Assembly: GCA_022496805.1 (NCBI GenBank)
Contig: CM040094.1
Span: 19,057,501 to 19,121,500 of the forward strand
Direction of reading: 5' to 3'
Length of the DNA stretch: 64,000 nt
DNA from: Pohlia nutans
Lineage: Eukaryota > Streptophyta > Bryopsida > Bryales > Mniaceae
In this document: positions 1-64,000 of the stretch, one piece after another
Position numbering within the stretch: position 1 is the stretch's first letter
Layout of the letters: every line of letters begins with the position of its first letter
Program-made: the position numbers and the translations under genes
Notes under the pieces: generated by a model
What the model saw: the letters and a program-made list of their open reading frames with translations, nothing else
The model's database searches: none
Told to the model about the DNA's origin: nothing

Positions 1-1298
1 TACAATTACGCGGAAGGCCTTACAGATGAAGAAGAGACGATATTGCTGGACGCCAAGGAATTCATCCATCCAATCGGCACATTAGCCATGGCTGATCTCT
101 GCCAGGTACAACCTTTTGACCCTTCCTTTTCACCTTCCAATTCCTTGATTCCACATACCGAAAGAAGTATGTCGGTAGACGAATACCGATCTTGGAAAAA
201 GTGAAAACTATCCTAGTTGCAAAATGGTCCCAAACTGAGGACGACCAATTGCGCAACCTCAACCTCGGTAGCTCTACCGAGCCCAACATCATTCGAATTG
301 GAACAGCTATACCTACCCACATGATTACCGAAGCAAAAGAATTTTTCCACGCATTCAAAGACGTTTTTGCGTGGTCATACCACGACCTTAAGGGCATTCC
401 CGAGCATATCGCCCAACAGGAGATCAAACTCGACACCAGCATTCCGCCAGCTCACCAAGCCCGCTACCGAATGAACCCAAACTACGCCCAAGCAGTCAAG
501 GCCGATCTCGACATACTCCTTCAAGTTGGTTTTATCGAACCAGTCGACCAAGCTACGTGGCTGTCACCGATCGTGGTAGTACCGAAGAAGAACGGTAAAC
601 TTTGGATCTGTGTTGATTTTCGACGCCTTAACACAGCTACAAAGAAGGATCCGTACCCGTTGCCGTTTACCGATGAAGTCCTCGACTCGGTAGCAGGAGA
701 CGAAATGTACTCATTTCTCGATGGATTCTCAGGCTATCATCAGATCAAGATCAATCCCGAAGACCGACACAAGACAGCATTCATTACCGACTGGGGCGCA
801 TTCGTCTAGGTAGTTATGCCATTCGGATTGAAGAACGCACCACCAACATACCAGCGCACAGTCAACCAAGCATTCAAGGAATACCTAGGCGATTTTATGA
901 AACTCATCCTCGACGATTTCAGCGTTTACAGCTCAACTGGGACGCATTTGACAAAACTCCGGCAGTGTTTTACAAAATGTCGGGAGTTCGGTATTAGTCT
1001 GAACCCCGAAAAATGTTGTTTTTTGGTCAAATCAGGCGTCATTCTGGGTTACGTGGTGTCTTCCGAGGGGAAATTTCCCGACCCTAAGAAGATTGAGGCC
1101 ATTGTCAACATGCCCACACCACGCACTATTAAAGATATACAGGTCTTTAATGGATTAGCCCAATTCAACCGAAGTTTTATCCGGGACTACGCAAAGATCA
1201 TGGCTCCCATTACAGCACTTACTCGAAAGGACGAACCATTCATCTAGACTACCGAGTGTGCGACGGCGTCTACCGATATCAAAAAGTGTTACGTCAAC
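1..1298 (+). pseudogene. gypsy pol: reverse transcriptase region
   Basis: Frame 1 opens at the window edge and stops at about 207. The reading then continues in another frame (192-809) through the RT fingers and palm: LSPIVVVPKKNGK, CVDFRRLNTATKKDPYPLP and FLDGFSGYHQI. After a stop at 807-809 it resumes in frame with MPFGLKNAPPTYQ and the catalytic box LILDDFS (x-x-DD, where YVDD or FLDD is usual), then GYVVSSEGKFPDPKKIEAI of the thumb and connection. A second stop falls at 1245-1247. The gene would make reverse transcriptase for element replication in virus-like particles; this copy cannot. Confidence 0.9.
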
Positions 1299-1461
1299 CA
1301 CTAGTAGAAATCTTGTCTTATGTGACAAGTCTTTAATGACTCAATGTCGGGAATGACAAGTCCATAATGACACAAAGTGGGACTTTGTGTCATTACGGAC
1401 ATGTCATTCCCGACATTGAGTCATTAAAGACTTGTCACATAAGACAAGATTCCTACTAGTG
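1299..1461. mobile_element. 163-bp fold-back MITE, CACTA type
   Basis: The whole element is a near-perfect hairpin with arms of about 80 bp. It starts CACTAGTAGAAATC and ends GATTCCTACTAGTG, and is flanked by the 3-bp direct repeat AAC (1296-1298 and 1462-1464). The CACTA start and 3-bp duplication fit a non-autonomous CACTA (En/Spm) element. It sits between the RT and RNase H domains of the gypsy pol. It has no coding capacity. Confidence 0.85.
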
Positions 1462-1464
1462 AAC

Positions 1465-2526
1465 GCTCCGATATTCATTGCGGTTAGTTGGCAAATCGAA
1501 TTCCACATCCATACAGACGCTTCCGACCTCGCCGTTGGTGCATTGTTGGCCCAGAACCCAACCGGAAAAATCGACAAACCCATTGTTTATGCATCACGAC
1601 TTCTTAGTCGAGCGGAGAAAAATTATACGACTACTGAGCGCGAAGCACTCGCCATAGTATATGCAATCAATAAATTTCAACATTACCTTCTCGGTAACAA
1701 ATTTGTATTCTTTGTTGATCACATGGCATTGATATACCTCGTCAACAAAACTCAAGTTTCCGGCCGCATCGCCCGATGGCTCTTACTATTCTTGGAATTC
1801 GACTTCACCGTCGTTTACAAACCAGGAAACTCCCATGGCATGGCCGACGCCTTATCTCGTATGGCTGCGGCCAAACCCACTCTCGGAATTCCCGACGTCC
1901 CGACCGATGCTCACCTCTTCAACATCCAACCCAAATGGCTCACCTCGGTATCTGATTACCTTCAGATAGGGACATTTCCATCGGTCTGGAGTACCGAGCA
2001 CAAGAAAAGGTTAGCGTACCGAGCTCTCCCTTTTCAAATAATCGATGGTACACTATATAGACGGAGCAAAGACTTTACGTTACCAAAATGCATCTCGGGC
2101 GCACAAATCCAACTGGTGTTACGAGAACTCCACAAAGGTAATTCCGGTGGCCACTTCTCTACCGAGATTACCACCCAAAAAATCCTGGATGCTGGGTACT
2201 GGTCGCCGACACTTCACAAAGACATAATGGAGTTTTGCCGCAGCTGCGACGAATGCCAACGAGTCGATAGCCTTACTAAGGCTGTTACCGGTAAGCTACT
2301 TGCCATACTACCGATGGAACCATTTATGAAATGGGGTCTTGATTTCGTAGGCCCACTTAAACGAACACCTTCCGGCCATCGGTACATTTTGGTAGCTACC
2401 GATTACGCTACTAAGTGGGTGGAGGCAGTTGCCCTATGGGATAACACCGCCCGCGACACGGCTAAATTTTTGTACAAACATATTCTTACCCGGTTTGGCT
2501 GCCTTTTACATTTTGTTAGTGACTAG
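1465..2526 (+). pseudogene. gypsy pol: RNase H and integrase N-terminal and core domains
   Basis: RNase H is seen in FHIHTDASDLAVGALL, the TTTEREALAIVYAI stretch and the FFVDH box. The tether region ends in GNSHGMADALSRM. Integrase follows, with the zinc-binding HHCC region (H and H around LHKGNSGGHFS, then CRSCDECQ) and the first core aspartate in WGLDFVGPLKR; VATDYATKWVEA is also typical. The frame ends at a stop at 2524-2526, inside the second catalytic stretch (FVSD*G). Confidence 0.88.
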
Positions 2527-3680
2527 GGAGTCCATTTCAACAACCAAGTCATCCACGACCTTATAGAGCATTTTCTTCTCCATCACACGACTTCCACCAC
2601 GTATTACCCTTAAAAGAATGGCCAGGCCGAATCAACAAACAGAGTGATCGTTCAACTCCTCCAAAAACTGGTCAACGCAAACCGAATGGATTGGGATCGG
2701 CAACTACCGACGGTTCTCTTCGCCTACCGGACAGCGTTCAAGATCGTAACTGGACACACGCCGTTCCAACTACTCTACGGCATCATCCCACTTATGCCTA
2801 CCGAGTATTTGGTACCAACGAAGCCGACGCACCAGGATCCGACCCCCCAGCGAGTTTTGGCAGCCCGCACCACGGATTTGGAGAGCTTGGACGAATCCCG
2901 ATACCGAGCTCTCAACAACCTAGGCATCTATCAATCAAACCGCGCCCAATGGGCAAACACCACCAAAGTCACCCATAAGTTCCGAATAGGCGACTCCGTG
3001 CTGTGGTACCCAAAAGGCGCCAACATCCACCCTGGTAAGCTCCAACATAAGTGGTTCGGCCCTTACCGAGTCCAATACCCTCTTTCTAATAACACCGTGT
3101 TGTTGGTAGTAGTGGACAAATTTGATCCGGACCCGATTATTGTCAACATCAACAAACTCAAGCCCTATCGATTCCTTAACGACAACCAACTACAGCAGGC
3201 TGTCCAAACGGCACCCGAAAAAGGAGAAATCCTCCTTCAGCCCGATTTCAACGAAGACAACGAGGACGCACCCACTGCTACGGTCTCCATAAATTTCCTA
3301 GCACCGGTAACCTACTCCACTACCGATTACATCCCGGTTACCACGTCCAACGTACCAGATCGAATCGACGGACCGACCCTACAACCAAACCGAATGACAG
3401 CATCGGAAGACCCGAACCAAATCCCGACCCCATCGACAAAAGGATTCACACTGCAGACACCCCCGGGCCTACCACCTGCATCGGCAAAATCGACACCAAC
3501 ACTGAGCCGCCCCAACTTAGGTCATGTAAAACTAAACCCTAATTCACCGCCACCCACGGACCACGTGTCACAGTGTAAGTGGATGTCCACTGCAGCCCCC
3601 TTACACTTAACACCGCCGCCTAGCATTCATTTGCAATTCAATGTTACCTCCTCTCCCCTTCCTATTTATCTTTCCACCAT
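2527..3680 (+). pseudogene. gypsy integrase C-terminal part and 3' tail
   Basis: Directly after the stop the reading carries on with the integrase core (KNGQAESTNR contains the catalytic glutamate), preceded by another stop near 2610. It continues through FAYRTAFKIVTGHTPFQLLYG and the SH3-like end with a GPY/F-type box (KWFGPYRV) and VNINKLKPYRF. No chromodomain is visible. After about 3190 the open frame is proline/threonine-rich and is probably spacer or LTR rather than protein. The frame runs a few codons into the CACTA end. Confidence 0.8.
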
Positions 3681-3781
3681 CACTACAAGAAAACCAGCCC
3701 AATGTGACCGGATGTGACTAAGCGCATATGACTATGTAGTCACCTGAGTCATTGGTTTAGTCTAAAATCAGTCCTAAGAGG

Positions 3782-4038
3782 TATTGAAGGTAAGAGATGA
3801 GAGCACAAGGCACACACACACACAAGGAATGCGTAGAAAGAGATGATCTTTACTCAAAGGCCTTCCACCTTAAGTAGTGTACACTAGGAGGTCACCATGG
3901 ACAAACCATATGGGATAACTCATCACAAGGACACTCTAGAGATCAGCCCATGCCTAACCCCTCTTCCCACACACCATTATTTACCACCCCAACCTCTTTG
4001 GCTCCTAGCAATACTACCGTACATCAATTTCCTCAATA
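3782..4038 (-). repeat. 3' LTR of copia-1
   Basis: It is bounded by TATTGAAGG and CCTCAATA as read on the plus strand. In the element's sense the polypurine tract CAAAGTGAGAG lies directly before it, and the pol stop codon falls inside its first 25 bp, exactly as in copia-2. A short CA repeat is present near 3815. Confidence 0.85.
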
Positions 4039-6133
4039 CTCTCACTTTGCGTAGAGCCAAAGCCTCTAAGTCCAAATGCTATTACTAATCGTTGGTGTCG
4101 GTCTCTACAAAGACCCTTTGTGAGCACATCCGCGACCATGTGCTCCGTTGGACAATACTCCAACCGTATAACTCCCAATTCCAACTTCTCTCGAATGAAG
4201 TGGTATTTCACATCAATGTGCTTCGTGCGTGAATGATGTGTAGGGTTCTTTGCAAGTGAAATGCACCCTTGGTTGTCACACATGATCGTTGTAGCCTCAC
4301 CTTGTGTGCAACCCACATCCACCATTAGTTGCCTCAACCAAATGGCCTCCTTTGTGGCGTGGCTCGTTGCCATGTACTCGGCCTCCACCGTTGATGTCGC
4401 CGTGGTTTGTTGCCGCTTGCTATTCCACGATACCGCTCCCGATCCGACCTTGAACATGTAGCCCGTTGTCGATCTTCGATCGCTCGTGTCTCCCGCGTAG
4501 TCCGCGTCACAATAGCCGCTCAACACAATGTCTTTGCCTCCAAGACACAACTTCACATCGCTTGTGCCCCTCAAATAACGCATGATCCTCTTGACCGTCA
4601 TCCAATGCATCGAGCCCGGTCTCGCCATGTGTTGACTCACCACGCTAATTGGATACGCAAGGTCGGGCCGTGTCACAATCATCGCATACATCAACAACCC
4701 CACCGCTTGCTTGTATGGCACCTCCGCCATCGATTTAGCCTCCATCGCATACTCCTCCTCCGAAAGCTTGACGAGCTTGGAGTTTGCATCCAATGGTGTT
4801 GCCACGGGCTTACAATCCTCCATCCCGAATCTCTTGAGCACGTCCATCACATACTTGCCTTGACTCATGGTGATAGTGCGTGTAGCCCTGTCTCGCACAA
4901 ACTCAACACCAAGACAAAAGTGCAATTCTCCAAGATCACTCATCTCGTACTCTCTCTCAAGCATGCCTTTTAATGCATTCATTAAACTCATGAGGCTTGC
5001 AAGAATGATCAAATCATCAACATATATGATCACAATCACCACATGTTGCCCCTCTTGCATGAAGTAGAGACTATGATCCGCAATGCTCCTAGTAAACCCG
5101 TGTGCAAGCAAGAACGTGTCAATCTTTTGGTACCACGCTCTTGGAGATTGTTTCAACCCATACAATGATTTTTGCAACTTACAAACAAGGTGCTCATTAC
5201 CTTGTTGCACAAAGCCCTCGGGTTGCACCATGTAGATGTCCTCCTCCAAATCGCCATTCAAAAATGCGGTTTTCACATCCATTTGATGCATTTCCAAGTC
5301 CATGGCCGCTCCAATCGCAAGAATGCATCGAATGGTGGTGAACTTGGCCACAGGAGCAAACGTCTCGTGAAAGTCTACCCCATGCACTTGCGCAAACCCC
5401 TTGGCTACTAGTCTCGCCTTGTGACGCACCACATTACCCGAAACATCCCTCTTTGTCCGAAACACCCATTTGCAACCAATGGGGTTGCGATCCTTTGGAA
5501 TGGGAGTTAATTGCCACGTACCATTAGTAATTAGAGAGTCGTACTCCTCTTGCATGGCGCGCTCCCATTTGACCGCATCCTCACCTTGCATGGCTTCACG
5601 AATGGTCAATGGACCATCTGATAATGCCACATTCGCATGCTCGTCATCCTCTTGAGGGAAGATGTGATTCTTCCACCATTCTCCAGGTAGCTTGCGCGAT
5701 CTCTCGGGGTACCGCCGCTCGCTTGAAGAAATTTGCTCCTCTTGCGCGTCCTTTGCGCCATTCTTGGCCTTTGAGCTCGATGGCGCTTCAACAACCTCCG
5801 TGTCACCATCTTCGTCATCACCGTCCTCATCACCTACATGAACTACACTAGGGGACTTGGGGGGTGTGTCCACCAACACGTCTCCACTACTCCCACTTGG
5901 ACCAACCTCCAAAGGAGCCTCCATCGTAGACTCCTCACAAAACGTCACATCACGTGACCAAATGATTTTCCTCGTGTCCACCGACATGAGTCTATACGCC
6001 TTGGTACCTTACAAATACCCAAGAAACACACACTTTAAGGCCTTAGCCTCGAGTTTAGTCCTCCGTTCGTCGGGAACCTTTGCGTATGCAATGTATCCGA
6101 AGATGCGCATGTGTGCAACACATGGTTGCCTCC
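4014..6133 (-). pseudogene. copia-1 pol: end of integrase, reverse transcriptase, RNase H
   Basis: The frame 5987 to 4014 encodes an acidic linker, then RT (GCKWVFRTKRD, ARLVAKGFAQ, MDVKTAFLNGDL, catalytic IIYVDDLIIL) and RNase H (GYCDADYAGD, AEYMATSHATKEAIWL, HIDVKYHFIREKLE). A stop (TAA at 6009-6011, where copia-2 has a glutamate codon in GYCEGTKAY) separates it from upstream integrase sequence reaching the MITE at 6134. The same polyprotein order is intact in copia-2. RT and RNase H motifs are complete, but the polyprotein is broken. Confidence 0.92.
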
Positions 6134-6543
6134 CCGGGGAGGTCACTCCATTGTCAAGTTGAAACCACGTGCGAACAAAATAAATCTAAGTTTTCTAAGT
6201 TGCATCACCAAAATGGGACAACATTTTATCAATTTATTTTCATGAGTAGATATACACAGTATCTATTACATAGTAAAAAAAAGATAACCAAATTTGATGA
6301 TCTTTCTTTTTTTATAAAACATACCGTTTCTAACTAGAATGACGTAGAAATGAACTAAAACAATTACTAAAAAAAACGAAGATGACTAAAAATTTCAAAA
6401 AAATATACAAAAGATGTTATCAATGGTTACATATATGCAGAAAAAATATCATAATTTTTAAAATTATTTATGGCATATAATATAGGGGTAGCAAACTTTG
6501 TTCGCACGTGGTGTTAAACTTGAAAATGGAGTGACCTCCCCGG
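6134..6543. mobile_element. 410-bp Mutator-type MITE
   Basis: Long terminal inverted repeats of about 47 bp start CCGGGGAGGTCACTCCATT and run to ACGTGCGAACAAA. They enclose AT-rich non-coding DNA. The flanking direct repeat GGTTGCCTCC (6124-6133 and 6544-6553) is 9-10 bp, the size made by Mutator-like transposases. The element interrupts the integrase of copia-1. Its terminal repeats do not resemble those of the large MULEs in this window, so a different transposase family probably moved it. Confidence 0.82.
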
Positions 6544-8522
6544 GGTTGCCTCCCACTCCACGCTTGCTCCGGTGTCATGCCTTCAACCGCGCTTGTTGGA
6601 CACCGATTGCGAGTGTACACCGCATTCACTACCGCTTCCGCCCAAAGGTCCAACTTCAAGTTTTGAGCGTGCAACATGCTCCTCGCCATCTCTACAATGG
6701 TGCGATTTGCGCGCTCCGCAACTCCATTTTGTTGAGGCGTGTACGGGGTCGAAGTTTGGCGTGCGATGCCTTCTTTCTTCAATAGCTCGTCAAACTTCTT
6801 GGACATGTACTCGCCGCCATCGTCCGATCGAAACACCTTGATCTTCATCTCGGATTGGTTCTCCACCAATGTCTTGAACTCCTTGAACTTGTCGAAGCAC
6901 TCACTCTTGGCCTTGATTGGGTAGAGCCAAATCTTCTTTGAAAAGTCATCGATGAAGGTCACAAAGTACTTGCAACCTCCCATCAACGTGGTCTTCATTG
7001 GGCCACACACATCCGAATGCACGATCTCCAAAACCTTTGTGGCCCGTGTCGCCCCTTCACCCGCAAATGGCAACCGTTGCTGCTTGCCTTCAATGCAACC
7101 TTCACAAGTGAATGAAGAAGTATCCACTTTCAATTGATGAAGGTCCATGCCACTTACCATGCCGCGTAGTGTCTTCACACTCTTGATGTTCAAATGGTCG
7201 AGTCGACGGTGCCACAACGACAACTTGTCGTCCTTCAAGTTTGAATGCGCCAACGCCGCCGATTCCTTGGAATGCACCTTCGAGAACTTGATGTGGCACA
7301 AGCCCTCGTGTTCTTCAATGATGGCCACCTCATCTCGACTCGGTGACAACACATAACACCCCTTATCACTAAACTCAACCCTCAAGTGCTTTGCCACTAA
7401 TTGCCGCACCGATAGTAAATTTGCCGTTAATTTGGGAACGTGGAGGACATCTTTGATAGTGATTGTCTTTACATGACCCCTCACCTCGGTGTCTACAACA
7501 AGTTGGCCTTTGCCAATGGCCTCAAGCACCGTATCATCTCCCAAAATCACCCTCCTTGGGTTAATGAGAGCATACGAATGAAAACAAGTTTTATTTGGTG
7601 ACATGTGGCTTGTAGCCCCCGAATCAACAATCCAATCATTTGTACTACCATTGCACGATACATTGCTTGCCATCATTGCATACTCGTCCTTGCCATCACT
7701 CATGCTTGCATCCCAAGAGACATACCGCGTAGTAAACGCATATTCATCATCATCATCACGAGTTTTAGTGTTGTTTGCACTCTCCCCCTTCTCATCCCTC
7801 TTGCGTTTGTAACAAAACTTGGCAATGTGGCCCTTCTTACCGCAATAGAAGCACGCCTTGTCGCTAGAGCTCCCACCGTCTCCATTCTTGGATTGCTTTG
7901 CCATGAGAGCCGCACTATCTCCACGAGACTCATTCTCCTTTCGCCGCGAGAGCTCGTGCAACAACCGCGAGGTCACATAGTCCAATGTGAGCTCCGAAAT
8001 GGGCCTTGACTCCATGGGCACGATGAGATACTCGTACGCGGGTGGTAGGCTTTCCAAAAGGGTCATCACAACATCCCCATCGGAAATGGTCATCTCCGCA
8101 CCGTTGAGTTGATCCGCGAGTGCCTTGACTTTGTTGATGTGCGCCAACATGTCGTCTTCTTCTTCCATCTTGATGGTGAAGAACTTGCGCCGCAAAAACA
8201 ATATGTTGGCCAAACTCTTTGCTTCGTGAATGTTGCAAAGCTTGGCCCATGCCTCGCGGGGTGTCTTGCACAAACAAATGTCCGCGAGTTGGGAATCCGA
8301 AAGATTGAGAGCCAAGATGGCAAATGCCTTCTTCTCGCGCCTCAAATATGCTTGCATCACGCCCGGGTCGGTAGTAGATTGAGGGGGCTCCTCACTACCA
8401 TCGACAATGTCCCACAACTCCTTCTCCGCCATGACCATCTCCATTTTGAACTTCCACAAGTGGAAATTCACGCCATCAAACTTGTCCACCACTTTGGGAC
8501 CCTCACCCTCATAAGATGCCAT
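6544..8522 (-). pseudogene. copia-1 gag, protease and integrase
   Basis: The frame starts MASYEGEGPKVVDKFDG at 8522 and is homologous to copia-2 over its length. Gag (about residues 1-260) carries a UBN2-like region and the zinc knuckle CFYCGKKGHIAKFC (C-x2-C-x4-H-x4-C). Protease has the active site DWIVDSGATSHM. Integrase shows the zinc site (H..H in LWHRRLDHLN, then CEGC) and core boxes SDVCGP, FRSDDGGEY and NGVAERANR. The frame is interrupted at about residue 660 by the MITE at 6134-6543 and continues at 6133. Confidence 0.92.
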
Positions 8523-9083
8523 GATCCTTACTCACGAATGCCTCCTCACTCAATTAAACCCTCAAACTCAATAACCACACTTGTTTTTATAATTTTTTTG
8601 ATAGAAAGTAGCACCTTTGTGCTTTCGATGCCTCTAGTTCAACCCTAAACAACAAATCAGCACCTTTGTGCTCCACACACACCTTCCAACACTCAAATGC
8701 GAAGGTAGCTCACCCAAATTGCAAAGATGTTAACCAAAACACCTCAAATCACTCAATGGAGCTCCCACTACTCCGATTGACCCAAATCAACACCTTAGTG
8801 TTCCCAATCACTCAATGCACGTAATAGACACCTATGTGTCCTTCAATAGCACTAAATCAATGCTCATGGACTTAAACAAGTCCCTCAAAACCCTAAATGC
8901 ATTGAAATTGCTCAAAACCGCACCTTTGTACGCCCAAGTGCATAAAGTAACCCCAAATGAAAATTTGAGCTCTTCAACGCAATGAAACACATGCAACACC
9001 TCAATGCAAGTGCCCAATCACTTAGATCAGATCATAGACCCTCCCTTAGAGCCTCAACACCTCACAAATCACTTGTATGACCA
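8523..9083 (-). other. copia-1 leader, proximal part
   Basis: This non-coding stretch lies between the gag start and the MULE-A insertion. It contains repeated short phrases of the form CACCTTTGTGC or CACCTTAGTG about every 40-100 bp. Similar phrases occur in the copia-2 leader. The rest of the leader, up to the primer-binding site, is at 25337-25583. No other gene is seen here. Confidence 0.6.
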
Positions 9084-9198
9084 CGGGAATGCTAGGATGT
9101 GAGCCTAGAGAGGAGAGCCTGAGCCTCTGAGAGCCTGAGAGCCTAGAAAATTTTCACTTTTTTTTCGTTTTTTTCTGTAAGGGACCTATAACCGTGGA
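9084..9198 (+). repeat. MULE-A left end (partner-gene side): TIR, heptamers, subterminal motif
   Basis: The TIR begins CGGGAATGC. It is followed by iterated GAGAGCC/GAGCCT units (about 9101-9146) and, about 100 bp in, by CCTATAACCGTGGA at 9185-9198. All nine MULE ends visible in the window have this same plan, so the repeats are candidate binding sites for the transposase or its partner. Confidence 0.75.
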
Positions 9199-9630
9199 TT
9201 CAGCGCGCGTTGAATTTGGGTTTAGGTTAAACTTCAAATTAGACTTTTAGTTACATGTACGCAAATAGTTTATGAAAAATTTAGGGTTTAGGTATCAAGG
9301 GATATCGTTCGACCATTGAAAAATTATACATGAACAAGAGAGTATACAAATCAATGACGTTGGATAGTAAAGTTTAGGATTTTGGGTTTAGGGTAGTACA
9401 ACACGGGTGGCATTAAATTGGGTTTAGGTTTAGAACATAAATGTGTAATTGGTATAATTCACATACTACATCTATGCAAATTAATAATGAAAATTTGAGG
9501 GTTTAGGGTTTAGGGTGTAGAGATTGAACATTCAAAATTGCAACATGAACAAAGGAGTGAACAAATCAATGAGTTGGAGAATAGAATGGTTAGCAATGTG
9601 AAGTACAACACAAATGTAAAAATCCCAAGT
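9199..9630. other. AT-rich subterminal region with telomere-like motifs
   Basis: It is non-coding. It contains several GGGTTTAGG or TTTAGGGTTTAGGG motifs (about 9228, 9283, 9372, 9419 and 9499), which match the plant telomere repeat and the telo-box. The same motif cluster recurs in the subterminal regions of MULE-B, B' and C. Confidence 0.6.
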
Positions 9631-9653
9631 AGTGGCCCTTTTAGTCTCACTAC
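9631..9653 (+). promoter_or_regulatory. conserved 23-nt motif downstream of the partner gene
   Basis: The motif begins AGTGGCCCTTTTAGTCTCAC. It lies about 55 bp past the stop codon of the MULE-A partner gene. The identical motif is found 60-90 bp past the stop of the transposase gene in MULE-B, MULE-C and MULE-B'. It may belong to the 3' end-processing signal or be a regulatory RNA or DNA site; its role is unknown. Confidence 0.55.
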
Positions 9654-12600
9654 AAATATCAAATAGAAAGTAGTACAAATATGTGGAGAGAACTTAAAAG
9701 TTCCTCTCAATCATCACTAGAATTACCGGTACTAGTAGACCCTGAGTAAGAGCTAGATGTAGAGCGGCTCGGTGAACAAATACCATCACAATCAGACTCC
9801 TCAGCCTCATCATCAAAGTATACAAGTGCATCAGAATTCAACACCTTTGGCTTTGGATTGTGATCCCTAATACCATGTCCTGCAAGAGCCTGTGCAATAG
9901 GCTCAATGTAGCATGGCAACTGAAAAGGTTTGGGTGGGCTCTCAAGAAACTCTGGCCTTGCAAAAAATGGCCTCTGCACGGTAGAATTCGTGGGCTTCAT
10001 TTTTCTGTACAAAGAAAAGAAAATGAACATGAGAACAAGGTGATCAATAATTTATTAAACAAAGCATCTATTGGAATGTTTAGGATCAAACTTACTTACT
10101 GAATCAGGATTTCTTCAACACTCGAACAACCGCTGATGGAACTGCGTCTGGATCCTCTGATGCAGACGATGATGCACTGACTGGCTCGGGTTCAAGTTGA
10201 CGGGCACGCCGCATAGACAATAGCACCCCATCAAACAGCTCTTGGTCCTCTTCCAGTGCCACAAGGTGGCGTTGCACGCGGCGGCATGCCAACAATGACG
10301 CACCTAAAACAATGCATGGAACAAAAATACATGCAATAGTTATAAGTAAAAAGTGAACGAGAAATAGAAACAAATAGAAATAATGGAAATATGTTGAAGA
10401 TATTTAATTCAAGAAATATATAGAAAAAATTGATGTTATAAAATTAAACCTGTCATAGTGGTGCAATCCAAGACAACATCGTTGGGGCGAGAAGTAGCCT
10501 CAATCAACATCTGTATGAACTGACTATCCTTCTCACGAGGACCTCGCCAGGGCTTAATTCCATTCATTTTTTGGGAACTCTTGGTGGTGAAATTCTGTAA
10601 CATATCGTCACAGGCCACATCTAATCCGATAGCCTCAAGAGCTGGGATAGATTGAAATGCAAACCGTCCTCCAGCAACCTCTGGTAACTCACGAACTAAG
10701 AGATACACTCCAAACCGCTGTGTCTGCATCATATAACCAAAAGAATTAGTTGATAGAAAAAGCAAAACAATATTGGAAGAAAAAAAACTAGATAGTGGAT
10801 GAGAATTTACCGTCTTGAGATGGTTGACTGGTGATGCCAAATGAAGCCTATTCATGCAAGTCCAATCTTTAAACAACGTAAAGCCCGTTGCTTTACTGTA
10901 ACCAAGAATATTAGCCTTGGTAGATTGTCTGTATGGATGGATTACGATGATAGCGCCATCATCAATCAAGTGATTGTCTGCAAAGTCAAAAATCGGGTCA
11001 AGCCAGTCATCTTCTGCTGTATTCTACTCTGGAATCTGACCTGGCGGATTTGAGATAGTGGGAACTGGAAGGTTCTCAGGCATGTCCACAAGAATCAGAT
11101 CAACACATGGATCCCTGCAGGGCTCTCCTTTGAACACTCGCGGACGGTCCGCTTTGTGCTGCAAAACAAAACAAACACAAATTAGTAAACCGAAAAATCC
11201 AAGCAGAACAAAAGAAAATAATTGAATTATAAATTGTCAAAGAAGTATGACAAGCATTTTACCTCATCCAAGAAACTCTGAATCTCCACAAACACCTTTG
11301 GGAGAGAATCATCTTCGTTTTGTGGAAGAGCTGCTCCAAGTGAGGTGTTGAGGACCAATTCATCGATCTGCTGGTCCTCTCCTAAGTCTACCAGCTCAAG
11401 AATTTGGCCACAAAATACCTTGTCTTGTGAAAGCTCCAAGTATGCAGCATCTCTCTTGGTTCCCCGCTGCTCTTGGTTCTGGTGCTGAGATTCTGCATAA
11501 ACAACACTAGAAGAAGAAGGCTTTGGGACTTCTTGTACCTTTGGATTCTTCTTCTTCTCCTCTTTTTTGGCGATCTTCTCAGCTTGTTTGTCAATCCTGG
11601 CTTGCTCACGAGCGGCTACCTTCTCTTCTTGTTGAGTAATCTTCATGGCCTTCTTCTTGTCTTCAGCTTCAACTTTGGCAATGAGTTTAAGCCGTGCCTC
11701 CTCATCAAGCTTGCCTTACTCACCAACCAACAAGGCAGGTGTATCGGCAGTCTCAGCTGAGGATTTGAGATCCTTCTCATCTGCGTGAACAAAACCCAAC
11801 CCACAGTCCAAGTACCACCCAACCCCCTTGAGATGTGTGCTGGTCCACGTCTTCAACTGTAGTGGAGAAAACATGCAAAACTCAGAACCCCGATCCATCC
11901 AACTCTCAAGAAATACTGGAAGATCTGTCTTGGAAATTGCCTTCTTCTCGAGTAGCTCATGCATGAAGTACCTGTAGACATAAAATCCTGAGCAATTAGT
12001 ATTATAATTTGATGCAACATTATTTGCAATTATAGGATAAAGAAGTGTACAACTTAAACCAAGTGTGACTGAAAGAAACATACCTGTAAACTACACGTTT
12101 GACCACGAGATCAGTACCCTTAAAGTCCTTGAAGGCAACTAATTTCTTGAAGTGGTCAGTCCCCTTGAAAACGTTAAGAAATGCTTTGTCCCAAAGCTTC
12201 ACTCTCCAAGACTCTATGAATTGGGGAAGTGTCTTAGGCCCACTTGGGACATCCATGTTCAAAGGAACATTGTCTTTGTGGACAATATTTTCAAACAATT
12301 CCGCGACGGAGTCCTCAATCTGCAAACAATAGAATCATGATATTAAAATTGCAGACTTGCAAAGTATGAATGTAGAGAACAAATATACGCAAGCAAAATA
12401 AAAACGAATATAATAACTCACCCCTGCCCACTATGCAGCCCTCACAATAAAAGAAGTGAGACGTTCTTCGTTCACTGGCCTTAAAGGAAACCGAATTGCC
12501 TCTCTTGTATGAATAGAGGAGTTCCACCACCTCAGCCATCGGAGCTTGTGGTGAGGAGGTACAACCGTTGTAGCGATTAATTGAAGCTTGTCTAAAGTGA

Positions 12601-13960
12601 GCTCCAATTGCGAGGCATTCATACTCCAATGCCTCTCAATCTGTAAGCCAAGTCATATATCCACCATGAACAACAGAAAAACAAGCAACTTCAAAAAATA
12701 ATAAATGTAACAAATTGTCTTATACCTCTTGCAGAAACTCGGGCCCAAATGCTGGATTGGCAACGGCAGTCATCTTCCCTAACTTCACAATCAATTTTGA
12801 AGTCCTTTCCTTGATGCCCATCTTCATTGCAGCCGCGATGCCTTCCCGAGTAACGTCTTCAGGTTTGGTCTCCTCACGATACACTTGCACAGCTAAATCA
12901 CCAGCAGCAGCAATATCTTGCTGTGAACACATCATTGTTAGAAAATTACAATGAGTTCAATGTAAAAAATGTAATTTCAAGCAATCAAGGTATAGATATG
13001 AAACATACCCGAAACATTAGAGCCGTGAATACATCTGCTTGCAAGGAGCACCATCCTCTTTTAGCAGAGTTTTGACACCGGTCCATTTCCTCCCGACTCA
13101 ACAACTCAGTGAAATAATCTAGAGGCATAGTTCCAAATTTGCGAACTTGGTAAAGTTGATGAACCAAGTTTGTTTTCACGTGGGAGAATTCCGTCTGCCT
13201 GGAAAAAATGATTAGTGAACTATTAGACATAAGCGGTGAACATTAGAAAATCCATGAATCCAAACGAGTCTAACATTTGATTGATGAGTGGAAGATTTTG
13301 AAGATAATGTACTCACTTGTTGATATCATTCATCACGTTCATGAGAACTCCAATTCGTCCCTTTGTCTCCAAAATGATCGTGTCCACCGAATAGTGCCAT
13401 GATTGGACATTACTGTAGAGTCTAGTGATATGGTTCATCCATGCGATTCTACGATGGTTACCGTCGCAAATGAAGAACATCTTACCCTTCATGAGGCGCA
13501 ATGAATCTTGAGAATCTAAAAACTCATCAAATTTGTCACTCTCTGCTTCCCAGATTGGTCCCCATTCACTTCGATGTTTGGATGACACATGCTCTCCAAA
13601 ACCTTGCTCGTTCGTAAGAGAAACATAGAAAACACAAGCACCTTCGCGGTAGCCATGCACGAATTCTTGCTCAAGCTTCACGAGATCACATTGCAAAGTA
13701 GGCCTTACCATAGGCATTACGACAAGGCGGCAGAGTGGAATGTTGTGTCGTGAAATGTTGACAGGTTGCAAGCGAAGTTCAGCAAGTGCTGCAACCGTAT
13801 TGATCTTCTGTGAGCGCCGTATGTCGTCTTCGCTAATTCCATCCACAGTCTGGACAATAGAACTCTCCTCATCGTCTTCGTCACCATCGTCACCAATCCC
13901 CGGTTGAGGAGTGAGACTATCCTCTCCATCGTCTGAATTGTACTTTGGTGTCTCGAGATC

Positions 13961-16900
13961 CTGCATGCGCAAAAGAAACGTTTGCACCAAATTTGAGATT
14001 AGTATAAATCAAGTTATTTTATAAACCATTGCAGTCAAGTCCATAATGGAGAATTGATGACGAGCACAATTGAAAAGAGCAAGCCTGAATATCCTGCCAA
14101 TGGACCACAGGGCCAATATCAACGTGGCGATCACAGACCAGCTCAACACGAACGTTCTGGACCATCTCAGCACGAACAACAAGGACCATGTAGAACTCAA
14201 ATATAGATCCCACGCGAAAACACGCAGAGGTCGCATGCTGGCCTAAGAATCTCTCCTTCATCTCTACCGTCGGCCCCGAGGGCACACCACGTCCACCATG
14301 CATTCACCCAGAAAACCGCATCAAAATATCATGGGACTAGTACGAAGCAATCCAAGAGGGACTTTAAAAGGCAAGGGGCCGACGCCGGCATGAAATTATC
14401 TTACAATCTGACCATCTAAAGCTACAGGAACTCCGACAAACTCGCATGGCTTAACCCCCAGCCTTTGCCCAAATGTGGCACATGTAGCACATCCATCTGG
14501 CTGAGGGTGCTCCAAGATAGGGCTCGGGCTCGTCAAGTGCCGCCACACGTGGCCTATCACACCCCCCTCTAGACAACCATCGGCCCCGACGGCACTCCAC
14601 GACCCCAGCACTTCCACACGCACGTCACGCAACGAAATCAAACTTTGGCTCAAACCTTAGAGCTCGAAAGAGGCCATTGTGTCCAACATTTTCATCACAG
14701 CGGGGTTCAACAACACGAGAGTTCATCACAACACGAGCACATGGGGAGGGCTTGTCCGCTATGCCATTCCCGTGACGACAGTGGCACGGCACGAGGCGCC
14801 AACAGTGGCCAAACCCCAACTCCCCCAATCTACCGTCGGCCCCGAGGGCACTCCACGACCCCCACGCACATTCACACGCCCGTCACGAAACCCAAGCGAG
14901 GTCTAACCAGTGTGCCCAACACTGCCGCGACAGAGGGATGCTCAACACGTTTTGAGCCTCATCATCACAAGCGTTCATCACAACACGAGCACTCTCAAAC
15001 AACATGCAATCCACGACTTGGCCAAGACAGTAGTGTGGCTTGCAGTGTGCGCATCACTGCCTCGTCACGAGGGTTTTGCTAACGCTTGGGGACTCCACAT
15101 CATGATAAATCCAGAACCACGAGCAACTTGACATCACGAGAATCACGAGCAACTCGACATCACGAGCATCACGAGCAACTCGACATCACCAGCAACACGA
15201 GCACCTCAACATCACGAGCATCACGAGTATCACGAGCAACTCGACATCACCAGCATCACGAGCAAATCACGAGTAACTTGTCATCACGAGACTCCAAGGA
15301 CTGGTTCCCAAGATCATGGCAGAGCTCGCGTCAAAGCGAGTGCTTTCCAACACCGCCGTCACCTCCACGGTGGTGCAAGCCCCACCACAAATCCAAGCTG
15401 CACACCAGCTCACAAGTAGAGAGCTCGGCCATGACATGTGGCTCGAGTTTTGCCCAGAGCGGAGTCGCACCAAACCACCGTCGGCCCCGAGGGCACTTCC
15501 TCACCCCCCCACATTTGCCCACAACTCGCACTACTTTCAAGCCTGAAGTGCCCATTGTAGGGCTCTCACTTGGCCATGACAGTAGTGTGGATTGCAGTGT
15601 GCGCATCATTGCCTCGTCACGAGGGTTCTGCTAACGCTTGGGGACTCCACATCACGAGAAATCCAGAACCACGAGCAACTTGACATCACGAGAATCACGA
15701 GCAACTCGACATCACGAGCATCACAAGCAACTCGACATCACCAGCATCATGAGTATCAAGAGCAACTCGACATCACCAGCATCACGAGCAAATCACGAGT
15801 AACTAGTCATCACGAGACTCCAAGGACTGGTTCCCAAGATCATGGCAGAGCTCGCGTCAAAGCGAGTGCTTTCCAACACCGCCGTCACCTCCACGGTGGT
15901 GCAAGCCCCACCACGAATCCAAGCTGCACACCAGCTCACAAGTAGAGAGCTCGGCCACGACGTGTGGCTCGAGTTTTGCCGAGAGCGGAGTCCCACCAAA
16001 CCACCGTCGGCCCCGAGGGCACATCCTCCACCCCCCCCCCCCCCCACATTTGCCCACAACTCGCACTACTTTCAAGCCTGAAGTGCCCATTGTAGGGCTC
16101 TCACTTGGCCATGACAGTAGAGTGGCTTGCAGTGTGCGCATCACTGCCTCGTCACGGGGGTTCTGCTAACGCTTGGGGACTCCACATCACGAGAAATCCA
16201 GAACCACGAGCAACTTGACATCACGAGAATCACGAGCAACTCGACATCACGCGCATCACGAGCAACTCGACATCACCACCATCACGAGCACCTCAACATC
16301 ACGAGCGTCACGAGTATCAAGAGCAACTCGACATCACCAGCATCACGAGCAAATCACAAGTAACTTGTCATCACGAGACTCCAAGGACTGGTTCCCAAGA
16401 TCATGGCAGAGCTCGCGTCAAAGCGAGTGCTTTCCAACACCGCCGTCACCTCTACGGTGGTGCAAGCCCCACCACGAATCCAAGCTGCACACCAGCTCAC
16501 AAGTAGAGGGCTCGGCCACGACGTGTGGCTCGAGTTTTTCCCTGAGCGGAGTCCCACCAAACCACCGTCGGCCCCGAGGGCACATCCTCACCCCCCCCCC
16601 CCCCCCCCACACTTGCCCACAACTCGCACTACTTTCAAGCCTGAAGTGCCCATTGTAGGGCTCTCACTTGGCCATGACAGTAGTGTGGATTGCAGTGTGC
16701 GCATCACTGCCTCGTCACGAGGGTTCTGCTAACGCTTGGGGACTCCACATCACGAGAAATCTAGAACCACGAGCAACTTCACATCACGAGCATCACGAGC
16801 AATTGGACATCACGAGCATCACGAGCACCTCAACATCACGAGCATCATGAGTATCAAGAGCAACTCGACATCACCAGCATCACGAGCAAATCACGAGTAA

Positions 16901-18248
16901 CTAGTCATCACGAGACTCCAAGGACTGGTTCCCAAGATCATGGCAGAGCTCGCGTCAAAGCGAGTGCTTTCCAACACCGCCGTCACCTCCACGGTGGTGC
17001 AAGCCCCACCACGAATCCAAGCTGCACACCAGCTCACAAGTAGAGAGCTCGGCCACGACGTGTGGCTCGAGTTTTGCCCAGAGCGGAGTCCCACCAAACC
17101 ACCGTCGGCCCCGAGGGCACTTCCTCACCCCCCCCCCCCCCCCACATTTGCCCACAACTCGCACTACTTTCAAGCCTGAAGTGCCCATTGTAGGGCTCTC
17201 ACTTGGCCATGACAGTAGTGTGGATTGCAGTGTGCGCATCACTGCCTCGTCACGAGGGTTCTGCTAACGCTTGGGGACTCCACATCACGAGAAATCCAGA
17301 ACCACGAGCAACTTGACATCACGAGAATCACGAGCAACTCGACATCACGAGCATCACAAGCAACTCGACATCACCAGCATCACGAGCACCTCAACATCAC
17401 GAGCATCACGAGTATCACGAGCAAATCACGAGTAACTAGTCATCACGAGACTCCAAGGACTGGTGCCCAAGATCATGGCAGAGCTCGCGTCAAAGCGAGT
17501 GCTTTCCAACACCGCCGTCACTTCCACGGTGGTGCAAGCCCCACCACGAATCCAAGCTCCACACCAGCTCACAAGTAGAGAGCTCGGCCACGACATGTGG
17601 CTCGAGTTTTGCCCAGAGCGGAGTCGCACCAAACCAGCGTCGGCCCCGAGGGCACTTCTTCACCCCCCCACATTTGCCCACAACTCGCACTACTTTCAAG
17701 CCTGAAGTGCCCATTGTAGGGCTCTCACTTGGCCATGACAGACTTAGTGTGGCTTGCAGTGTGCGCATCACTGCCTCGTCACGGGGGTTCTGCTAACGCT
17801 TGGAGACTCCACATCACGAGAAATCCAGAACCACAAGCAACTTGACATGACGAGAATCACGAGCAACTGGACATCACGAGCATCACGAGCAACTGGACAT
17901 CACCAGCATTAGGAGCACCTCGACATCACGAGCATCACGAGTATCACGAGCAACTCGACATCACCAGCATCACGAGCAAATCACGAGTAACTTGTCATCA
18001 CGAGACTTCAAGGACTGGTGCCCAAGATTATGACAGAGCTCGCGTTAAAGCGAGTGCTTTCCAACATCGCCGTCACCTCCAGGGTGGTGCAAGCCCCACC
18101 ACGAATCCATGTTCCACACCAGCACATGGGAATGAACCAAGCTCATGCATCAAATGCAGACATGGTCTTTCTCACTAAACCCCAAATGGTTTCCCAACAC
18201 ATTAAATCCTCATGACAACATACTCAACGAGGGGTAGCATTTTCTTAC
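13961..18248 (-). other. 4.3-kb intron of the MULE-A partner gene, filled by satellite
   Basis: This intron joins exon 3 (ends at 18249) to exon 4 (starts at 13960); both junctions are phase 0. It holds the 540-bp satellite array plus flanking unique sequence. A minus-strand open stretch at 14019-14303 looks partly protein-like but is not needed to keep the frame. Confidence 0.55.
14640..18130 (+). repeat. satellite array, about 540-bp unit, six full or near-full copies
   Basis: The phrase CTGGTTCCCAAGATCATGGC or a close variant recurs at 15301, 15838, 16388, 16925, 17460 and 18015, a period of 535-555 bp. A diverged copy precedes and a truncated one ends near 18130. Each unit contains a microsatellite-like block of CATCACGAGCAACTCGA phrases (length varies), a poly-C run of 7 to 20 bases, and the motif CCGTCGGCCCCGAGGGCA. 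Most length differences lie in the first two. Long open frames on both strands here are by-products of the repeat and are not genes. Confidence 0.92.
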
Positions 18249-18619
18249 CTCGTCTGTGGGCTGTAAGTTGCCTGATCCAAGCTGGGTCCTCGCCATCCTT
18301 TGCCCCTTCGTCTCAGGTGCAGATTCCTGATCCATACAACATGTGATTAATGCTCATATATATTTTCACGAAACAAATGATTGGCTTTCAAATTCCTTGT
18401 CTTCATGAGTGCCATTCACATTTGTAAAGTAATCACGCCTTACCTGGTGCATGAGATTCTCATCAGGTGGGTGAGGTCCCCTCCCTCCCGCGGTCGATCC
18501 TCTGGTCTTCCTCATCGCGGCCTGGATTGTGCAGTGGCGAAATAAAAAGGCAGTGAGAAGACGTATTCAATAGTGCGCTACTGATGTTGCAAGGTCAGGT
18601 AGCGCGCTACTGATCCGTG

Positions 18620-19030
18620 CAAGGGTAAAACTTGATGGGAAACAAAGGAGCTCGTGACACAGCAAGACAAGGGAGCTCGTGAGACAAAAAGACAGAGAGA
18701 CAAGGGAGCTTGTGAGACAAAAAGACAGGGAGACAAGGGAGCTCGTGAGACAAAAGGACAGGAGGACAACGGAGCTCGTGAGACAGAGAGTTAGGGAGAC
18801 AAGCCAGCTCGTGAGAGAGGATGAGAAAGTAGCTCGTGTGTGGAGATTAGGTGAGCCAGCTCATTCGAGGAGAAGAACGAGCTTGCTCGTGAGACCGGGA
18901 GCTCGTGACACAGCATGACAAAGGCGCTCGTGAGACTGACAGAGAGGGAGAGCAGACAGCTCGTGAGTGGCTTGTGCGCGGAGATGAGCTCGTGCGCGGA
19001 GATGAGGTTTAGGAGCTCGTCACAGCAGGA
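18620..19030 (+). repeat. degenerate minisatellite (GGGAGCTCGTGAGACAAAAAGA type)
   Basis: About ten imperfect units of 30-40 bp, each centred on GAGCTCGTGAGACA, lie between exons 1 and 2 of the partner gene. The phrase CACGAG/CTCGTG is shared with the 540-bp satellite, so the two arrays may have a common origin. Confidence 0.75.
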
Positions 19031-19753
19031 ACTCCAGCATCAAGGTGCTTGAGCGCGCCGATGAAGTGGCACCCTGAAATCACCCCTGTCGTACCCTAAT
19101 TTTCTAAACCCTAACCCTCAGCTAAGCTATCACCCTAATCCAATGCATTCATGACCGTTGCACGGGTCCATGTGTGCATATGAACGATGTCCTCTATTAC
19201 ACCTAACTATATGACATGTTCCAGATATCATTCTTTAGGATCTGAAAAACAATATTATACAAAATTGGTCACTACGTTCAAAATTAAACTAATGTCCTAA
19301 AGAATCTAATTCCCTCAATAATTCACGAAAGTACATAAACGTCTTCAAAATACAAAGATGGCATACTATATAATCAAAGTACAATATTCCATTAGTGGAT
19401 AGTATCTTACAATGGATGGTGTAGCATGGGCCAGGACCCTTTCGACGTTGTCTTCGTTGATAGCCTGTTTCACGTCTACCGCTTCTTCAACTTCTTGCAA
19501 GCTCGCCAAATTCGTCACTTCTTCTCCACTAAAATCTTTTCTCACACCCTCGAGATTCTCAAGAGTAGACAGTCGTGACATGTGTTTCGTGGATCTCATC
19601 CTCGAGCGTCAGTCATGTACTATGCAGTCCACGTGAACGCTGGAAGAAGTTGACATTCAATATTCACTACACTGCTTGAATTTATACGAAGGGTGAGAGA
19701 ACTAGATTATCTCTTTGTGATCCAACTCAAGCTTTGTCTAAATCTAAACACCA

Positions 19754-20229
19754 GTGATGGATGCTTCGGAAGTTCAATGTGAAGAGAAAGTGCTGGACTT
19801 CGAAACCATTGAGAGATTGATGATGGGAAACGGAAAAGACTATCCCGTAGTGTCAAGGAATGGGCGTCAGGTGCAGATGATGAATGCCATCAACAGCTTG
19901 GAGGGTGCAGTGGAACTCCGGATGGCGAATTTCCAGACATTTAGGACTCCAAGATCGACCTCGCAACGATTTTGCTAGACAAAGATGTTCTATTTTCCTA
20001 CCGAGTCCCCTGTGGAATATGGGACGCCCGCCCTCGACATCCTCTTGTCTGGAGGCTCATGTGGTCTCATAGTGTTTGTCAACTCATGGGACTCCCCGAT
20101 CCTTGCAACCTTGAAAGCCAGGGTGTTCCAATTGTGCCAGAAGACATTGCAGCTGCCGTCCAAGACTTCTTCGACGATAAACCGAAGCCTCCGTTCTGGG
20201 GTTGCGTCTCTAGCGTCATGCCATTCTAG
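19754..20229 (+). pseudogene. unrecognised ORF between the two divergent genes of MULE-A
   Basis: The frame starts MMDASEVQCEEKVLDFETIE at 19754 and reads well to about 19940. It then shifts frame, and a coding-like stretch continues from about 19946 to a stop at 20227-20229 (LLDKDVLFSYRVPCGIWDAR, then a tryptophan-rich end with FWGCVSSVMPF). I recognise no domain. It is absent from the equivalent 0.5-kb gap of MULE-C, so it may be a captured host fragment or a decayed upstream exon. Its start is only 154 bp from exon 1 of the partner gene, head to head. Confidence 0.35.
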
Positions 20230-20879
20230 GGCTCCTATGATTGACAACACTTTTGTGCTACAGTAGACGAGGTTGCAGCTTGGATGTTTATGATTAAAAT
20301 CAGAATATTATAGTATTGAACAGGAAGTTTTAGTATTGACAGTAAGGTACAATACCTATGAGTTATATATTCTTTGTTATTTTGTTGTGATGAAACCAGG
20401 TGACTATCACAAAAAGTAATTATTTTGTCAAAGTATAAATAAGACCGAACGACAAGTTCTTCTCGTTAATATTCTATCACTTTACAGTGTATGACTCAGC
20501 CAACGCCAAATTAGATTCATCCCAATCTCATTACATCCACTCATTAACTTTGAACTGCGAGCTGATGCATGCGGCACACTACATTCCGTCTCTATTTTAA
20601 TTAGCTAGCGCCGTATAAAACTTTGACGTTGTTTAGATTAGTCGTTCGGCTAAAGTGAAATTGATGTCAGTTGCAAGGCGGCTCCAATCTTAGACCTATC
20701 TCACCGTCTACATTTTAATTTCTACCGTGACTCTGAATATAGTGACTCCATCGGAAACGACACCTAGTTATATTCTCAACCCAAATTCAATGCCCCTCAC
20801 AATCCATCTTCTCGTGACTTCTTTGCTGAATTATTTCTCTATCTTAACCAACTAGTATCTCTCTAGCCCGATCGTTTCT
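20230..20879. other. AT-rich upstream region of the MULE-A transposase
   Basis: I see no coding sequence. The region should hold the transposase promoter. TATAAATAAG-like sequence occurs near 20435. Confidence 0.35.
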
Positions 20880-23800
20880 ATGGCCAGCATTTCCGTAAGA
20901 GGTGACGAGGTCCCACTAGTTCTACCAGTAGGTGAGACTGGCTTTGTCAAAGTTACCTCTAAACTTCTCTACATTAGGTTCGGTCTAGCAGAAAGCTCTA
21001 TGATGGTCGAAGAAGAGGTCCTTGAGAAGTATGGAATAGTCAAAGAGGCCATATTACAGTCTAGATGTGAAGATGACGAGGGTTTCTACTGGCTCCTCCA
21101 TCCGGGTCAGTACAAAGCATACGGTCTTACCCCGCAGCAACTGGCTGCATCTACTGAAATTTTAGCCCCTGCCTCAGATACTTCCACTGTAGAGTTGCCT
21201 CACGCACGTCGTGATAGGAGGCAAGTTGCAGATCCAACTCGTTCCGTTGCAGATATTATGGTCAATCTTCGTAATGTGAAACGCGAGAGTCTAGACCCCA
21301 TCATTGAGTTGTCCAGTGAATGTGAGGGGGAAACACTATCACTACCCTCGCAACTTCCAAACTTGAATGAACCAGCTCCTTTTATTGCCAGTCAAGCTAC
21401 TGTCCGCACCCCCGCTAATAGTCCATCTTCCTCCTCATTTTCCCTCCCTCCTCTATATCCTAGTAGTTCATAAGATTGCCCTAGTGTTATGCAATGTCTG
21501 CGGAAGCTGTCTAGTGTTCCTGGCTCTCGTAATGAACTTGCTCAAATAGATTTTGATCGCATCGAATATCACAAGGTGCAGTTCCTTCCTTCGCAGTTTG
21601 ACGGGGATGTGGTCTTTGAGCTACCACCGGTTTCTGGGCGTGTACACTCTTCCGGAGCCCGGAGCATGGAGGGAATGGACAAGCGTTATGATGGCCACAC
21701 ATGGTGCCGCACCACGACGTCCAATATCCACAACCCCTTCGGTTTGAAGTTCAGGAGGTCGGCGTGCGTTGGACACTTGCGTTGAGACAACGAAGACTGT
21801 GACTATCTTGCTAGAACGTATAAGAAGAATGAGACAGAGTGGACTGGTACAACTAACTTCCCATTCGATATTCGTCAAAGCCCTCCTCCGGAATCTTCCA
21901 TTGCATGTAGAGTTTGCAAGAAAGCCCCTTCTTGTCGTGACTCTTGCACGGCGCGGGTGTATTACGTGCTCAATGTGAACGACAGGTCTCGTGCATGTAT
22001 CCATTTGGGCTTCCATCGACATCCCGTCGCCGATGGACCGTGCAGAGAGTCCATGGAGACCATCACCGGCTTGATTGCATCGGAGGTGGCGAAGACTCCC
22101 ACCGCCAAAAACGCGGCCATCGCTCTTGCAGCTAGCAAGGAGTTCCTCGAGACGTTTCTTGTCCACAGTGGGCTAGGCCCAAAAGAGATGCTCCAAGGAC
22201 AGGAACTGGACAAGGTGATGGACAAGTTCCGCATGCTCAGCTCTCCGAACGTTCGAAACATGATCGCCACTTTTCACGCTCAGGGCAAAGGCAAAGGCGA
22301 GATTGATCAAATTCTAGAGATGAAGCGGCATGCGAAGATCGAGTTTATACACGACAGTGTATTCCCGGGCCAAGGCCAGGAAAAGGTATATCTCTTCAAA
22401 CTGCTCGTGCATGGCCCCGGGAGTGGCGTCGACCTCGTGAGAAGGATGCAACCTGGAGGTGACCTCCAAAATTGCTTCGTCATGTTCGATCACGTGAAAA
22501 GAGTGAAGCCATGGACCACCATTGCTTGCCATGTTTATGATTCCACCTACTGCAAGGTGATGACCATCGCTGTCTGCGATATGCAAACGGAAGGCACTGA
22601 GGGACAACTTATATTTTGGCGTTGCCTGAACAAAGTGATGGACAACAATGGCGTACCGAATCCAAACTTTAAAGGTTTCATGTGCAACAGTGCACAAGCA
22701 AACTTCAATGCAGTTCGCATTGTCTATGGCTCGGGCAATCCTGCCGTGCCTATGGTAGACCGTGAAAGGACTTGTCTATTCCACTGGGCGACGAGCATGC
22801 ACAAGCACACTGAGAAGCTGATCGCCAAGAACTTCCAGAATCAGCACATCAGGCTTTGCAAACAATATAAAGATGCCCAAACAATGGACGAAGCTGACAG
22901 GATGTACCTTGAGTTGAGAGCGTGGTGGTACTCGTCCGGTGCTGCTTCAGAGGATGCGATTCGCGAGCTTGAAGACTGGCTGGCCTTTTGGCATTTTCGC
23001 TACCGTCAATGGGGCGGTTTCATGGAAACGGTAAAATATCAAAAGCACCCTTTCACTTCACGTGGATGTATAGAATATGTTGTAGTCCCTCGATGTCGAT
23101 GGTCCTTCCCCCGTAATTGCCTGCATTTTGACGGGGTCAAGTATTGACCCCTCGGGCCCGACGGTTGCTTAGACACCTACCACTGTAAATAAATTTAGGG
23201 GAACAAAGGGCACTTAGAAAAGAGCCGTCGGCCCCGACGACTGTTTTGATTTTTATTTTATTTTTTATTTTATTTTTTTTGCAAATCAGCAAATCAGAGT
23301 TAAAAAAATAAAACAAAAAAAAAAAATTCCTTCAAACGTGATTATTTATACATCTATCACCCCAACGTAATTATTATTAAAACTTTCCTAAGCCGTGAGA
23401 TCAAAACTGTTTTGTGCAATAAGATAAATTGGGTGATGCAATTTCTGTAGAATCTTACCGCAGATGAACTAGCAGACATCCCAACATGCAACCTTGCAGA
23501 GACCGTTCACAACAAGTGGATGCAAGCCTCCGGGAAGCGAGGCTTGGACCTCTTTGTCCCACCACCGATGATTGGGCCCGTGCTTTCATGCAGATGACCA
23601 ACTACAGAACATTTCTATGTGGAAGTCCGTCTGGAACTGGTCTGTCCAAGCACGATCTAAAACTGAAGAGGGCTATGGCATCCCATGACGGCAAGAAGAT
23701 CGCCGAAGCAATTAACAACATGCCTGGGGCTGCGGAGGTTTCTACACGAGTTCCACACTTGGAAGGGGAAGAGGTGTTTGGCTCGTCCAAGAGAAAGCTC

Positions 23801-24829
23801 GACATGCCAGTGGGTTGCGAGGGAGATTCTCATCGCCCTGACAAGGTGAACTTCTCGCATCCACGTGTCCAAACACGATCTGCCTCTGCTAGAATGAACT
23901 CGGAGCAATCACCAAGATCTACTTCTCCGATTCCATTCACAACTAGGGTGTTGGAGACTGACTGTGACACTTCAAAATGGCACATTGCAACGATGTCACA
24001 CAAGTCCAAAAAGCAGTGTCACGCAGTGCAAGCGGGGAATGGCAACAAGTGCAAGATGTTGATTGTGAAGGGCGGAAAGGCTACAGCTGCCCCAACCTAC
24101 CGAGGCACTAGGACGGAGTACAAAGGGACTAAACCTCAGACAGCTGATTTCTGGTTCTGTCCCGACCAAATCGCACGATGTGTCATGGGTCCGAAGCGCT
24201 TCTTTGTCATAGATCGCCCGGAACTCCCGGACGTTTGGCCCGTCCTCTCTGGTACAAACCTCACGCGTTCGGAGATCCTAGAGCTCCAGGAGGCCGGGTT
24301 TCGTCTGCAGTCCACTACAGCCCTTTCGCCTCGACGCCTCTTTACGACGTCTAAGGTGTTTGAGCCGGTGCTCTGGACTCACCCAAGGCCATTGCATGCT
24401 GACAGAGTCCCATCATCTCGAAACGGCAAGAACGTGCGTCGGAACACCAAGGCTCCAATGGAAGCTCACCGCAATCAATGGGAGAGTGCCCGAAACGTTA
24501 AGGCAAATATTCTCCGCGTGAACCTACTCCCCTATCCCGGGCTTGGTGCCATCATCGTGCTCCAGTCCGGGGTGGAGCCCGATGATAATTTGTACAATAT
24601 CACATTGTGCAATTTTCCATCATGTACGTGCCCTCATTACACCAGCATGAACTCTGCAGCTGTTGGGAGGCGTGGCCAGTACGTCAACTGCAAACACCTT
24701 TACTATATCTTTCGTTTCTTTTGCAAGCTGGACTATAAAGTTGACACGTACATCTATGCCCCTACTCTCAGCTTGGATGAGGTTAAAAATATTCTGCTGG
24801 CAGCTGGGATCATCAAGACCGAGGAATGA
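20880..24829 (+). pseudogene. MULE-A transposase (MULE DDE domain plus SWIM zinc finger)
   Basis: Exon 1 (20880 to about 23028) is one frame with two stops (TAA at 21471, TGA at 21783). It has an N-terminal cysteine/histidine region, then the MULE core: CHVYDSTYCKVMTIAVCD (first Asp), GFMCNSAQANFNAVRI and ERTCLFHW (C-x2-H). The second catalytic aspartate is replaced by asparagine; copies C and X keep D there. The intron ends near 23454. Exon 2 starts LTADELADIPTCNLAETVHN and carries a one-base deletion near 23555. Its end has the SWIM finger CTCPHY..NCKHLYYIF and APTLSLDEVKNIL. The enzyme would cut and insert the element; this copy is inactive. It is transcribed away from the partner gene. 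Confidence 0.88.
23029..23454 (+). other. transposase intron
   Basis: The donor GTAAAATATC follows ETV codons and the acceptor TTTCTGTAG precedes LTADEL. The same intron position is kept in MULE-C and MULE-X. It contains CGTCGGCCCCGACG, a palindromic variant of a motif in the 540-bp satellite. Confidence 0.65.
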
Positions 24830-25135
24830 AGAATGAGGACCAGTCTATGTTTAGACGTGGAGACTAGAACTAGCTGCAATATCTCCCTACTTAGAATAGC
24901 TAATGCCCTATATTGAATTGGTTGAAGTACTTGCATGATAACTTTGTCCACTATAACTATGTATTAGAACCAAAAATAAATAAATAAATACTACATATAG
25001 ATCCACATGTTATCTTTCCGTTCTTGGTCTCTTTTAAAAAAGCTCACTTGATGGGGTTCAGTTTCACCCATGTACCCTATAATTTTCCACCTCTGTACCC
25101 TAAAACTTTAACAGTGAACTACTCTAAGTAGTAAC

Positions 25136-25327
25136 CCACGGTTATAGGGGCAGCGGTCATAGGGTACCAAAAATTACTATTATTAGTAAAAAGTCTAAAA
25201 ATAGTATTTTATTTTCTAAAATTAGTGTCATTTTTCAAATTCAGATGGATCCTATGCTCTAGGCTCTCCAAATCCCCGCTCTCCGGACTTGGGCTCTCCT
25301 CTGTAGGCTCGCACGGTAGCGTCGTTG
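25136..25327 (-). repeat. MULE-A right end (transposase side): TIR, heptamers, subterminal motif
   Basis: Read inward from 25327 the TIR is CAACGACGCTACCGTGCGAG. Then come GAGAGCC-type units (about 25255-25305) and two copies of the subterminal motif (CGGTCATAGG at 25154-25163 and CCACGGTTATAGG at 25136-25148). Confidence 0.75.
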
Positions 25328-25336
25328 GTATGACCA

Positions 25337-25602
25337 CAAGTGCATCAAATTGAACGAAACAACGTTCCACTTACAAAAGAGGCTTGGAATAAAAAACTTG
25401 GAAATTCAAAGGAAGAGATCGACCAAGAAGAGTGCTCCCACGTGTGATTTCAGCCCGTGCACACCTCCAGGAGAGAAGACTTTTCCAAAACGCTCCAAAA
25501 TGCTCCCAAAAGCTCCAAATCAACCCCTTCCGCAACGACCTCGAACTAATTGCCTCAATGCAATCAAAGACTCATGCAACACACATGAGTGGGCCCCTAA
25601 CC
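25337..25602 (-). other. copia-1 leader, distal part, with primer-binding site
   Basis: Next to the LTR (25584-25602, minus sense) is GGTTAGGGGCCCACTCATG. It differs by one base from the copia-2 site and matches the anticodon stem-loop of initiator tRNA-Met, not its 3' end, which implies a half-tRNA primer. Confidence 0.7.
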
Positions 25603-25738
25603 TATTGAAGGTAAGAGATGAGAGCACAAGGCACACACACACACAAGGAATACATAGAAGGAGATGATCTTTACTCAAAGGCCTGACCCGAACCTCTTTG
25701 GCTCCTAGCAATACTACCGTACATCAATTACCTCAATA
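25603..25738 (-). repeat. 5' LTR of copia-1, internally deleted
   Basis: Ends and flanking segments match the LTR at 3782-4038, but about 120 bp in the middle are missing. It is followed by the AAAGG target copy. Confidence 0.85.
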
Positions 25739-25743
25739 AAAGG

Positions 25744-26968
25744 GTCTAGTCATGGACTAGTCATATAAGTAGTCATATTTTTGAGGACCTGGGTGGGAAC
25801 GTCTACGGGAACGAGACATATGTTCTCCTGCCCGGTTCCCAGAGTCATGCTCTGAGTGCTTACTATGTGTAGTCATACTAATGTAGTCGGATTGTATGGG
25901 TATATGGTTTATGTATGTCTTAGTATAGTACTAGAGTTGGTTTGGGTGACTACATGAAGTCATATAGTAAATAACCCGACTAATAGTAGTCATATATTTC
26001 AATCAGATGATTTTGAAGTCCTCTACTCGTTGGCTCAATGGGTGAGTGCTGTAAAATAGGAGTAGGTCCATAATCTTCACTTACATAATAGCTTGTCTAT
26101 TCAACACTACCATGTCTGCGCGCAAACATTATAGGATGTCATTTTAGGGCACCATTCTAGAAACACTACTAAATACACCTTCAAAAATTAGTATGTATTT
26201 GGGTTGGACGTCCAAAAATCATGATTCCACTTGCTCTATCTTTCCACTTGCTTTCCAGATGCACGAAATTGCCTTGTATGCTTAACTTTGCTACAGATTT
26301 CCCATGCTCACAAAGAAGCCATTATTGATCACCTTCCCATACTTTTTTGAGATGTCAAAGTGATTGCAAAATAACGTAGTCATGTGGACAGTATTCTTTA
26401 CTGGAATTAGTAATGACTGCGAAATAACATAGTCATCGACACAATTTCCTATACTTATATTGGTAATGAATTGCATTTTAGTAACACCTATAAATACAAC
26501 TTCAAAAATTAGTAACTAATTGCAAGAGAGTCCAAAAATCATGATTAGCACTTGCTCTATCTTTCCACTTACTTTCCAGCTGCATGAAAATGCCTTGTAT
26601 GCTTAACTTTGCTTTAGATTTCCCAGGTTGACACATTGGGCTATAATTGATCACCTTCCCATATTTTTTGGAGACGTCAAAGTGATTGCAAAATAACGTA
26701 GTCATGTGGACAGTTTTCTTTACTTAAATTAGTAATGAATGCAAAATAACATAGTCATCTAGACAGTTTCCTTTACTTATACTAGTAACGAATTGCGTTT
26801 TAGCAACACCTATAAATACAACTTCAAACAATTACTAACTAATTGCAAGAGAGTCCAAAAATTAGTTTCCCATTTTGACAAATGAGCTATTACTGATCAC
26901 CTTTCCGTACTTTTTTGAGATGTCAAAGTGATTGCAAAATACTGTAGTCATGTGCATAGTTTTCTTTA
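25744..26968 (+). repeat. CACTA subterminal region with about 322-bp tandem repeats
   Basis: From 25744 to 26090 the DNA has clustered TAGTCAT/ATGACTA motifs. From about 26180 a 322-bp unit is repeated (starts near 26180, 26501 and 26823), each containing TTCAAAAATTAGTA, a CATGATT phrase and two or three copies of GCAAAATAACGTAGTCATG. The third unit is cut by MULE-B at 26979 and continues at 38093. No gene is seen. Confidence 0.75.
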
Positions 26969-26978
26969 CTTATATTGG

Positions 26979-27169
26979 CAACGACGCTAGTTTGTGAGCG
27001 GTGAGCAGTGAGCGGTGAGCGGTGAGCAGTGAGGCACAGAATTTAGAGCGGTGAGATCCGGTTTGACTTCGTCAAATACACTAAATTTAGAAAATATTCG
27101 AATATTCGTCTATTTTTAGGAATTGTAGGGACCCATTACCATGGAATATTTATCCCCTATGACCGCGGA
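26979..27169 (+). repeat. MULE-B left end: TIR, GTGAGCG heptamers, subterminal motif
   Basis: The TIR starts CAACGACGCTA. It is followed by five or six 7-bp units GTGAGCG/GTGAGCA (26994-27033) and by CCTATGACCGCGGA at 27156-27169. Confidence 0.78.
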
Positions 27170-27396
27170 ATGGGCCATGGAGAAGTGAAAAATATTGCCA
27201 GAACGGTCTCGTATCAAGGCATTGCAAGGGAAAGAAAATATAGTACCATTGTGATATACGGAGTAGAAGCTTAGAGTATTAGGGTTGACTCAGGAAGATA
27301 CCAAAGTTAGGGTAGGTTTAGGGTTTAGGGTAGAAATCACAAAATGAAGAGTGGAAGTAATACATGCACCGTACACATAAAACTCGTAAGAGAAAT

Positions 27397-27419
27397 AGTG
27401 GCCCTTTTAGTCTCACTAC
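27397..27419 (+). promoter_or_regulatory. conserved 23-nt motif downstream of the MULE-B transposase
   Basis: It is identical to the motif at 9631-9653. It lies about 65 bp past the transposase stop codon. TTTAGGG repeats (about 27308-27326) lie nearby. Confidence 0.55.
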
Positions 27420-27482
27420 CAAAATCAATTCTGGTCATCATAATCAAAAAACATCAATAATTGCCCCTAGGAATGCCATATC

Positions 27483-28594
27483 CTAAGAAGTCAAGGGGGC
27501 CAAGAGCCCACTTTGGTGGATGCGCTTCACTTCATTGAAACTGAAACTGGGAGCGTGGATGAAGTAGTCTACCTCGGAATCAAGACCACATACTTCAATG
27601 AAGACAAAGTAAAGATGCTTGCAATTGGCCCAGTGGCCACGCTTTCCGAGAGCCTTGGTGGCCATCTCCTTGAAATAAGGGCAGGTGCAGGCCGGCAACT
27701 GAGATATAGTCAAATAGTATTGCTGAACAGTTGGTGGAGTGCCGAAATCAAGGGTGACGATGCATCCGAGGGCTGGAGCTGGGATCATGCTGACCTTTTG
27801 AACTTGGCCCTTTAGAGTGAGGGCGGAAGCACAAATTATTGGAGTGGCGCGTTGTGGGCGCCTTCATATTGCGACGGATGTTCTTGCCGGACCTCCGTTT
27901 TGGGAACTCATCCGGGTACGCTGGGGTAACATACGCAGCCAGGTCCACAGGAAGGTGCTGATCAGTGAAGAGCCTCCTTGGTGAGATATCTTCGCGTTGG
28001 GGAAGACGGAACCGAGCATCTTCTAATTGCAACACCTCCTTCCGGGTTAGATTAGTGCCGATCTTGACAGGCCAGATGTCCGGGACTTCAGGCCTAGATA
28101 TAGCCCACTTTCGACGGGTCCCCTTCACACATCTCTCAATATCATCTTTGCAGAAGAAGAATTGCATGCACTCCGTCTTGTTCTTCCGATAATTATTCAT
28201 CATGCCCGTGTACGTTGGTGCAGCAGTGCTCTTTCCATCCTGAACTATACGAGCTGTACACTTCTTCTTCGTCACAGCTTGTTGGGCAAAGCAGGCCTTT
28301 GCGGATTTAGGTGGCAGTCGAGCGATATGTCATTCAGTTTCGTCGCAGGCGGTTTCTTGAACTGCAGTAACGTGGTGCGCCTTCCTCGTAGGAGTGGCGG
28401 CGGTCATCTGTCTTGGAACTTCTGGGACGAGAGAGTCGGTCGGAGAGGCTTATAGTGAAGTAGGAGAATCAATGATTACGGTTGAGGTCCTACTAGACCT
28501 CGTTTGCACACGTGGGCGCGAGATAGATATCTTATCAGGCCTATGCGAGTCGAATTCGGAACCAAGTGGAACGTCAGCCTTTCACTTCAATGAC
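27483..28594 (-). pseudogene. MULE-B transposase, C-terminal fragment
   Basis: Homology begins at KADVPLGSEFDSHRPDKISI near 28590 and continues through stops and a frameshift. It includes QAVTKKKCTARIVQDGKSTA, RCVKGTRRKWAISRPEVPDI and the SWIM finger CTCPYF..NCKHLYFVF, ending in SFSFNEVKRIHQSG. The DDE core and N-terminus are absent, so it cannot be a transposase. It is closest to MULE-C among the copies here. The identical fragment, inverted, is at 46967-48075. Confidence 0.85.
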
Positions 28595-29290
28595 ACGTGA
28601 CGTGTGACGCGTGACGAGTGGTGACGCGTGACGCGTGACGAGTGGTGCGTGACGCGTGATGAGTGGTACGTGACGAGTACGAGTGGTGCGTGTGGTGCGA
28701 GACGAGTGGTGCGTGACGGAGTACGAGTTGTGCATGACGAGTCCTATGGAGTCCCGGGGTGTGTACGTGGCGAGTGGGACAGTGGGAGTCGAGTGGTGAC
28801 GGTGCGTGACGGTGCGTCCCGGGGTGTCTACGTACGAGGGGTGCGTGGCGAATAGGACAGTGGGAGTCCCATGGAGTCCCGGGGTGGTGCGTGCCTCGGG
28901 AGGGAGCCAGCTCGTTACCGAGCTCGTGGTGGCAACTCGTCATCACGACCCGGCTCCTGACCGCGCGAACTGTCCCATTTTGTTGTGACTTGTCCCATTC
29001 CTTCTCGTAATCTCTGTGATTTCTCGAGCTAAGTGTGAGTTGCAACTGATTTCTCGAGCCAAGTGTGACTTTGCTCCCCACGTCGTGACGAGTCAAAAAA
29101 CGCACTTGGATGGGAGCGAGCACCAGCACCATGTCCCACCACTCTGTCCCTTTTATCTGAGTTCCAAATTACATGACCCGGGAGTATGAGTGGTTTTGAG
29201 TGCGGGGCGGGCTTGTCCCGCTCCGTCACGAGGCGCCCTCAAAACCGAGTTGTGATTCTAACTAACTAACTTAGAGCTTGTCCAAGGGCA
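28595..29290. repeat. GC-rich minisatellite-like filler in MULE-B
   Basis: 28595-28880 is made of imperfect GTGACGCGTGACGAGTGGT phrases. 28880-29290 is GC-rich and contains CGAGCCAAGTGTGA duplicates near 29020-29060. It marks the join between the two truncated genes. The arginine/histidine-rich open frames here come from the repeat. Confidence 0.65.
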
Positions 29291-29293
29291 TTT

Positions 29294-29970
29294 CCACTAG
29301 AGCTAAACCGCGCCCCCCCCCACCGGGTCCTAAACTGGCCCGAGTGAAACTGGCCGTCCCAGCGAGGCACGCCACAAGCGAGCCAGCTCGTTACCAAGTC
29401 TCCAGCGGCCGCTCGGTACCGAGCTGCTCCATTTGACGACTACAAATTTGTTTTTTTGCTCCAAACGACTGCAGATTTGTTTTTTTAGATTTTCGACTGC
29501 AATTTTAATCATTTAGGGGCGTGTAATATACCGTTGGAAAGGTATTTTCAAGAGATTTCCAACGGTATATTACACGCCCTGAAATTCCTAAAATTGCAGT
29601 CATAAATCAAAAAAGAAAAATCTGCAGTCGCTATGCGAGCCAGCTTGTTACCAAGTCTCCAGCGGCCGCTCGGTACCGAGCTGCTCCATTTGACGACTGC
29701 AGATTTGATTTTTTGCTCCAAACGATTGCAGATTTGTTTTTTTAGATTTTCGACTGCAATTTTAATCATTTAGGGGCGTGTAATATACCGTTGGAAAGGT
29801 ATTTTTAAGACCTTTCCAACGGTATATTACACGCCCTGAAATTCCTAAAATTGCAGTCGTAAATCAAAAAAGAAAAATCTGGAGTCGCTATGCGACTACA
29901 GATCAGGGTGGTCAAAAGAACCGCAGCCGATTTTGGGTCCGGTTCTTTTCGACCATGTTTTCTACTAGTG
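29294..29970. mobile_element. CACTA-like non-autonomous insertion with tandem hairpins
   Basis: The right end TTTTCTACTAGTG (29958-29970) is CACTAGTAGAAAA on the minus strand. Next to it is a hairpin (TGGTCAAAAGAACC..GGTTCTTTTCGACCA), a typical CACTA-MITE layout. The body holds two tandem units of about 250 bp, each an inverted repeat around GTGTAATATACCGTTGGAAA (about 29455-29635 and 29690-29890). The left boundary is uncertain; CACTAGAGC at 29298 is a weak candidate. Confidence 0.5.
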
Positions 29971-31250
29971 TAGTAATTTAAATTATAATTTTGATTGTTT
30001 TTTCTTGGGTCACGGTTGTACAGCTTGAGGACTCTGTCGCGGCTGAGGTCATAAACACCCTTCTTTGATGACATTCAGATTGACTGGGAAGCCCGTCCTG
30101 ACTTGGATGAAATCAACCAATACGTTGAGAAATGGAGAATCCTTGTCTGGGATCGAGCATTCTACTTTATACTCAAGAAGGCCAATGGCTACTCTAGAAT
30201 AAGTGCCTTCAAAGACCAAAAGGGGACCTCAAATGCCGTCAAACGACTCCTGTACAGGTTTGCAATCCACAAATACCTTCCCATTTCACAAATTCATTTC
30301 ACTTTACAATTGCACTACTCTACCTATGTATTAAAACATTTTGCTTTTGTACTTACAGGTACTTCAATCGCAAACTCCTTGGTAAGGGTGCGATTGATCG
30401 GAAAGCTATGCCTAAGTTTTTTGGTGCATGGATTGACAAGGCAATGCCATCATACGTTTTCACACCAAATCAACTACGATTGTTTAAGCTTTCTGAGCTA
30501 CTAGCCTCGCCTTGGTACCTAGAATGCGCGAAGAATTACTCAAAGCTCGCTTCGAACAAGTATGCACGGAATCTTGCCAAAGGTGATGATTCTTAACAAA
30601 TCGCTTATTGCTCTTGGGGAGCAGAAATTGAAGGAGGGCACAGCTCCAGCTGCTTGGGTTGATATACTAAACTTTGCTAAAACGGTACGTATACATCTCT
30701 ATACTATTTTATCATTAATCCGCATTATGCATTTCATCTAATTCTGATTTCTAATTCTAGAACATAGCCAATCACAATAAAATAATCTTCACCTTCAAGA
30801 GTATTCCACCTTATTCCAAGAAACTATTCATGATTTGAGCCCATTAACATCTACTCTGAGACCATAAAAGTGTTAATAAAGACCTCAAAAGGAAGTAGCA
30901 AGAATACCTTGTATAAGTTGAAAAGTATTTGTTTGCGCGTGACTGCACTGCTGCGTTTCAAGCTTCTTTTAATTATCAAAAACACCTGCACAAGAAGTTA
31001 TATGAGCGATACTCAGATACATCGAGGACTAAGATTAACAAATGCTATGAAAAATACGTGATTCATTATGAGTCTGTTTTTGCTTCCACGTTCCATGCAA
31101 GAGAAACTATGTGCAGACATGTCTACCATTCAGTACTCTAAGTAAAACAGTTGCACATCGACGAAGTGTGGATCGGATACAAAACAGAATCCAACACACG
31201 AAGAGATTAGGTCGTGCCAACTTTGGCTTCAGAAACTGCAAGGTGGTCAG

Positions 31251-31568
31251 TGTTGAAGTAGGATGATTGCGTGGGCTGAAGTTGCTCATAGCCATGCGCA
31301 TTAGCTAGAGTAGATGATGCGAATGAGCTAGACTTGCAACTAGAGAAGTGATACTAGTTAGAAGTAATGAGAATTGGGTCTCCTAAGTGATATGGGCTGA
31401 TCCTAGTGTACTAGGAGTGGAGTATGGGCTGATGTCCCATATGGTTTGCCAAGGGGACTCCCTTGGGTGTGCTACTTAAGAGGGGCAGCCCATGAGTAAA
31501 GATCATCTCTTTCCTATGCATTCCAAGTGTTTGTGTGAGGCTTTGGCATTCTAATCTAACCTTCAATA
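31251..31568 (+). repeat. 5' LTR of copia-2
   Basis: It starts TGTTGAAGTAGG and ends CCTTCAATA. The only difference from the 3' LTR is T in TCCTAAGTG (C in the other). The LTR should contain promoter and polyadenylation signals; none is unambiguous by eye. Confidence 0.96.
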
Positions 31569-31587
31569 GGTTATGGGCCCACTCATG
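31569..31587 (+). other. primer-binding site, initiator tRNA-Met half-molecule type
   Basis: GGTTATGGGCCCAC, starting at the first base after the LTR, is complementary to the anticodon stem and loop (GTGGGCCCAUAACC) of plant initiator tRNA-Met. Most plant copia elements pair with the tRNA 3' end (TGGTATCAGAGC). This arrangement is the one described for Drosophila copia, primed by a tRNA cut in the anticodon loop. Confidence 0.75.
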
Positions 31588-32531
31588 TGTTTTGCGTGAG
31601 TCAAAGATTAGATTGCTCATTGTGTGGAGGTCGTGCGTTGGAGCGCTGATTTTGGAGTATTGGAGCGCTGATTTGGAACTTTGGAGGGCTGAATTCGAGC
31701 TTTGGTGGGCTGATTTCGACATTGGGAGGTATTACAATCTTCCTACCTTTGATCTACGTGTTGGAGGGCTGAATTCGCACTTTGGAGCTATCATTTGTTG
31801 ATTTGGAGCTTTTGGAGCACTTTGGAGCACCTTTGGAGTTTATACACGTCTACAAGGGCTGAATTGGAGCTTTGGAGCTTATTGGTGCTTGTTGGAGTAT
31901 ATTGGAGCTGATTGGAGCTTATTGGAGCTTATTGGAGCTTATTGGCTCAATTTGTGCTTAATTTGTGCACTTGTGTTGTTGCAAGGCACTTTTATGCTTT
32001 GAGGCTCTTGGGGTGAGTCTACAATCTGATTTTGGTATTGCAATTCTTGCACAAGGGTTTGGAATGTGAGTTATGCCCTTGGAGTGCTCAAAATTAGAGT
32101 TTGGGTTAGTGAATGCACAACGGGGCTGATTTGATGAATTTCAATGCAATTAGGACTTGAAGAGGCTGAATTTGCATTGATTTAGAGTCCTTGGAAGGCA
32201 CAAGGGTGTCCATAGGGTGCATTACGTGTTGTGAAGCACAAGGGTGCTGATTTGAGTGGATTTGAGCCAACGAGTGCGCAATTCTCCTAGTTAGGGTGTT
32301 GTGGTATGATCTTGTGCAAATTCACTAAGAACAATCACGATTGAGTGTTGTGAGGTTGATGTGTAGCACAAAGGTGCTGATTTAGTGTTTGGAATTAGTT
32401 TGGAGGCATTAGAAGCACGTACGTGTGCAATTTGCCTCACAAATCACAAAATTGTCAAAAAATCATAAAAACAATTTTTCTTAGCTTTCTAGGGGCTGAA
32501 TTTTGTGAGCGTACGTCCTTCAATCAAGGAT
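31588..32531 (+). other. copia-2 untranslated leader
   Basis: About 0.94 kb, thymine- and guanine-rich. It contains a 10-bp minisatellite ATTGGAGCTT at about 31850-31955 and repeated GCTGAATT or GCTGATTT phrases. The leader would carry packaging signals, which I cannot identify. Confidence 0.65.
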
Positions 32532-35500
32532 ATGGCTACATTTGAGGGTGAAGGTGCTAAGGTTGTAGACAAGTTCGATGGCGTCAACTTCCACTTGTGG
32601 AAATTCAAGATGGAAATGGTCATGGCCGAAAAAGAATTGTGGGAGATAGTTGAGGGTAGTGAGGAACCGCCTTCGTCCGACGCCGAGGCTAGGGTACGAA
32701 CTGCGTACACTCGGCAAGAGAAAAAGGCCTTTGCGATTTTGGCTCTTAATCTTTTTGATTCCCAGCTTTCTCATATTCGGTCGTGCAAGACTCCCGCCGA
32801 GGCATGGGCCAAGCTTTGCAATATTCATGAGGCAAAGAGCTTGGTCAATATCTTGTTTTTGAGGCGCAAGTTTTTCACCATCAAGATGGAAGAAAACGAC
32901 GACATGTTGGCGCACATCAACAAAGTCAAGGCTCTTGCGGATCAGCTCAACGGCGCAGACGTCAACATTACCGACGGTGATATCGTTATGACGCTCCTCG
33001 AGAGTTTGCCGCCGTCGTACGAGTATCTTATCGTTGCTATGGAGAGTAGGCCCATTAGCGAGCTCACTCTTGATTATGTGACATCACGGTTGTTGCATGA
33101 ACTCTCGCGGCGCAAAGAGAACGAGACTCGTGGCGATAGCGCGGCGCTTATGGCGAAGCAATCCAAGAGCGGTGCCAGTGGGAGCTCTACAGACAAGGTA
33201 TGCTACTATTGCGGTAAGAAGGGCCACTTGGCAAAATTTTGCTACAAACGCAAGAGAGAGGAAAGTGCCAACAATACAAAGGTCAACGATGCAGGTGATG
33301 AGTACGCATTTATGACTAGCGTCTCTTCTTGTAGTGATGACGGGGACGAGTATGCAATGATGGCAAGTGACGTGTCATGCAATGGTAGTGTGATCGATTG
33401 GATTGTTGATTCGGGAGCCTCGAGTCACATGGCGCCCATTAGGACTTGTTTCCAATCATATCACGTCATATCTCCAAAGAATGTCATTTTGGGTGATGAT
33501 ACGGTTCTTCAAGCCGTGGGTAAAGGATCCATCGTCGTAGACACCGAGGTGAAGGGTCGTGTGAAGACAATTACCATCCATGATGTCCTCCACGTTCCCA
33601 AGTTGAAGGCAAATCTTTTATCGGTGCGACATTTGGTGATGAAGCATTTGCGAGTGGAATTTAGCGACCAAGGGTGTTTTGTGTTGTTTCCAAGTCGTGA
33701 GGAGGTGGCCATTATACACGAAGTCAACGGCTTGTACCAAATCAAGTTTTCCAAGATGCACGCGGCGGAATCGGCAACGTTGGTGCAATCGAGTTCAAAC
33801 GAAGACAAGTTGGCGTTGTGGCATCGTCGTCTCGGGCATTTGAATGTCAAGAGTGTGAAAGCACTGCGTGGAATGGTAAGTGGCATGGATCTTGCACAAT
33901 CACACGTCGCACCTAGTTCATTCACATGTGAGGGTTGTATTGAAGGCAAGCAACAACGCTCACCGTTTCCAGTTGATGGGGCAACTCGTGCAACCAAGGT
34001 TGTTGAGATTGTGCATTCCGACGTGTGTGGTCCAATGAAGACCACGTCTATGGGGGGTTGCAAGTATTTTGTGACGTTCATTGATGATTTTTCGAGGAAG
34101 ATATGGTTGTATCCGATCAAAGCAAAGAGCGAGTGTTTTGAGAAGTTCAAAGAGTTCAAGGCGTTGGTTGAGAAGCAATCCGAGCACAAGATCAAGGTGT
34201 TTCGATCGGATAATGGCGGCGAGTTCATGTCCAACCAATTTGGAGAGTTATTGAAGAAAGAAGGCATTGCTAGACAAACGACAACGCCATATACACCACA
34301 AAAAAACGGAGTTGCAGAGCGTGCAAATCGAACAATTGTGGAAATGGCAAGGAGTATGTTGCATGCACAAAATTTGGGTTTGGACCTTTGGGCGGAAGCG
34401 GTGGTGACTGCGGTGTACACACGCAACCGATGCCCGACGAGTGCGGTTCAAAACATGACACCCGAGCAAGCGTGGAGTGGGAGGCCACCCCGCGTGGAGC
34501 ACATGCGCACATTTGGATGCATCGCATTTGCAAAGGTACCCGATTCTCAAAGAACCAAACTTGAGGCCAAGGCAACAAAATGTGTGTTTCTTGGATATTG
34601 TGAAGGTACCAAGGCGTACAGGCTCATGTCGCTCGAGACCAAGAAGATCATTCGAGCTCGTGATGTGACATTTTGCAAGAATTCCAAGGTTGAAGACAAT
34701 TTGGACGATGGTCCAAGTGGGAGAAGTGGCGATAAACCAGCGATTGTGGACCAATCTTCCAAATCTCCCGTTATTGATATTGTTGATGAAGACGAAGATG
34801 ACGAAGATGGTGGTGATGAGGAACATATTGAGGAGCGACCTTTGAAGACGAAGAATGGCGAGAAAAAGGCACAAGCAACGGCGGTTGAAGACAATGCATC
34901 CTCGAGCGATCGTCGTTATCCAGAGAGAAATCGTAGACCACTTGGCGAGTGGTGGAAGAATCATATTCTCCCTCAAGGTGAGGAGGAGCATGCAAACGTT
35001 GCACTTTTAGATGCTCCATTGACGATTCGTGAAGCGTTGAGTTGTGATGATGCAAACAAGTGGGAGCAAGCCATGCAAGAGGAGTACAAATCGTTGATGG
35101 ACAATGGCACTTGGGAATTGACTCCCCTCCCCAAGAATCGCAACGCTATCGGTTGTAAGTGGGTATTTCGTGCAAAGAGAGATGCAACGGGTGATGTGGT
35201 TTGTTATAAGGCAAGATTGGTGGCAAAGGGCTTTTCACAAATCGAAGGTGTTGATTTTCATGAGACCTTTGCACCGGTGGCGAAATTCACCACTATTCGA
35301 TGCATTTTGGCCATCGGGGCTGCCATGGATTTGGAAATGCATCAAATGGATGTGAAGACGGCGTTCTTGAACGGCGAGTTGGACGAGGACATCTACATGG
35401 TACAACCCGAAGGATTTGTGCAACGAGGTAATGAGAACCTTGTTTGCAAGTTGAACAAGTCATTGTATGGGTTGAAGCAATCTCCACGCGCATGGTATCA

Positions 35501-36605
35501 AAAGATTGACACGTTTCTTGTTCATATCGGGTTCACAAGGAGCATCGCTGATCACAGCTTGTATTTCATGCAAAAGGGGCAACATGTGGTCATCGTGATC
35601 ATATATGTGGATGATTTGATCATCCTTGCAAGTTGCATGAGCTCTTTGAAGGCATTGAAGGCAATGCTTGAGAACGAGTACGAGATGAGTGATCTGGGTG
35701 AGTTGCACTTTTGTTTAGGAGTTGAGTTTGTGCGAGATAGAGCAACACGCACCATAACAATGAATCAAAGCAAGTATGTTATGGATGTTCTCAAACGCTT
35801 TGGCATGGAGGATTGCAAACCGGTTGGCACTCCATTGGATGTGAATTCCAAACTCGTGAAACTCACCGATGAGGAGTATGCATTAGAGGCTCAATCTATG
35901 GTGGATGTGCCATACAAGCAAGCTGTAGGGTCATTGATGTATGCTATGATTGCAACAAGGCCGGACCTTGCGTATCCAATCAGCGTTGTGAGTCAACACA
36001 TGGCAAGACCGGGTTCAAGTCATTGGGTTGCGGTCAAGAGGATCATGCGGTACTTGAAAGGCACAAGTGATGTGAGGTTGTGTCTTGGAGGTGACAACAT
36101 TGTGTTGAGTGGGTATTGTGATGCGGATTATGCGGGTGATACCAATGATCGTAGATCCACCACGGGGTACATGTTCAAAGTTGGATCGGGGGCCGTTTCA
36201 TGGAATAGCAAGCGCCAACAAACCACGGCCACGTCAACGGTTGAGGCGGAGTACATGGCGACGAGCCACGGTACGAAGGAGGCCATTTGGTTGAGGCAAC
36301 TAATGGCGGATGTGAGATGCACTCAAGAGGAGGCTACAACAATCATGTGTGACAACCAAGGGAGTATGTCATTGGCGAAGAATCCAACGCATCACTCACG
36401 TACAAAGCACATTGATGTGCAATATCACTTCATTCGAGAGAAGTTAGAGATGAAGGTGATAGAGTTGAAGTATTGTCCAACGGAGCACATGGTGGCGGAC
36501 ATGCTCACAAAGGCTCTTGCAAGAGATCGACATCAAAGACTAGTGGTGGTATTTGGGCTCCAAGGCTTTGGCTATTCGCAAAGTGGGAGTGTTGAAGTAG
36601 GATGA
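32532..36605 (+). CDS. copia-2 gag-protease-integrase-RT-RNase H polyprotein
   Basis: A single frame of 1,357 codons. I take ATG at 32532 (MATFEGEG) as the start because copia-1 begins the same way (MASYEGEG); the frame opens slightly earlier without an ATG. Approximate residues: gag 1-220; zinc knuckle CYYCGKKGHLAKFC at 223; protease DWIVDSGASSHM at 288; integrase zinc site from 428; catalytic D, D, E in SDVCGP (496), FRSDNGGEF (557) and NGVAERANR (594); RT box YVDD near 1024; RNase H GYCDADYAGD near 1193 and AEYMA near 1237. Gene order protease-integrase-RT-RNase H is copia type. The stop lies 16 bp inside the 3' LTR. No key residue is missing. There is no envelope gene. Confidence 0.97.
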   Translation: MATFEGEGAKVVDKFDGVNFHLWKFKMEMVMAEKELWEIVEGSEEPPSSDAEARVRTAYTRQEKKAFAILALNLFDSQLSHIRSCKTPAEAWAKLCNIHEAKSLVNILFLRRKFFTIKMEENDDMLAHINKVKALADQLNGADVNITDGDIVMTLLESLPPSYEYLIVAMESRPISELTLDYVTSRLLHELSRRKENETRGDSAALMAKQSKSGASGSSTDKVCYYCGKKGHLAKFCYKRKREESANNTKVNDAGDEYAFMTSVSSCSDDGDEYAMMASDVSCNGSVIDWIVDSGASSHMAPIRTCFQSYHVISPKNVILGDDTVLQAVGKGSIVVDTEVKGRVKTITIHDVLHVPKLKANLLSVRHLVMKHLRVEFSDQGCFVLFPSREEVAIIHEVNGLYQIKFSKMHAAESATLVQSSSNEDKLALWHRRLGHLNVKSVKALRGMVSGMDLAQSHVAPSSFTCEGCIEGKQQRSPFPVDGATRATKVVEIVHSDVCGPMKTTSMGGCKYFVTFIDDFSRKIWLYPIKAKSECFEKFKEFKALVEKQSEHKIKVFRSDNGGEFMSNQFGELLKKEGIARQTTTPYTPQKNGVAERANRTIVEMARSMLHAQNLGLDLWAEAVVTAVYTRNRCPTSAVQNMTPEQAWSGRPPRVEHMRTFGCIAFAKVPDSQRTKLEAKATKCVFLGYCEGTKAYRLMSLETKKIIRARDVTFCKNSKVEDNLDDGPSGRSGDKPAIVDQSSKSPVIDIVDEDEDDEDGGDEEHIEERPLKTKNGEKKAQATAVEDNASSSDRRYPERNRRPLGEWWKNHILPQGEEEHANVALLDAPLTIREALSCDDANKWEQAMQEEYKSLMDNGTWELTPLPKNRNAIGCKWVFRAKRDATGDVVCYKARLVAKGFSQIEGVDFHETFAPVAKFTTIRCILAIGAAMDLEMHQMDVKTAFLNGELDEDIYMVQPEGFVQRGNENLVCKLNKSLYGLKQSPRAWYQKIDTFLVHIGFTRSIADHSLYFMQKGQHVVIVIIYVDDLIILASCMSSLKALKAMLENEYEMSDLGELHFCLGVEFVRDRATRTITMNQSKYVMDVLKRFGMEDCKPVGTPLDVNSKLVKLTDEEYALEAQSMVDVPYKQAVGSLMYAMIATRPDLAYPISVVSQHMARPGSSHWVAVKRIMRYLKGTSDVRLCLGGDNIVLSGYCDADYAGDTNDRRSTTGYMFKVGSGAVSWNSKRQQTTATSTVEAEYMATSHGTKEAIWLRQLMADVRCTQEEATTIMCDNQGSMSLAKNPTHHSRTKHIDVQYHFIREKLEMKVIELKYCPTEHMVADMLTKALARDRHQRLVVVFGLQGFGYSQSGSVEVG
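36580..36589 (+). other. polypurine tract of copia-2
   Basis: AAAGTGGGAG directly precedes the TG of the 3' LTR and would prime plus-strand synthesis. Copia-1 has the matching AAAGTGAGAG. Confidence 0.8.
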
Positions 36606-36907
36606 TTGCGTGGGCTGAAGTTGCTCATAGCCATGCGCATTAGCTAGAGTAGATGATGCGAATGAGCTAGACTTGCAACTAGAGAAGTGATACTAGTTAG
36701 AAGTAATGAGAATTGGGTCTCCCAAGTGATATGGGCTGATCCTAGTGTACTAGGAGTGGAGTATGGGCTGATGTCCCATATGGTTTGCCAAGGGGACTCC
36801 CTTGGGTGTGCTACTTAAGAGGGGCAGCCCATGAGTAAAGATCATCTCTTTCCTATGCATTCCAAGTGTTTGTGTGAGGCTTTGGCATTCTAATCTAACC
36901 TTCAATA
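36590..36907 (+). repeat. 3' LTR of copia-2
   Basis: 318 bp with 317 positions identical to the 5' LTR. It is followed by the second GTCAG target copy. Confidence 0.96.
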
Positions 36908-37956
36908 GTCAGGTTTCTTACATGTCTTCCAAGCAATTGATGTTGTGTATTGAACTTTACAGGTCGAGAAGATTAAGCATCGAAAACTTGGGGGACGTGT
37001 TGATTCCGATGCATGCCTAGATCTTATCATTGCAGATGTCCCTGATAACCTCCCAGTTCCTCGCATTTCTAACCCTTCCACGAGTGTCCCTGACTGGAAC
37101 AAGGCGGACGTGGACGACTTTGTTGAGACGATATTTGCATAAACGGTCCAGCACCTATTTGACGATGGTGCAATTCTTATTTTCCTTCCTGAAAGTCCCT
37201 CCATCGGAAAGGATGTTCTAGGGTGGGCTCAAGAGTACGGGTACATGCAATACAGGGACTAGTGGGGCATAAACGAGCTTCGACTTTTCTCGTGTAGAGA
37301 CCCGTAGCGCACGGTACATTATCCTACTGCCTTGTTGATTCTACTTTGCGTATTCATTGCCATAGTCACTTGTCATTGAATTCTCCCTACATTTGCAGTC
37401 TTGCAGGTTCTGGATTCTACTGTTTGTCAGGCACAAACTAAAGGACACCGCCGTTCACTCTGGTTTCAAGCTTTGCATCATTCCTGAGGTTCGTGACGCT
37501 GGTATCGACCTGGACGAAGATGACCTCCTGCACAATTTCACGACAACAAAAATGCAGCTCATGAATGGCCAGATTCCATGGAGAGGGGCACGAGAGAAAG
37601 ATCCTCGGTTCTTGCAAATTCTTGTGGAGGCTTCTACAGATCCTGGAGACGTGGTCCTCGATTACAACGCCTCCACTGGTGAGTATTACTGAATGTTAGA
37701 ATGCAACAACAGAAGAGAATCCCGTAGCACATGCATCGATTGAAACACGTGATTGAATGACCCTCAATAACCCTCTACCCTTTAAGGCCATGCCATGCAC
37801 TCACTACCCCATTCTACTCCATGCATGCCACCACGCCCCTAAACCCCGAGACTCTAATCCCGCGGCTACACGCGGAAATAGGGAACCCTAACCCCACGGA
37901 AGTAGGTCCAGTACCTGAAAAAAACCCACAAAATACCTTACGATCATACTAAATTC

Positions 37957-38082
37957 TCGGTCATAGGACCCACTTTCCATACTAAACCCATTCAAAAATC
38001 ATGAAATTTTACTGCTCACCGCTCACGCTTACCGGTCACTGCTCACCGCTCACAGCTCACTGCTCACAGAATTGCATTCCTG
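37957..38082 (-). repeat. MULE-B right end (partner side)
   Basis: Read inward from 38082 the TIR is CAGGAATGCAATTCTGTGAG. An array of GTGAGCG/GTGAGCA units lies at about 38016-38068, and the motif CTCGGTCATAGG at 37956-37967. The region 37679-37955 just inside is non-coding. Confidence 0.78.
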
Positions 38083-38254
38083 CTTATATTGGTAATGATT
38101 GCAAAATTACATAGTCAACTGGACAATTTTCTTTACTTATATTGGTAATGAACTGCCTTTGTCCATACAACTCGAATTTGTTAACTGTGCAATCTCTGTG
38201 ACTACTCCTTTGCTGTACCAAAATTCTATAGATAGTAGTTGGGCTCCTACAGTC

Positions 38255-40280
38255 CTACTGTGGTGACTCATCATTGTAGTCCGCCACTGTATCTTCCATT
38301 TGCAGAGCAAGCTGCACCTCGTTGCTAGAAAGCTCCCTGGAACTTGATAAAATAGGCACCATTGCTGCGGTATCATCAGTGACATTCTGTGCCATCAATC
38401 CCTGACTTTCAGCATCGTCGCGTAAGCTTAGGCACTGTAGATCTGGTCTTCCCTCAGCCATGGAGGTCACTCTCACACTTCGTGATTGATTGCGTAGAAC
38501 AACCTTCCACCCAGGATGTGCCACATCGTCAACAAAGAAGACCTGTTGAGCATGAAGAGGAAACGCAAACGAATCTGATGAGTACGGAATGGTATGGTCA
38601 ATGTTCACGAGAGTGAAACCGTACTCATCTCTCTTCATAGTTGCCCGTGGCCCAATCCACGTAGCTTGGAGCCACTTACAATGCAGTAGGAGTAACTCGA
38701 ACTTCCCATAGTCAGCACCAATAATCTCTTCGACCCACCCCACGTACTCCACGTTCGTGAGCCTATGGTTCTTGTCCGTTCTGCTGGCACGGCAAGATTG
38801 TGAGAAAGTTGCAGCTACTCCGCTGTCGCACGTTGATAAGTGTACCTCTGCTCCGCGCACACGTATATGGTTCCCGTATGCATACATGCTGCGATACGAT
38901 TTTGCCTCACATGAAGGTGGTAGGACAAGGCCAAGAACATCTTCATCGACCTGTGTGCCTGTTGCCACATCCCGTTGCACTGCAGCAAGAAACCACTCAG
39001 AAAACTGCTCATTCCTTGCGATTGGTGGATACTTTGCTCGTCTACCCCGTGATCAACGGCGTATCTCTGCACGCATTCTGTGCCGCGCTTCCATCTCCAA
39101 GTAGTGACGTCTGATTAGAAGCCACAGTGGATGGAAAGTTTTTAGATAACAAAAACAGGAAGCAGATAGAGGAAACGTCATCTACAAAACATTCTCTAGT
39201 CATGTGTTGCAATATGATGACTAGAATTAGTACGCAATAGACGTTTGGTGACTACACACAGTCACATTGTCCCTTCTAGACAGAGCGCATGACTAAAACA
39301 AGTGATGCTTACTCTCTGTATGACTATAGAGGCTCCGCGTTCGTGAGAACAAACTCGTGAATCCGTGCCCTGAGCTCTGATGTCAAGAGTCGATATCGAC
39401 CTGTACCCTCCACGACCTCACTCTTGGCCCCTACTTCCTCCTCATCGTCCCAGATCCTCCTGCGTGTTAGCTCACAGTCTTGCATGTACTCTGTGCAAAA
39501 TCCTAACGCCTCCTCTATTGTGTACCCCCTCGCCATGGATCCCTCGGGTTTTGCTTGTTGCCTAACATAGCCCTTCAATCTCTTCAAGTATTGCTCAATA
39601 GGATACATCCATCGGGTGTGTACGGGACCACATATATCCAGCTGCTGCACCAGGTGAATGGGGAGGTGTGACATGACATCAAAGAATGAAGGTGGAAAAA
39701 CCTTCTCTAGCATGCATAGTGTCTCAGCTGTGTACTCCAATAACTATTCCATGGACGAGGGATCTACGAACTTTGCGTACAATCCTACAAACACCCGACT
39801 AAGCCGCATTATTGCCACCCGCGTATCCCTGTCGAAGAGAGTGCGCAAACACAAAGGGAGCAACTGTTGCATCAAGACATGGTAGTCATGAGATTTCAGC
39901 CCCTTCAAGTCCCCATCCGACGCAATGCACTTTGCAAGTTGGCCAGCGTAGTTTGTAGGAGTCTTCAAATTGCGGAGAATGTCTAGGAATTTCGCCTTCT
40001 CCTCTTTCAATAGTACGTATGGAGCTGTTGGAAGTATGACAGACCCAGGTTTCCTTCCAGGAAGCGGGTGCAGATGTGGTCGAATATTGGCCTCTTTTAA
40101 GTCTAGCCTGGCCTTCAAAGTGTCACGGACTCCCCAAATTGTTTTCATCACGTTCTCGCAGATGTTTTTTTCACAGTGCATGGGATCCAAAACATGTCTA
40201 ATGAGGAGGTCTTGCCAGAAATCCCAGCATAGCATTCCAGTGTCAGATTTGCTCACTATTGACAAAGAATCTTAAGCATT
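38255..40280 (-). pseudogene. CACTA TNP2-like transposase, 3' part
   Basis: The first segment (about 40274-39744) begins after a disrupted N-terminus and has HVLDPMHCEKNICENVM and GLKSHDYHVLMQQLLPLCL, typical of the end of the TNP2 transposase domain and the start of DUF4218. After one in-frame stop (39744-39746) DUF4218 continues: LEKVFPPSFFDVMSHLPIHL and RWMYPIEQYLKRLKGYVR (39740-39324). A non-matching gap, probably an intron, follows. The last segment (about 39080-38255) is DUF4216-like: WVEEIIGADYGKFELLLLHC, KRDEYGFTLVNI and HAQQVFFVDDVAHPGWKVV. The N-terminal catalytic region is missing; MULE-C begins about 200 bp upstream. Confidence 0.85.
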
Positions 40281-40940
40281 CATTGAGAAGATATAGGTCC
40301 ATATTCATTTTTCTCCCTACATACAGTGATGGATTTCAGAAATTGCACTATTCACAGTCAACCTTCTTATCAAGCAGGTTACTAGATTCAGTCAACAATT
40401 CTGAAAGTAGTTACTGGAACCAGTGAATGCGCTTAGTACCTGCCAATACGGAAGCAGGTACAGAGCTGAGAGCCGCTTCAGGACGAGGATAGTGTGCGCG
40501 CGGGGAGCGGGAAGCGGTGAGCAGTGAACGGAGAAATGTGGGATTACGAGCTAGAATTTCAGGTCAACCTTGGTCAACGACACTATAATTAGCTATTATT
40601 CGAATATTCGTCTATTTTTAGTAAAATTTTGGACCTATGACCGTGGAAGATTTGGTACCTATTACCGTGGTTTAGGGTCGGTGGTTCAAGGATAAAGGCA
40701 CATTAAAGGCACACTCTGTCTCTATAACCGTGGTAATTAGGGTTTAATTCAGGGTTTAGGGTAGAAAGAGATTGTTATTTCAGCGTCTTATTAGGGGCCA
40801 ATCCACTGGTTTGGGGATAATTATTTGAAATGCATAGCAAGTTTAGCGTTTAGACCAGTCTCGGTACAAGATAGAAAAAATACCAGAGTTTAGGGTTTAG
40901 GGTTTCGTAAATAATACAACATGATTTTCAAATCTGCTAT

Positions 40941-40963
40941 AGTGGCCCTTTTAGTCTCACTAC
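40941..40963 (+). promoter_or_regulatory. conserved 23-nt motif downstream of the MULE-C transposase
   Basis: It is identical to the motif at 9631-9653 and 27397-27419, and lies about 60 bp past the transposase stop. TTTAGGG repeats lie close by (40745-40765 and 40881-40905). Confidence 0.55.
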
Positions 40964-41022
40964 AATTTCATTGATTTGGAGAGTGAACATGTCAACAATG
41001 GAACCAACAACATTTTTGTATC

Positions 41023-43345
41023 CTAGGGTGTTGGATGAGTCAACAATCCGCTCTCAAGAACTAGCTTAACTTCGTTGAAGCTAAGAGTGGGTGCATGCAT
41101 GAAGGCATCTACATCAACATCAAACCCACAAACGACCATGAAGACAAAATAGAGATGTTTGCAGTGAGCCCATTGGTTGCGTCCTCTTTTTGCCTTGGTC
41201 ACCATCTCCTTGAAATAAGGGCAGGAGCAGTCTGGAAATTGGGAAATTGTGAGAAAGTACTGTTGATTTGTCGGAGGCGTGCCTGAATCCAACGTGACGA
41301 TGCAACCCAGGGCAGGGACTGGAACCATGTCCACCTTCCTTATGGAACCCTTGAATGCTGCAGCGCTAGTACAGTTGTTGGCTTGCTTGATGGATGGGCT
41401 CTTCTTGTTGCGGCGGACATTCTTGCCATGACGTCGCTTGGGAACTTCAGCTGGGAAAGCTGGAGTTACATATGTTGACAAGTCAATGGGGAGAGGATGG
41501 TCTTGGAAGAGCCTTCGCGGCGATATGACCTCGCGCTATGGAAGTCAAAAGCCAGCGTTTTCTAGGGCAAGTATCTCCTTGCGTGTTAGGTTAGTACCGT
41601 TTTTGACGGGCCAGATGTCGGGGACCTCAGGGCGGGACATAACCCACTTTCTGCGAGTTCCTTTGACACACCTCTGGATGTCGTCGTTGCAGAAGAAGAA
41701 TTGCATGCGCTCCTTGCAATTCTTCTTGTAGTTGTCCATCATGCCCGTGTATGTAGGAGCAGCGGTAGATTTCCCGTCTTGTATGATTCGAGCGATGCAT
41801 TTCTTCTAAGTCACAGCCTGCTGCGCAAAACAAGCCTTCGCACATGGGGCTTTTAGCCTAGCTATGTGCCATTGACTCTCATCTCAAGCCGTTTCTTGCA
41901 CGGAAGTAACGTGGTGTAGAGCTGCTGCTGGGGTTGCAACTTGAACCTGCACTAGTACATCAGACTTCTCTAGTTCTTGGAGAGAGACTGACAGCTCTAC
42001 AGGAGAAGCATTTAGGTTTAGGGCGTTGTTCCTTGCACCCCTAGTCTGGACTCGAGGACGAGAGATGCTGATCTTGTCAGGTCTGTGAGAGTCATACTCC
42101 GAACCGTTGGGAACGTCTGCTTTTCGCTTCAACGACAGGAAGACTTCTTCTCCTTCGAATTGAGGCATTCGAGTGCAAAACTCCTCCGCTCCAGGCATCT
42201 TTGCTAATGCATCGTGTAGGGATTTTGAGTTCCCCATGCGCTCTGTAGACTTCTGTGCAATCCGGAGTTTCAGTTCTTCTTTGGTAGGGCCAGTTCCGGC
42301 TCTATCCCTCTTGAGGTATTGATAGTACGCGACGCTCTGCATGAAGGATCGGACAAAGTCATCCACAGTAGCTACAAACAAGTCTGACCCTGGATCACCA
42401 GATTGCTGTTTCCATTTGTTGTGAATACTTTCGGCTAAGTTGCAAGAGGGCATTTCGGCCAACTCGTCCTCATTGAGGTCCTATTATATAAAAAGGAATG
42501 CACATTTAGAGTTCGTAGTTGTAGAGAGGAGAACAAGCAATGGCATGCACTTAGGGTTATAGTTTAGGGTTTTGGACCTTACAAGTTGCATGAAGCCTAC
42601 CCACTGGCGGTATCAAAAATGCCAGAAGGCTAGCCATAGGTCGAGACGCCTCAATCCATCTTCAGTAGTAGCTCCGGAGGAGTGCCACCAAGCTCGGATA
42701 CCAAGATAGCGGGAATCTGCCTCCGCTTGCGTCGAGGCGTTCTTGTATTGCTTGCAGAGCATGCGATGTTGGTCTTGGAGGTCAGCTCTGATGTCAGCCT
42801 TTGTGTGCTTCTCCATTGACTGCATCCAATGGAAGAGACATGTTCGCTCTTTATTAGGCAGTGGGATTGAAGCATCTCCACTCCCGTACACAATGCGTAC
42901 AGCATTCCAGTTTGCTTGCGCGCTGTCTGCCATGAAGCCCTTGAAGTTTGGATCTTGAAGTCCGTGGCGAGCAACGACGGCATTGAGATTCTTCCAAACG
43001 ACCATTTGAGCTGCGACGTCTTCCGACTGCATATCGCACAACGCAATGGTCATAACACGGCAATAAGTGGGGTCGTAAACATGGCAGCCCATGGTTGTCC
43101 ACTGTTTCACCCTCTTCACATGATCGAACATGAGCCATGCGTTCTGCAGGTCTCCACCAGGCTGCATTCGCTTCACAAGGCCAACTCCGCTACCGGGACC
43201 AATCTCTGACATTTTGAAGATGAAGACCTTGTCCGACTCCGATCCTTGACCAGGGAACTTGTTCTCCTGGACAAATGGCCAGTTGCTGGAGCCGCGGAGC
43301 TTGGTGATGCTATCCATGATACAGAACTTTCGGAAGTACTTCAAG
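41023..43345 (-). pseudogene. MULE-C transposase, core and C-terminal part
   Basis: The core exon (43345 to about 42590) has CHVYDPTYCRVMTIALCD, GFMADSAQANWNAVRI with the second aspartate kept, and ERTCLFHW; it has a stop at 42613. The intron is at about 42484-42589. The last exon starts DLNEDELAEMPSCNLAESIH and carries about four more stops (near 41882, 41806 and 41530). It ends with the SWIM finger CSCPYF..HCKHLYFVF and APTLSFNEVKLVLESG. About 80 codons are missing between this part and the N-terminal part at 48566-49668. Confidence 0.87.
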
Positions 43346-43728
43346 CAGGAATGCTATTCTGTGAGCAGTAAGCGGTAAGCGTGAGCGGTGAGCAGTAAAA
43401 TTTCATGATTTTTGAATGGGTTTAGTATGGAAAGTGGGTCCTATGACCGAGAATTTAGTATGATCGTAAGGTATTTTGTGGGTTTTTTTCAGGTACTGGA
43501 CCTACTTCCGTGGGGTTAGGGTTCCCTATTTCCGCGTGTAGCCGCGGGATTAGAGTCTCGGGGTTTAGGGGCGTGGTGGCATGCATGGAGTAGAATGGGG
43601 TAGTGAGTGCATGGCATGGCCTTAAAGGGTAGAGGGTTATTGAGGGTCATTCAATCACGTGTTTCAATCGATGCATGTGCTACGGGATTCTCTTCTGTTG
43701 TTGCATTCTAACATTCAGTAATACTCAC

Positions 43729-45477
43729 CAGTGGAGGCGTTGTAATCGAGGACCACGTCTCCAGGATCTGTAGAAGCCTCCACAAGAATTTGCAAGAACC
43801 GAGGATCTTTCTCTCGTGCCCCTCTCCATGGAATCTGGCCATTCATGAGCTGCATTTTTGTTGTCGTGAAATTGTGCAGGAGGTCATCTTCGTCCAGGTC
43901 GATACCAGCGTCACGAACCTCAGGAATGATGCAAAGCTTGAAACCAGAGTGAACGGCGGTGTCCTTTAGTTTGTGCCTGACAAACAGTAGAATCCAGAAC
44001 CTGCAAGACTGCAAATGTAGGGAGAATTCAATGACAAGTGACTATGGCAATGAATACGCAAAGTAGAATCAACAAGGCAGTAGGATAATGTACCGTGCGC
44101 TACGGGTCTCTACACGAGAAAAGTCGAAGCTCGTTTATGCCCCACTAGTCCCTGTATTGCATGTACCCGTACTCTTGAGCCCACCCTAGAACATCCTTTC
44201 CGATGGAGGGACTTTCAGGAAGGAAAATAAGAATTGCACCATCGTCAAATAGGTGCTGGAATCAACACATCCCCCAAGTTTTCGATGCTTAATCTTCTCG
44301 ACCTGTAAAGTTCAATACACAACATCAATTGCTTGGAAGACATGTAAGAAACCTGACCACCTTGCAGTTTCTGAAGCCAAAGTTGGCACGACCTAATCTC
44401 TTCGTGTGTTGGATTCTGTTTTGTATCCGATCCACACTTCGTCGATGTGCAACTGTTTTACTTAGAGTACTGAATGGTAGACATGTCTGCACATAGTTTC
44501 TCTTGCATGGAACGTGGAAGCAAAAACAGACTCATAATGAATCACGTATTTTTCATAGCATTTGTTAATCTTAGTCCTCGATGTATCTGAGTATCGCTCA
44601 TATAACTTCTTGTGCAGGTGTTTTTGATAATTAAAAGAAGCTTGAAACGCAGCAGTGCAGTCACGCGCAAACAAATACTTTTCAACTTGTACAAGGTATT
44701 CTTGCTACTTCCTTTTGAGGTCTTTATTAACACTTTTATGGTCTCAGAGTAGATGTTAATGGGCTCAAATCATGAATAGTTTCTTGGAATAAGGTGGAAT
44801 ACTCTTGAAGGTGAAGATTATTTTATTGTGATTGGCTATGTTCTAGAATTAGAAATCAGAATTAGATGAAATGCATAATGCGGATTAATGATAAAATAGT
44901 ATAGAGATGTATACGTACCGTTTTAGCAAAGTTTAGTATATCAACCCAAGCAGCTGGAGCTGTGCCCTCCTTCAATTTCTGCTCCCCAAGAGCAATAAGC
45001 GATTTGTTAAGAATCATCACCTTTGGCAAGATTCCGTGCATACTTGTTCGAAGCGAGCTTTGAGTAATTCTTCGCGCATTCTAGGTACCAAGGCGAGGCT
45101 AGTAGCTCAGAAAGCTTAAACAATCGTAGTTGATTTGGTGTGAAAACGTATGATGGCATTGCCTTGTCAATCCATGCACCAAAAAACTTAGGCATAGCTT
45201 TCCGATCAATCGCACCCTTACCAAGGAGTTTGTGATTGAAGTACTTGTAAGTACAAAAGCAAAATGTTTTAATACATAGGTAGAGTAGTGCAATTGTAAA
45301 GTGAAATGAATTTGTGAAATGGGAAGGTATTTGTGGATTGCAAACCTGTACAGGAGTCGTTTGACGGCATTTGAGGTCCCCTTTTGGTCTTTGAAGGCAC
45401 TTATTCTAGAGTAGCCATTGGCCTTCTTGAGTATAAAGTAGAATGCTCGATCCCAGACAAGGATTCTCCATTTCTCA
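43729..45477 (-). pseudogene. partner-gene fragment of MULE-B'
   Basis: It has the same exons as MULE-B on the opposite strand, e.g. 43729-44008 (motif X and VVLDYNASTG) and 45012-45240 (RYFNHKLLGKGAI). The motif IV exon is internally deleted near 44263. The acceptor before RYFNHK reads TTACAA, where MULE-B has TTACAG, so this copy would also be mis-spliced. Exon 1 of the fragment extends right to about 45580. Confidence 0.6.
44353..44357 (-). other. empty target site of copia-2
   Basis: On the minus strand the sequence reads CAAGGTG-GTCAG-GTTTCTTAC with one GTCAG. It is the pre-insertion state of 31246-36912 in MULE-B and proves that copia-2 arrived after the two copies separated. Confidence 0.95.
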
Positions 45478-46966
45478 ACGTATTGGTTGATTTCATCCAA
45501 GTCAGGACGGGCTTCCCAGTCAATCTGAATGTCATCAAAGAAGGGTGTTTATGACCTCAGCCGCGACAGAGTCCTCAAGCTGTACAACCGTGACCCAAGA
45601 AAAAACAATCAAAATTATAATTTAAATTACTACACTAGTAGAAAACATGGTCGAAAAGAACCGGACCCAAAATCGGCTGCGGTTCTTTTGACCACCCTGA
45701 TCTGTAGTCGCATAGCGACTCCAGATTTTTCTTTTTTGATTTACGACTGCAATTTTAGGAATTTCAGGGCGTGTAATATACCGTTGGAAAGGTCTTAAAA
45801 ATACCTTTCCAACGGTATATTACACGCCCCTAAATGATTAAAATTGCAGTCGAAAATCTAAAAAAACAAATCTGCAATCGTTTGGAGCAAAAAATCAAAT
45901 CTGCAGTCGTCAAATGGAGCAGCTCGGTACCGAGCGGCCGCTGGAGACTTGGTAACAAGCTGGCTCGCATAGCGACTGCAGATTTTTCTTTTTTGATTTA
46001 TGACTGCAATTTTAGGAATTTCAGGGCGTGTAATATACCGTTGGAAATCTCTTGAAAATACCTTTCCAACGGTATATTACACGCCCCTAAATGATTAAAA
46101 TTGCAGTCGAAAATCTAAAAAAACAAATCTGCAGTCGTTTGGAGCAAAAAAACAAATTTGTAGTCGTCAAATGGAGCAGCTCGGTACCGAGCGGCCGCTG
46201 GAGACTTGGTAACGAGCTGGCTCGCTTGTGGCGTGCCTCGCTGGGACGGCCAGTTTCACTCGGGCCAGTTTAGGACCCGGTGGGGGGGGGCGCGGTTTAG
46301 CTCTAGTGGAAATGCCCTTGGACAAGCTCTAAGTTAGTTAGTTAGAATCACAACTCGGTTTTGAGGGCGCCTCGTGACGGAGCGGGACAAGCCCGCCCCG
46401 CACTCAAAACCACTCATACTCCCGGGTCATGTAATTTGGAACTCAGATAAAAGGGACAGAGTGGTGGGACATGGTGCTGGTGCTCGCTCCCATCCAAGTG
46501 CGTTTTTTGACTCGTCACGACGTGGGGAGCAAAGTCACACTTGGCTCGAGAAATCAGTTGCAACTCACACTTAGCTCGAGAAATCACAGAGATTACGAGA
46601 AGGAATGGGACAAGTCACAACAAAATGGGACAGTTCGCGCGGTCAGGAGCCGGGTCGTGATGACGAGTTGCCACCACGAGCTCGGTAACGAGCTGGCTCC
46701 CTCCCGAGGCACGCACCACCCCGGGACTCCATGGGACTCCCACTGTCCTATTCGCCACGCACCCCTCGTACGTAGACACCCCGGGACGCACCGTCACGCA
46801 CCGTCACCACTCGACTCCCACTGTCCCACTCGCCACGTACACACCCCGGGACTCCATAGGACTCGTCATGCACAACTCGTACTCCGTCACGCACCACTCG
46901 TCTCGCACCACACGCACCACTCGTACTCGTCACGTACCACTCATCACGCGTCACACGTCACGTGTC

Positions 46967-48075
46967 ATTGAAGTGAAAGGCTGACGTTCCACTTGGTTCC
47001 GAATTCGACTCGCATAGGCCTGATAAGATATCTATCTCGCGCCCACGTGTGCAAACGAGGTCTAGTAGGACCTCAACCGTAATCATTGATTCTCCTACTT
47101 CACTATAAGCCTCTCCGACCGACTCTCTCGTCCCAGAAGTTCCAAGACAGATGACCGCCGCCACTCCTACGAGGAAGGCGCACCACGTTACTGCAGTTCA
47201 AGAAACCGCCTGCGACGAAACTGAATGACATATCGCTCGACTGCCACCTAAATCCGCAAAGGCCTGCTTTGCCCAACAAGCTGTGACGAAGAAGAAGTGT
47301 ACAGCTCGTATAGTTCAGGATGGAAAGAGCACTGCTGCACCAACGTACACGGGCATGATGAATAATTATCGGAAGAACAAGACGGAGTGCATGCAATTCT
47401 TCTTCTGCAAAGATGATATTGAGAGATGTGTGAAGGGGACCCGTCGAAAGTGGGCTATATCTAGGCCTGAAGTCCCGGACATCTGGCCTGTCAAGATCGG
47501 CACTAATCTAACCCGGAAGGAGGTGTTGCAATTAGAAGATGCTCGGTTCCGTCTTCCCCAACGCGAAGATATCTCACCAAGGAGGCTCTTCACTGATCAG
47601 CACCTTCCTGTGGACCTGGCTGCGTATGTTACCCCAGCGTACCCGGATGAGTTCCCAAAACGGAGGTCCGGCAAGAACATCCGTCGCAATATGAAGGCGC
47701 CCACAACGCGCCACTCCAATAATTTGTGCTTCCGCCCTCACTCTAAAGGGCCAAGTTCAAAAGGTCAGCATGATCCCAGCTCCAGCCCTCGGATGCATCG
47801 TCACCCTTGATTTCGGCACTCCACCAACTGTTCAGCAATACTATTTGACTATATCTCAGTTGCCGGCCTGCACCTGCCCTTATTTCAAGGAGATGGCCAC
47901 CAAGGCTCTCGGAAAGCGTGGCCACTGGGCCAATTGCAAGCATCTTTACTTTGTCTTCATTGAAGTATGTGGTCTTGATTCCGAGGTAGACTACTTCATC
48001 CACGCTCCCAGTTTCAGTTTCAATGAAGTGAAGCGCATCCACCAAAGTGGACTCTTGGCCCCCTTGACTTCTTAG
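46967..48075 (+). pseudogene. transposase C-terminal fragment of MULE-B'
   Basis: It is the same fragment as 27483-28594, with the same frameshift and SWIM finger. The conserved 23-nt motif follows on the minus strand at 48139-48161. Confidence 0.85.
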
Positions 48076-48388
48076 GATATGGCATTCCTAGGGGCAATTA
48101 TTGATGTTTTTTGATTATGATGACCAGAATTGATTTTGGTAGTGAGACTAAAAGGGCCACTATTTCTCTTACGAGTTTTATGTGTACGGTGCATGTATTA
48201 CTTCCACTCTTCATTTTGTGATTTCTACCCTAAACCCTAAACCTACCCTAACTTTGGTATCTTCCTGAGTCAACCCTAATACTCTAAGCTTCTACTCCGT
48301 ATATCACAATGGTACTATATTTTCTTTCCCTTGCAATGCCTTGATACGAGACCGTTCTGGCAATATTTTTCACTTCTCCATGGCCCAT

Positions 48389-48565
48389 TCCGCGGTCATA
48401 GGGGATAAATATTCCGTGGTAATGGGTCCCTACAATTCCTAAAAATAGACGAATATTCGAATATTTTCTAAATTTAGTGTATTTGACGAAGTCAAACCGG
48501 ATCTCACCGCTCTAAATTCTATGCCTCACTGCTCACCGCTCACCGCTCACAAACTAGCGTCGTTG
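48389..48565 (-). repeat. MULE-B' transposase-side end
   Basis: TCCGCGGTCATAGG is at 48389-48402, CACCGCTCACCGCTCAC units at 48530-48550, and the terminal TAGCGTCGTTG ends at 48565. Confidence 0.78.
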
Positions 48566-49668
48566 CCTTTAGCAATATCGTCTCGGTAAGCCGCGACTTT
48601 GACAGGGTGGTCGTGAGTTCCAAAATGAACACAAGCTCGAGTCATGCTGTTTTTTCCTAGGACGTAATATATTTTTGCATCGCAGGTTGCAAGACAGGAG
48701 GGAGGAACTTTACAGCATTTGCAAACAAGGGTGGAGCCCTTGGGAGGATTAGTTCCCACGTCAAAAACAAATGAAGATACGCCATCCCATTCAGTTTCGT
48801 TAACAGCAGTCGTGCGGTGAACGCAGGTTAGAAAATCGCAGTCGACATTTTCACATCGTAAATGACCACAACAATAGGAGGTACGGAATATCATCCCAAA
48901 ATCATTGACAATGTTGGACATGTGAGTACGAGTCCACACATGCCCATCATAGTGTTTGTCCATGCCACGGAGTTGCTTCGCTCTGTTGGATCCTGAAGAG
49001 GATCCCAAGTGAAGGAACTCAAAGATGACATCGCCATTGTATTGGGGTGGCAAGAACTCGACTCGTTTGACAGAGGTAGAGTTGTAGTCAAATTTTTTGA
49101 ATATATTCCTAGAACCCTTTCTAGCACATAGCAATTTCAGGCACTCTACGACACTTTGTTTTGGTGACAGAGAAGACGGTGTAGGCTGCTTACTAGTGGA
49201 TGGACAACTGCCTGCAGAAGTTTGGAGATTAGGCTGAGAAGGGGGAAGGTGGGGATCGTGTTCTACATTCTCTGGGACGTCATCATCACTAAGTTCATAG
49301 ATTGTATCTAAAGCTGGCTCAATTTTCACTCAGCCTGGCATGGTGGTTTGCACAGTGCAAGTGGATGACTCCCTTGGAGTCAAGAGTTCGGTAGATGCAC
49401 CCATAAGGCTTTCGGATAGACCATAAGCTCTATACCTACTTGCCTTAAGTAACGACACTCTTCCATCTTCAGTAGTGGTTGGGAGCTGCCTAATGGTGTG
49501 TGTAAGCAGACCAGATTCAGCATCAAATACCTCTTCGTCAACGTGCACCGTTGCTGCAAGAAATTGAAACGTTAGACTAAGACTGAATGCAGAAACAACT
49601 GCTACTCCATTCTCCCCTAGCGGGAAGGAAGTAGGGACGATTGCTCCTTCGACACGAACGACTGCCAT
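48566..49668 (-). pseudogene. MULE-C transposase, N-terminal part
   Basis: It starts MAVVRVEGAIVPTSFPLGEN at 49668, parallel to MULE-A (MASISVRGDEVPLVLPVGET). One TGA (49330-49332) interrupts it. The region continues as an acidic linker, then FLPPQYNGDVIFEF, GMDKHYDGHVWTRT and a cysteine-rich stretch GHLRCENVDCDF..CKCCKVPPSC, probably a zinc-binding N-terminal domain. MULE-B' cuts the gene at IAKGN. Confidence 0.82.
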
Positions 49669-50161
49669 GCTCTACTCTTGGGGAAGTGTAAATTCAACAC
49701 ATTCAATGCAATCCGGAATGAGAGTGAGCATTTGGGAAATTAGCGCTTAAATCTACATGTGTGTTTCTGGATCTCTATACCCTAAACCTAGATGTCCGTT
49801 TTTGTAGATAGATATAATTGTAGGATGCAGCTACTGCCTTTGGAAAACCACTGTGATTGGAAGTAGCCGTCCGAACTCTGACAGATATCTAAAAACATTT
49901 GCACGGATGCTGCACGAGGAGCACGATGGCAAGTTGATACAAAAGTCTGCACTCAGGATTAGACTCTCTTAAAGAATGAATGATTCTTACCTCAATATTA
50001 GGCGCTCGTATATTTGAATTCCCTGTGTTAGTCTAACGCACCCTAAACCAAGCTGACATGTTCTTAGCATTCTGTCAATAGTAATTATTCAAAACTAAAG
50101 TCAGAAATGGCTAGTGCCGGTTCAAAGCTGTTAACTGCATGAACAATGGGAGTTATTCATT
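49669..50161. promoter_or_regulatory. probable bidirectional promoter of MULE-C
   Basis: This 493-bp non-coding gap lies between the divergent start codons of the transposase (49668) and the partner gene (50162). It is AT-rich and includes ACCCTAAACCTAG near 49778, a telo-box-like motif. Core promoter elements cannot be assigned with confidence. Confidence 0.45.
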
Positions 50162-53100
50162 ATGCCTAGAGAGGCCCAGAAGAGAAGACGAAAGAGTAGT
50201 GTCAGGTTTAGTAGTAGAAAGCAATTGATGCGAAGCAAGATGAAGTTGAGGAGTGGAAGTACTCAGGAACCTGCAGAGGTGGACACGCAAAGAGTTTTGG
50301 ATTATGGCAACATTGTGTCTGAGCGGGAGCTGGAGACAATTCTAGAGACAAACTTTGAGACGTCCAGACAACAACCTCCACAACAAAGCGATCAACCAGA
50401 CATCTGTGAGGACGAGGAAAGTGATTCGGAGGAAGAGTCACATGATGTCGAGGTAATATTGTGTTGTTTATGTAAGCAGTCGGAGCTATCATTTTGCGTC
50501 TTCAAGTAAACTCCAATGACACTAAGTTTTGTATGCTATCTATGGACTATTTTTTTAAGAGAACAATGTTTACTATCGATTAGCGCCTCGACGACTACAT
50601 TGTCCAAAAATCATAATATATATATATTTTTTGGCCCCTGGACTTTATCCTAGCCTTTACATTTCAGCCCCTGGCCTTGCCTGAGTCTTCAAGTTCTAGA
50701 ACACCGGCTTGCTTGCCATCGAAACCATGGTCTGGCGTTGGTCCTCGTGAGGTGGGCCCTAGCCCTCTTAGGGTTTTCGAATCGCCCTCGTCTATTGCAC
50801 TGACCCATCGCAGTGCTCACTTAGGCTTGTCCATACGAGCTCTCCATCGTGGTTGCTCCTGGCCCTTGCCGGCTGCTACACATCTGTATCCAGGCCCTCG
50901 TCTCCATCTTCTGGGTCTCGATTTTCTCGTGTTTTCCGCAGCGTTTGTTTGTCTCTCCTCGACAATCAGTATCCTCACTACCGTAGACACGCTCAGGGTT
51001 TGCTCTCTTCCCTCAACACTAGAATTACACCTCCTCTACATTCAATGCTTTTGATTAATTACTTAGAAGAACACCGCCCATTGATTGATAAACTAGTTGG
51101 TACTAGTGTCTCAGCATTTTGTATATTGTATTCAGCAGATGGAGAGCGCACCAAAAGGTGATGGTCAAGGGAATGAGGAAAATGCTGGTGGACAAATTCA
51201 GGAGGACTCAGTCATGGAGGAATTGGAGACGGGGACCTCAGTGGAGAATAAGATCACGGCCATCGGTACTCAGCGTGTGCAACCAGGTATGGATGCTCAC
51301 CCATCTGCATGACTGCAAAATGCCCTTAGAGTACGTGTTTGTTATTCTAGAACTCGCTGACCTTAAGTCTGAAAGCCCTAAACCTATCCAAACCTTTAGC
51401 ACCGGCTGAGTCTAAGCATCATTTCATGAACCCTAGTTCAAAGACAGTGGACAGTGGGTTGTGAACTTGCTTTGTGGATGAGGCTGAGGCTGAGGCTGAG
51501 GCTTGAAGTTGTCTCGTAATCCCAACCTTGACCTGGGTTGTGAACTTGCTTTGTGGAAGAGGCTGAGGCTTGAGTCTGAGGCTGAGGCTTGAGGCTGTCT
51601 CCTAGCCTCAAGAAATTCAGTGTACTACTTAGCTGAGGTTGTCTCCTAGCCTAATAAAATTCAGTCTACAGCTTAATCGAGGGTGCTCCAGTACTGAATG
51701 GTACCCAAGCCGGTACCGGCTTACCCCCGATCAGGGAAATTAGTGTTCAAGTTATTTTAGTGTTTAAATTATTTTTGAGGATGTCTCCAAGGTCAAAATG
51801 CACCCAGCCGGTACCAGCTTGCCATGAGCATGGCAACTTATCTTCAATTATTCAGAAATCTAGATTAAAAGTATCTTAGAACACCTTAGCTGAGGATGAC
51901 TAAACATTACCTTGGGCTGTCTCCTAGCTTCAAGTGTACCCAGCCGGTACTTAGGCTGAATCCAGTGTACCTTAGCCTGTCTCTTGCTTCAAGTGTCTCG
52001 AGGACTCAGGATGTCTCGAATGCACTCCACAAATGTACTACAGTACACAAATGTACCCTAGCCAGTTTAGGCTTACCCCCGGTGATGGCAGTTTTTGTTC
52101 AAAGTAATTTAGAACACCTTAGCTGAGGATGTCTTCTAGGTGAAAATGCACCCAGCCGGTACGGGCATACCTCCGAGCATGGCAAATTGAGCTCAAAGAA
52201 ATTCAATGTACACCTTAGCTTTGGATGTAGAGTTGCCTCACTAGTACCCAGACTTAGAGCCTTAGGCTGCTACACATGTGTACCCAGCCGGTACCGGCTT
52301 GCCCCAGGGCGTGGCATATTTAATTCTAAAATTCAAAAAATCGTGGATTCAAAGTAATTTACAACATCTTAGCTGAGGATGACTACAGCTTAACTTAGGC
52401 TCTCCTAACCCAACCTTGGCTTAGTATGCCTCGAGTGTACCTTAGGCTGTCGGCTTGCCTTGTGGACTCAGGCTGTCTCATGGATTCAGATGTCTCGAAT
52501 AAACCCAGCCGGCACCGGCTGCCCCCGAGCTTGGCAAATTTATAAAAATAATTTAGAGTTTCACCATAGCTTAGGCTGTCTCCTTGCTTCATGTGTACCC
52601 AGCCTTTGAGCCTTAGGCTGCATCAAGTGTACCCAGCCGGTACCGGCTGCATCCGAGTTTGGCAATTCTAGTTCAAAAATTTGAGACTACACCTTAGAAC
52701 CGGCTGTCACCTAGCCTGAACTGTCTCGTGGATTCAGTGAGTCTCCATGCCCTCGGTGTACCCAGTCGGTGCCGGCTTGCCCTAGAGCTGGCAATTTTCC
52801 TTCATGACAAAAGGAGATCTTGGACTCAAAGCCTGTCTCCAAGCCTCATGTGACTAGAAGCCGGTACCGGCTACCCCCGAGCAAGGCAATTTTGAGTTCC
52901 AAACATGATGGACTCAGCCTGTCTCTAAGCATCGATTGTTCCCAGCCGGTACCGGCTTGCCCCAGAGCTGGCAATTTTTCTTAATAAAAAAACAAGATCC
53001 TTGACTCAAAGCTTGTCTCCAAGCCTTATGTGACTAAGCCAAGTATGTCAGTGTACTGTGGAACACACGTGTTACTGAACACACGTGTTAGTCAGTTCAT

Positions 53101-53758
53101 AGATTGTCATTGCTCCTTAACTAACTTTCCTTTACCTGTGATTTTATAGAACAATCGCAAATGGATACGAATGGTGAGATACACGAAAATATAGAAAAAG
53201 ACCTTGAAGGTGATATTCTATAACATTCTTTATCCACATTTCATGTCAAAATTTCTCCTTTGAAATACTAAATTTTGAGAATTTACTATTTTGAAGGTGA
53301 TTCTGGTGACCTTGGCGAACGTATGCAAGAAGAGCGGCTGTGTGAACAAGACGTTCATTCCCAGCTCAATTCAATTCTGCTGAGTGAGACTCCTAATACA
53401 CGATCTCGAATCGAGAGGCTTCGGTTCCAACCTCGTCACAAGTCTCGCTTGCTGATTCTCCTTTGTAGAATGGTATGCCTTCCTGTTGTGAGACCGTTTC
53501 TCAAAAACGATGTCATGAAGCTAGCATCCCACTTTATAAAAAATGGATACATGGAAGGTAACGGTGTGTTCTATGTGGCTTCTGAAGACAACGACGGTAA
53601 GACCAAAAATGTCACTCCAGAAATTAAATCATCTTGGAGTCACCATTGGATTAGTGTCAACGATGAGTTCGAATCCATGCTTGCTGCAGATCCCATCCTC
53701 AGTGTGTTCTGTGGAAAAATGTTCGATGTCTGGGATGGAAACCATAGAGTCCAGGCTT
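50162..53758 (+). pseudogene. partner gene of MULE-C: N-terminal half with DGNHR motif
   Basis: Predicted exons 50162-50452 (MPREAQKRRRKSS, a basic nuclear-signal-like start, then acidic), 51139-51286 (MESAPKGDGQGNEE; parallel to ESAPETKGQ in MULE-A exon 3), 53150-53209 and 53297-53758, with consistent phases. The last exon has VCLPVVRPFLKNDVMKLASH, GVFYVASEDNDGK and CGKMFDVWDGNHRVQA, parallel to MULE-A exon 4 (VVMPMVRPTLQCD, CVFYVS, GKMFFICDGNHRRIA). The frame is open with no stop. MULE-X then cuts the gene four codons after DGNHR; the methyltransferase-like half would lie beyond the window. Alternative starts in the first exon are possible. Confidence 0.6.
51410..53090 (+). repeat. degenerate tandem array with AGCCGGTACCGGCT palindromes
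   Basis: The intron between 51287 and 53149 holds about ten units spaced 80-200 bp apart, each with CCCAGCCGGTACCGGCTTGC or a near variant (about 51706, 51804, 51946, 52152, 52285, 52507, 52636, 52772, 52855 and 52944), followed by a GAGC.TGGCAA phrase and CTTAGGCTGTCTC phrases. The 14-bp core is a perfect palindrome in at least six units. A GAGGCTGAGGCT microsatellite is at 51477-51600. It occupies the intron that, in MULE-A, holds the unrelated 540-bp satellite. Confidence 0.8.
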
Positions 53759-53936
53759 CAACGACGCTACCGTGCCAGCGTAGAATGGAGAGCGTAAGAG
53801 CGGAGAGCGCTGATTTGGAGAGCGTAGAGCATACAATCTTAATAAATTAAATTTTAGACGATATTTTTAGAAAAAATAATTCTAAAAATAGATTTTTAAC
53901 TATTTATAGTAAATTTGTGTGACCTATGACCGCTGG
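53759..53936 (+). repeat. MULE-X left end: TIR, GAGAGCG units, subterminal motif
   Basis: The first 14 bases equal the transposase-side TIR of MULE-A. The heptamer units are GAGAGCG rather than the GTGAGCG of MULE-B. The motif CCTATGACCGCTGG lies 164 bp in. 53937-54249 is AT-rich and non-coding. Confidence 0.75.
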
Positions 53937-54249
53937 CCCTAAGAACGTGTGTTTGCAGCAAAGAATGTAAAATTTGCAGTCAATCTGGAAAACGATGGGC
54001 AAAACAGTATAAATGGATATAATTGGTCTAACATATAGTAGAATTTTATTTAAGTATTTTTGCGAACAAATGATGAACCTGTTAAAATAAGTAGGCAATA
54101 ACTCCAATCAACCACAACTTATACTGTTGTACTTTGTAATAGAGATCTGGGATTCTACTATCCCCCTAAACAGCAAAACAACCCCAGCAGTCCATTAACC
54201 AGTCTTTGATTTGGGGTTACTGGGCCACGATAAAACATGGCATCTAGCA

Positions 54250-56420
54250 CTAAGGAATCTTGATAATCCCAGCAGCTACGAGAATCTGCTGGACCTCGTC
54301 CATGCTTAGAGTTGGGGCATGGATGAAAGTGTCCACTTTGTAGTCTAGCTTGCAAAGGAAGCGAAAGACATAGTAAAAGTGCTTGCAGTTGATGTACATA
54401 CCACGCCTTCCAATTGCAGAAGAAGTCATGCTGTGATAATGCGGGCATGTACAAGCTGGAAAATTGCAGAGAGTGATGTTGTAAGTGTTCGTAGTCGGCT
54501 CGACTCCAGATTGTAGGACAACGATCGCTCCTAGACCCGGATACGGAAGGAGGTTCACTCCGACAATTGTTGCCTTGACGTTGCGGGCGCTCTCCCATTG
54601 GTTTCTGTGAGCTTCTCCGGGCGCTTTGGGGTTGCGGCGCACGCTCTTGCTGCTCCGAATGGTGGGGACACGATCAGAATTCGGAGGTTTCGGATGAGTC
54701 CACAATACTGCCTCAAAGAGCTTAGATCCTGCGAAGAGGCGCCGTGGCGAGAGCGGAGTCGTAGATTGAAGGTGGAAACCAGCCTCTAGGAGCTCCAAGA
54801 TCTCGTGACAGGACAGATCGGTCCCAGTTAGGACTGGCCAAACATCAGGGATCTCCGGACGCGTTATAACAAACCCACGCTTAGGACCCATTACGCACCT
54901 TGCAATTTGGTCCGGACAGAACCAGAAGTCTTCTGTGTCGCTTCCTTCAGCGCGAAACTTTTTTTTGAGGCCTCTGTAGGTAGGAGCTGCAGTTGCTTTG
55001 CCTCCCCTGACGATGAGCATCTGGCACTTGGAATTGTTATTTGCCTGTACTGCATGACATCGTTTTTTGGACTTCTGCGTTATCCTCGCAATGTGCCATT
55101 TGGTCACATCGCAGTCTGTTTCCAAAACGTGTGACGTGAAGGGTACAAGAGCTTCAGAATCAAGTGTCTCCTGTGCAGTTTGGCGGGCAGCAGCTGAACA
55201 AGTCTGGACGCGCGGGTGCGAGAAGTTTACCTTGTCTGGACGATGGGAGTCACCTTCTGAACCAATCGGCATGTCCAACTTCCTCTTCGTGGAACCAAAA
55301 ACCTCCTCGCCTTCTAGATGCGGTTCACAGTTGCTAAAAATCTTCACCCCCGGGCATTTCAACAAGTGCATCAGCTATCTTCTTTCCATCCTGTGATTGC
55401 AAAGCTCGCTTAAGTTTCAAGTCATGTTTAGAAGGTCCTTTTCCAGACGCCCCACCACACAAGTACAAACGATAGTTGGTCATTTGCATGAAGGCGCGGG
55501 CCCAGTCGTCGGTGGTTGCTACGAAGAGGTCAGATCCGCGATTGCCCGAAGACTGCAGCCATCTATTGTGAACAGTTTCTGCCAGATTGCAAGTTGGGAT
55601 GTCCGCGAGTTCATCTGGAGTAAGGTTCTGGACAGAAAAGAGGAAGACAAACATCAGAGAGAATAAACACAATATAAATCCTATGCCAAGATCACACGGT
55701 ATTGAGATAGTCGTAGCCAAAGGAAAAGTAGAATGTGAGAGTTGAAGATAATAGAAGGCCATACCGTTTCCATAAATCCTCCCCACTGGCGATAGCGGAA
55801 ATGCCAAAAGGCCAACCAATCCTCTAGTTCCCGGATTGCATCTTCAGTTGCAGCTCCTGAAGAATACCACAAAGCCCGAAGCTTTTGATACATCAAATCC
55901 GCCTCAGCCATCGAGGTAGCATCCTTGTACTCTCTGCACAACCTGATGTGCTAGTTCCAAAAGCTTTTTGCAATTAGCTTCTCCGTATGCTTGTATATGC
56001 TAGTAGACCAGTGAAACAAGCACGTCCTCTCCCGGTCCACCATAACCACGGATGGGTCTCCAGATCCATAAACAATGCGTACCGCATTGAAATTAGCTTG
56101 TGCACTATCGCACATGAATCCTTTGAAATTTGGGTCAGGAACACCATTTCTAGCCATCACTTTGTTTAGGCATTTCCAGAAAATGACTTGGCCATCCATA
56201 CCTTCGGTCTGCATGTCACAAACCGCAATTGTCATGACTGTGCAGTACGTAGAATCGTAGACGTGACAAGCCAGTGTTGTCCAAGGCTTTACTCGCTTCA
56301 CGTGGTCGAACATAATGAAGCAATTCTGAAGGTCTCCTCCCGGCAGCATTCGGCGCACGAGGTCAACTCCACTACCGGGACCGTCCACAAGCATCTTGAA
56401 CAGGTACACTTTGTCTTGTA
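54250..56420 (-). pseudogene. MULE-X transposase, N-terminally truncated
   Basis: It reads from 56409 (YLFKMLVDGPGSGVDLVRRM) through CHVYDSTYCTVMTIAVCD, GFMCDSAQANFNAVRI and ERTCLFHW, so both visible aspartates and the C-x2-H are kept. One stop (W-N-stop, CAG to TAG) is at about 55952. The intron sits after GGFMETV (about 55763) and ends before NLTPDELADIPTCNLAETVH. A frameshift lies near 55335. The C-terminus has CTCPHY..NCKHFYYVF and APTLSMDEVQQILVAAG. It is closest to MULE-A among the copies. The N-terminal zinc region is lost at the 56420 break. Confidence 0.88.
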
Positions 56421-56640
56421 AGGCCTTATTCGTTAAAATGAGACAAATTGTAGTCTCATTTTAATCTCGTCTATATTTAGACGAGAGGAAGGGTTCATTA
56501 AATTGAGACATTTCAATAAATTGAGACTTTTAAATGACAAAGTACATTTGTAATTACTATTTTGCGACTTTAGATCATAAAATGGGTTCATTAAATTGAG
56601 ACATTTCAATAAATTGAGACTTTTAAATGCCAAAACACAT
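56421..56640. repeat. AT-rich repeats at the break in MULE-X
   Basis: A hairpin-forming stretch (AATGAGAC..GTCTCATTTTAA, then CTCGTCTATATTTAGACGAG) is followed by two copies of GGTTCATTAAATTGAGACAT about 99 bp apart (56486 and 56585). It may be the end of the element that carries the 57512-59789 gene; no terminal repeat partner was found. Confidence 0.45.
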
Positions 56641-56839
56641 TTGAAATTATTATTTTTAGATTCATGGAGTAGGATGCCACAACAATGAACCTTTGAAATA
56701 TTCCATCTCATTCGAACCTCCATAAAACACAAATTCAAAGTAATTAATACCATTGCCATACAATAAGCCGGATCTATCCTTCTACATAAAAGAAGTATAG
56801 AAAATAATCAGACAACACCAACAGACGTAGTACATTAAA

Positions 56840-57065
56840 AGAGGGGGGGTAGTGGTGAAAACCACTGCTAGCCACTCTTTCAAATCACTAGCTTAGCTTG
56901 TCTCAGGGGATAGGTGGGGCTGGTTGGTTGGTACAACTTTCCTGCCATAATAACTCACTAGCAGCACCAAGCCATGTGTATCACGCCACTGCTCAAACGA
57001 GCCCAATAGGTTTCGAACCCGGACCACATAACTGTGATACAACGCTCTTCACCAACCAACCAAAG
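56840..57065 (-). mobile_element. possible tRNA-derived SINE
   Basis: On the minus strand GGTCCGGGTTCGAAACC (about 57011-57027) is a good RNA polymerase III B box. TTGGTTGGTGAAGAGCG about 40 bp upstream resembles an A box and D arm. No acceptor-stem pairing or CCA-adjacent structure is seen, so it is not an intact tRNA gene. The ends are uncertain; GGTTGGTTGGT and its inverse flank the unit. Confidence 0.4.
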
Positions 57066-57511
57066 AACTCATGACTTGGCGATAAAAACGTTCACTAAAC
57101 ATACCTTTATACAAAAAAGAATACATCCATCATTACTTTGTTACTATTATTGTTACTTTGTTTTGGTTACTATAGTGTCCATCCTCGAAAGGGGAGAGTA
57201 GTATTGTTCCAATGTCCCTTTGAATGTCCGGTGGGCATCGGGTCATTGACATTATGAACAGACACTCTATTCACGTCGGCCTATTTTTTGGGTTGGTGTT
57301 TCTATCTAATCAACAATCAATACATTGCCAAACTGTTTCAATAAAATCGATAAAGTATATATATTTAAACACCTGAAAATAAGTAAATGCGAAGTGCATT
57401 CATTGCCACACCGTACAAATAAGACATCTTACGTACGTATCAACCATTCATCCATCTCAAAAGTCTTGGTCACACCCTAGAACGAGGACAATTACTATAC
57501 CTATGAATTAC
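57066..57511. other. AT-rich non-coding region
   Basis: I see no gene, terminal repeat or array here. It lies 3' of the DUF7869-type gene. Confidence 0.4.
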
Positions 57512-59789
57512 TCATCCCTCCGAAATAGATGTGTCATCCCCGGAGTCAACCGTAAAAGCTTCCATTGATGCCTTGATGATATCAATTTGTGGCTTTGGAA
57601 TTGCAACCCTCGGATCAGAAGTTCCTACTCGCATTCGTGGCTTCCAAGCAGTCATGATACAATCCGTGCTAGACCACGTTGGGTTTAGGGCTCGATCTTC
57701 GCGCCACACATTGCCTTTTTTTGTGTCCCATCCATCATATGTTTCCATATTGATGTGTCGCTCTAAAGCAGACGTCCAATATTGAATTTGGATCATATGC
57801 AAATGACTTGGATCCGGACTTGGGTTTGTTATTGCTCTAGCAAGCCAGAATGGCCTTGCGTCACCGTCAGCAGGACGGACTGCAACAAAGTATCTTGCAA
57901 ACGTATCGCGATTGACACGGAATGAAGTGCGTGGACGATCACGTTTACGTCCAACAAATGGTGCATCCTCTGCATCCTCTTCTTGCAATGTGTCGTCCCT
58001 CCGCATCCGATCAGACTCGTCATGAGTGATCCTTGAACCCGGCCAGAATCCTTGTTGTAATCTTTCACGTGGCTCCAGTGCAACATCGAGAGCAGTTCTA
58101 ACACCTTTCCAATAATCTTTTGAAGGATCGTTCTTCCGTCTAAATTCTCCGGAGAGATCATCCTCTGCCATTCCGTTCCAGTGTGCAATAAAACCGTTCA
58201 AACCTCTATTAATCTCATCAAGTGAACGCATCTTTTGGGGAACTAGAGGAAGGGGATCACCGCTAGGAACTCTTAGACGCCCGTCTTCAGTTTCTGACCA
58301 CAAGCGAATTCCGTTGCCATGCTCTGGCAACCAGGTCTTGTCTGTACACAAATTCTTGTACTCTATCAAAGGCCATCCACTAGAATCCATATAGAACTTG
58401 AATTGCTGGGATTTGGAATGACCCAATAAGAAGTCGCCGCTTGAGTCTAAATAACCATCAACGAAACTCTTGAAATCAGGAACCTCCTCAATAAAATGTG
58501 GAATCACAGCCCGGTGTGCTTCACACTCCATGAAGGATTTCATGAGTCTTGGAACTGTCGGATAGTTATTAGTCTTCAACCTCTCAATCCATCGGCCGAA
58601 CATGGCATCAATGTCTTCGTGCGTGTGTCCCACTATGAGGAAGTTGATGTACACTTCATGGAAAATGCCTTTGTATATGAGGAGTGAACAAAAGGCAAAG
58701 ACCCATCTATTCTTATTGTCTCCTGAAGCATTATCCAACTGCAAGACCAGTACTGGGGGCAAAGATTGCGCTGGGACCAAAACCTCTGGTAGGAGAAGAA
58801 GGGAGTCCAAGCAAGACTCCGAACCCTGTAGAACCGCCTTGGTTAATGGTGATTGCGTATCCTCCTCCGAGAACAGCTTACGGGAGGAATTCCTCGGTGG
58901 TTCTTCAAGATCACGCAAAAGCTTTGCAATTGACCCAATGGTATGGTTGGAATTTGTAGGAAAGATGTCAAGGCCATAGTGTGCATATCGAACATCTCCA
59001 TGTCCGTGAGCGATCATTCCCGTAACAGCTACAGGCATCCTCATGAAAGAGTCAGTTGCTTTGGTCTTGTACGAAAAGTGTGGGGACGCCGTCTTGGAGT
59101 GATTCATTTTATCATGGATGAAGGTTAGCATCCTATCAGGCTCATTTTCGGAAAGGGTTCGATTGAAATAGTAAAGTTCCCTATGTGCCCTCTGGGCTCT
59201 GAGGTGGTTATCTAATGCCAGGTTCCACTTCTCTTGTGCATATGATAGCGGGGTGCACGCGCTCCGCAACTGCTTGTCTTTATCACACAAACCACATCGA
59301 GAGAAACTATCTTCACGAGCCTTTGGAGCGTATTCTGGAAAAGAAGCACGCCGAATGTTGCTCAAGCCAGTTGAAGAAATTGGCTGCATATCGAAAGCAG
59401 CATTTGCCTCATTGATGTGTTTCAACTGGTCACTCCAACGAAAAGCAGACGGCAAAATCATTGCCGGGACCTTCTCGCCTGATGGGAGCGTTCTGGATTT
59501 GTGAGGCATTTTGTCAGCGTTAGAAACTATTAGCGTTCGAAGTGTGGCAGTAGCTTGGACTGTATGTAGCCGCGGTTTCTTCAACCCCACATTCCCATGC
59601 ACCTCAGCTTGTTTCCCGCATTTGGCCATATCTCTGTACCTATAAAAGGTAGCCTTTGAAATCCCGTGAATGGTCCACCAGGCCGTGGGACAAACTTCCC
59701 TACCTTTCAAAGTTATCCACTCCTTGCCAGCGACATCTTTGTGGATCTGCCTATGCACCTCAAGAAGACACTTCTTCCGAGCATATACT
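57512..59789 (-). CDS. DUF7869-type protein, probable RNase H-fold transposase or integrase relative
   Basis: An uninterrupted frame of about 755 codons (57512-59789). The open frame starts further upstream at 59917, but its first 45 or so residues are MULE-Y end sequence; native homology begins near VYARKKCLLEV, so the true N-terminus is lost. Residues after that have a helix-turn-helix-like start (ISKATFYRYRDMAK), a cysteine cluster CGLCDKDKQLRSAC, FIHDKMNHSKTASPHF, LQLDNASGDNKNRWVF and FLIVGHTHEDIDAMFGRW. The three Asp/His-rich boxes resemble a D-D-D/E catalytic set, and the HTHEDID box is typical of DUF7869 proteins found in plants, algae and protists. The end (FVAVRPADGDARPFWLARAI) looks like a small reader-type domain. 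Function is not established; mobile-element origin is inferred from context. Confidence 0.6.
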
Positions 59790-59999
59790 CGGGGAAAGGT
59801 CGTATGCGAGCAGTGAGCGGAGAGCGGAGAGCGGAGAGCAGAAAATAAAGAGCATACTTTAAAGATTTTTGCAGACATTTTTGGGTTAAGGTTTCCTATG
59901 ACCGTGGATTTTTTCATTTTTTTAATAATATATTTTGGGAGAATCGGCGTGTATAACCGTGGAATTTAGGATAATTTAACAGTGAGATATGGAATTTGG

Positions 60000-60131
60000 G
60001 ACATTCATCCACGGTCTTAGATTCAACATTCATCCACATTCATCCAAATGTGGGACATTCATCCATGATTTTTCATATGGCATTCATCCACATTCATCCG
60101 CATTCATCCACATTCATCCACATTCATCCAC
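60000..60131 (+). repeat. CATTCATCCA minisatellite
   Basis: About ten imperfect copies of ACATTCATCC or ACATTCATCCAC, with two GGGACATTCATCCA variants. Confidence 0.85.
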
Positions 60132-60454
60132 GCATCACTTGTGTACTTGTGTCACTCCATGTTTCTTGCATGGATGGTGTCAGATTTCTGCAGTACATGT
60201 TATTCACACTCAATCTTCAATGCTTGAACATAGCGCTGTGTCCATAGAATTCACAATTTGAGAACAACGATCATAAAATTTTATTTAGAATAATATTTTG
60301 GAATTTATATACAAAGGCAAGTTATAGGGTATTAGTATTAGGTAATGAAGGTGAACATTCAATTCCACAGGTTTTGAAAATCAAATGAGTGGACATGTCG
60401 GTTTAGGATCTAGCTAATCATATAGAATCGTGTCCCCTAAATCACAAGGGCGGC

Positions 60455-60870
60455 TTATTGCATGATGTCATATTTCATGACGGCATAGTTCATGATGTAA
60501 CCTATTTCATGATGTCTTGTATTTCACTAATTCATGATTTGGTAAGTATAGAATCAATCATTTTTTTAAAAAACATATCCAAGGGTGTGATTTGGGGATT
60601 TCGTAAGTATAGAATCAATCCAGATCTAGCTTATTTTTAATACTCAGCACTGTGATTTAGAGTTTTGGTAAATATAGAATCTGTTTTTTTTTTTAAATAA
60701 TCAGTAAGTGTAATTTAGGGTTTAGGTAAGTATAGAGTGAATCGTTTTATTTTCTTAATCTAAGAGTGTGAATTACAGTTTTGGTGGGAATAGAATCAAT
60801 CTTTTCTTGGTCTATCTTTTTGTTCGAGGGGGTGGTCTTGAATTTACGTAAGTAAATGAATTAATATATT
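60455..60870 (+). repeat. degenerate AT-rich tandem repeats
   Basis: TTCATGATGT phrases (60458-60540) are followed by about six imperfect 55-65-bp units centred on GGTAAGTATAGAATCAATC and GTGTGATTTAGGG. No gene is seen in 60132-60950. Confidence 0.6.
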
Positions 60871-60951
60871 TCTTATATCCACTCATTACTAAATCAAGTG
60901 AACTTTCACTTGTACCGGATATGGATCAATATTTGAAAATCTAATTATTGA

Positions 60952-61653
60952 ATGATCATCATTCCTTTGTCATGTGTGAATGTGAAGTGTAGAGTTTGGA
61001 GGCACTCAATGTATGAACTACATAAGGAAATGTTTCCAAATTTGGAATGGCAGTTCTCATCCACAATTGTCGTTCACTACAAGATGAATTCTCGTGACAC
61101 TAGTTTTTTTGGGGATGACATTCGTGCCCGCCCTCGCAACAAGGGTGCTCTGGCAGGGTGGTTGTCATTTGTTTACTCCTCGCGCGCATCCTTGAACAGG
61201 GCGCTTCCCCCCCACACGGCGCTGCAAGCTCTGTTGTGCTCAAATGATGCATTTAGGTGGAATTCAAGTTGCGAGCGGGAGATGGAAGTGCTCGGGCGAT
61301 TCTCAGGCGTCACTTTTGAGCAAGTTCGCGGACTTTTTAGTAGCGCCTCCCACGACCGGCTTGCTTCCGGTGTCATATCATTCACTCCTTGCGGGTGTTT
61401 GACACTATGTTTCTGCACTCACGAGAGAGCAGGCGAGGCGGAAAAAGAGGAGGAGGATGATTCTCAAGCCAGGCGTTCTCGAAGCGGAAGTCGTAGTGGA
61501 CACTCAGAACCTGTGTCGGAGGGCGAATTTTTGGCCATGATCGAGGAGGAGTACGCTGACCAACTTGAAGATGGAACCAGTTCCACAACGCCGGATGACT
61601 CCTCGCTGTACGTTGATTCTTCAATTGCGAGCACATCTGTGAGCGCATCTTAA
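60952..61653 (+). CDS. hypothetical protein in MULE-Y
   Basis: A 233-codon frame. The first half is mixed (MYELHKEMFPNLEWQFSSTI, GALAGWLSFVYSS). The last third is acidic and serine-rich (EAEKEEEDDSQARRSRSGSR; SEPVSEGEFLAMIEEEYADQ). I recognise no domain and see no homologue elsewhere in the window. The start is uncertain: the protein-like composition is clear only after about residue 15. It may be a captured exon or an additional element gene, and chance is not excluded. Confidence 0.35.
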   Translation: MIIIPLSCVNVKCRVWRHSMYELHKEMFPNLEWQFSSTIVVHYKMNSRDTSFFGDDIRARPRNKGALAGWLSFVYSSRASLNRALPPHTALQALLCSNDAFRWNSSCEREMEVLGRFSGVTFEQVRGLFSSASHDRLASGVISFTPCGCLTLCFCTHERAGEAEKEEEDDSQARRSRSGSRSGHSEPVSEGEFLAMIEEEYADQLEDGTSSTTPDDSSLYVDSSIASTSVSAS

Positions 61654-61699
61654 TGAATCAGTGAGTTGCTGGTCTTACCTTGCTCTCATGCTCCTTACA

Positions 61700-62930
61700 G
61701 TGCTGTGGATTCGCTGTAGGTTCCTTTTTTAGCATTGTATGTTCCTTTTTTTGGAGCTGTAGGTTAGTGTTTTTGGTGCTGTTGTTACCAATTTTTGGTG
61801 TTGTGGGTTCCATTTTGGTCTGTAGAAGCACAAGAGATGATTAGGGCAGTAGCACACAACGTTTAGGTTTTGTATTTTGATTTTTAGAAGCACTTGGAAT
61901 TTGGTGGCAGATGCACAGAGCGCTGTGGGTTCCATCTCACAACTCTGGCCTGCCACCTAGTAGACTCAAGCATATTTAGCGTCAGACCCGACATTTGGCA
62001 CTGGCGCTGACAAGCCCTGGCTTCAAACGCCCTTCTTTCGTTTGGCCTGAAATCCTTGTGTTTTAGTGGGTAAACCCTGCTTCAGAGAGTTGGCATTTTG
62101 GGCTCTGAATTGTGGGTTCCATTTTTTGGTGCTGTAGGTTCCATTTTGTTTGTAGACGCATAGGAGATGCTTAGGGCAGTAGCACACAGCGTTTAGGTTT
62201 TGTATTTTGATTTTTAGAAGCACTTGGGATTTGGTGGTAGATGCACAGAGCGTTGTGGGTTCCATCTCACAACTCTGGCCTGCCACCTAGTAGACTCAAG
62301 CATATTTAGCGTCAGACCCGACATTTGGCACTGGCGCTGACAAGCCCTGGCTTCAAACGCCCTTCTTTTGTTTGGCCTGACATCCTTGTGTTTTAGTGGG
62401 TAAACCCTGCTTCAGAGAGTTGGCATTTTGGGCTCTGAATTGTGGGTTCCATTTTTTGGTGCTGTAGGTTCCATTTTGTTTGTAGAAGCACAGGAGATGC
62501 TTAGGGCAGTAGCACACAGCGTTTAGGTTTTGGACTTTGATTTTTAGAAGCACTTGGGATTTGGTGGTAGATGCACAGAGCGCTGTGGGTTCCATCTCAC
62601 AACTCTGGCCTCCCACCAGCAAGCTCAAGCATAACTACCCTTGTGTTTTAGTGGGTAAACCCTGCTTCAGAGAGTTGGCATTTCGAGCTCTGAATTGTGG
62701 GTTCCATTTTGGTCTGTAGAAGCACAGAAGATGTTTAGGGCAGTAGCACACTCCGTTTAGGTTTTGTTTTCTTCTTTTTAGAAGCACTTGGGATTTGGTG
62801 GTTTAGGGCAACAAAGCGATGTGGGTTCCATCTCACAACTCTGGCCTGCCACCATCAGGCTCAATCAAATGATATGTCGGACCCGACATTTGGTCGTGGC
62901 CCTCATTCGACCTGCCCTAACATGCCCTTG
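61700..62930 (+). repeat. tandem array, about 330-bp unit, in MULE-Y
   Basis: The phrase GGTTCCATTTTG(G/T)T.TGTAGA recurs at about 61808, 62139, 62469 and 62702. The last step is short because about 100 bp are missing. Each unit has GGGCAGTAGCACAC, GTTTAGGTTTTG, CATCTCACAACTCTGGCCT and GTCAGACCCGACATTTGG. Minus-strand open frames repeat with the unit and are not considered genes. Confidence 0.9.
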
Positions 62931-63240
62931 TATTGCTTTGTAGGTGCACTTGGGTTTTAGAGGCAGATTCCAAAACCCTAAACCCTGCTCCAGAAATTTT
63001 TCCTGTTTGGACACTGAATTGTGGGTTCCTTTTTTTGATGCGTCGGACCCGACACTTGTTCGTGGTCCTCACACGCCCTGCCCATGCCCTTGCCCTTATC
63101 CATGTCCGCACACGCCCTGCCCTTTTTTTGTTTTGCACAAGCACTTGTGTTTTAGTGGTAAATTCCAAAACCCTAAACCCTGCTCAAGAGTTTTTTCCTG
63201 TTTTGGCTCTGAATCTGGCCTTTGTGCCATATTGTAGGTG
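62931..63240 (+). repeat. two-copy repeat of about 200 bp
   Basis: Two units share TTCCAAAACCCTAAACCCTG, then TTTTTTCCTGTTT and an (A/C)TGAATT..GG phrase; the first is at 62943-63055 and the second at 63130-63230. CCTAAACCCTG is a telo-box-like motif. They are related to the 330-bp array by the phrase GTCGGACCCGACA. Confidence 0.65.
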
Positions 63241-63427
63241 GATATTTTGTACATGTCTCATGTGAGAAATTTTGAACAATGTATGCAAGTTTTAGCAATT
63301 TTGAGACATAGAAATGGCGATCTTGACTACGGTTGTAAAGTCAATAGAATTCTCTGTAGTATGTAGAATACGAGAATCGTGATAATACTAGGGTACTGTG
63401 TAGAGGACTATCTAGTTCTTGGCTATG

Positions 63428-63680
63428 TTTGAACACTTTGTACATTTCAATGAAGGCCTTAGGCATGTTTGAACACTTTGTACATTTCTATGAAGGCCTT
63501 AGGCATGTTTGAACACTTTGTACATTTACTAAGGTAACTGCTCCCACATGAAAACCAGCACCTTGAAAACCAATGTCATACCAAGATAAAAACAAATGCC
63601 ACACCAAGAAAAAAACAAATGCTACATGAAGATGGAAACAAATGCCACACGAAGATGAAAACAAATGCTACACTCTAGAT
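63428..63680 (+). repeat. 40-bp and about 25-bp minisatellites
   Basis: GTTTGAACACTTTGTACATT begins a 40-bp unit present two and a half times (63428-63527). From 63570 to 63675 a 24-26-bp unit AAACAAATGC(C/T)ACA..AAGAT is repeated about five times. Confidence 0.8.
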
Positions 63681-63719
63681 ATATAATATAGTTGCAGGGA
63701 AATACAATATTGATGAGGG

Positions 63720-64000
63720 CTATTGACTAATCGCCTCATCATCCACATAAATCAAACCACTATAAATGTTGCTAGTGCATAGCGACATTGAGTATTCCTC
63801 CTGATCACTAGGTTGAAACTGAGACACAATTACATCAAAATCAACCTCTGCAGCAACATCTAAATACTTGTAAACACGAGGGTCATACTTCGGGGGACGT
63901 TCTATCATAGGAGGTGGAGAAGGTTCCAGTAATTGCAGTTGTGCAATGTCTTCAACATAAGAAGGTAGTCTCCAACTCTTAGACGGACTTGCAAAGAGCC
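63720..64000 (-). pseudogene. MULE-Y partner gene, last exon (partial at window edge)
   Basis: Reading in from the edge: LFASPSKSWRLPSYVEDIAQ, ending GLIYVDDEAISQ at a stop (63720-63722). The MULE-A last exon has FFARPEFLESPPKPFQLPCY, then IEPIAQ and ALVYFDDEAEES near its end. The shared pattern F-A-x-P, LP-x-Y-x-E-x-IAQ and L-(V/I)-Y-x-DDEA shows the same gene. The exon is open, so this copy could belong to an intact gene; the rest lies outside the window. Confidence 0.6.

Follow-up and report, generated by a model that had tools for sequence, protein, structure and literature searches.

The closest described counterpart of the gene analysed here is a protein of 1104 amino acids encoded on the opposite strand of the transposon Sola1-1_Ec32 of Ectocarpus, which joins ParB to an N4C/N6A methyltransferase, is predicted to make 4mC or 6mA, and belongs to a kind of protein for which self-modification has been proposed (PMC12477816, 2025). 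Similar transposon proteins are reported from green and red algae (Iyer 2011; Petroll 2025; both as cited in PMC12477816). Second genes are also known from Mutator-like elements (MULEs): VANC of VANDAL is a sequence-specific anti-silencing factor (PMC10398659, PMC5735166), and maize mudrB is apparently needed for integration (PMC6446971). Both share with our gene the position of second gene of a MULE, whereas their descriptions in these sources mention no methyltransferase relation. Finally, bacterial and phage fusions of ParB with N6_N4_Mtase (e.g., the Wolbachia phage WO methylase, L001) share beta-class homology and the motif order IV-X-I with the gene described below.

The window, a stretch of 64,000 nucleotides of the Pohlia nutans genome, contains an element, MULE-A (9085..25327), flanked by a perfect 10-bp target-site duplication, GTATGACCAC (9075..9084 and 25328..25337), a word that occurs on the plus strand only at these two flanks. 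Its terminal inverted repeats are imperfect (77-81% over 37-44 columns), the partner-side end at 9085..9134 (GGGAATGC...) matching in inverted orientation the transposase-side end at 25278..25327, which reads CAACGACGC... inwards. The transposase lies on the plus strand and a partner gene divergently on the minus strand. Transposase exon 1 (20880..23030, plus strand; start and donor site read by eye) has two in-frame stops, and exon 2 (23451..24829, plus strand; acceptor read by eye) has one frame break, also read by eye, and a CxC...CxH SWIM-like motif. The motif is present by eye; SWIM was matched weakly (E 4.8) in one open reading frame of the window, and a Pfam scan of 31 transposase relatives at E up to 1 gave no match. 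The structure model of one relative (P0121) matches ISCth4, no solved MULE transposase being among the structures listed for it; judged by this model, the transposase appears RNase H-like and resembles the IS256 type. The duplications of 9-10 bp, the terminal repeats and this model agree with the first-pass annotation, which had called the element a MULE with a divergent partner gene.

The partner gene was also said to have 13 exons, and exons 4-13 were confirmed as ten consecutive GT-AG exons on the minus strand, running from 13960 down to 9707 in one continuous frame. Spliced, they give 1106 codons with 4 internal stops, compared with a mean of 49 and a minimum of 21 in 965 shifted exon patterns, and with 48 and 87 in the other two frames; a chance open frame was ruled out by the 4 stops against the mean of 49. 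In addition to this splice test, exon 4 (13317..13960), with the DGNHR region, is itself among the genome matches reported below, and genomic copies support exon 5 (13009..13198, present in all ten copies read), exon 6 (12726..12920, in some copies only partial), exon 7 (12422..12640), exon 8 (12084..12319) and exon 9 (11263..11971), the last two also having homologues in a second element, MULE-B. Exon 10 (10811..11158, DMPENLPVP at the motif IV position) is supported by profile matches and copies, exon 11 (10450..10723, a motif X-like PWRGPREKD and the first half of motif I) and exon 12 (10096..10303, the second half of motif I) by profile matches, and exon 13 (9707..10004) by a weak homologue, copy Y. 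The stops of the MULE-A copy fall one each in exons 7, 9, 10 and 12, and all motifs quoted earlier for these exons were found in the sequence. In contrast, exons 1-3 had no supporting second copy within the window and a trial 13-exon join lost the frame, leaving exon 1 (19411..19599, minus strand; open frame and donor site only) putative and exon 2 (19203..19241, minus strand) a candidate.

MULE-B (26979..38083), with a nested Copia inside, carries its transposase on the minus and its partner gene on the plus strand, and is delimited by the 9-bp duplication TTATATTGG (26970-26978 and 38084-38092; the word has further occurrences at 26455 and 38137) and by terminal repeats that match at 75% over 71 columns when the duplication is counted in, or at 83% over 52. 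On the plus strand it holds homologues of exons 8-9 (30055..30593), of exon 10 (36963..37298, DVPDNLPVP, two stops) and of exon 11 (37408..37680, acceptor read by eye). The partner genes of MULE-A and MULE-B are both broken in the window. They are 43% identical, have equal position and orientation, and by eye share the intron positions between exons 8/9 and 11/12. B' (43361..48567) is an inverted, 98-99.8% identical copy of MULE-B that sits in another transposase gene, with no target-site duplication seen by eye. The recurrence claimed for the partner gene held for B and B' (E 1e-20 to 1e-35), for a 39% identical exon 4 homologue, C (53296..53748, plus strand; E 5e-22), and weakly for the exon 13 homologue Y (63723..63998, minus strand; E 0.013 with the whole query, 1.7e-4 with a short Y query). 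Fragment C had been placed in MULE-C, but it lies outside that element, stopping 11 bases before its CAACGACGC end at 53759, and is thus an older, truncated copy, the third of its kind.

Several profile libraries recognised the C-terminal part of the partner. Genomic copy C3 matched Pfam PF01555 at 1.1e-6 and 29.2 bits, over the cut-off of 26.7, while copy C13 (26.1 bits) and the window copy (23.8 bits) scored under it and the MULE-B partner exons alone had no Pfam match. PHROG methyltransferases matched at 7.9e-6, and among PDB entries DpnA (1.5e-6), CcrM (3.3e-4) and MboIIA (5.9e-4) were found, these matches being weaker, at best 1e-4, with the two-row profile A1. In phage records, tblastn gave colinear matches in 245 of 50,697 at E up to 1; in 30 of these at least 80% of the query was covered, and all 30 phage rows listed are annotated methylase or methyltransferase. 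By these matches and by its motif order, IV-X-I as in beta-class amino-methyltransferases, the C-terminal part is a homologue of the beta-class N4/N6 DNA methyltransferases, as the annotation had proposed for its fold. Of 7992 candidates scored in a protein search with the whole partner, none reached E <= 0.001, under a length filter that excluded exon-sized predictions; viral contigs searched with the C-half, the N-half and the transposase, and genome contigs searched with the transposase and the C-half, yielded nothing informative.

The catalytic motifs, however, have been replaced. Motifs were counted in ten copies read at length and in the methyltransferase stretch of eight more, excluding C18, which ends within exon 8; of these eight, L042 is missing exons 10-12 altogether, L037 shows exon 10 and a portion of exon 11, and motif I is incomplete in L040. 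Among the A-type copies with exon 10, motif IV reads DMPEN in 16/17 and DMPKN in 1/17, with DPPY in 0/17, and in the 43%-identical lineage of MULE-B it reads DVPDN. Motif I is [LF]DCT[AT][MI][TR]G in all 15 A-type copies with a readable stretch, none having FxGxG, and LDYNASTG, again without FxGxG, in MULE-B. In contrast, 106 of 120 bacterial ParB-methyltransferases have DPPYN, 114/120 [DNS]xP[YFW]N and 119/120 LDxFxGxG. Thus, no copy read carries the (D/N/S)PP(Y/F/W) motif IV of an active beta-class methyltransferase, and none, where readable, the SAM-binding FxGxG. Since both signatures are gone in every readable copy, "methyltransferase-like" is the right term and "methyltransferase" probably not; read from its motifs, the product would have lost catalysis and is probably no methyltransferase enzyme.

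The N-terminal half fared differently, as its claimed ParB likeness found support in one motif only. DGNHR is present in A, C and 8 of 9 further copies, with VGNHR in C7, and a DG.xR motif is likewise found in the N-terminal part of the bacterial and phage fusions; the phage protein has a recognisable ParB_N, the MULE partner does not. A Pfam scan of 12 exon-4 sequences (L003 being identical to that of the window) gave no ParB_N match, searches of NCBIfam, PHROGs and PDB profiles with the partner gave no ParB match, and in profile-profile alignment (hhalign) 123 of 200 shuffles scored as high as ParB. The exon-4 structure model had a pLDDT of 35, too low for fold assignment, and the N-half matched a single phage record at E 9. 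An identification as ParB by profile was consequently dropped; going by the motif, the N-half might still represent a DNA-binding module of ParB-like type.

Searching the 698-Mb genome with exon 4 gave at least 150 scored matches, from 1507 candidates, far above chance; about 106 of the 150 listed had no stop when counted by eye. Ten genomic copies were read, one of which is stop-free in all ten exons. Six have a close divergent transposase beside the partner, and the remaining four have none within about 9.6-9.75 kb. In five of the six elements with both ends seen, duplications of 9-10 bp enclose the transposase-partner pair (A and C3, 10 bp; B, C19 and C13, 9 bp), the partner-side end being offset by one base in C3, C19 and C13, so that in these five elements the partner is an opposite-strand gene inside a DNA transposon. 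Excluding C18, together with pairs that were synonymously saturated or had too few usable sites, the median dN/dS of the partner gene was 0.13, although family-wide constraint may be overstated because the ten copies were chosen among the best, high-identity matches with mostly open frames. By part, the median over ten copies was 0.066 for exon 4 (44/45 pairs), 0.126 for exons 5-9, 0.142 for the methyltransferase exons (single pairs reaching 0.79) and 0.44 for exon 13 (a single pair up to 2.2). For the transposase core, dN/dS was 0.06-0.38 over 15 pairs.

Active-site letters that are replaced under maintained selection suggest not an ordinary enzyme but a DNA-binding helper or an anti-silencing factor. 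The explanation we favour, at a probability of about one half, is a large Mutator-like (IS256-related) family in which the transposase is paired with a divergent accessory protein of ~1100 residues. The C-terminal third of this protein descends from a bacterial-type beta-class DNA amino-methyltransferase; catalytic motif IV has changed from DPPY to DMPE or DVPD, the SAM-binding FxGxG is gone, and the altered letters are kept by purifying selection. Such a pseudo-methyltransferase would bind the element's own DNA and help it to escape host silencing or assist transposition, without methylating DNA. More tentatively, the former enzyme may have become a non-catalytic, sequence-specific shield or reader on the DNA of the element, countering silencing in hundreds of copies. 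It is somewhat less probable, though conceivable, that the partner is a putative transposition cofactor in target choice or synapsis, like MuB of bacterial Mu or mudrB, or that it is the inactive member of a methyltransferase pair, in the way that METTL14 accompanies METTL3; the head-to-head arrangement with the transposase in 6/10 copies plus A and B, a constraint similar to that of the transposase, and the apparent requirement of mudrB for integration (PMC6446971) speak for a cofactor.

The purifying selection on the fold would also be compatible with an enzyme whose motifs are unusual and which marks the element's DNA with N4-methylcytosine or N6-methyladenine. The homology, the strong constraint on the methyltransferase exons and the self-modification proposed in PMC12477816 are in line with this, but we consider it unlikely, given that DPPY and FxGxG are absent from the A-type copies and from MULE-B while nearly all bacterial relatives keep the corresponding motifs. 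MULEs do pick up host gene fragments (PMC6446971), and the partner could be Pack-MULE cargo of this sort, without any function for the element; this was rejected as very improbable, because the gene is equally placed and oriented in A and B despite 43% identity, with common intron positions, and has a dN/dS of 0.13 and at least 150 genome matches. Least credible of all is a chance reading of methyltransferase motifs, to which the sub-threshold score of the window copy and the unmatched MULE-B exons might point, since PF01555 was over cut-off in C3 and several libraries, PDB entries and colinear phage records also matched.

The favoured pseudo-methyltransferase resembles the Sola1-1_Ec32 protein, as described, in length (1106 codons in ten exons against 1104 residues), in its methyltransferase-type domain and in the proposal of an additional DNA-binding domain. 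It differs in its host, Mutator-like instead of Sola1, and in that the Ectocarpus protein is predicted to methylate, whereas here the catalytic motifs are gone and ParB was undetected. No ParB-methyltransferase partner in a MULE was among the published work listed in our literature searches, consistent with the earlier statement that no such MULE had been described, but an opposite-strand transposon protein of this kind has been published for Ectocarpus Sola1 (PMC12477816), making the novelty weaker than claimed: the MULE host and the conserved loss of catalytic motifs are new, the kind itself is already known.

Little has been described of the transposon-borne ParB-methyltransferase proteins, for which modification of their own DNA is proposed; the class is here extended to a further transposon superfamily. 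With at least 150 natural copies, one of those read being stop-free in all ten exons, the family allows a direct test of enzyme versus anti-silencing factor. If our reading is true, a selected Mutator version without catalytic motifs would mean that the class works, or came to work, without methylation.

MULE-A, a Mutator-like transposon copy, occupies 9085-25327 as a whole element, as judged from imperfect terminal inverted repeats and a perfect 10-base duplication (GTATGACCAC) at both flanks, which has no further occurrence on the plus strand of the window. MULE-B spans 26979-38083 between perfect copies of a 9-base duplication, TTATATTGG, a word that occurs four times in the window, twice precisely at the MULE-B ends. 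Its termini are of the same kinds as those of MULE-A (CAACGACGC on the transposase side, GGAATGC-like on the other), and in both elements a transposase is divergently arranged with a second gene, here called the partner. A near-identical inverted copy of MULE-B, B', sits within another transposase gene, and no flanking duplication was seen on inspection of the B' ends. The first-pass annotation had also placed a homologue of partner exon 4 (53296-53748) in a further copy, MULE-C; the homology holds and the membership does not, since the exon stops 11 bases short of position 53759, where another element has its CAACGACGC end, and is thus part of an older copy, cut by that element.

Several other features lie in the window. 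Within MULE-A, 15016-18126 holds around six ~540-base units (90-93% identity), situated between partner exon 4 and the proposed exon 2, and a run of CCCTAAA-like units, as in plant telomere repeats, was seen by eye at 9490-9520, close to the partner-side end. A Copia element (31238-36908) with a 1370-aa open frame at 32493-36605 is nested in the MULE-B partner gene, and related sequence (75-79%) is found at 4033-9057. Open frames with DUF4216 and DUF4218 at 38255-39743 are of the EnSpm/CACTA type, typical of plants, and hint at a host of the plant lineage, and an 817-aa open frame at 57512-59965 carries DUF7869 (E 1.1e-43).

The partner in MULE-A comprises ten exons (4-13 of the original 13-exon model) with GT-AG borders and a single frame of 1106 codons plus stop, interrupted by four internal stops, as compared to 48 and 87 in the other two frames and an average of 49 (minimum 21) in 965 shifted exon patterns. 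Over the exons compared, the MULE-A partner protein is 33-48% identical to those of B and C, and these exons, pooled, gave a nonsynonymous difference of 0.42 against a synonymous, saturated difference of 0.83.

A whole-genome search with exon 4 (697.8 Mb, 332 contigs) returned 1507 candidates and, up to the limit of 150 scored, at least 150 matches of 76-100% identity, including the window's own copy; about 106 of the 150 scored were stop-free when counted by eye. One copy, identical to window positions 13316-13960, is found on the same strand of this contig ~88 kb further upstream (C10:18982390-18983034), which points either to recent duplication or to an insertion that took place very recently. 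Ten copies were examined at length, and nine retained all ten exons, some partial, while C18 ends abruptly within exon 8. The C3 partner is near full length (exon 4: 209 of 215) with zero stops in any exon; C7, C13, and C14 are likewise without stops, but partly incomplete. A divergent transposase at least 88.8% identical to that of MULE-A was located within ~9.7 kb in six of the ten (C3, C6, C11, C14, C19, and, partially, C13), and 9-10-base duplications enclose the transposase-partner pair in C3, C13, and C19, the genomic copies with both ends located. A distant transposase (~42-51%) was present near C23 (divergent) and C7 (same strand), and none was found within ~9.7 kb of C18 and C20.

Among ten copies, the window's included, the median dN/dS of the partner was 0.129 overall (range 0.10-0.82), with 0.066 for exon 4 (0.023-0.41), 0.126 for exons 5-9 (0.07-0.74), 0.142 for the methyltransferase exons (0.09-0.79), and 0.44 for exon 13 (0.26-2.2). 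The transposase core gave 0.06-0.38 (15 pairs from six copies). These low ratios indicate that both genes have been maintained by selection, exon 13 least.

The partner had been proposed to join a ParB-like region to a methyltransferase-like fold. For the N-terminal half, likeness to ParB appears to exist at the level of the motif only: DGNHR, present in A, in C, and in eight of nine further copies, occupies the position of the DG.xR motif of ParB, and no library searched supported a ParB match. The best profile alignment with bacterial ParB covers DGNHR, but 123 of 200 shuffles reached at least that score; the structure prediction for exon 4 (pLDDT 35) was too low to use.

The methyltransferase-like half fared better in homology. 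PF01555 matched the window copy at 4.8e-5 and 23.8 bits, under the cut-off of 26.7, and the C13 and C3 copies at 26.1 and 29.2 bits, the latter above it; the MULE-B partner exons by themselves had no Pfam match. The PDB sequences of DpnA, CcrM, and MboIIA match the partner at 1.5e-6 to 5.9e-4, and a two-row profile gave best PDB matches of 1e-4 to 2e-4, its CcrM alignment placing the partner's motif IV position on ADPPYNL. At an E threshold of 1, 245 phage records matched colinearly, and in 30 the match spans at least 80% of the query. The catalytic letters, in contrast, are gone. Whereas bacterial ParB-methyltransferases keep DPPYN (106/120; close variant 8/120, no pattern match 6/120) and LDxFxGxG (119/120), motif IV reads DMPEN in 16 of the 17 A-type copies with exon 10, made up of ten including the window's and seven further ones, DMPKN in the other, and DVPDN in the MULE-B partner, and motif I is LDCTAMTG or a near variant in 15 A-type copies. 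That the altered motif is nearly invariant at low dN/dS is better explained by inheritance of this state than by decay. An active but unusual methyltransferase is a less likely reading, given the lost catalytic letters.

A protein of this kind is already known from a transposon. Sola1-1_Ec32 of Ectocarpus (21.5 kb) carries, opposite the transposase, a gene whose 1104-residue product combines a ParB-like domain with one of the N4C/N6A methyltransferase type (PMC12477816). No MULE with such a partner was among the literature matches listed, in which coverage of subscription papers was thin; new in the present case are the occurrence in a MULE and a loss of catalytic motifs that is conserved.

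Sequence comparison shows the second gene of a selected two-gene transposon to be a methyltransferase relative devoid of catalytic signatures. Its product may bind element DNA and serve as an anti-silencing factor, similar in role to VANC of Arabidopsis VANDAL elements, or else as a transposition cofactor.
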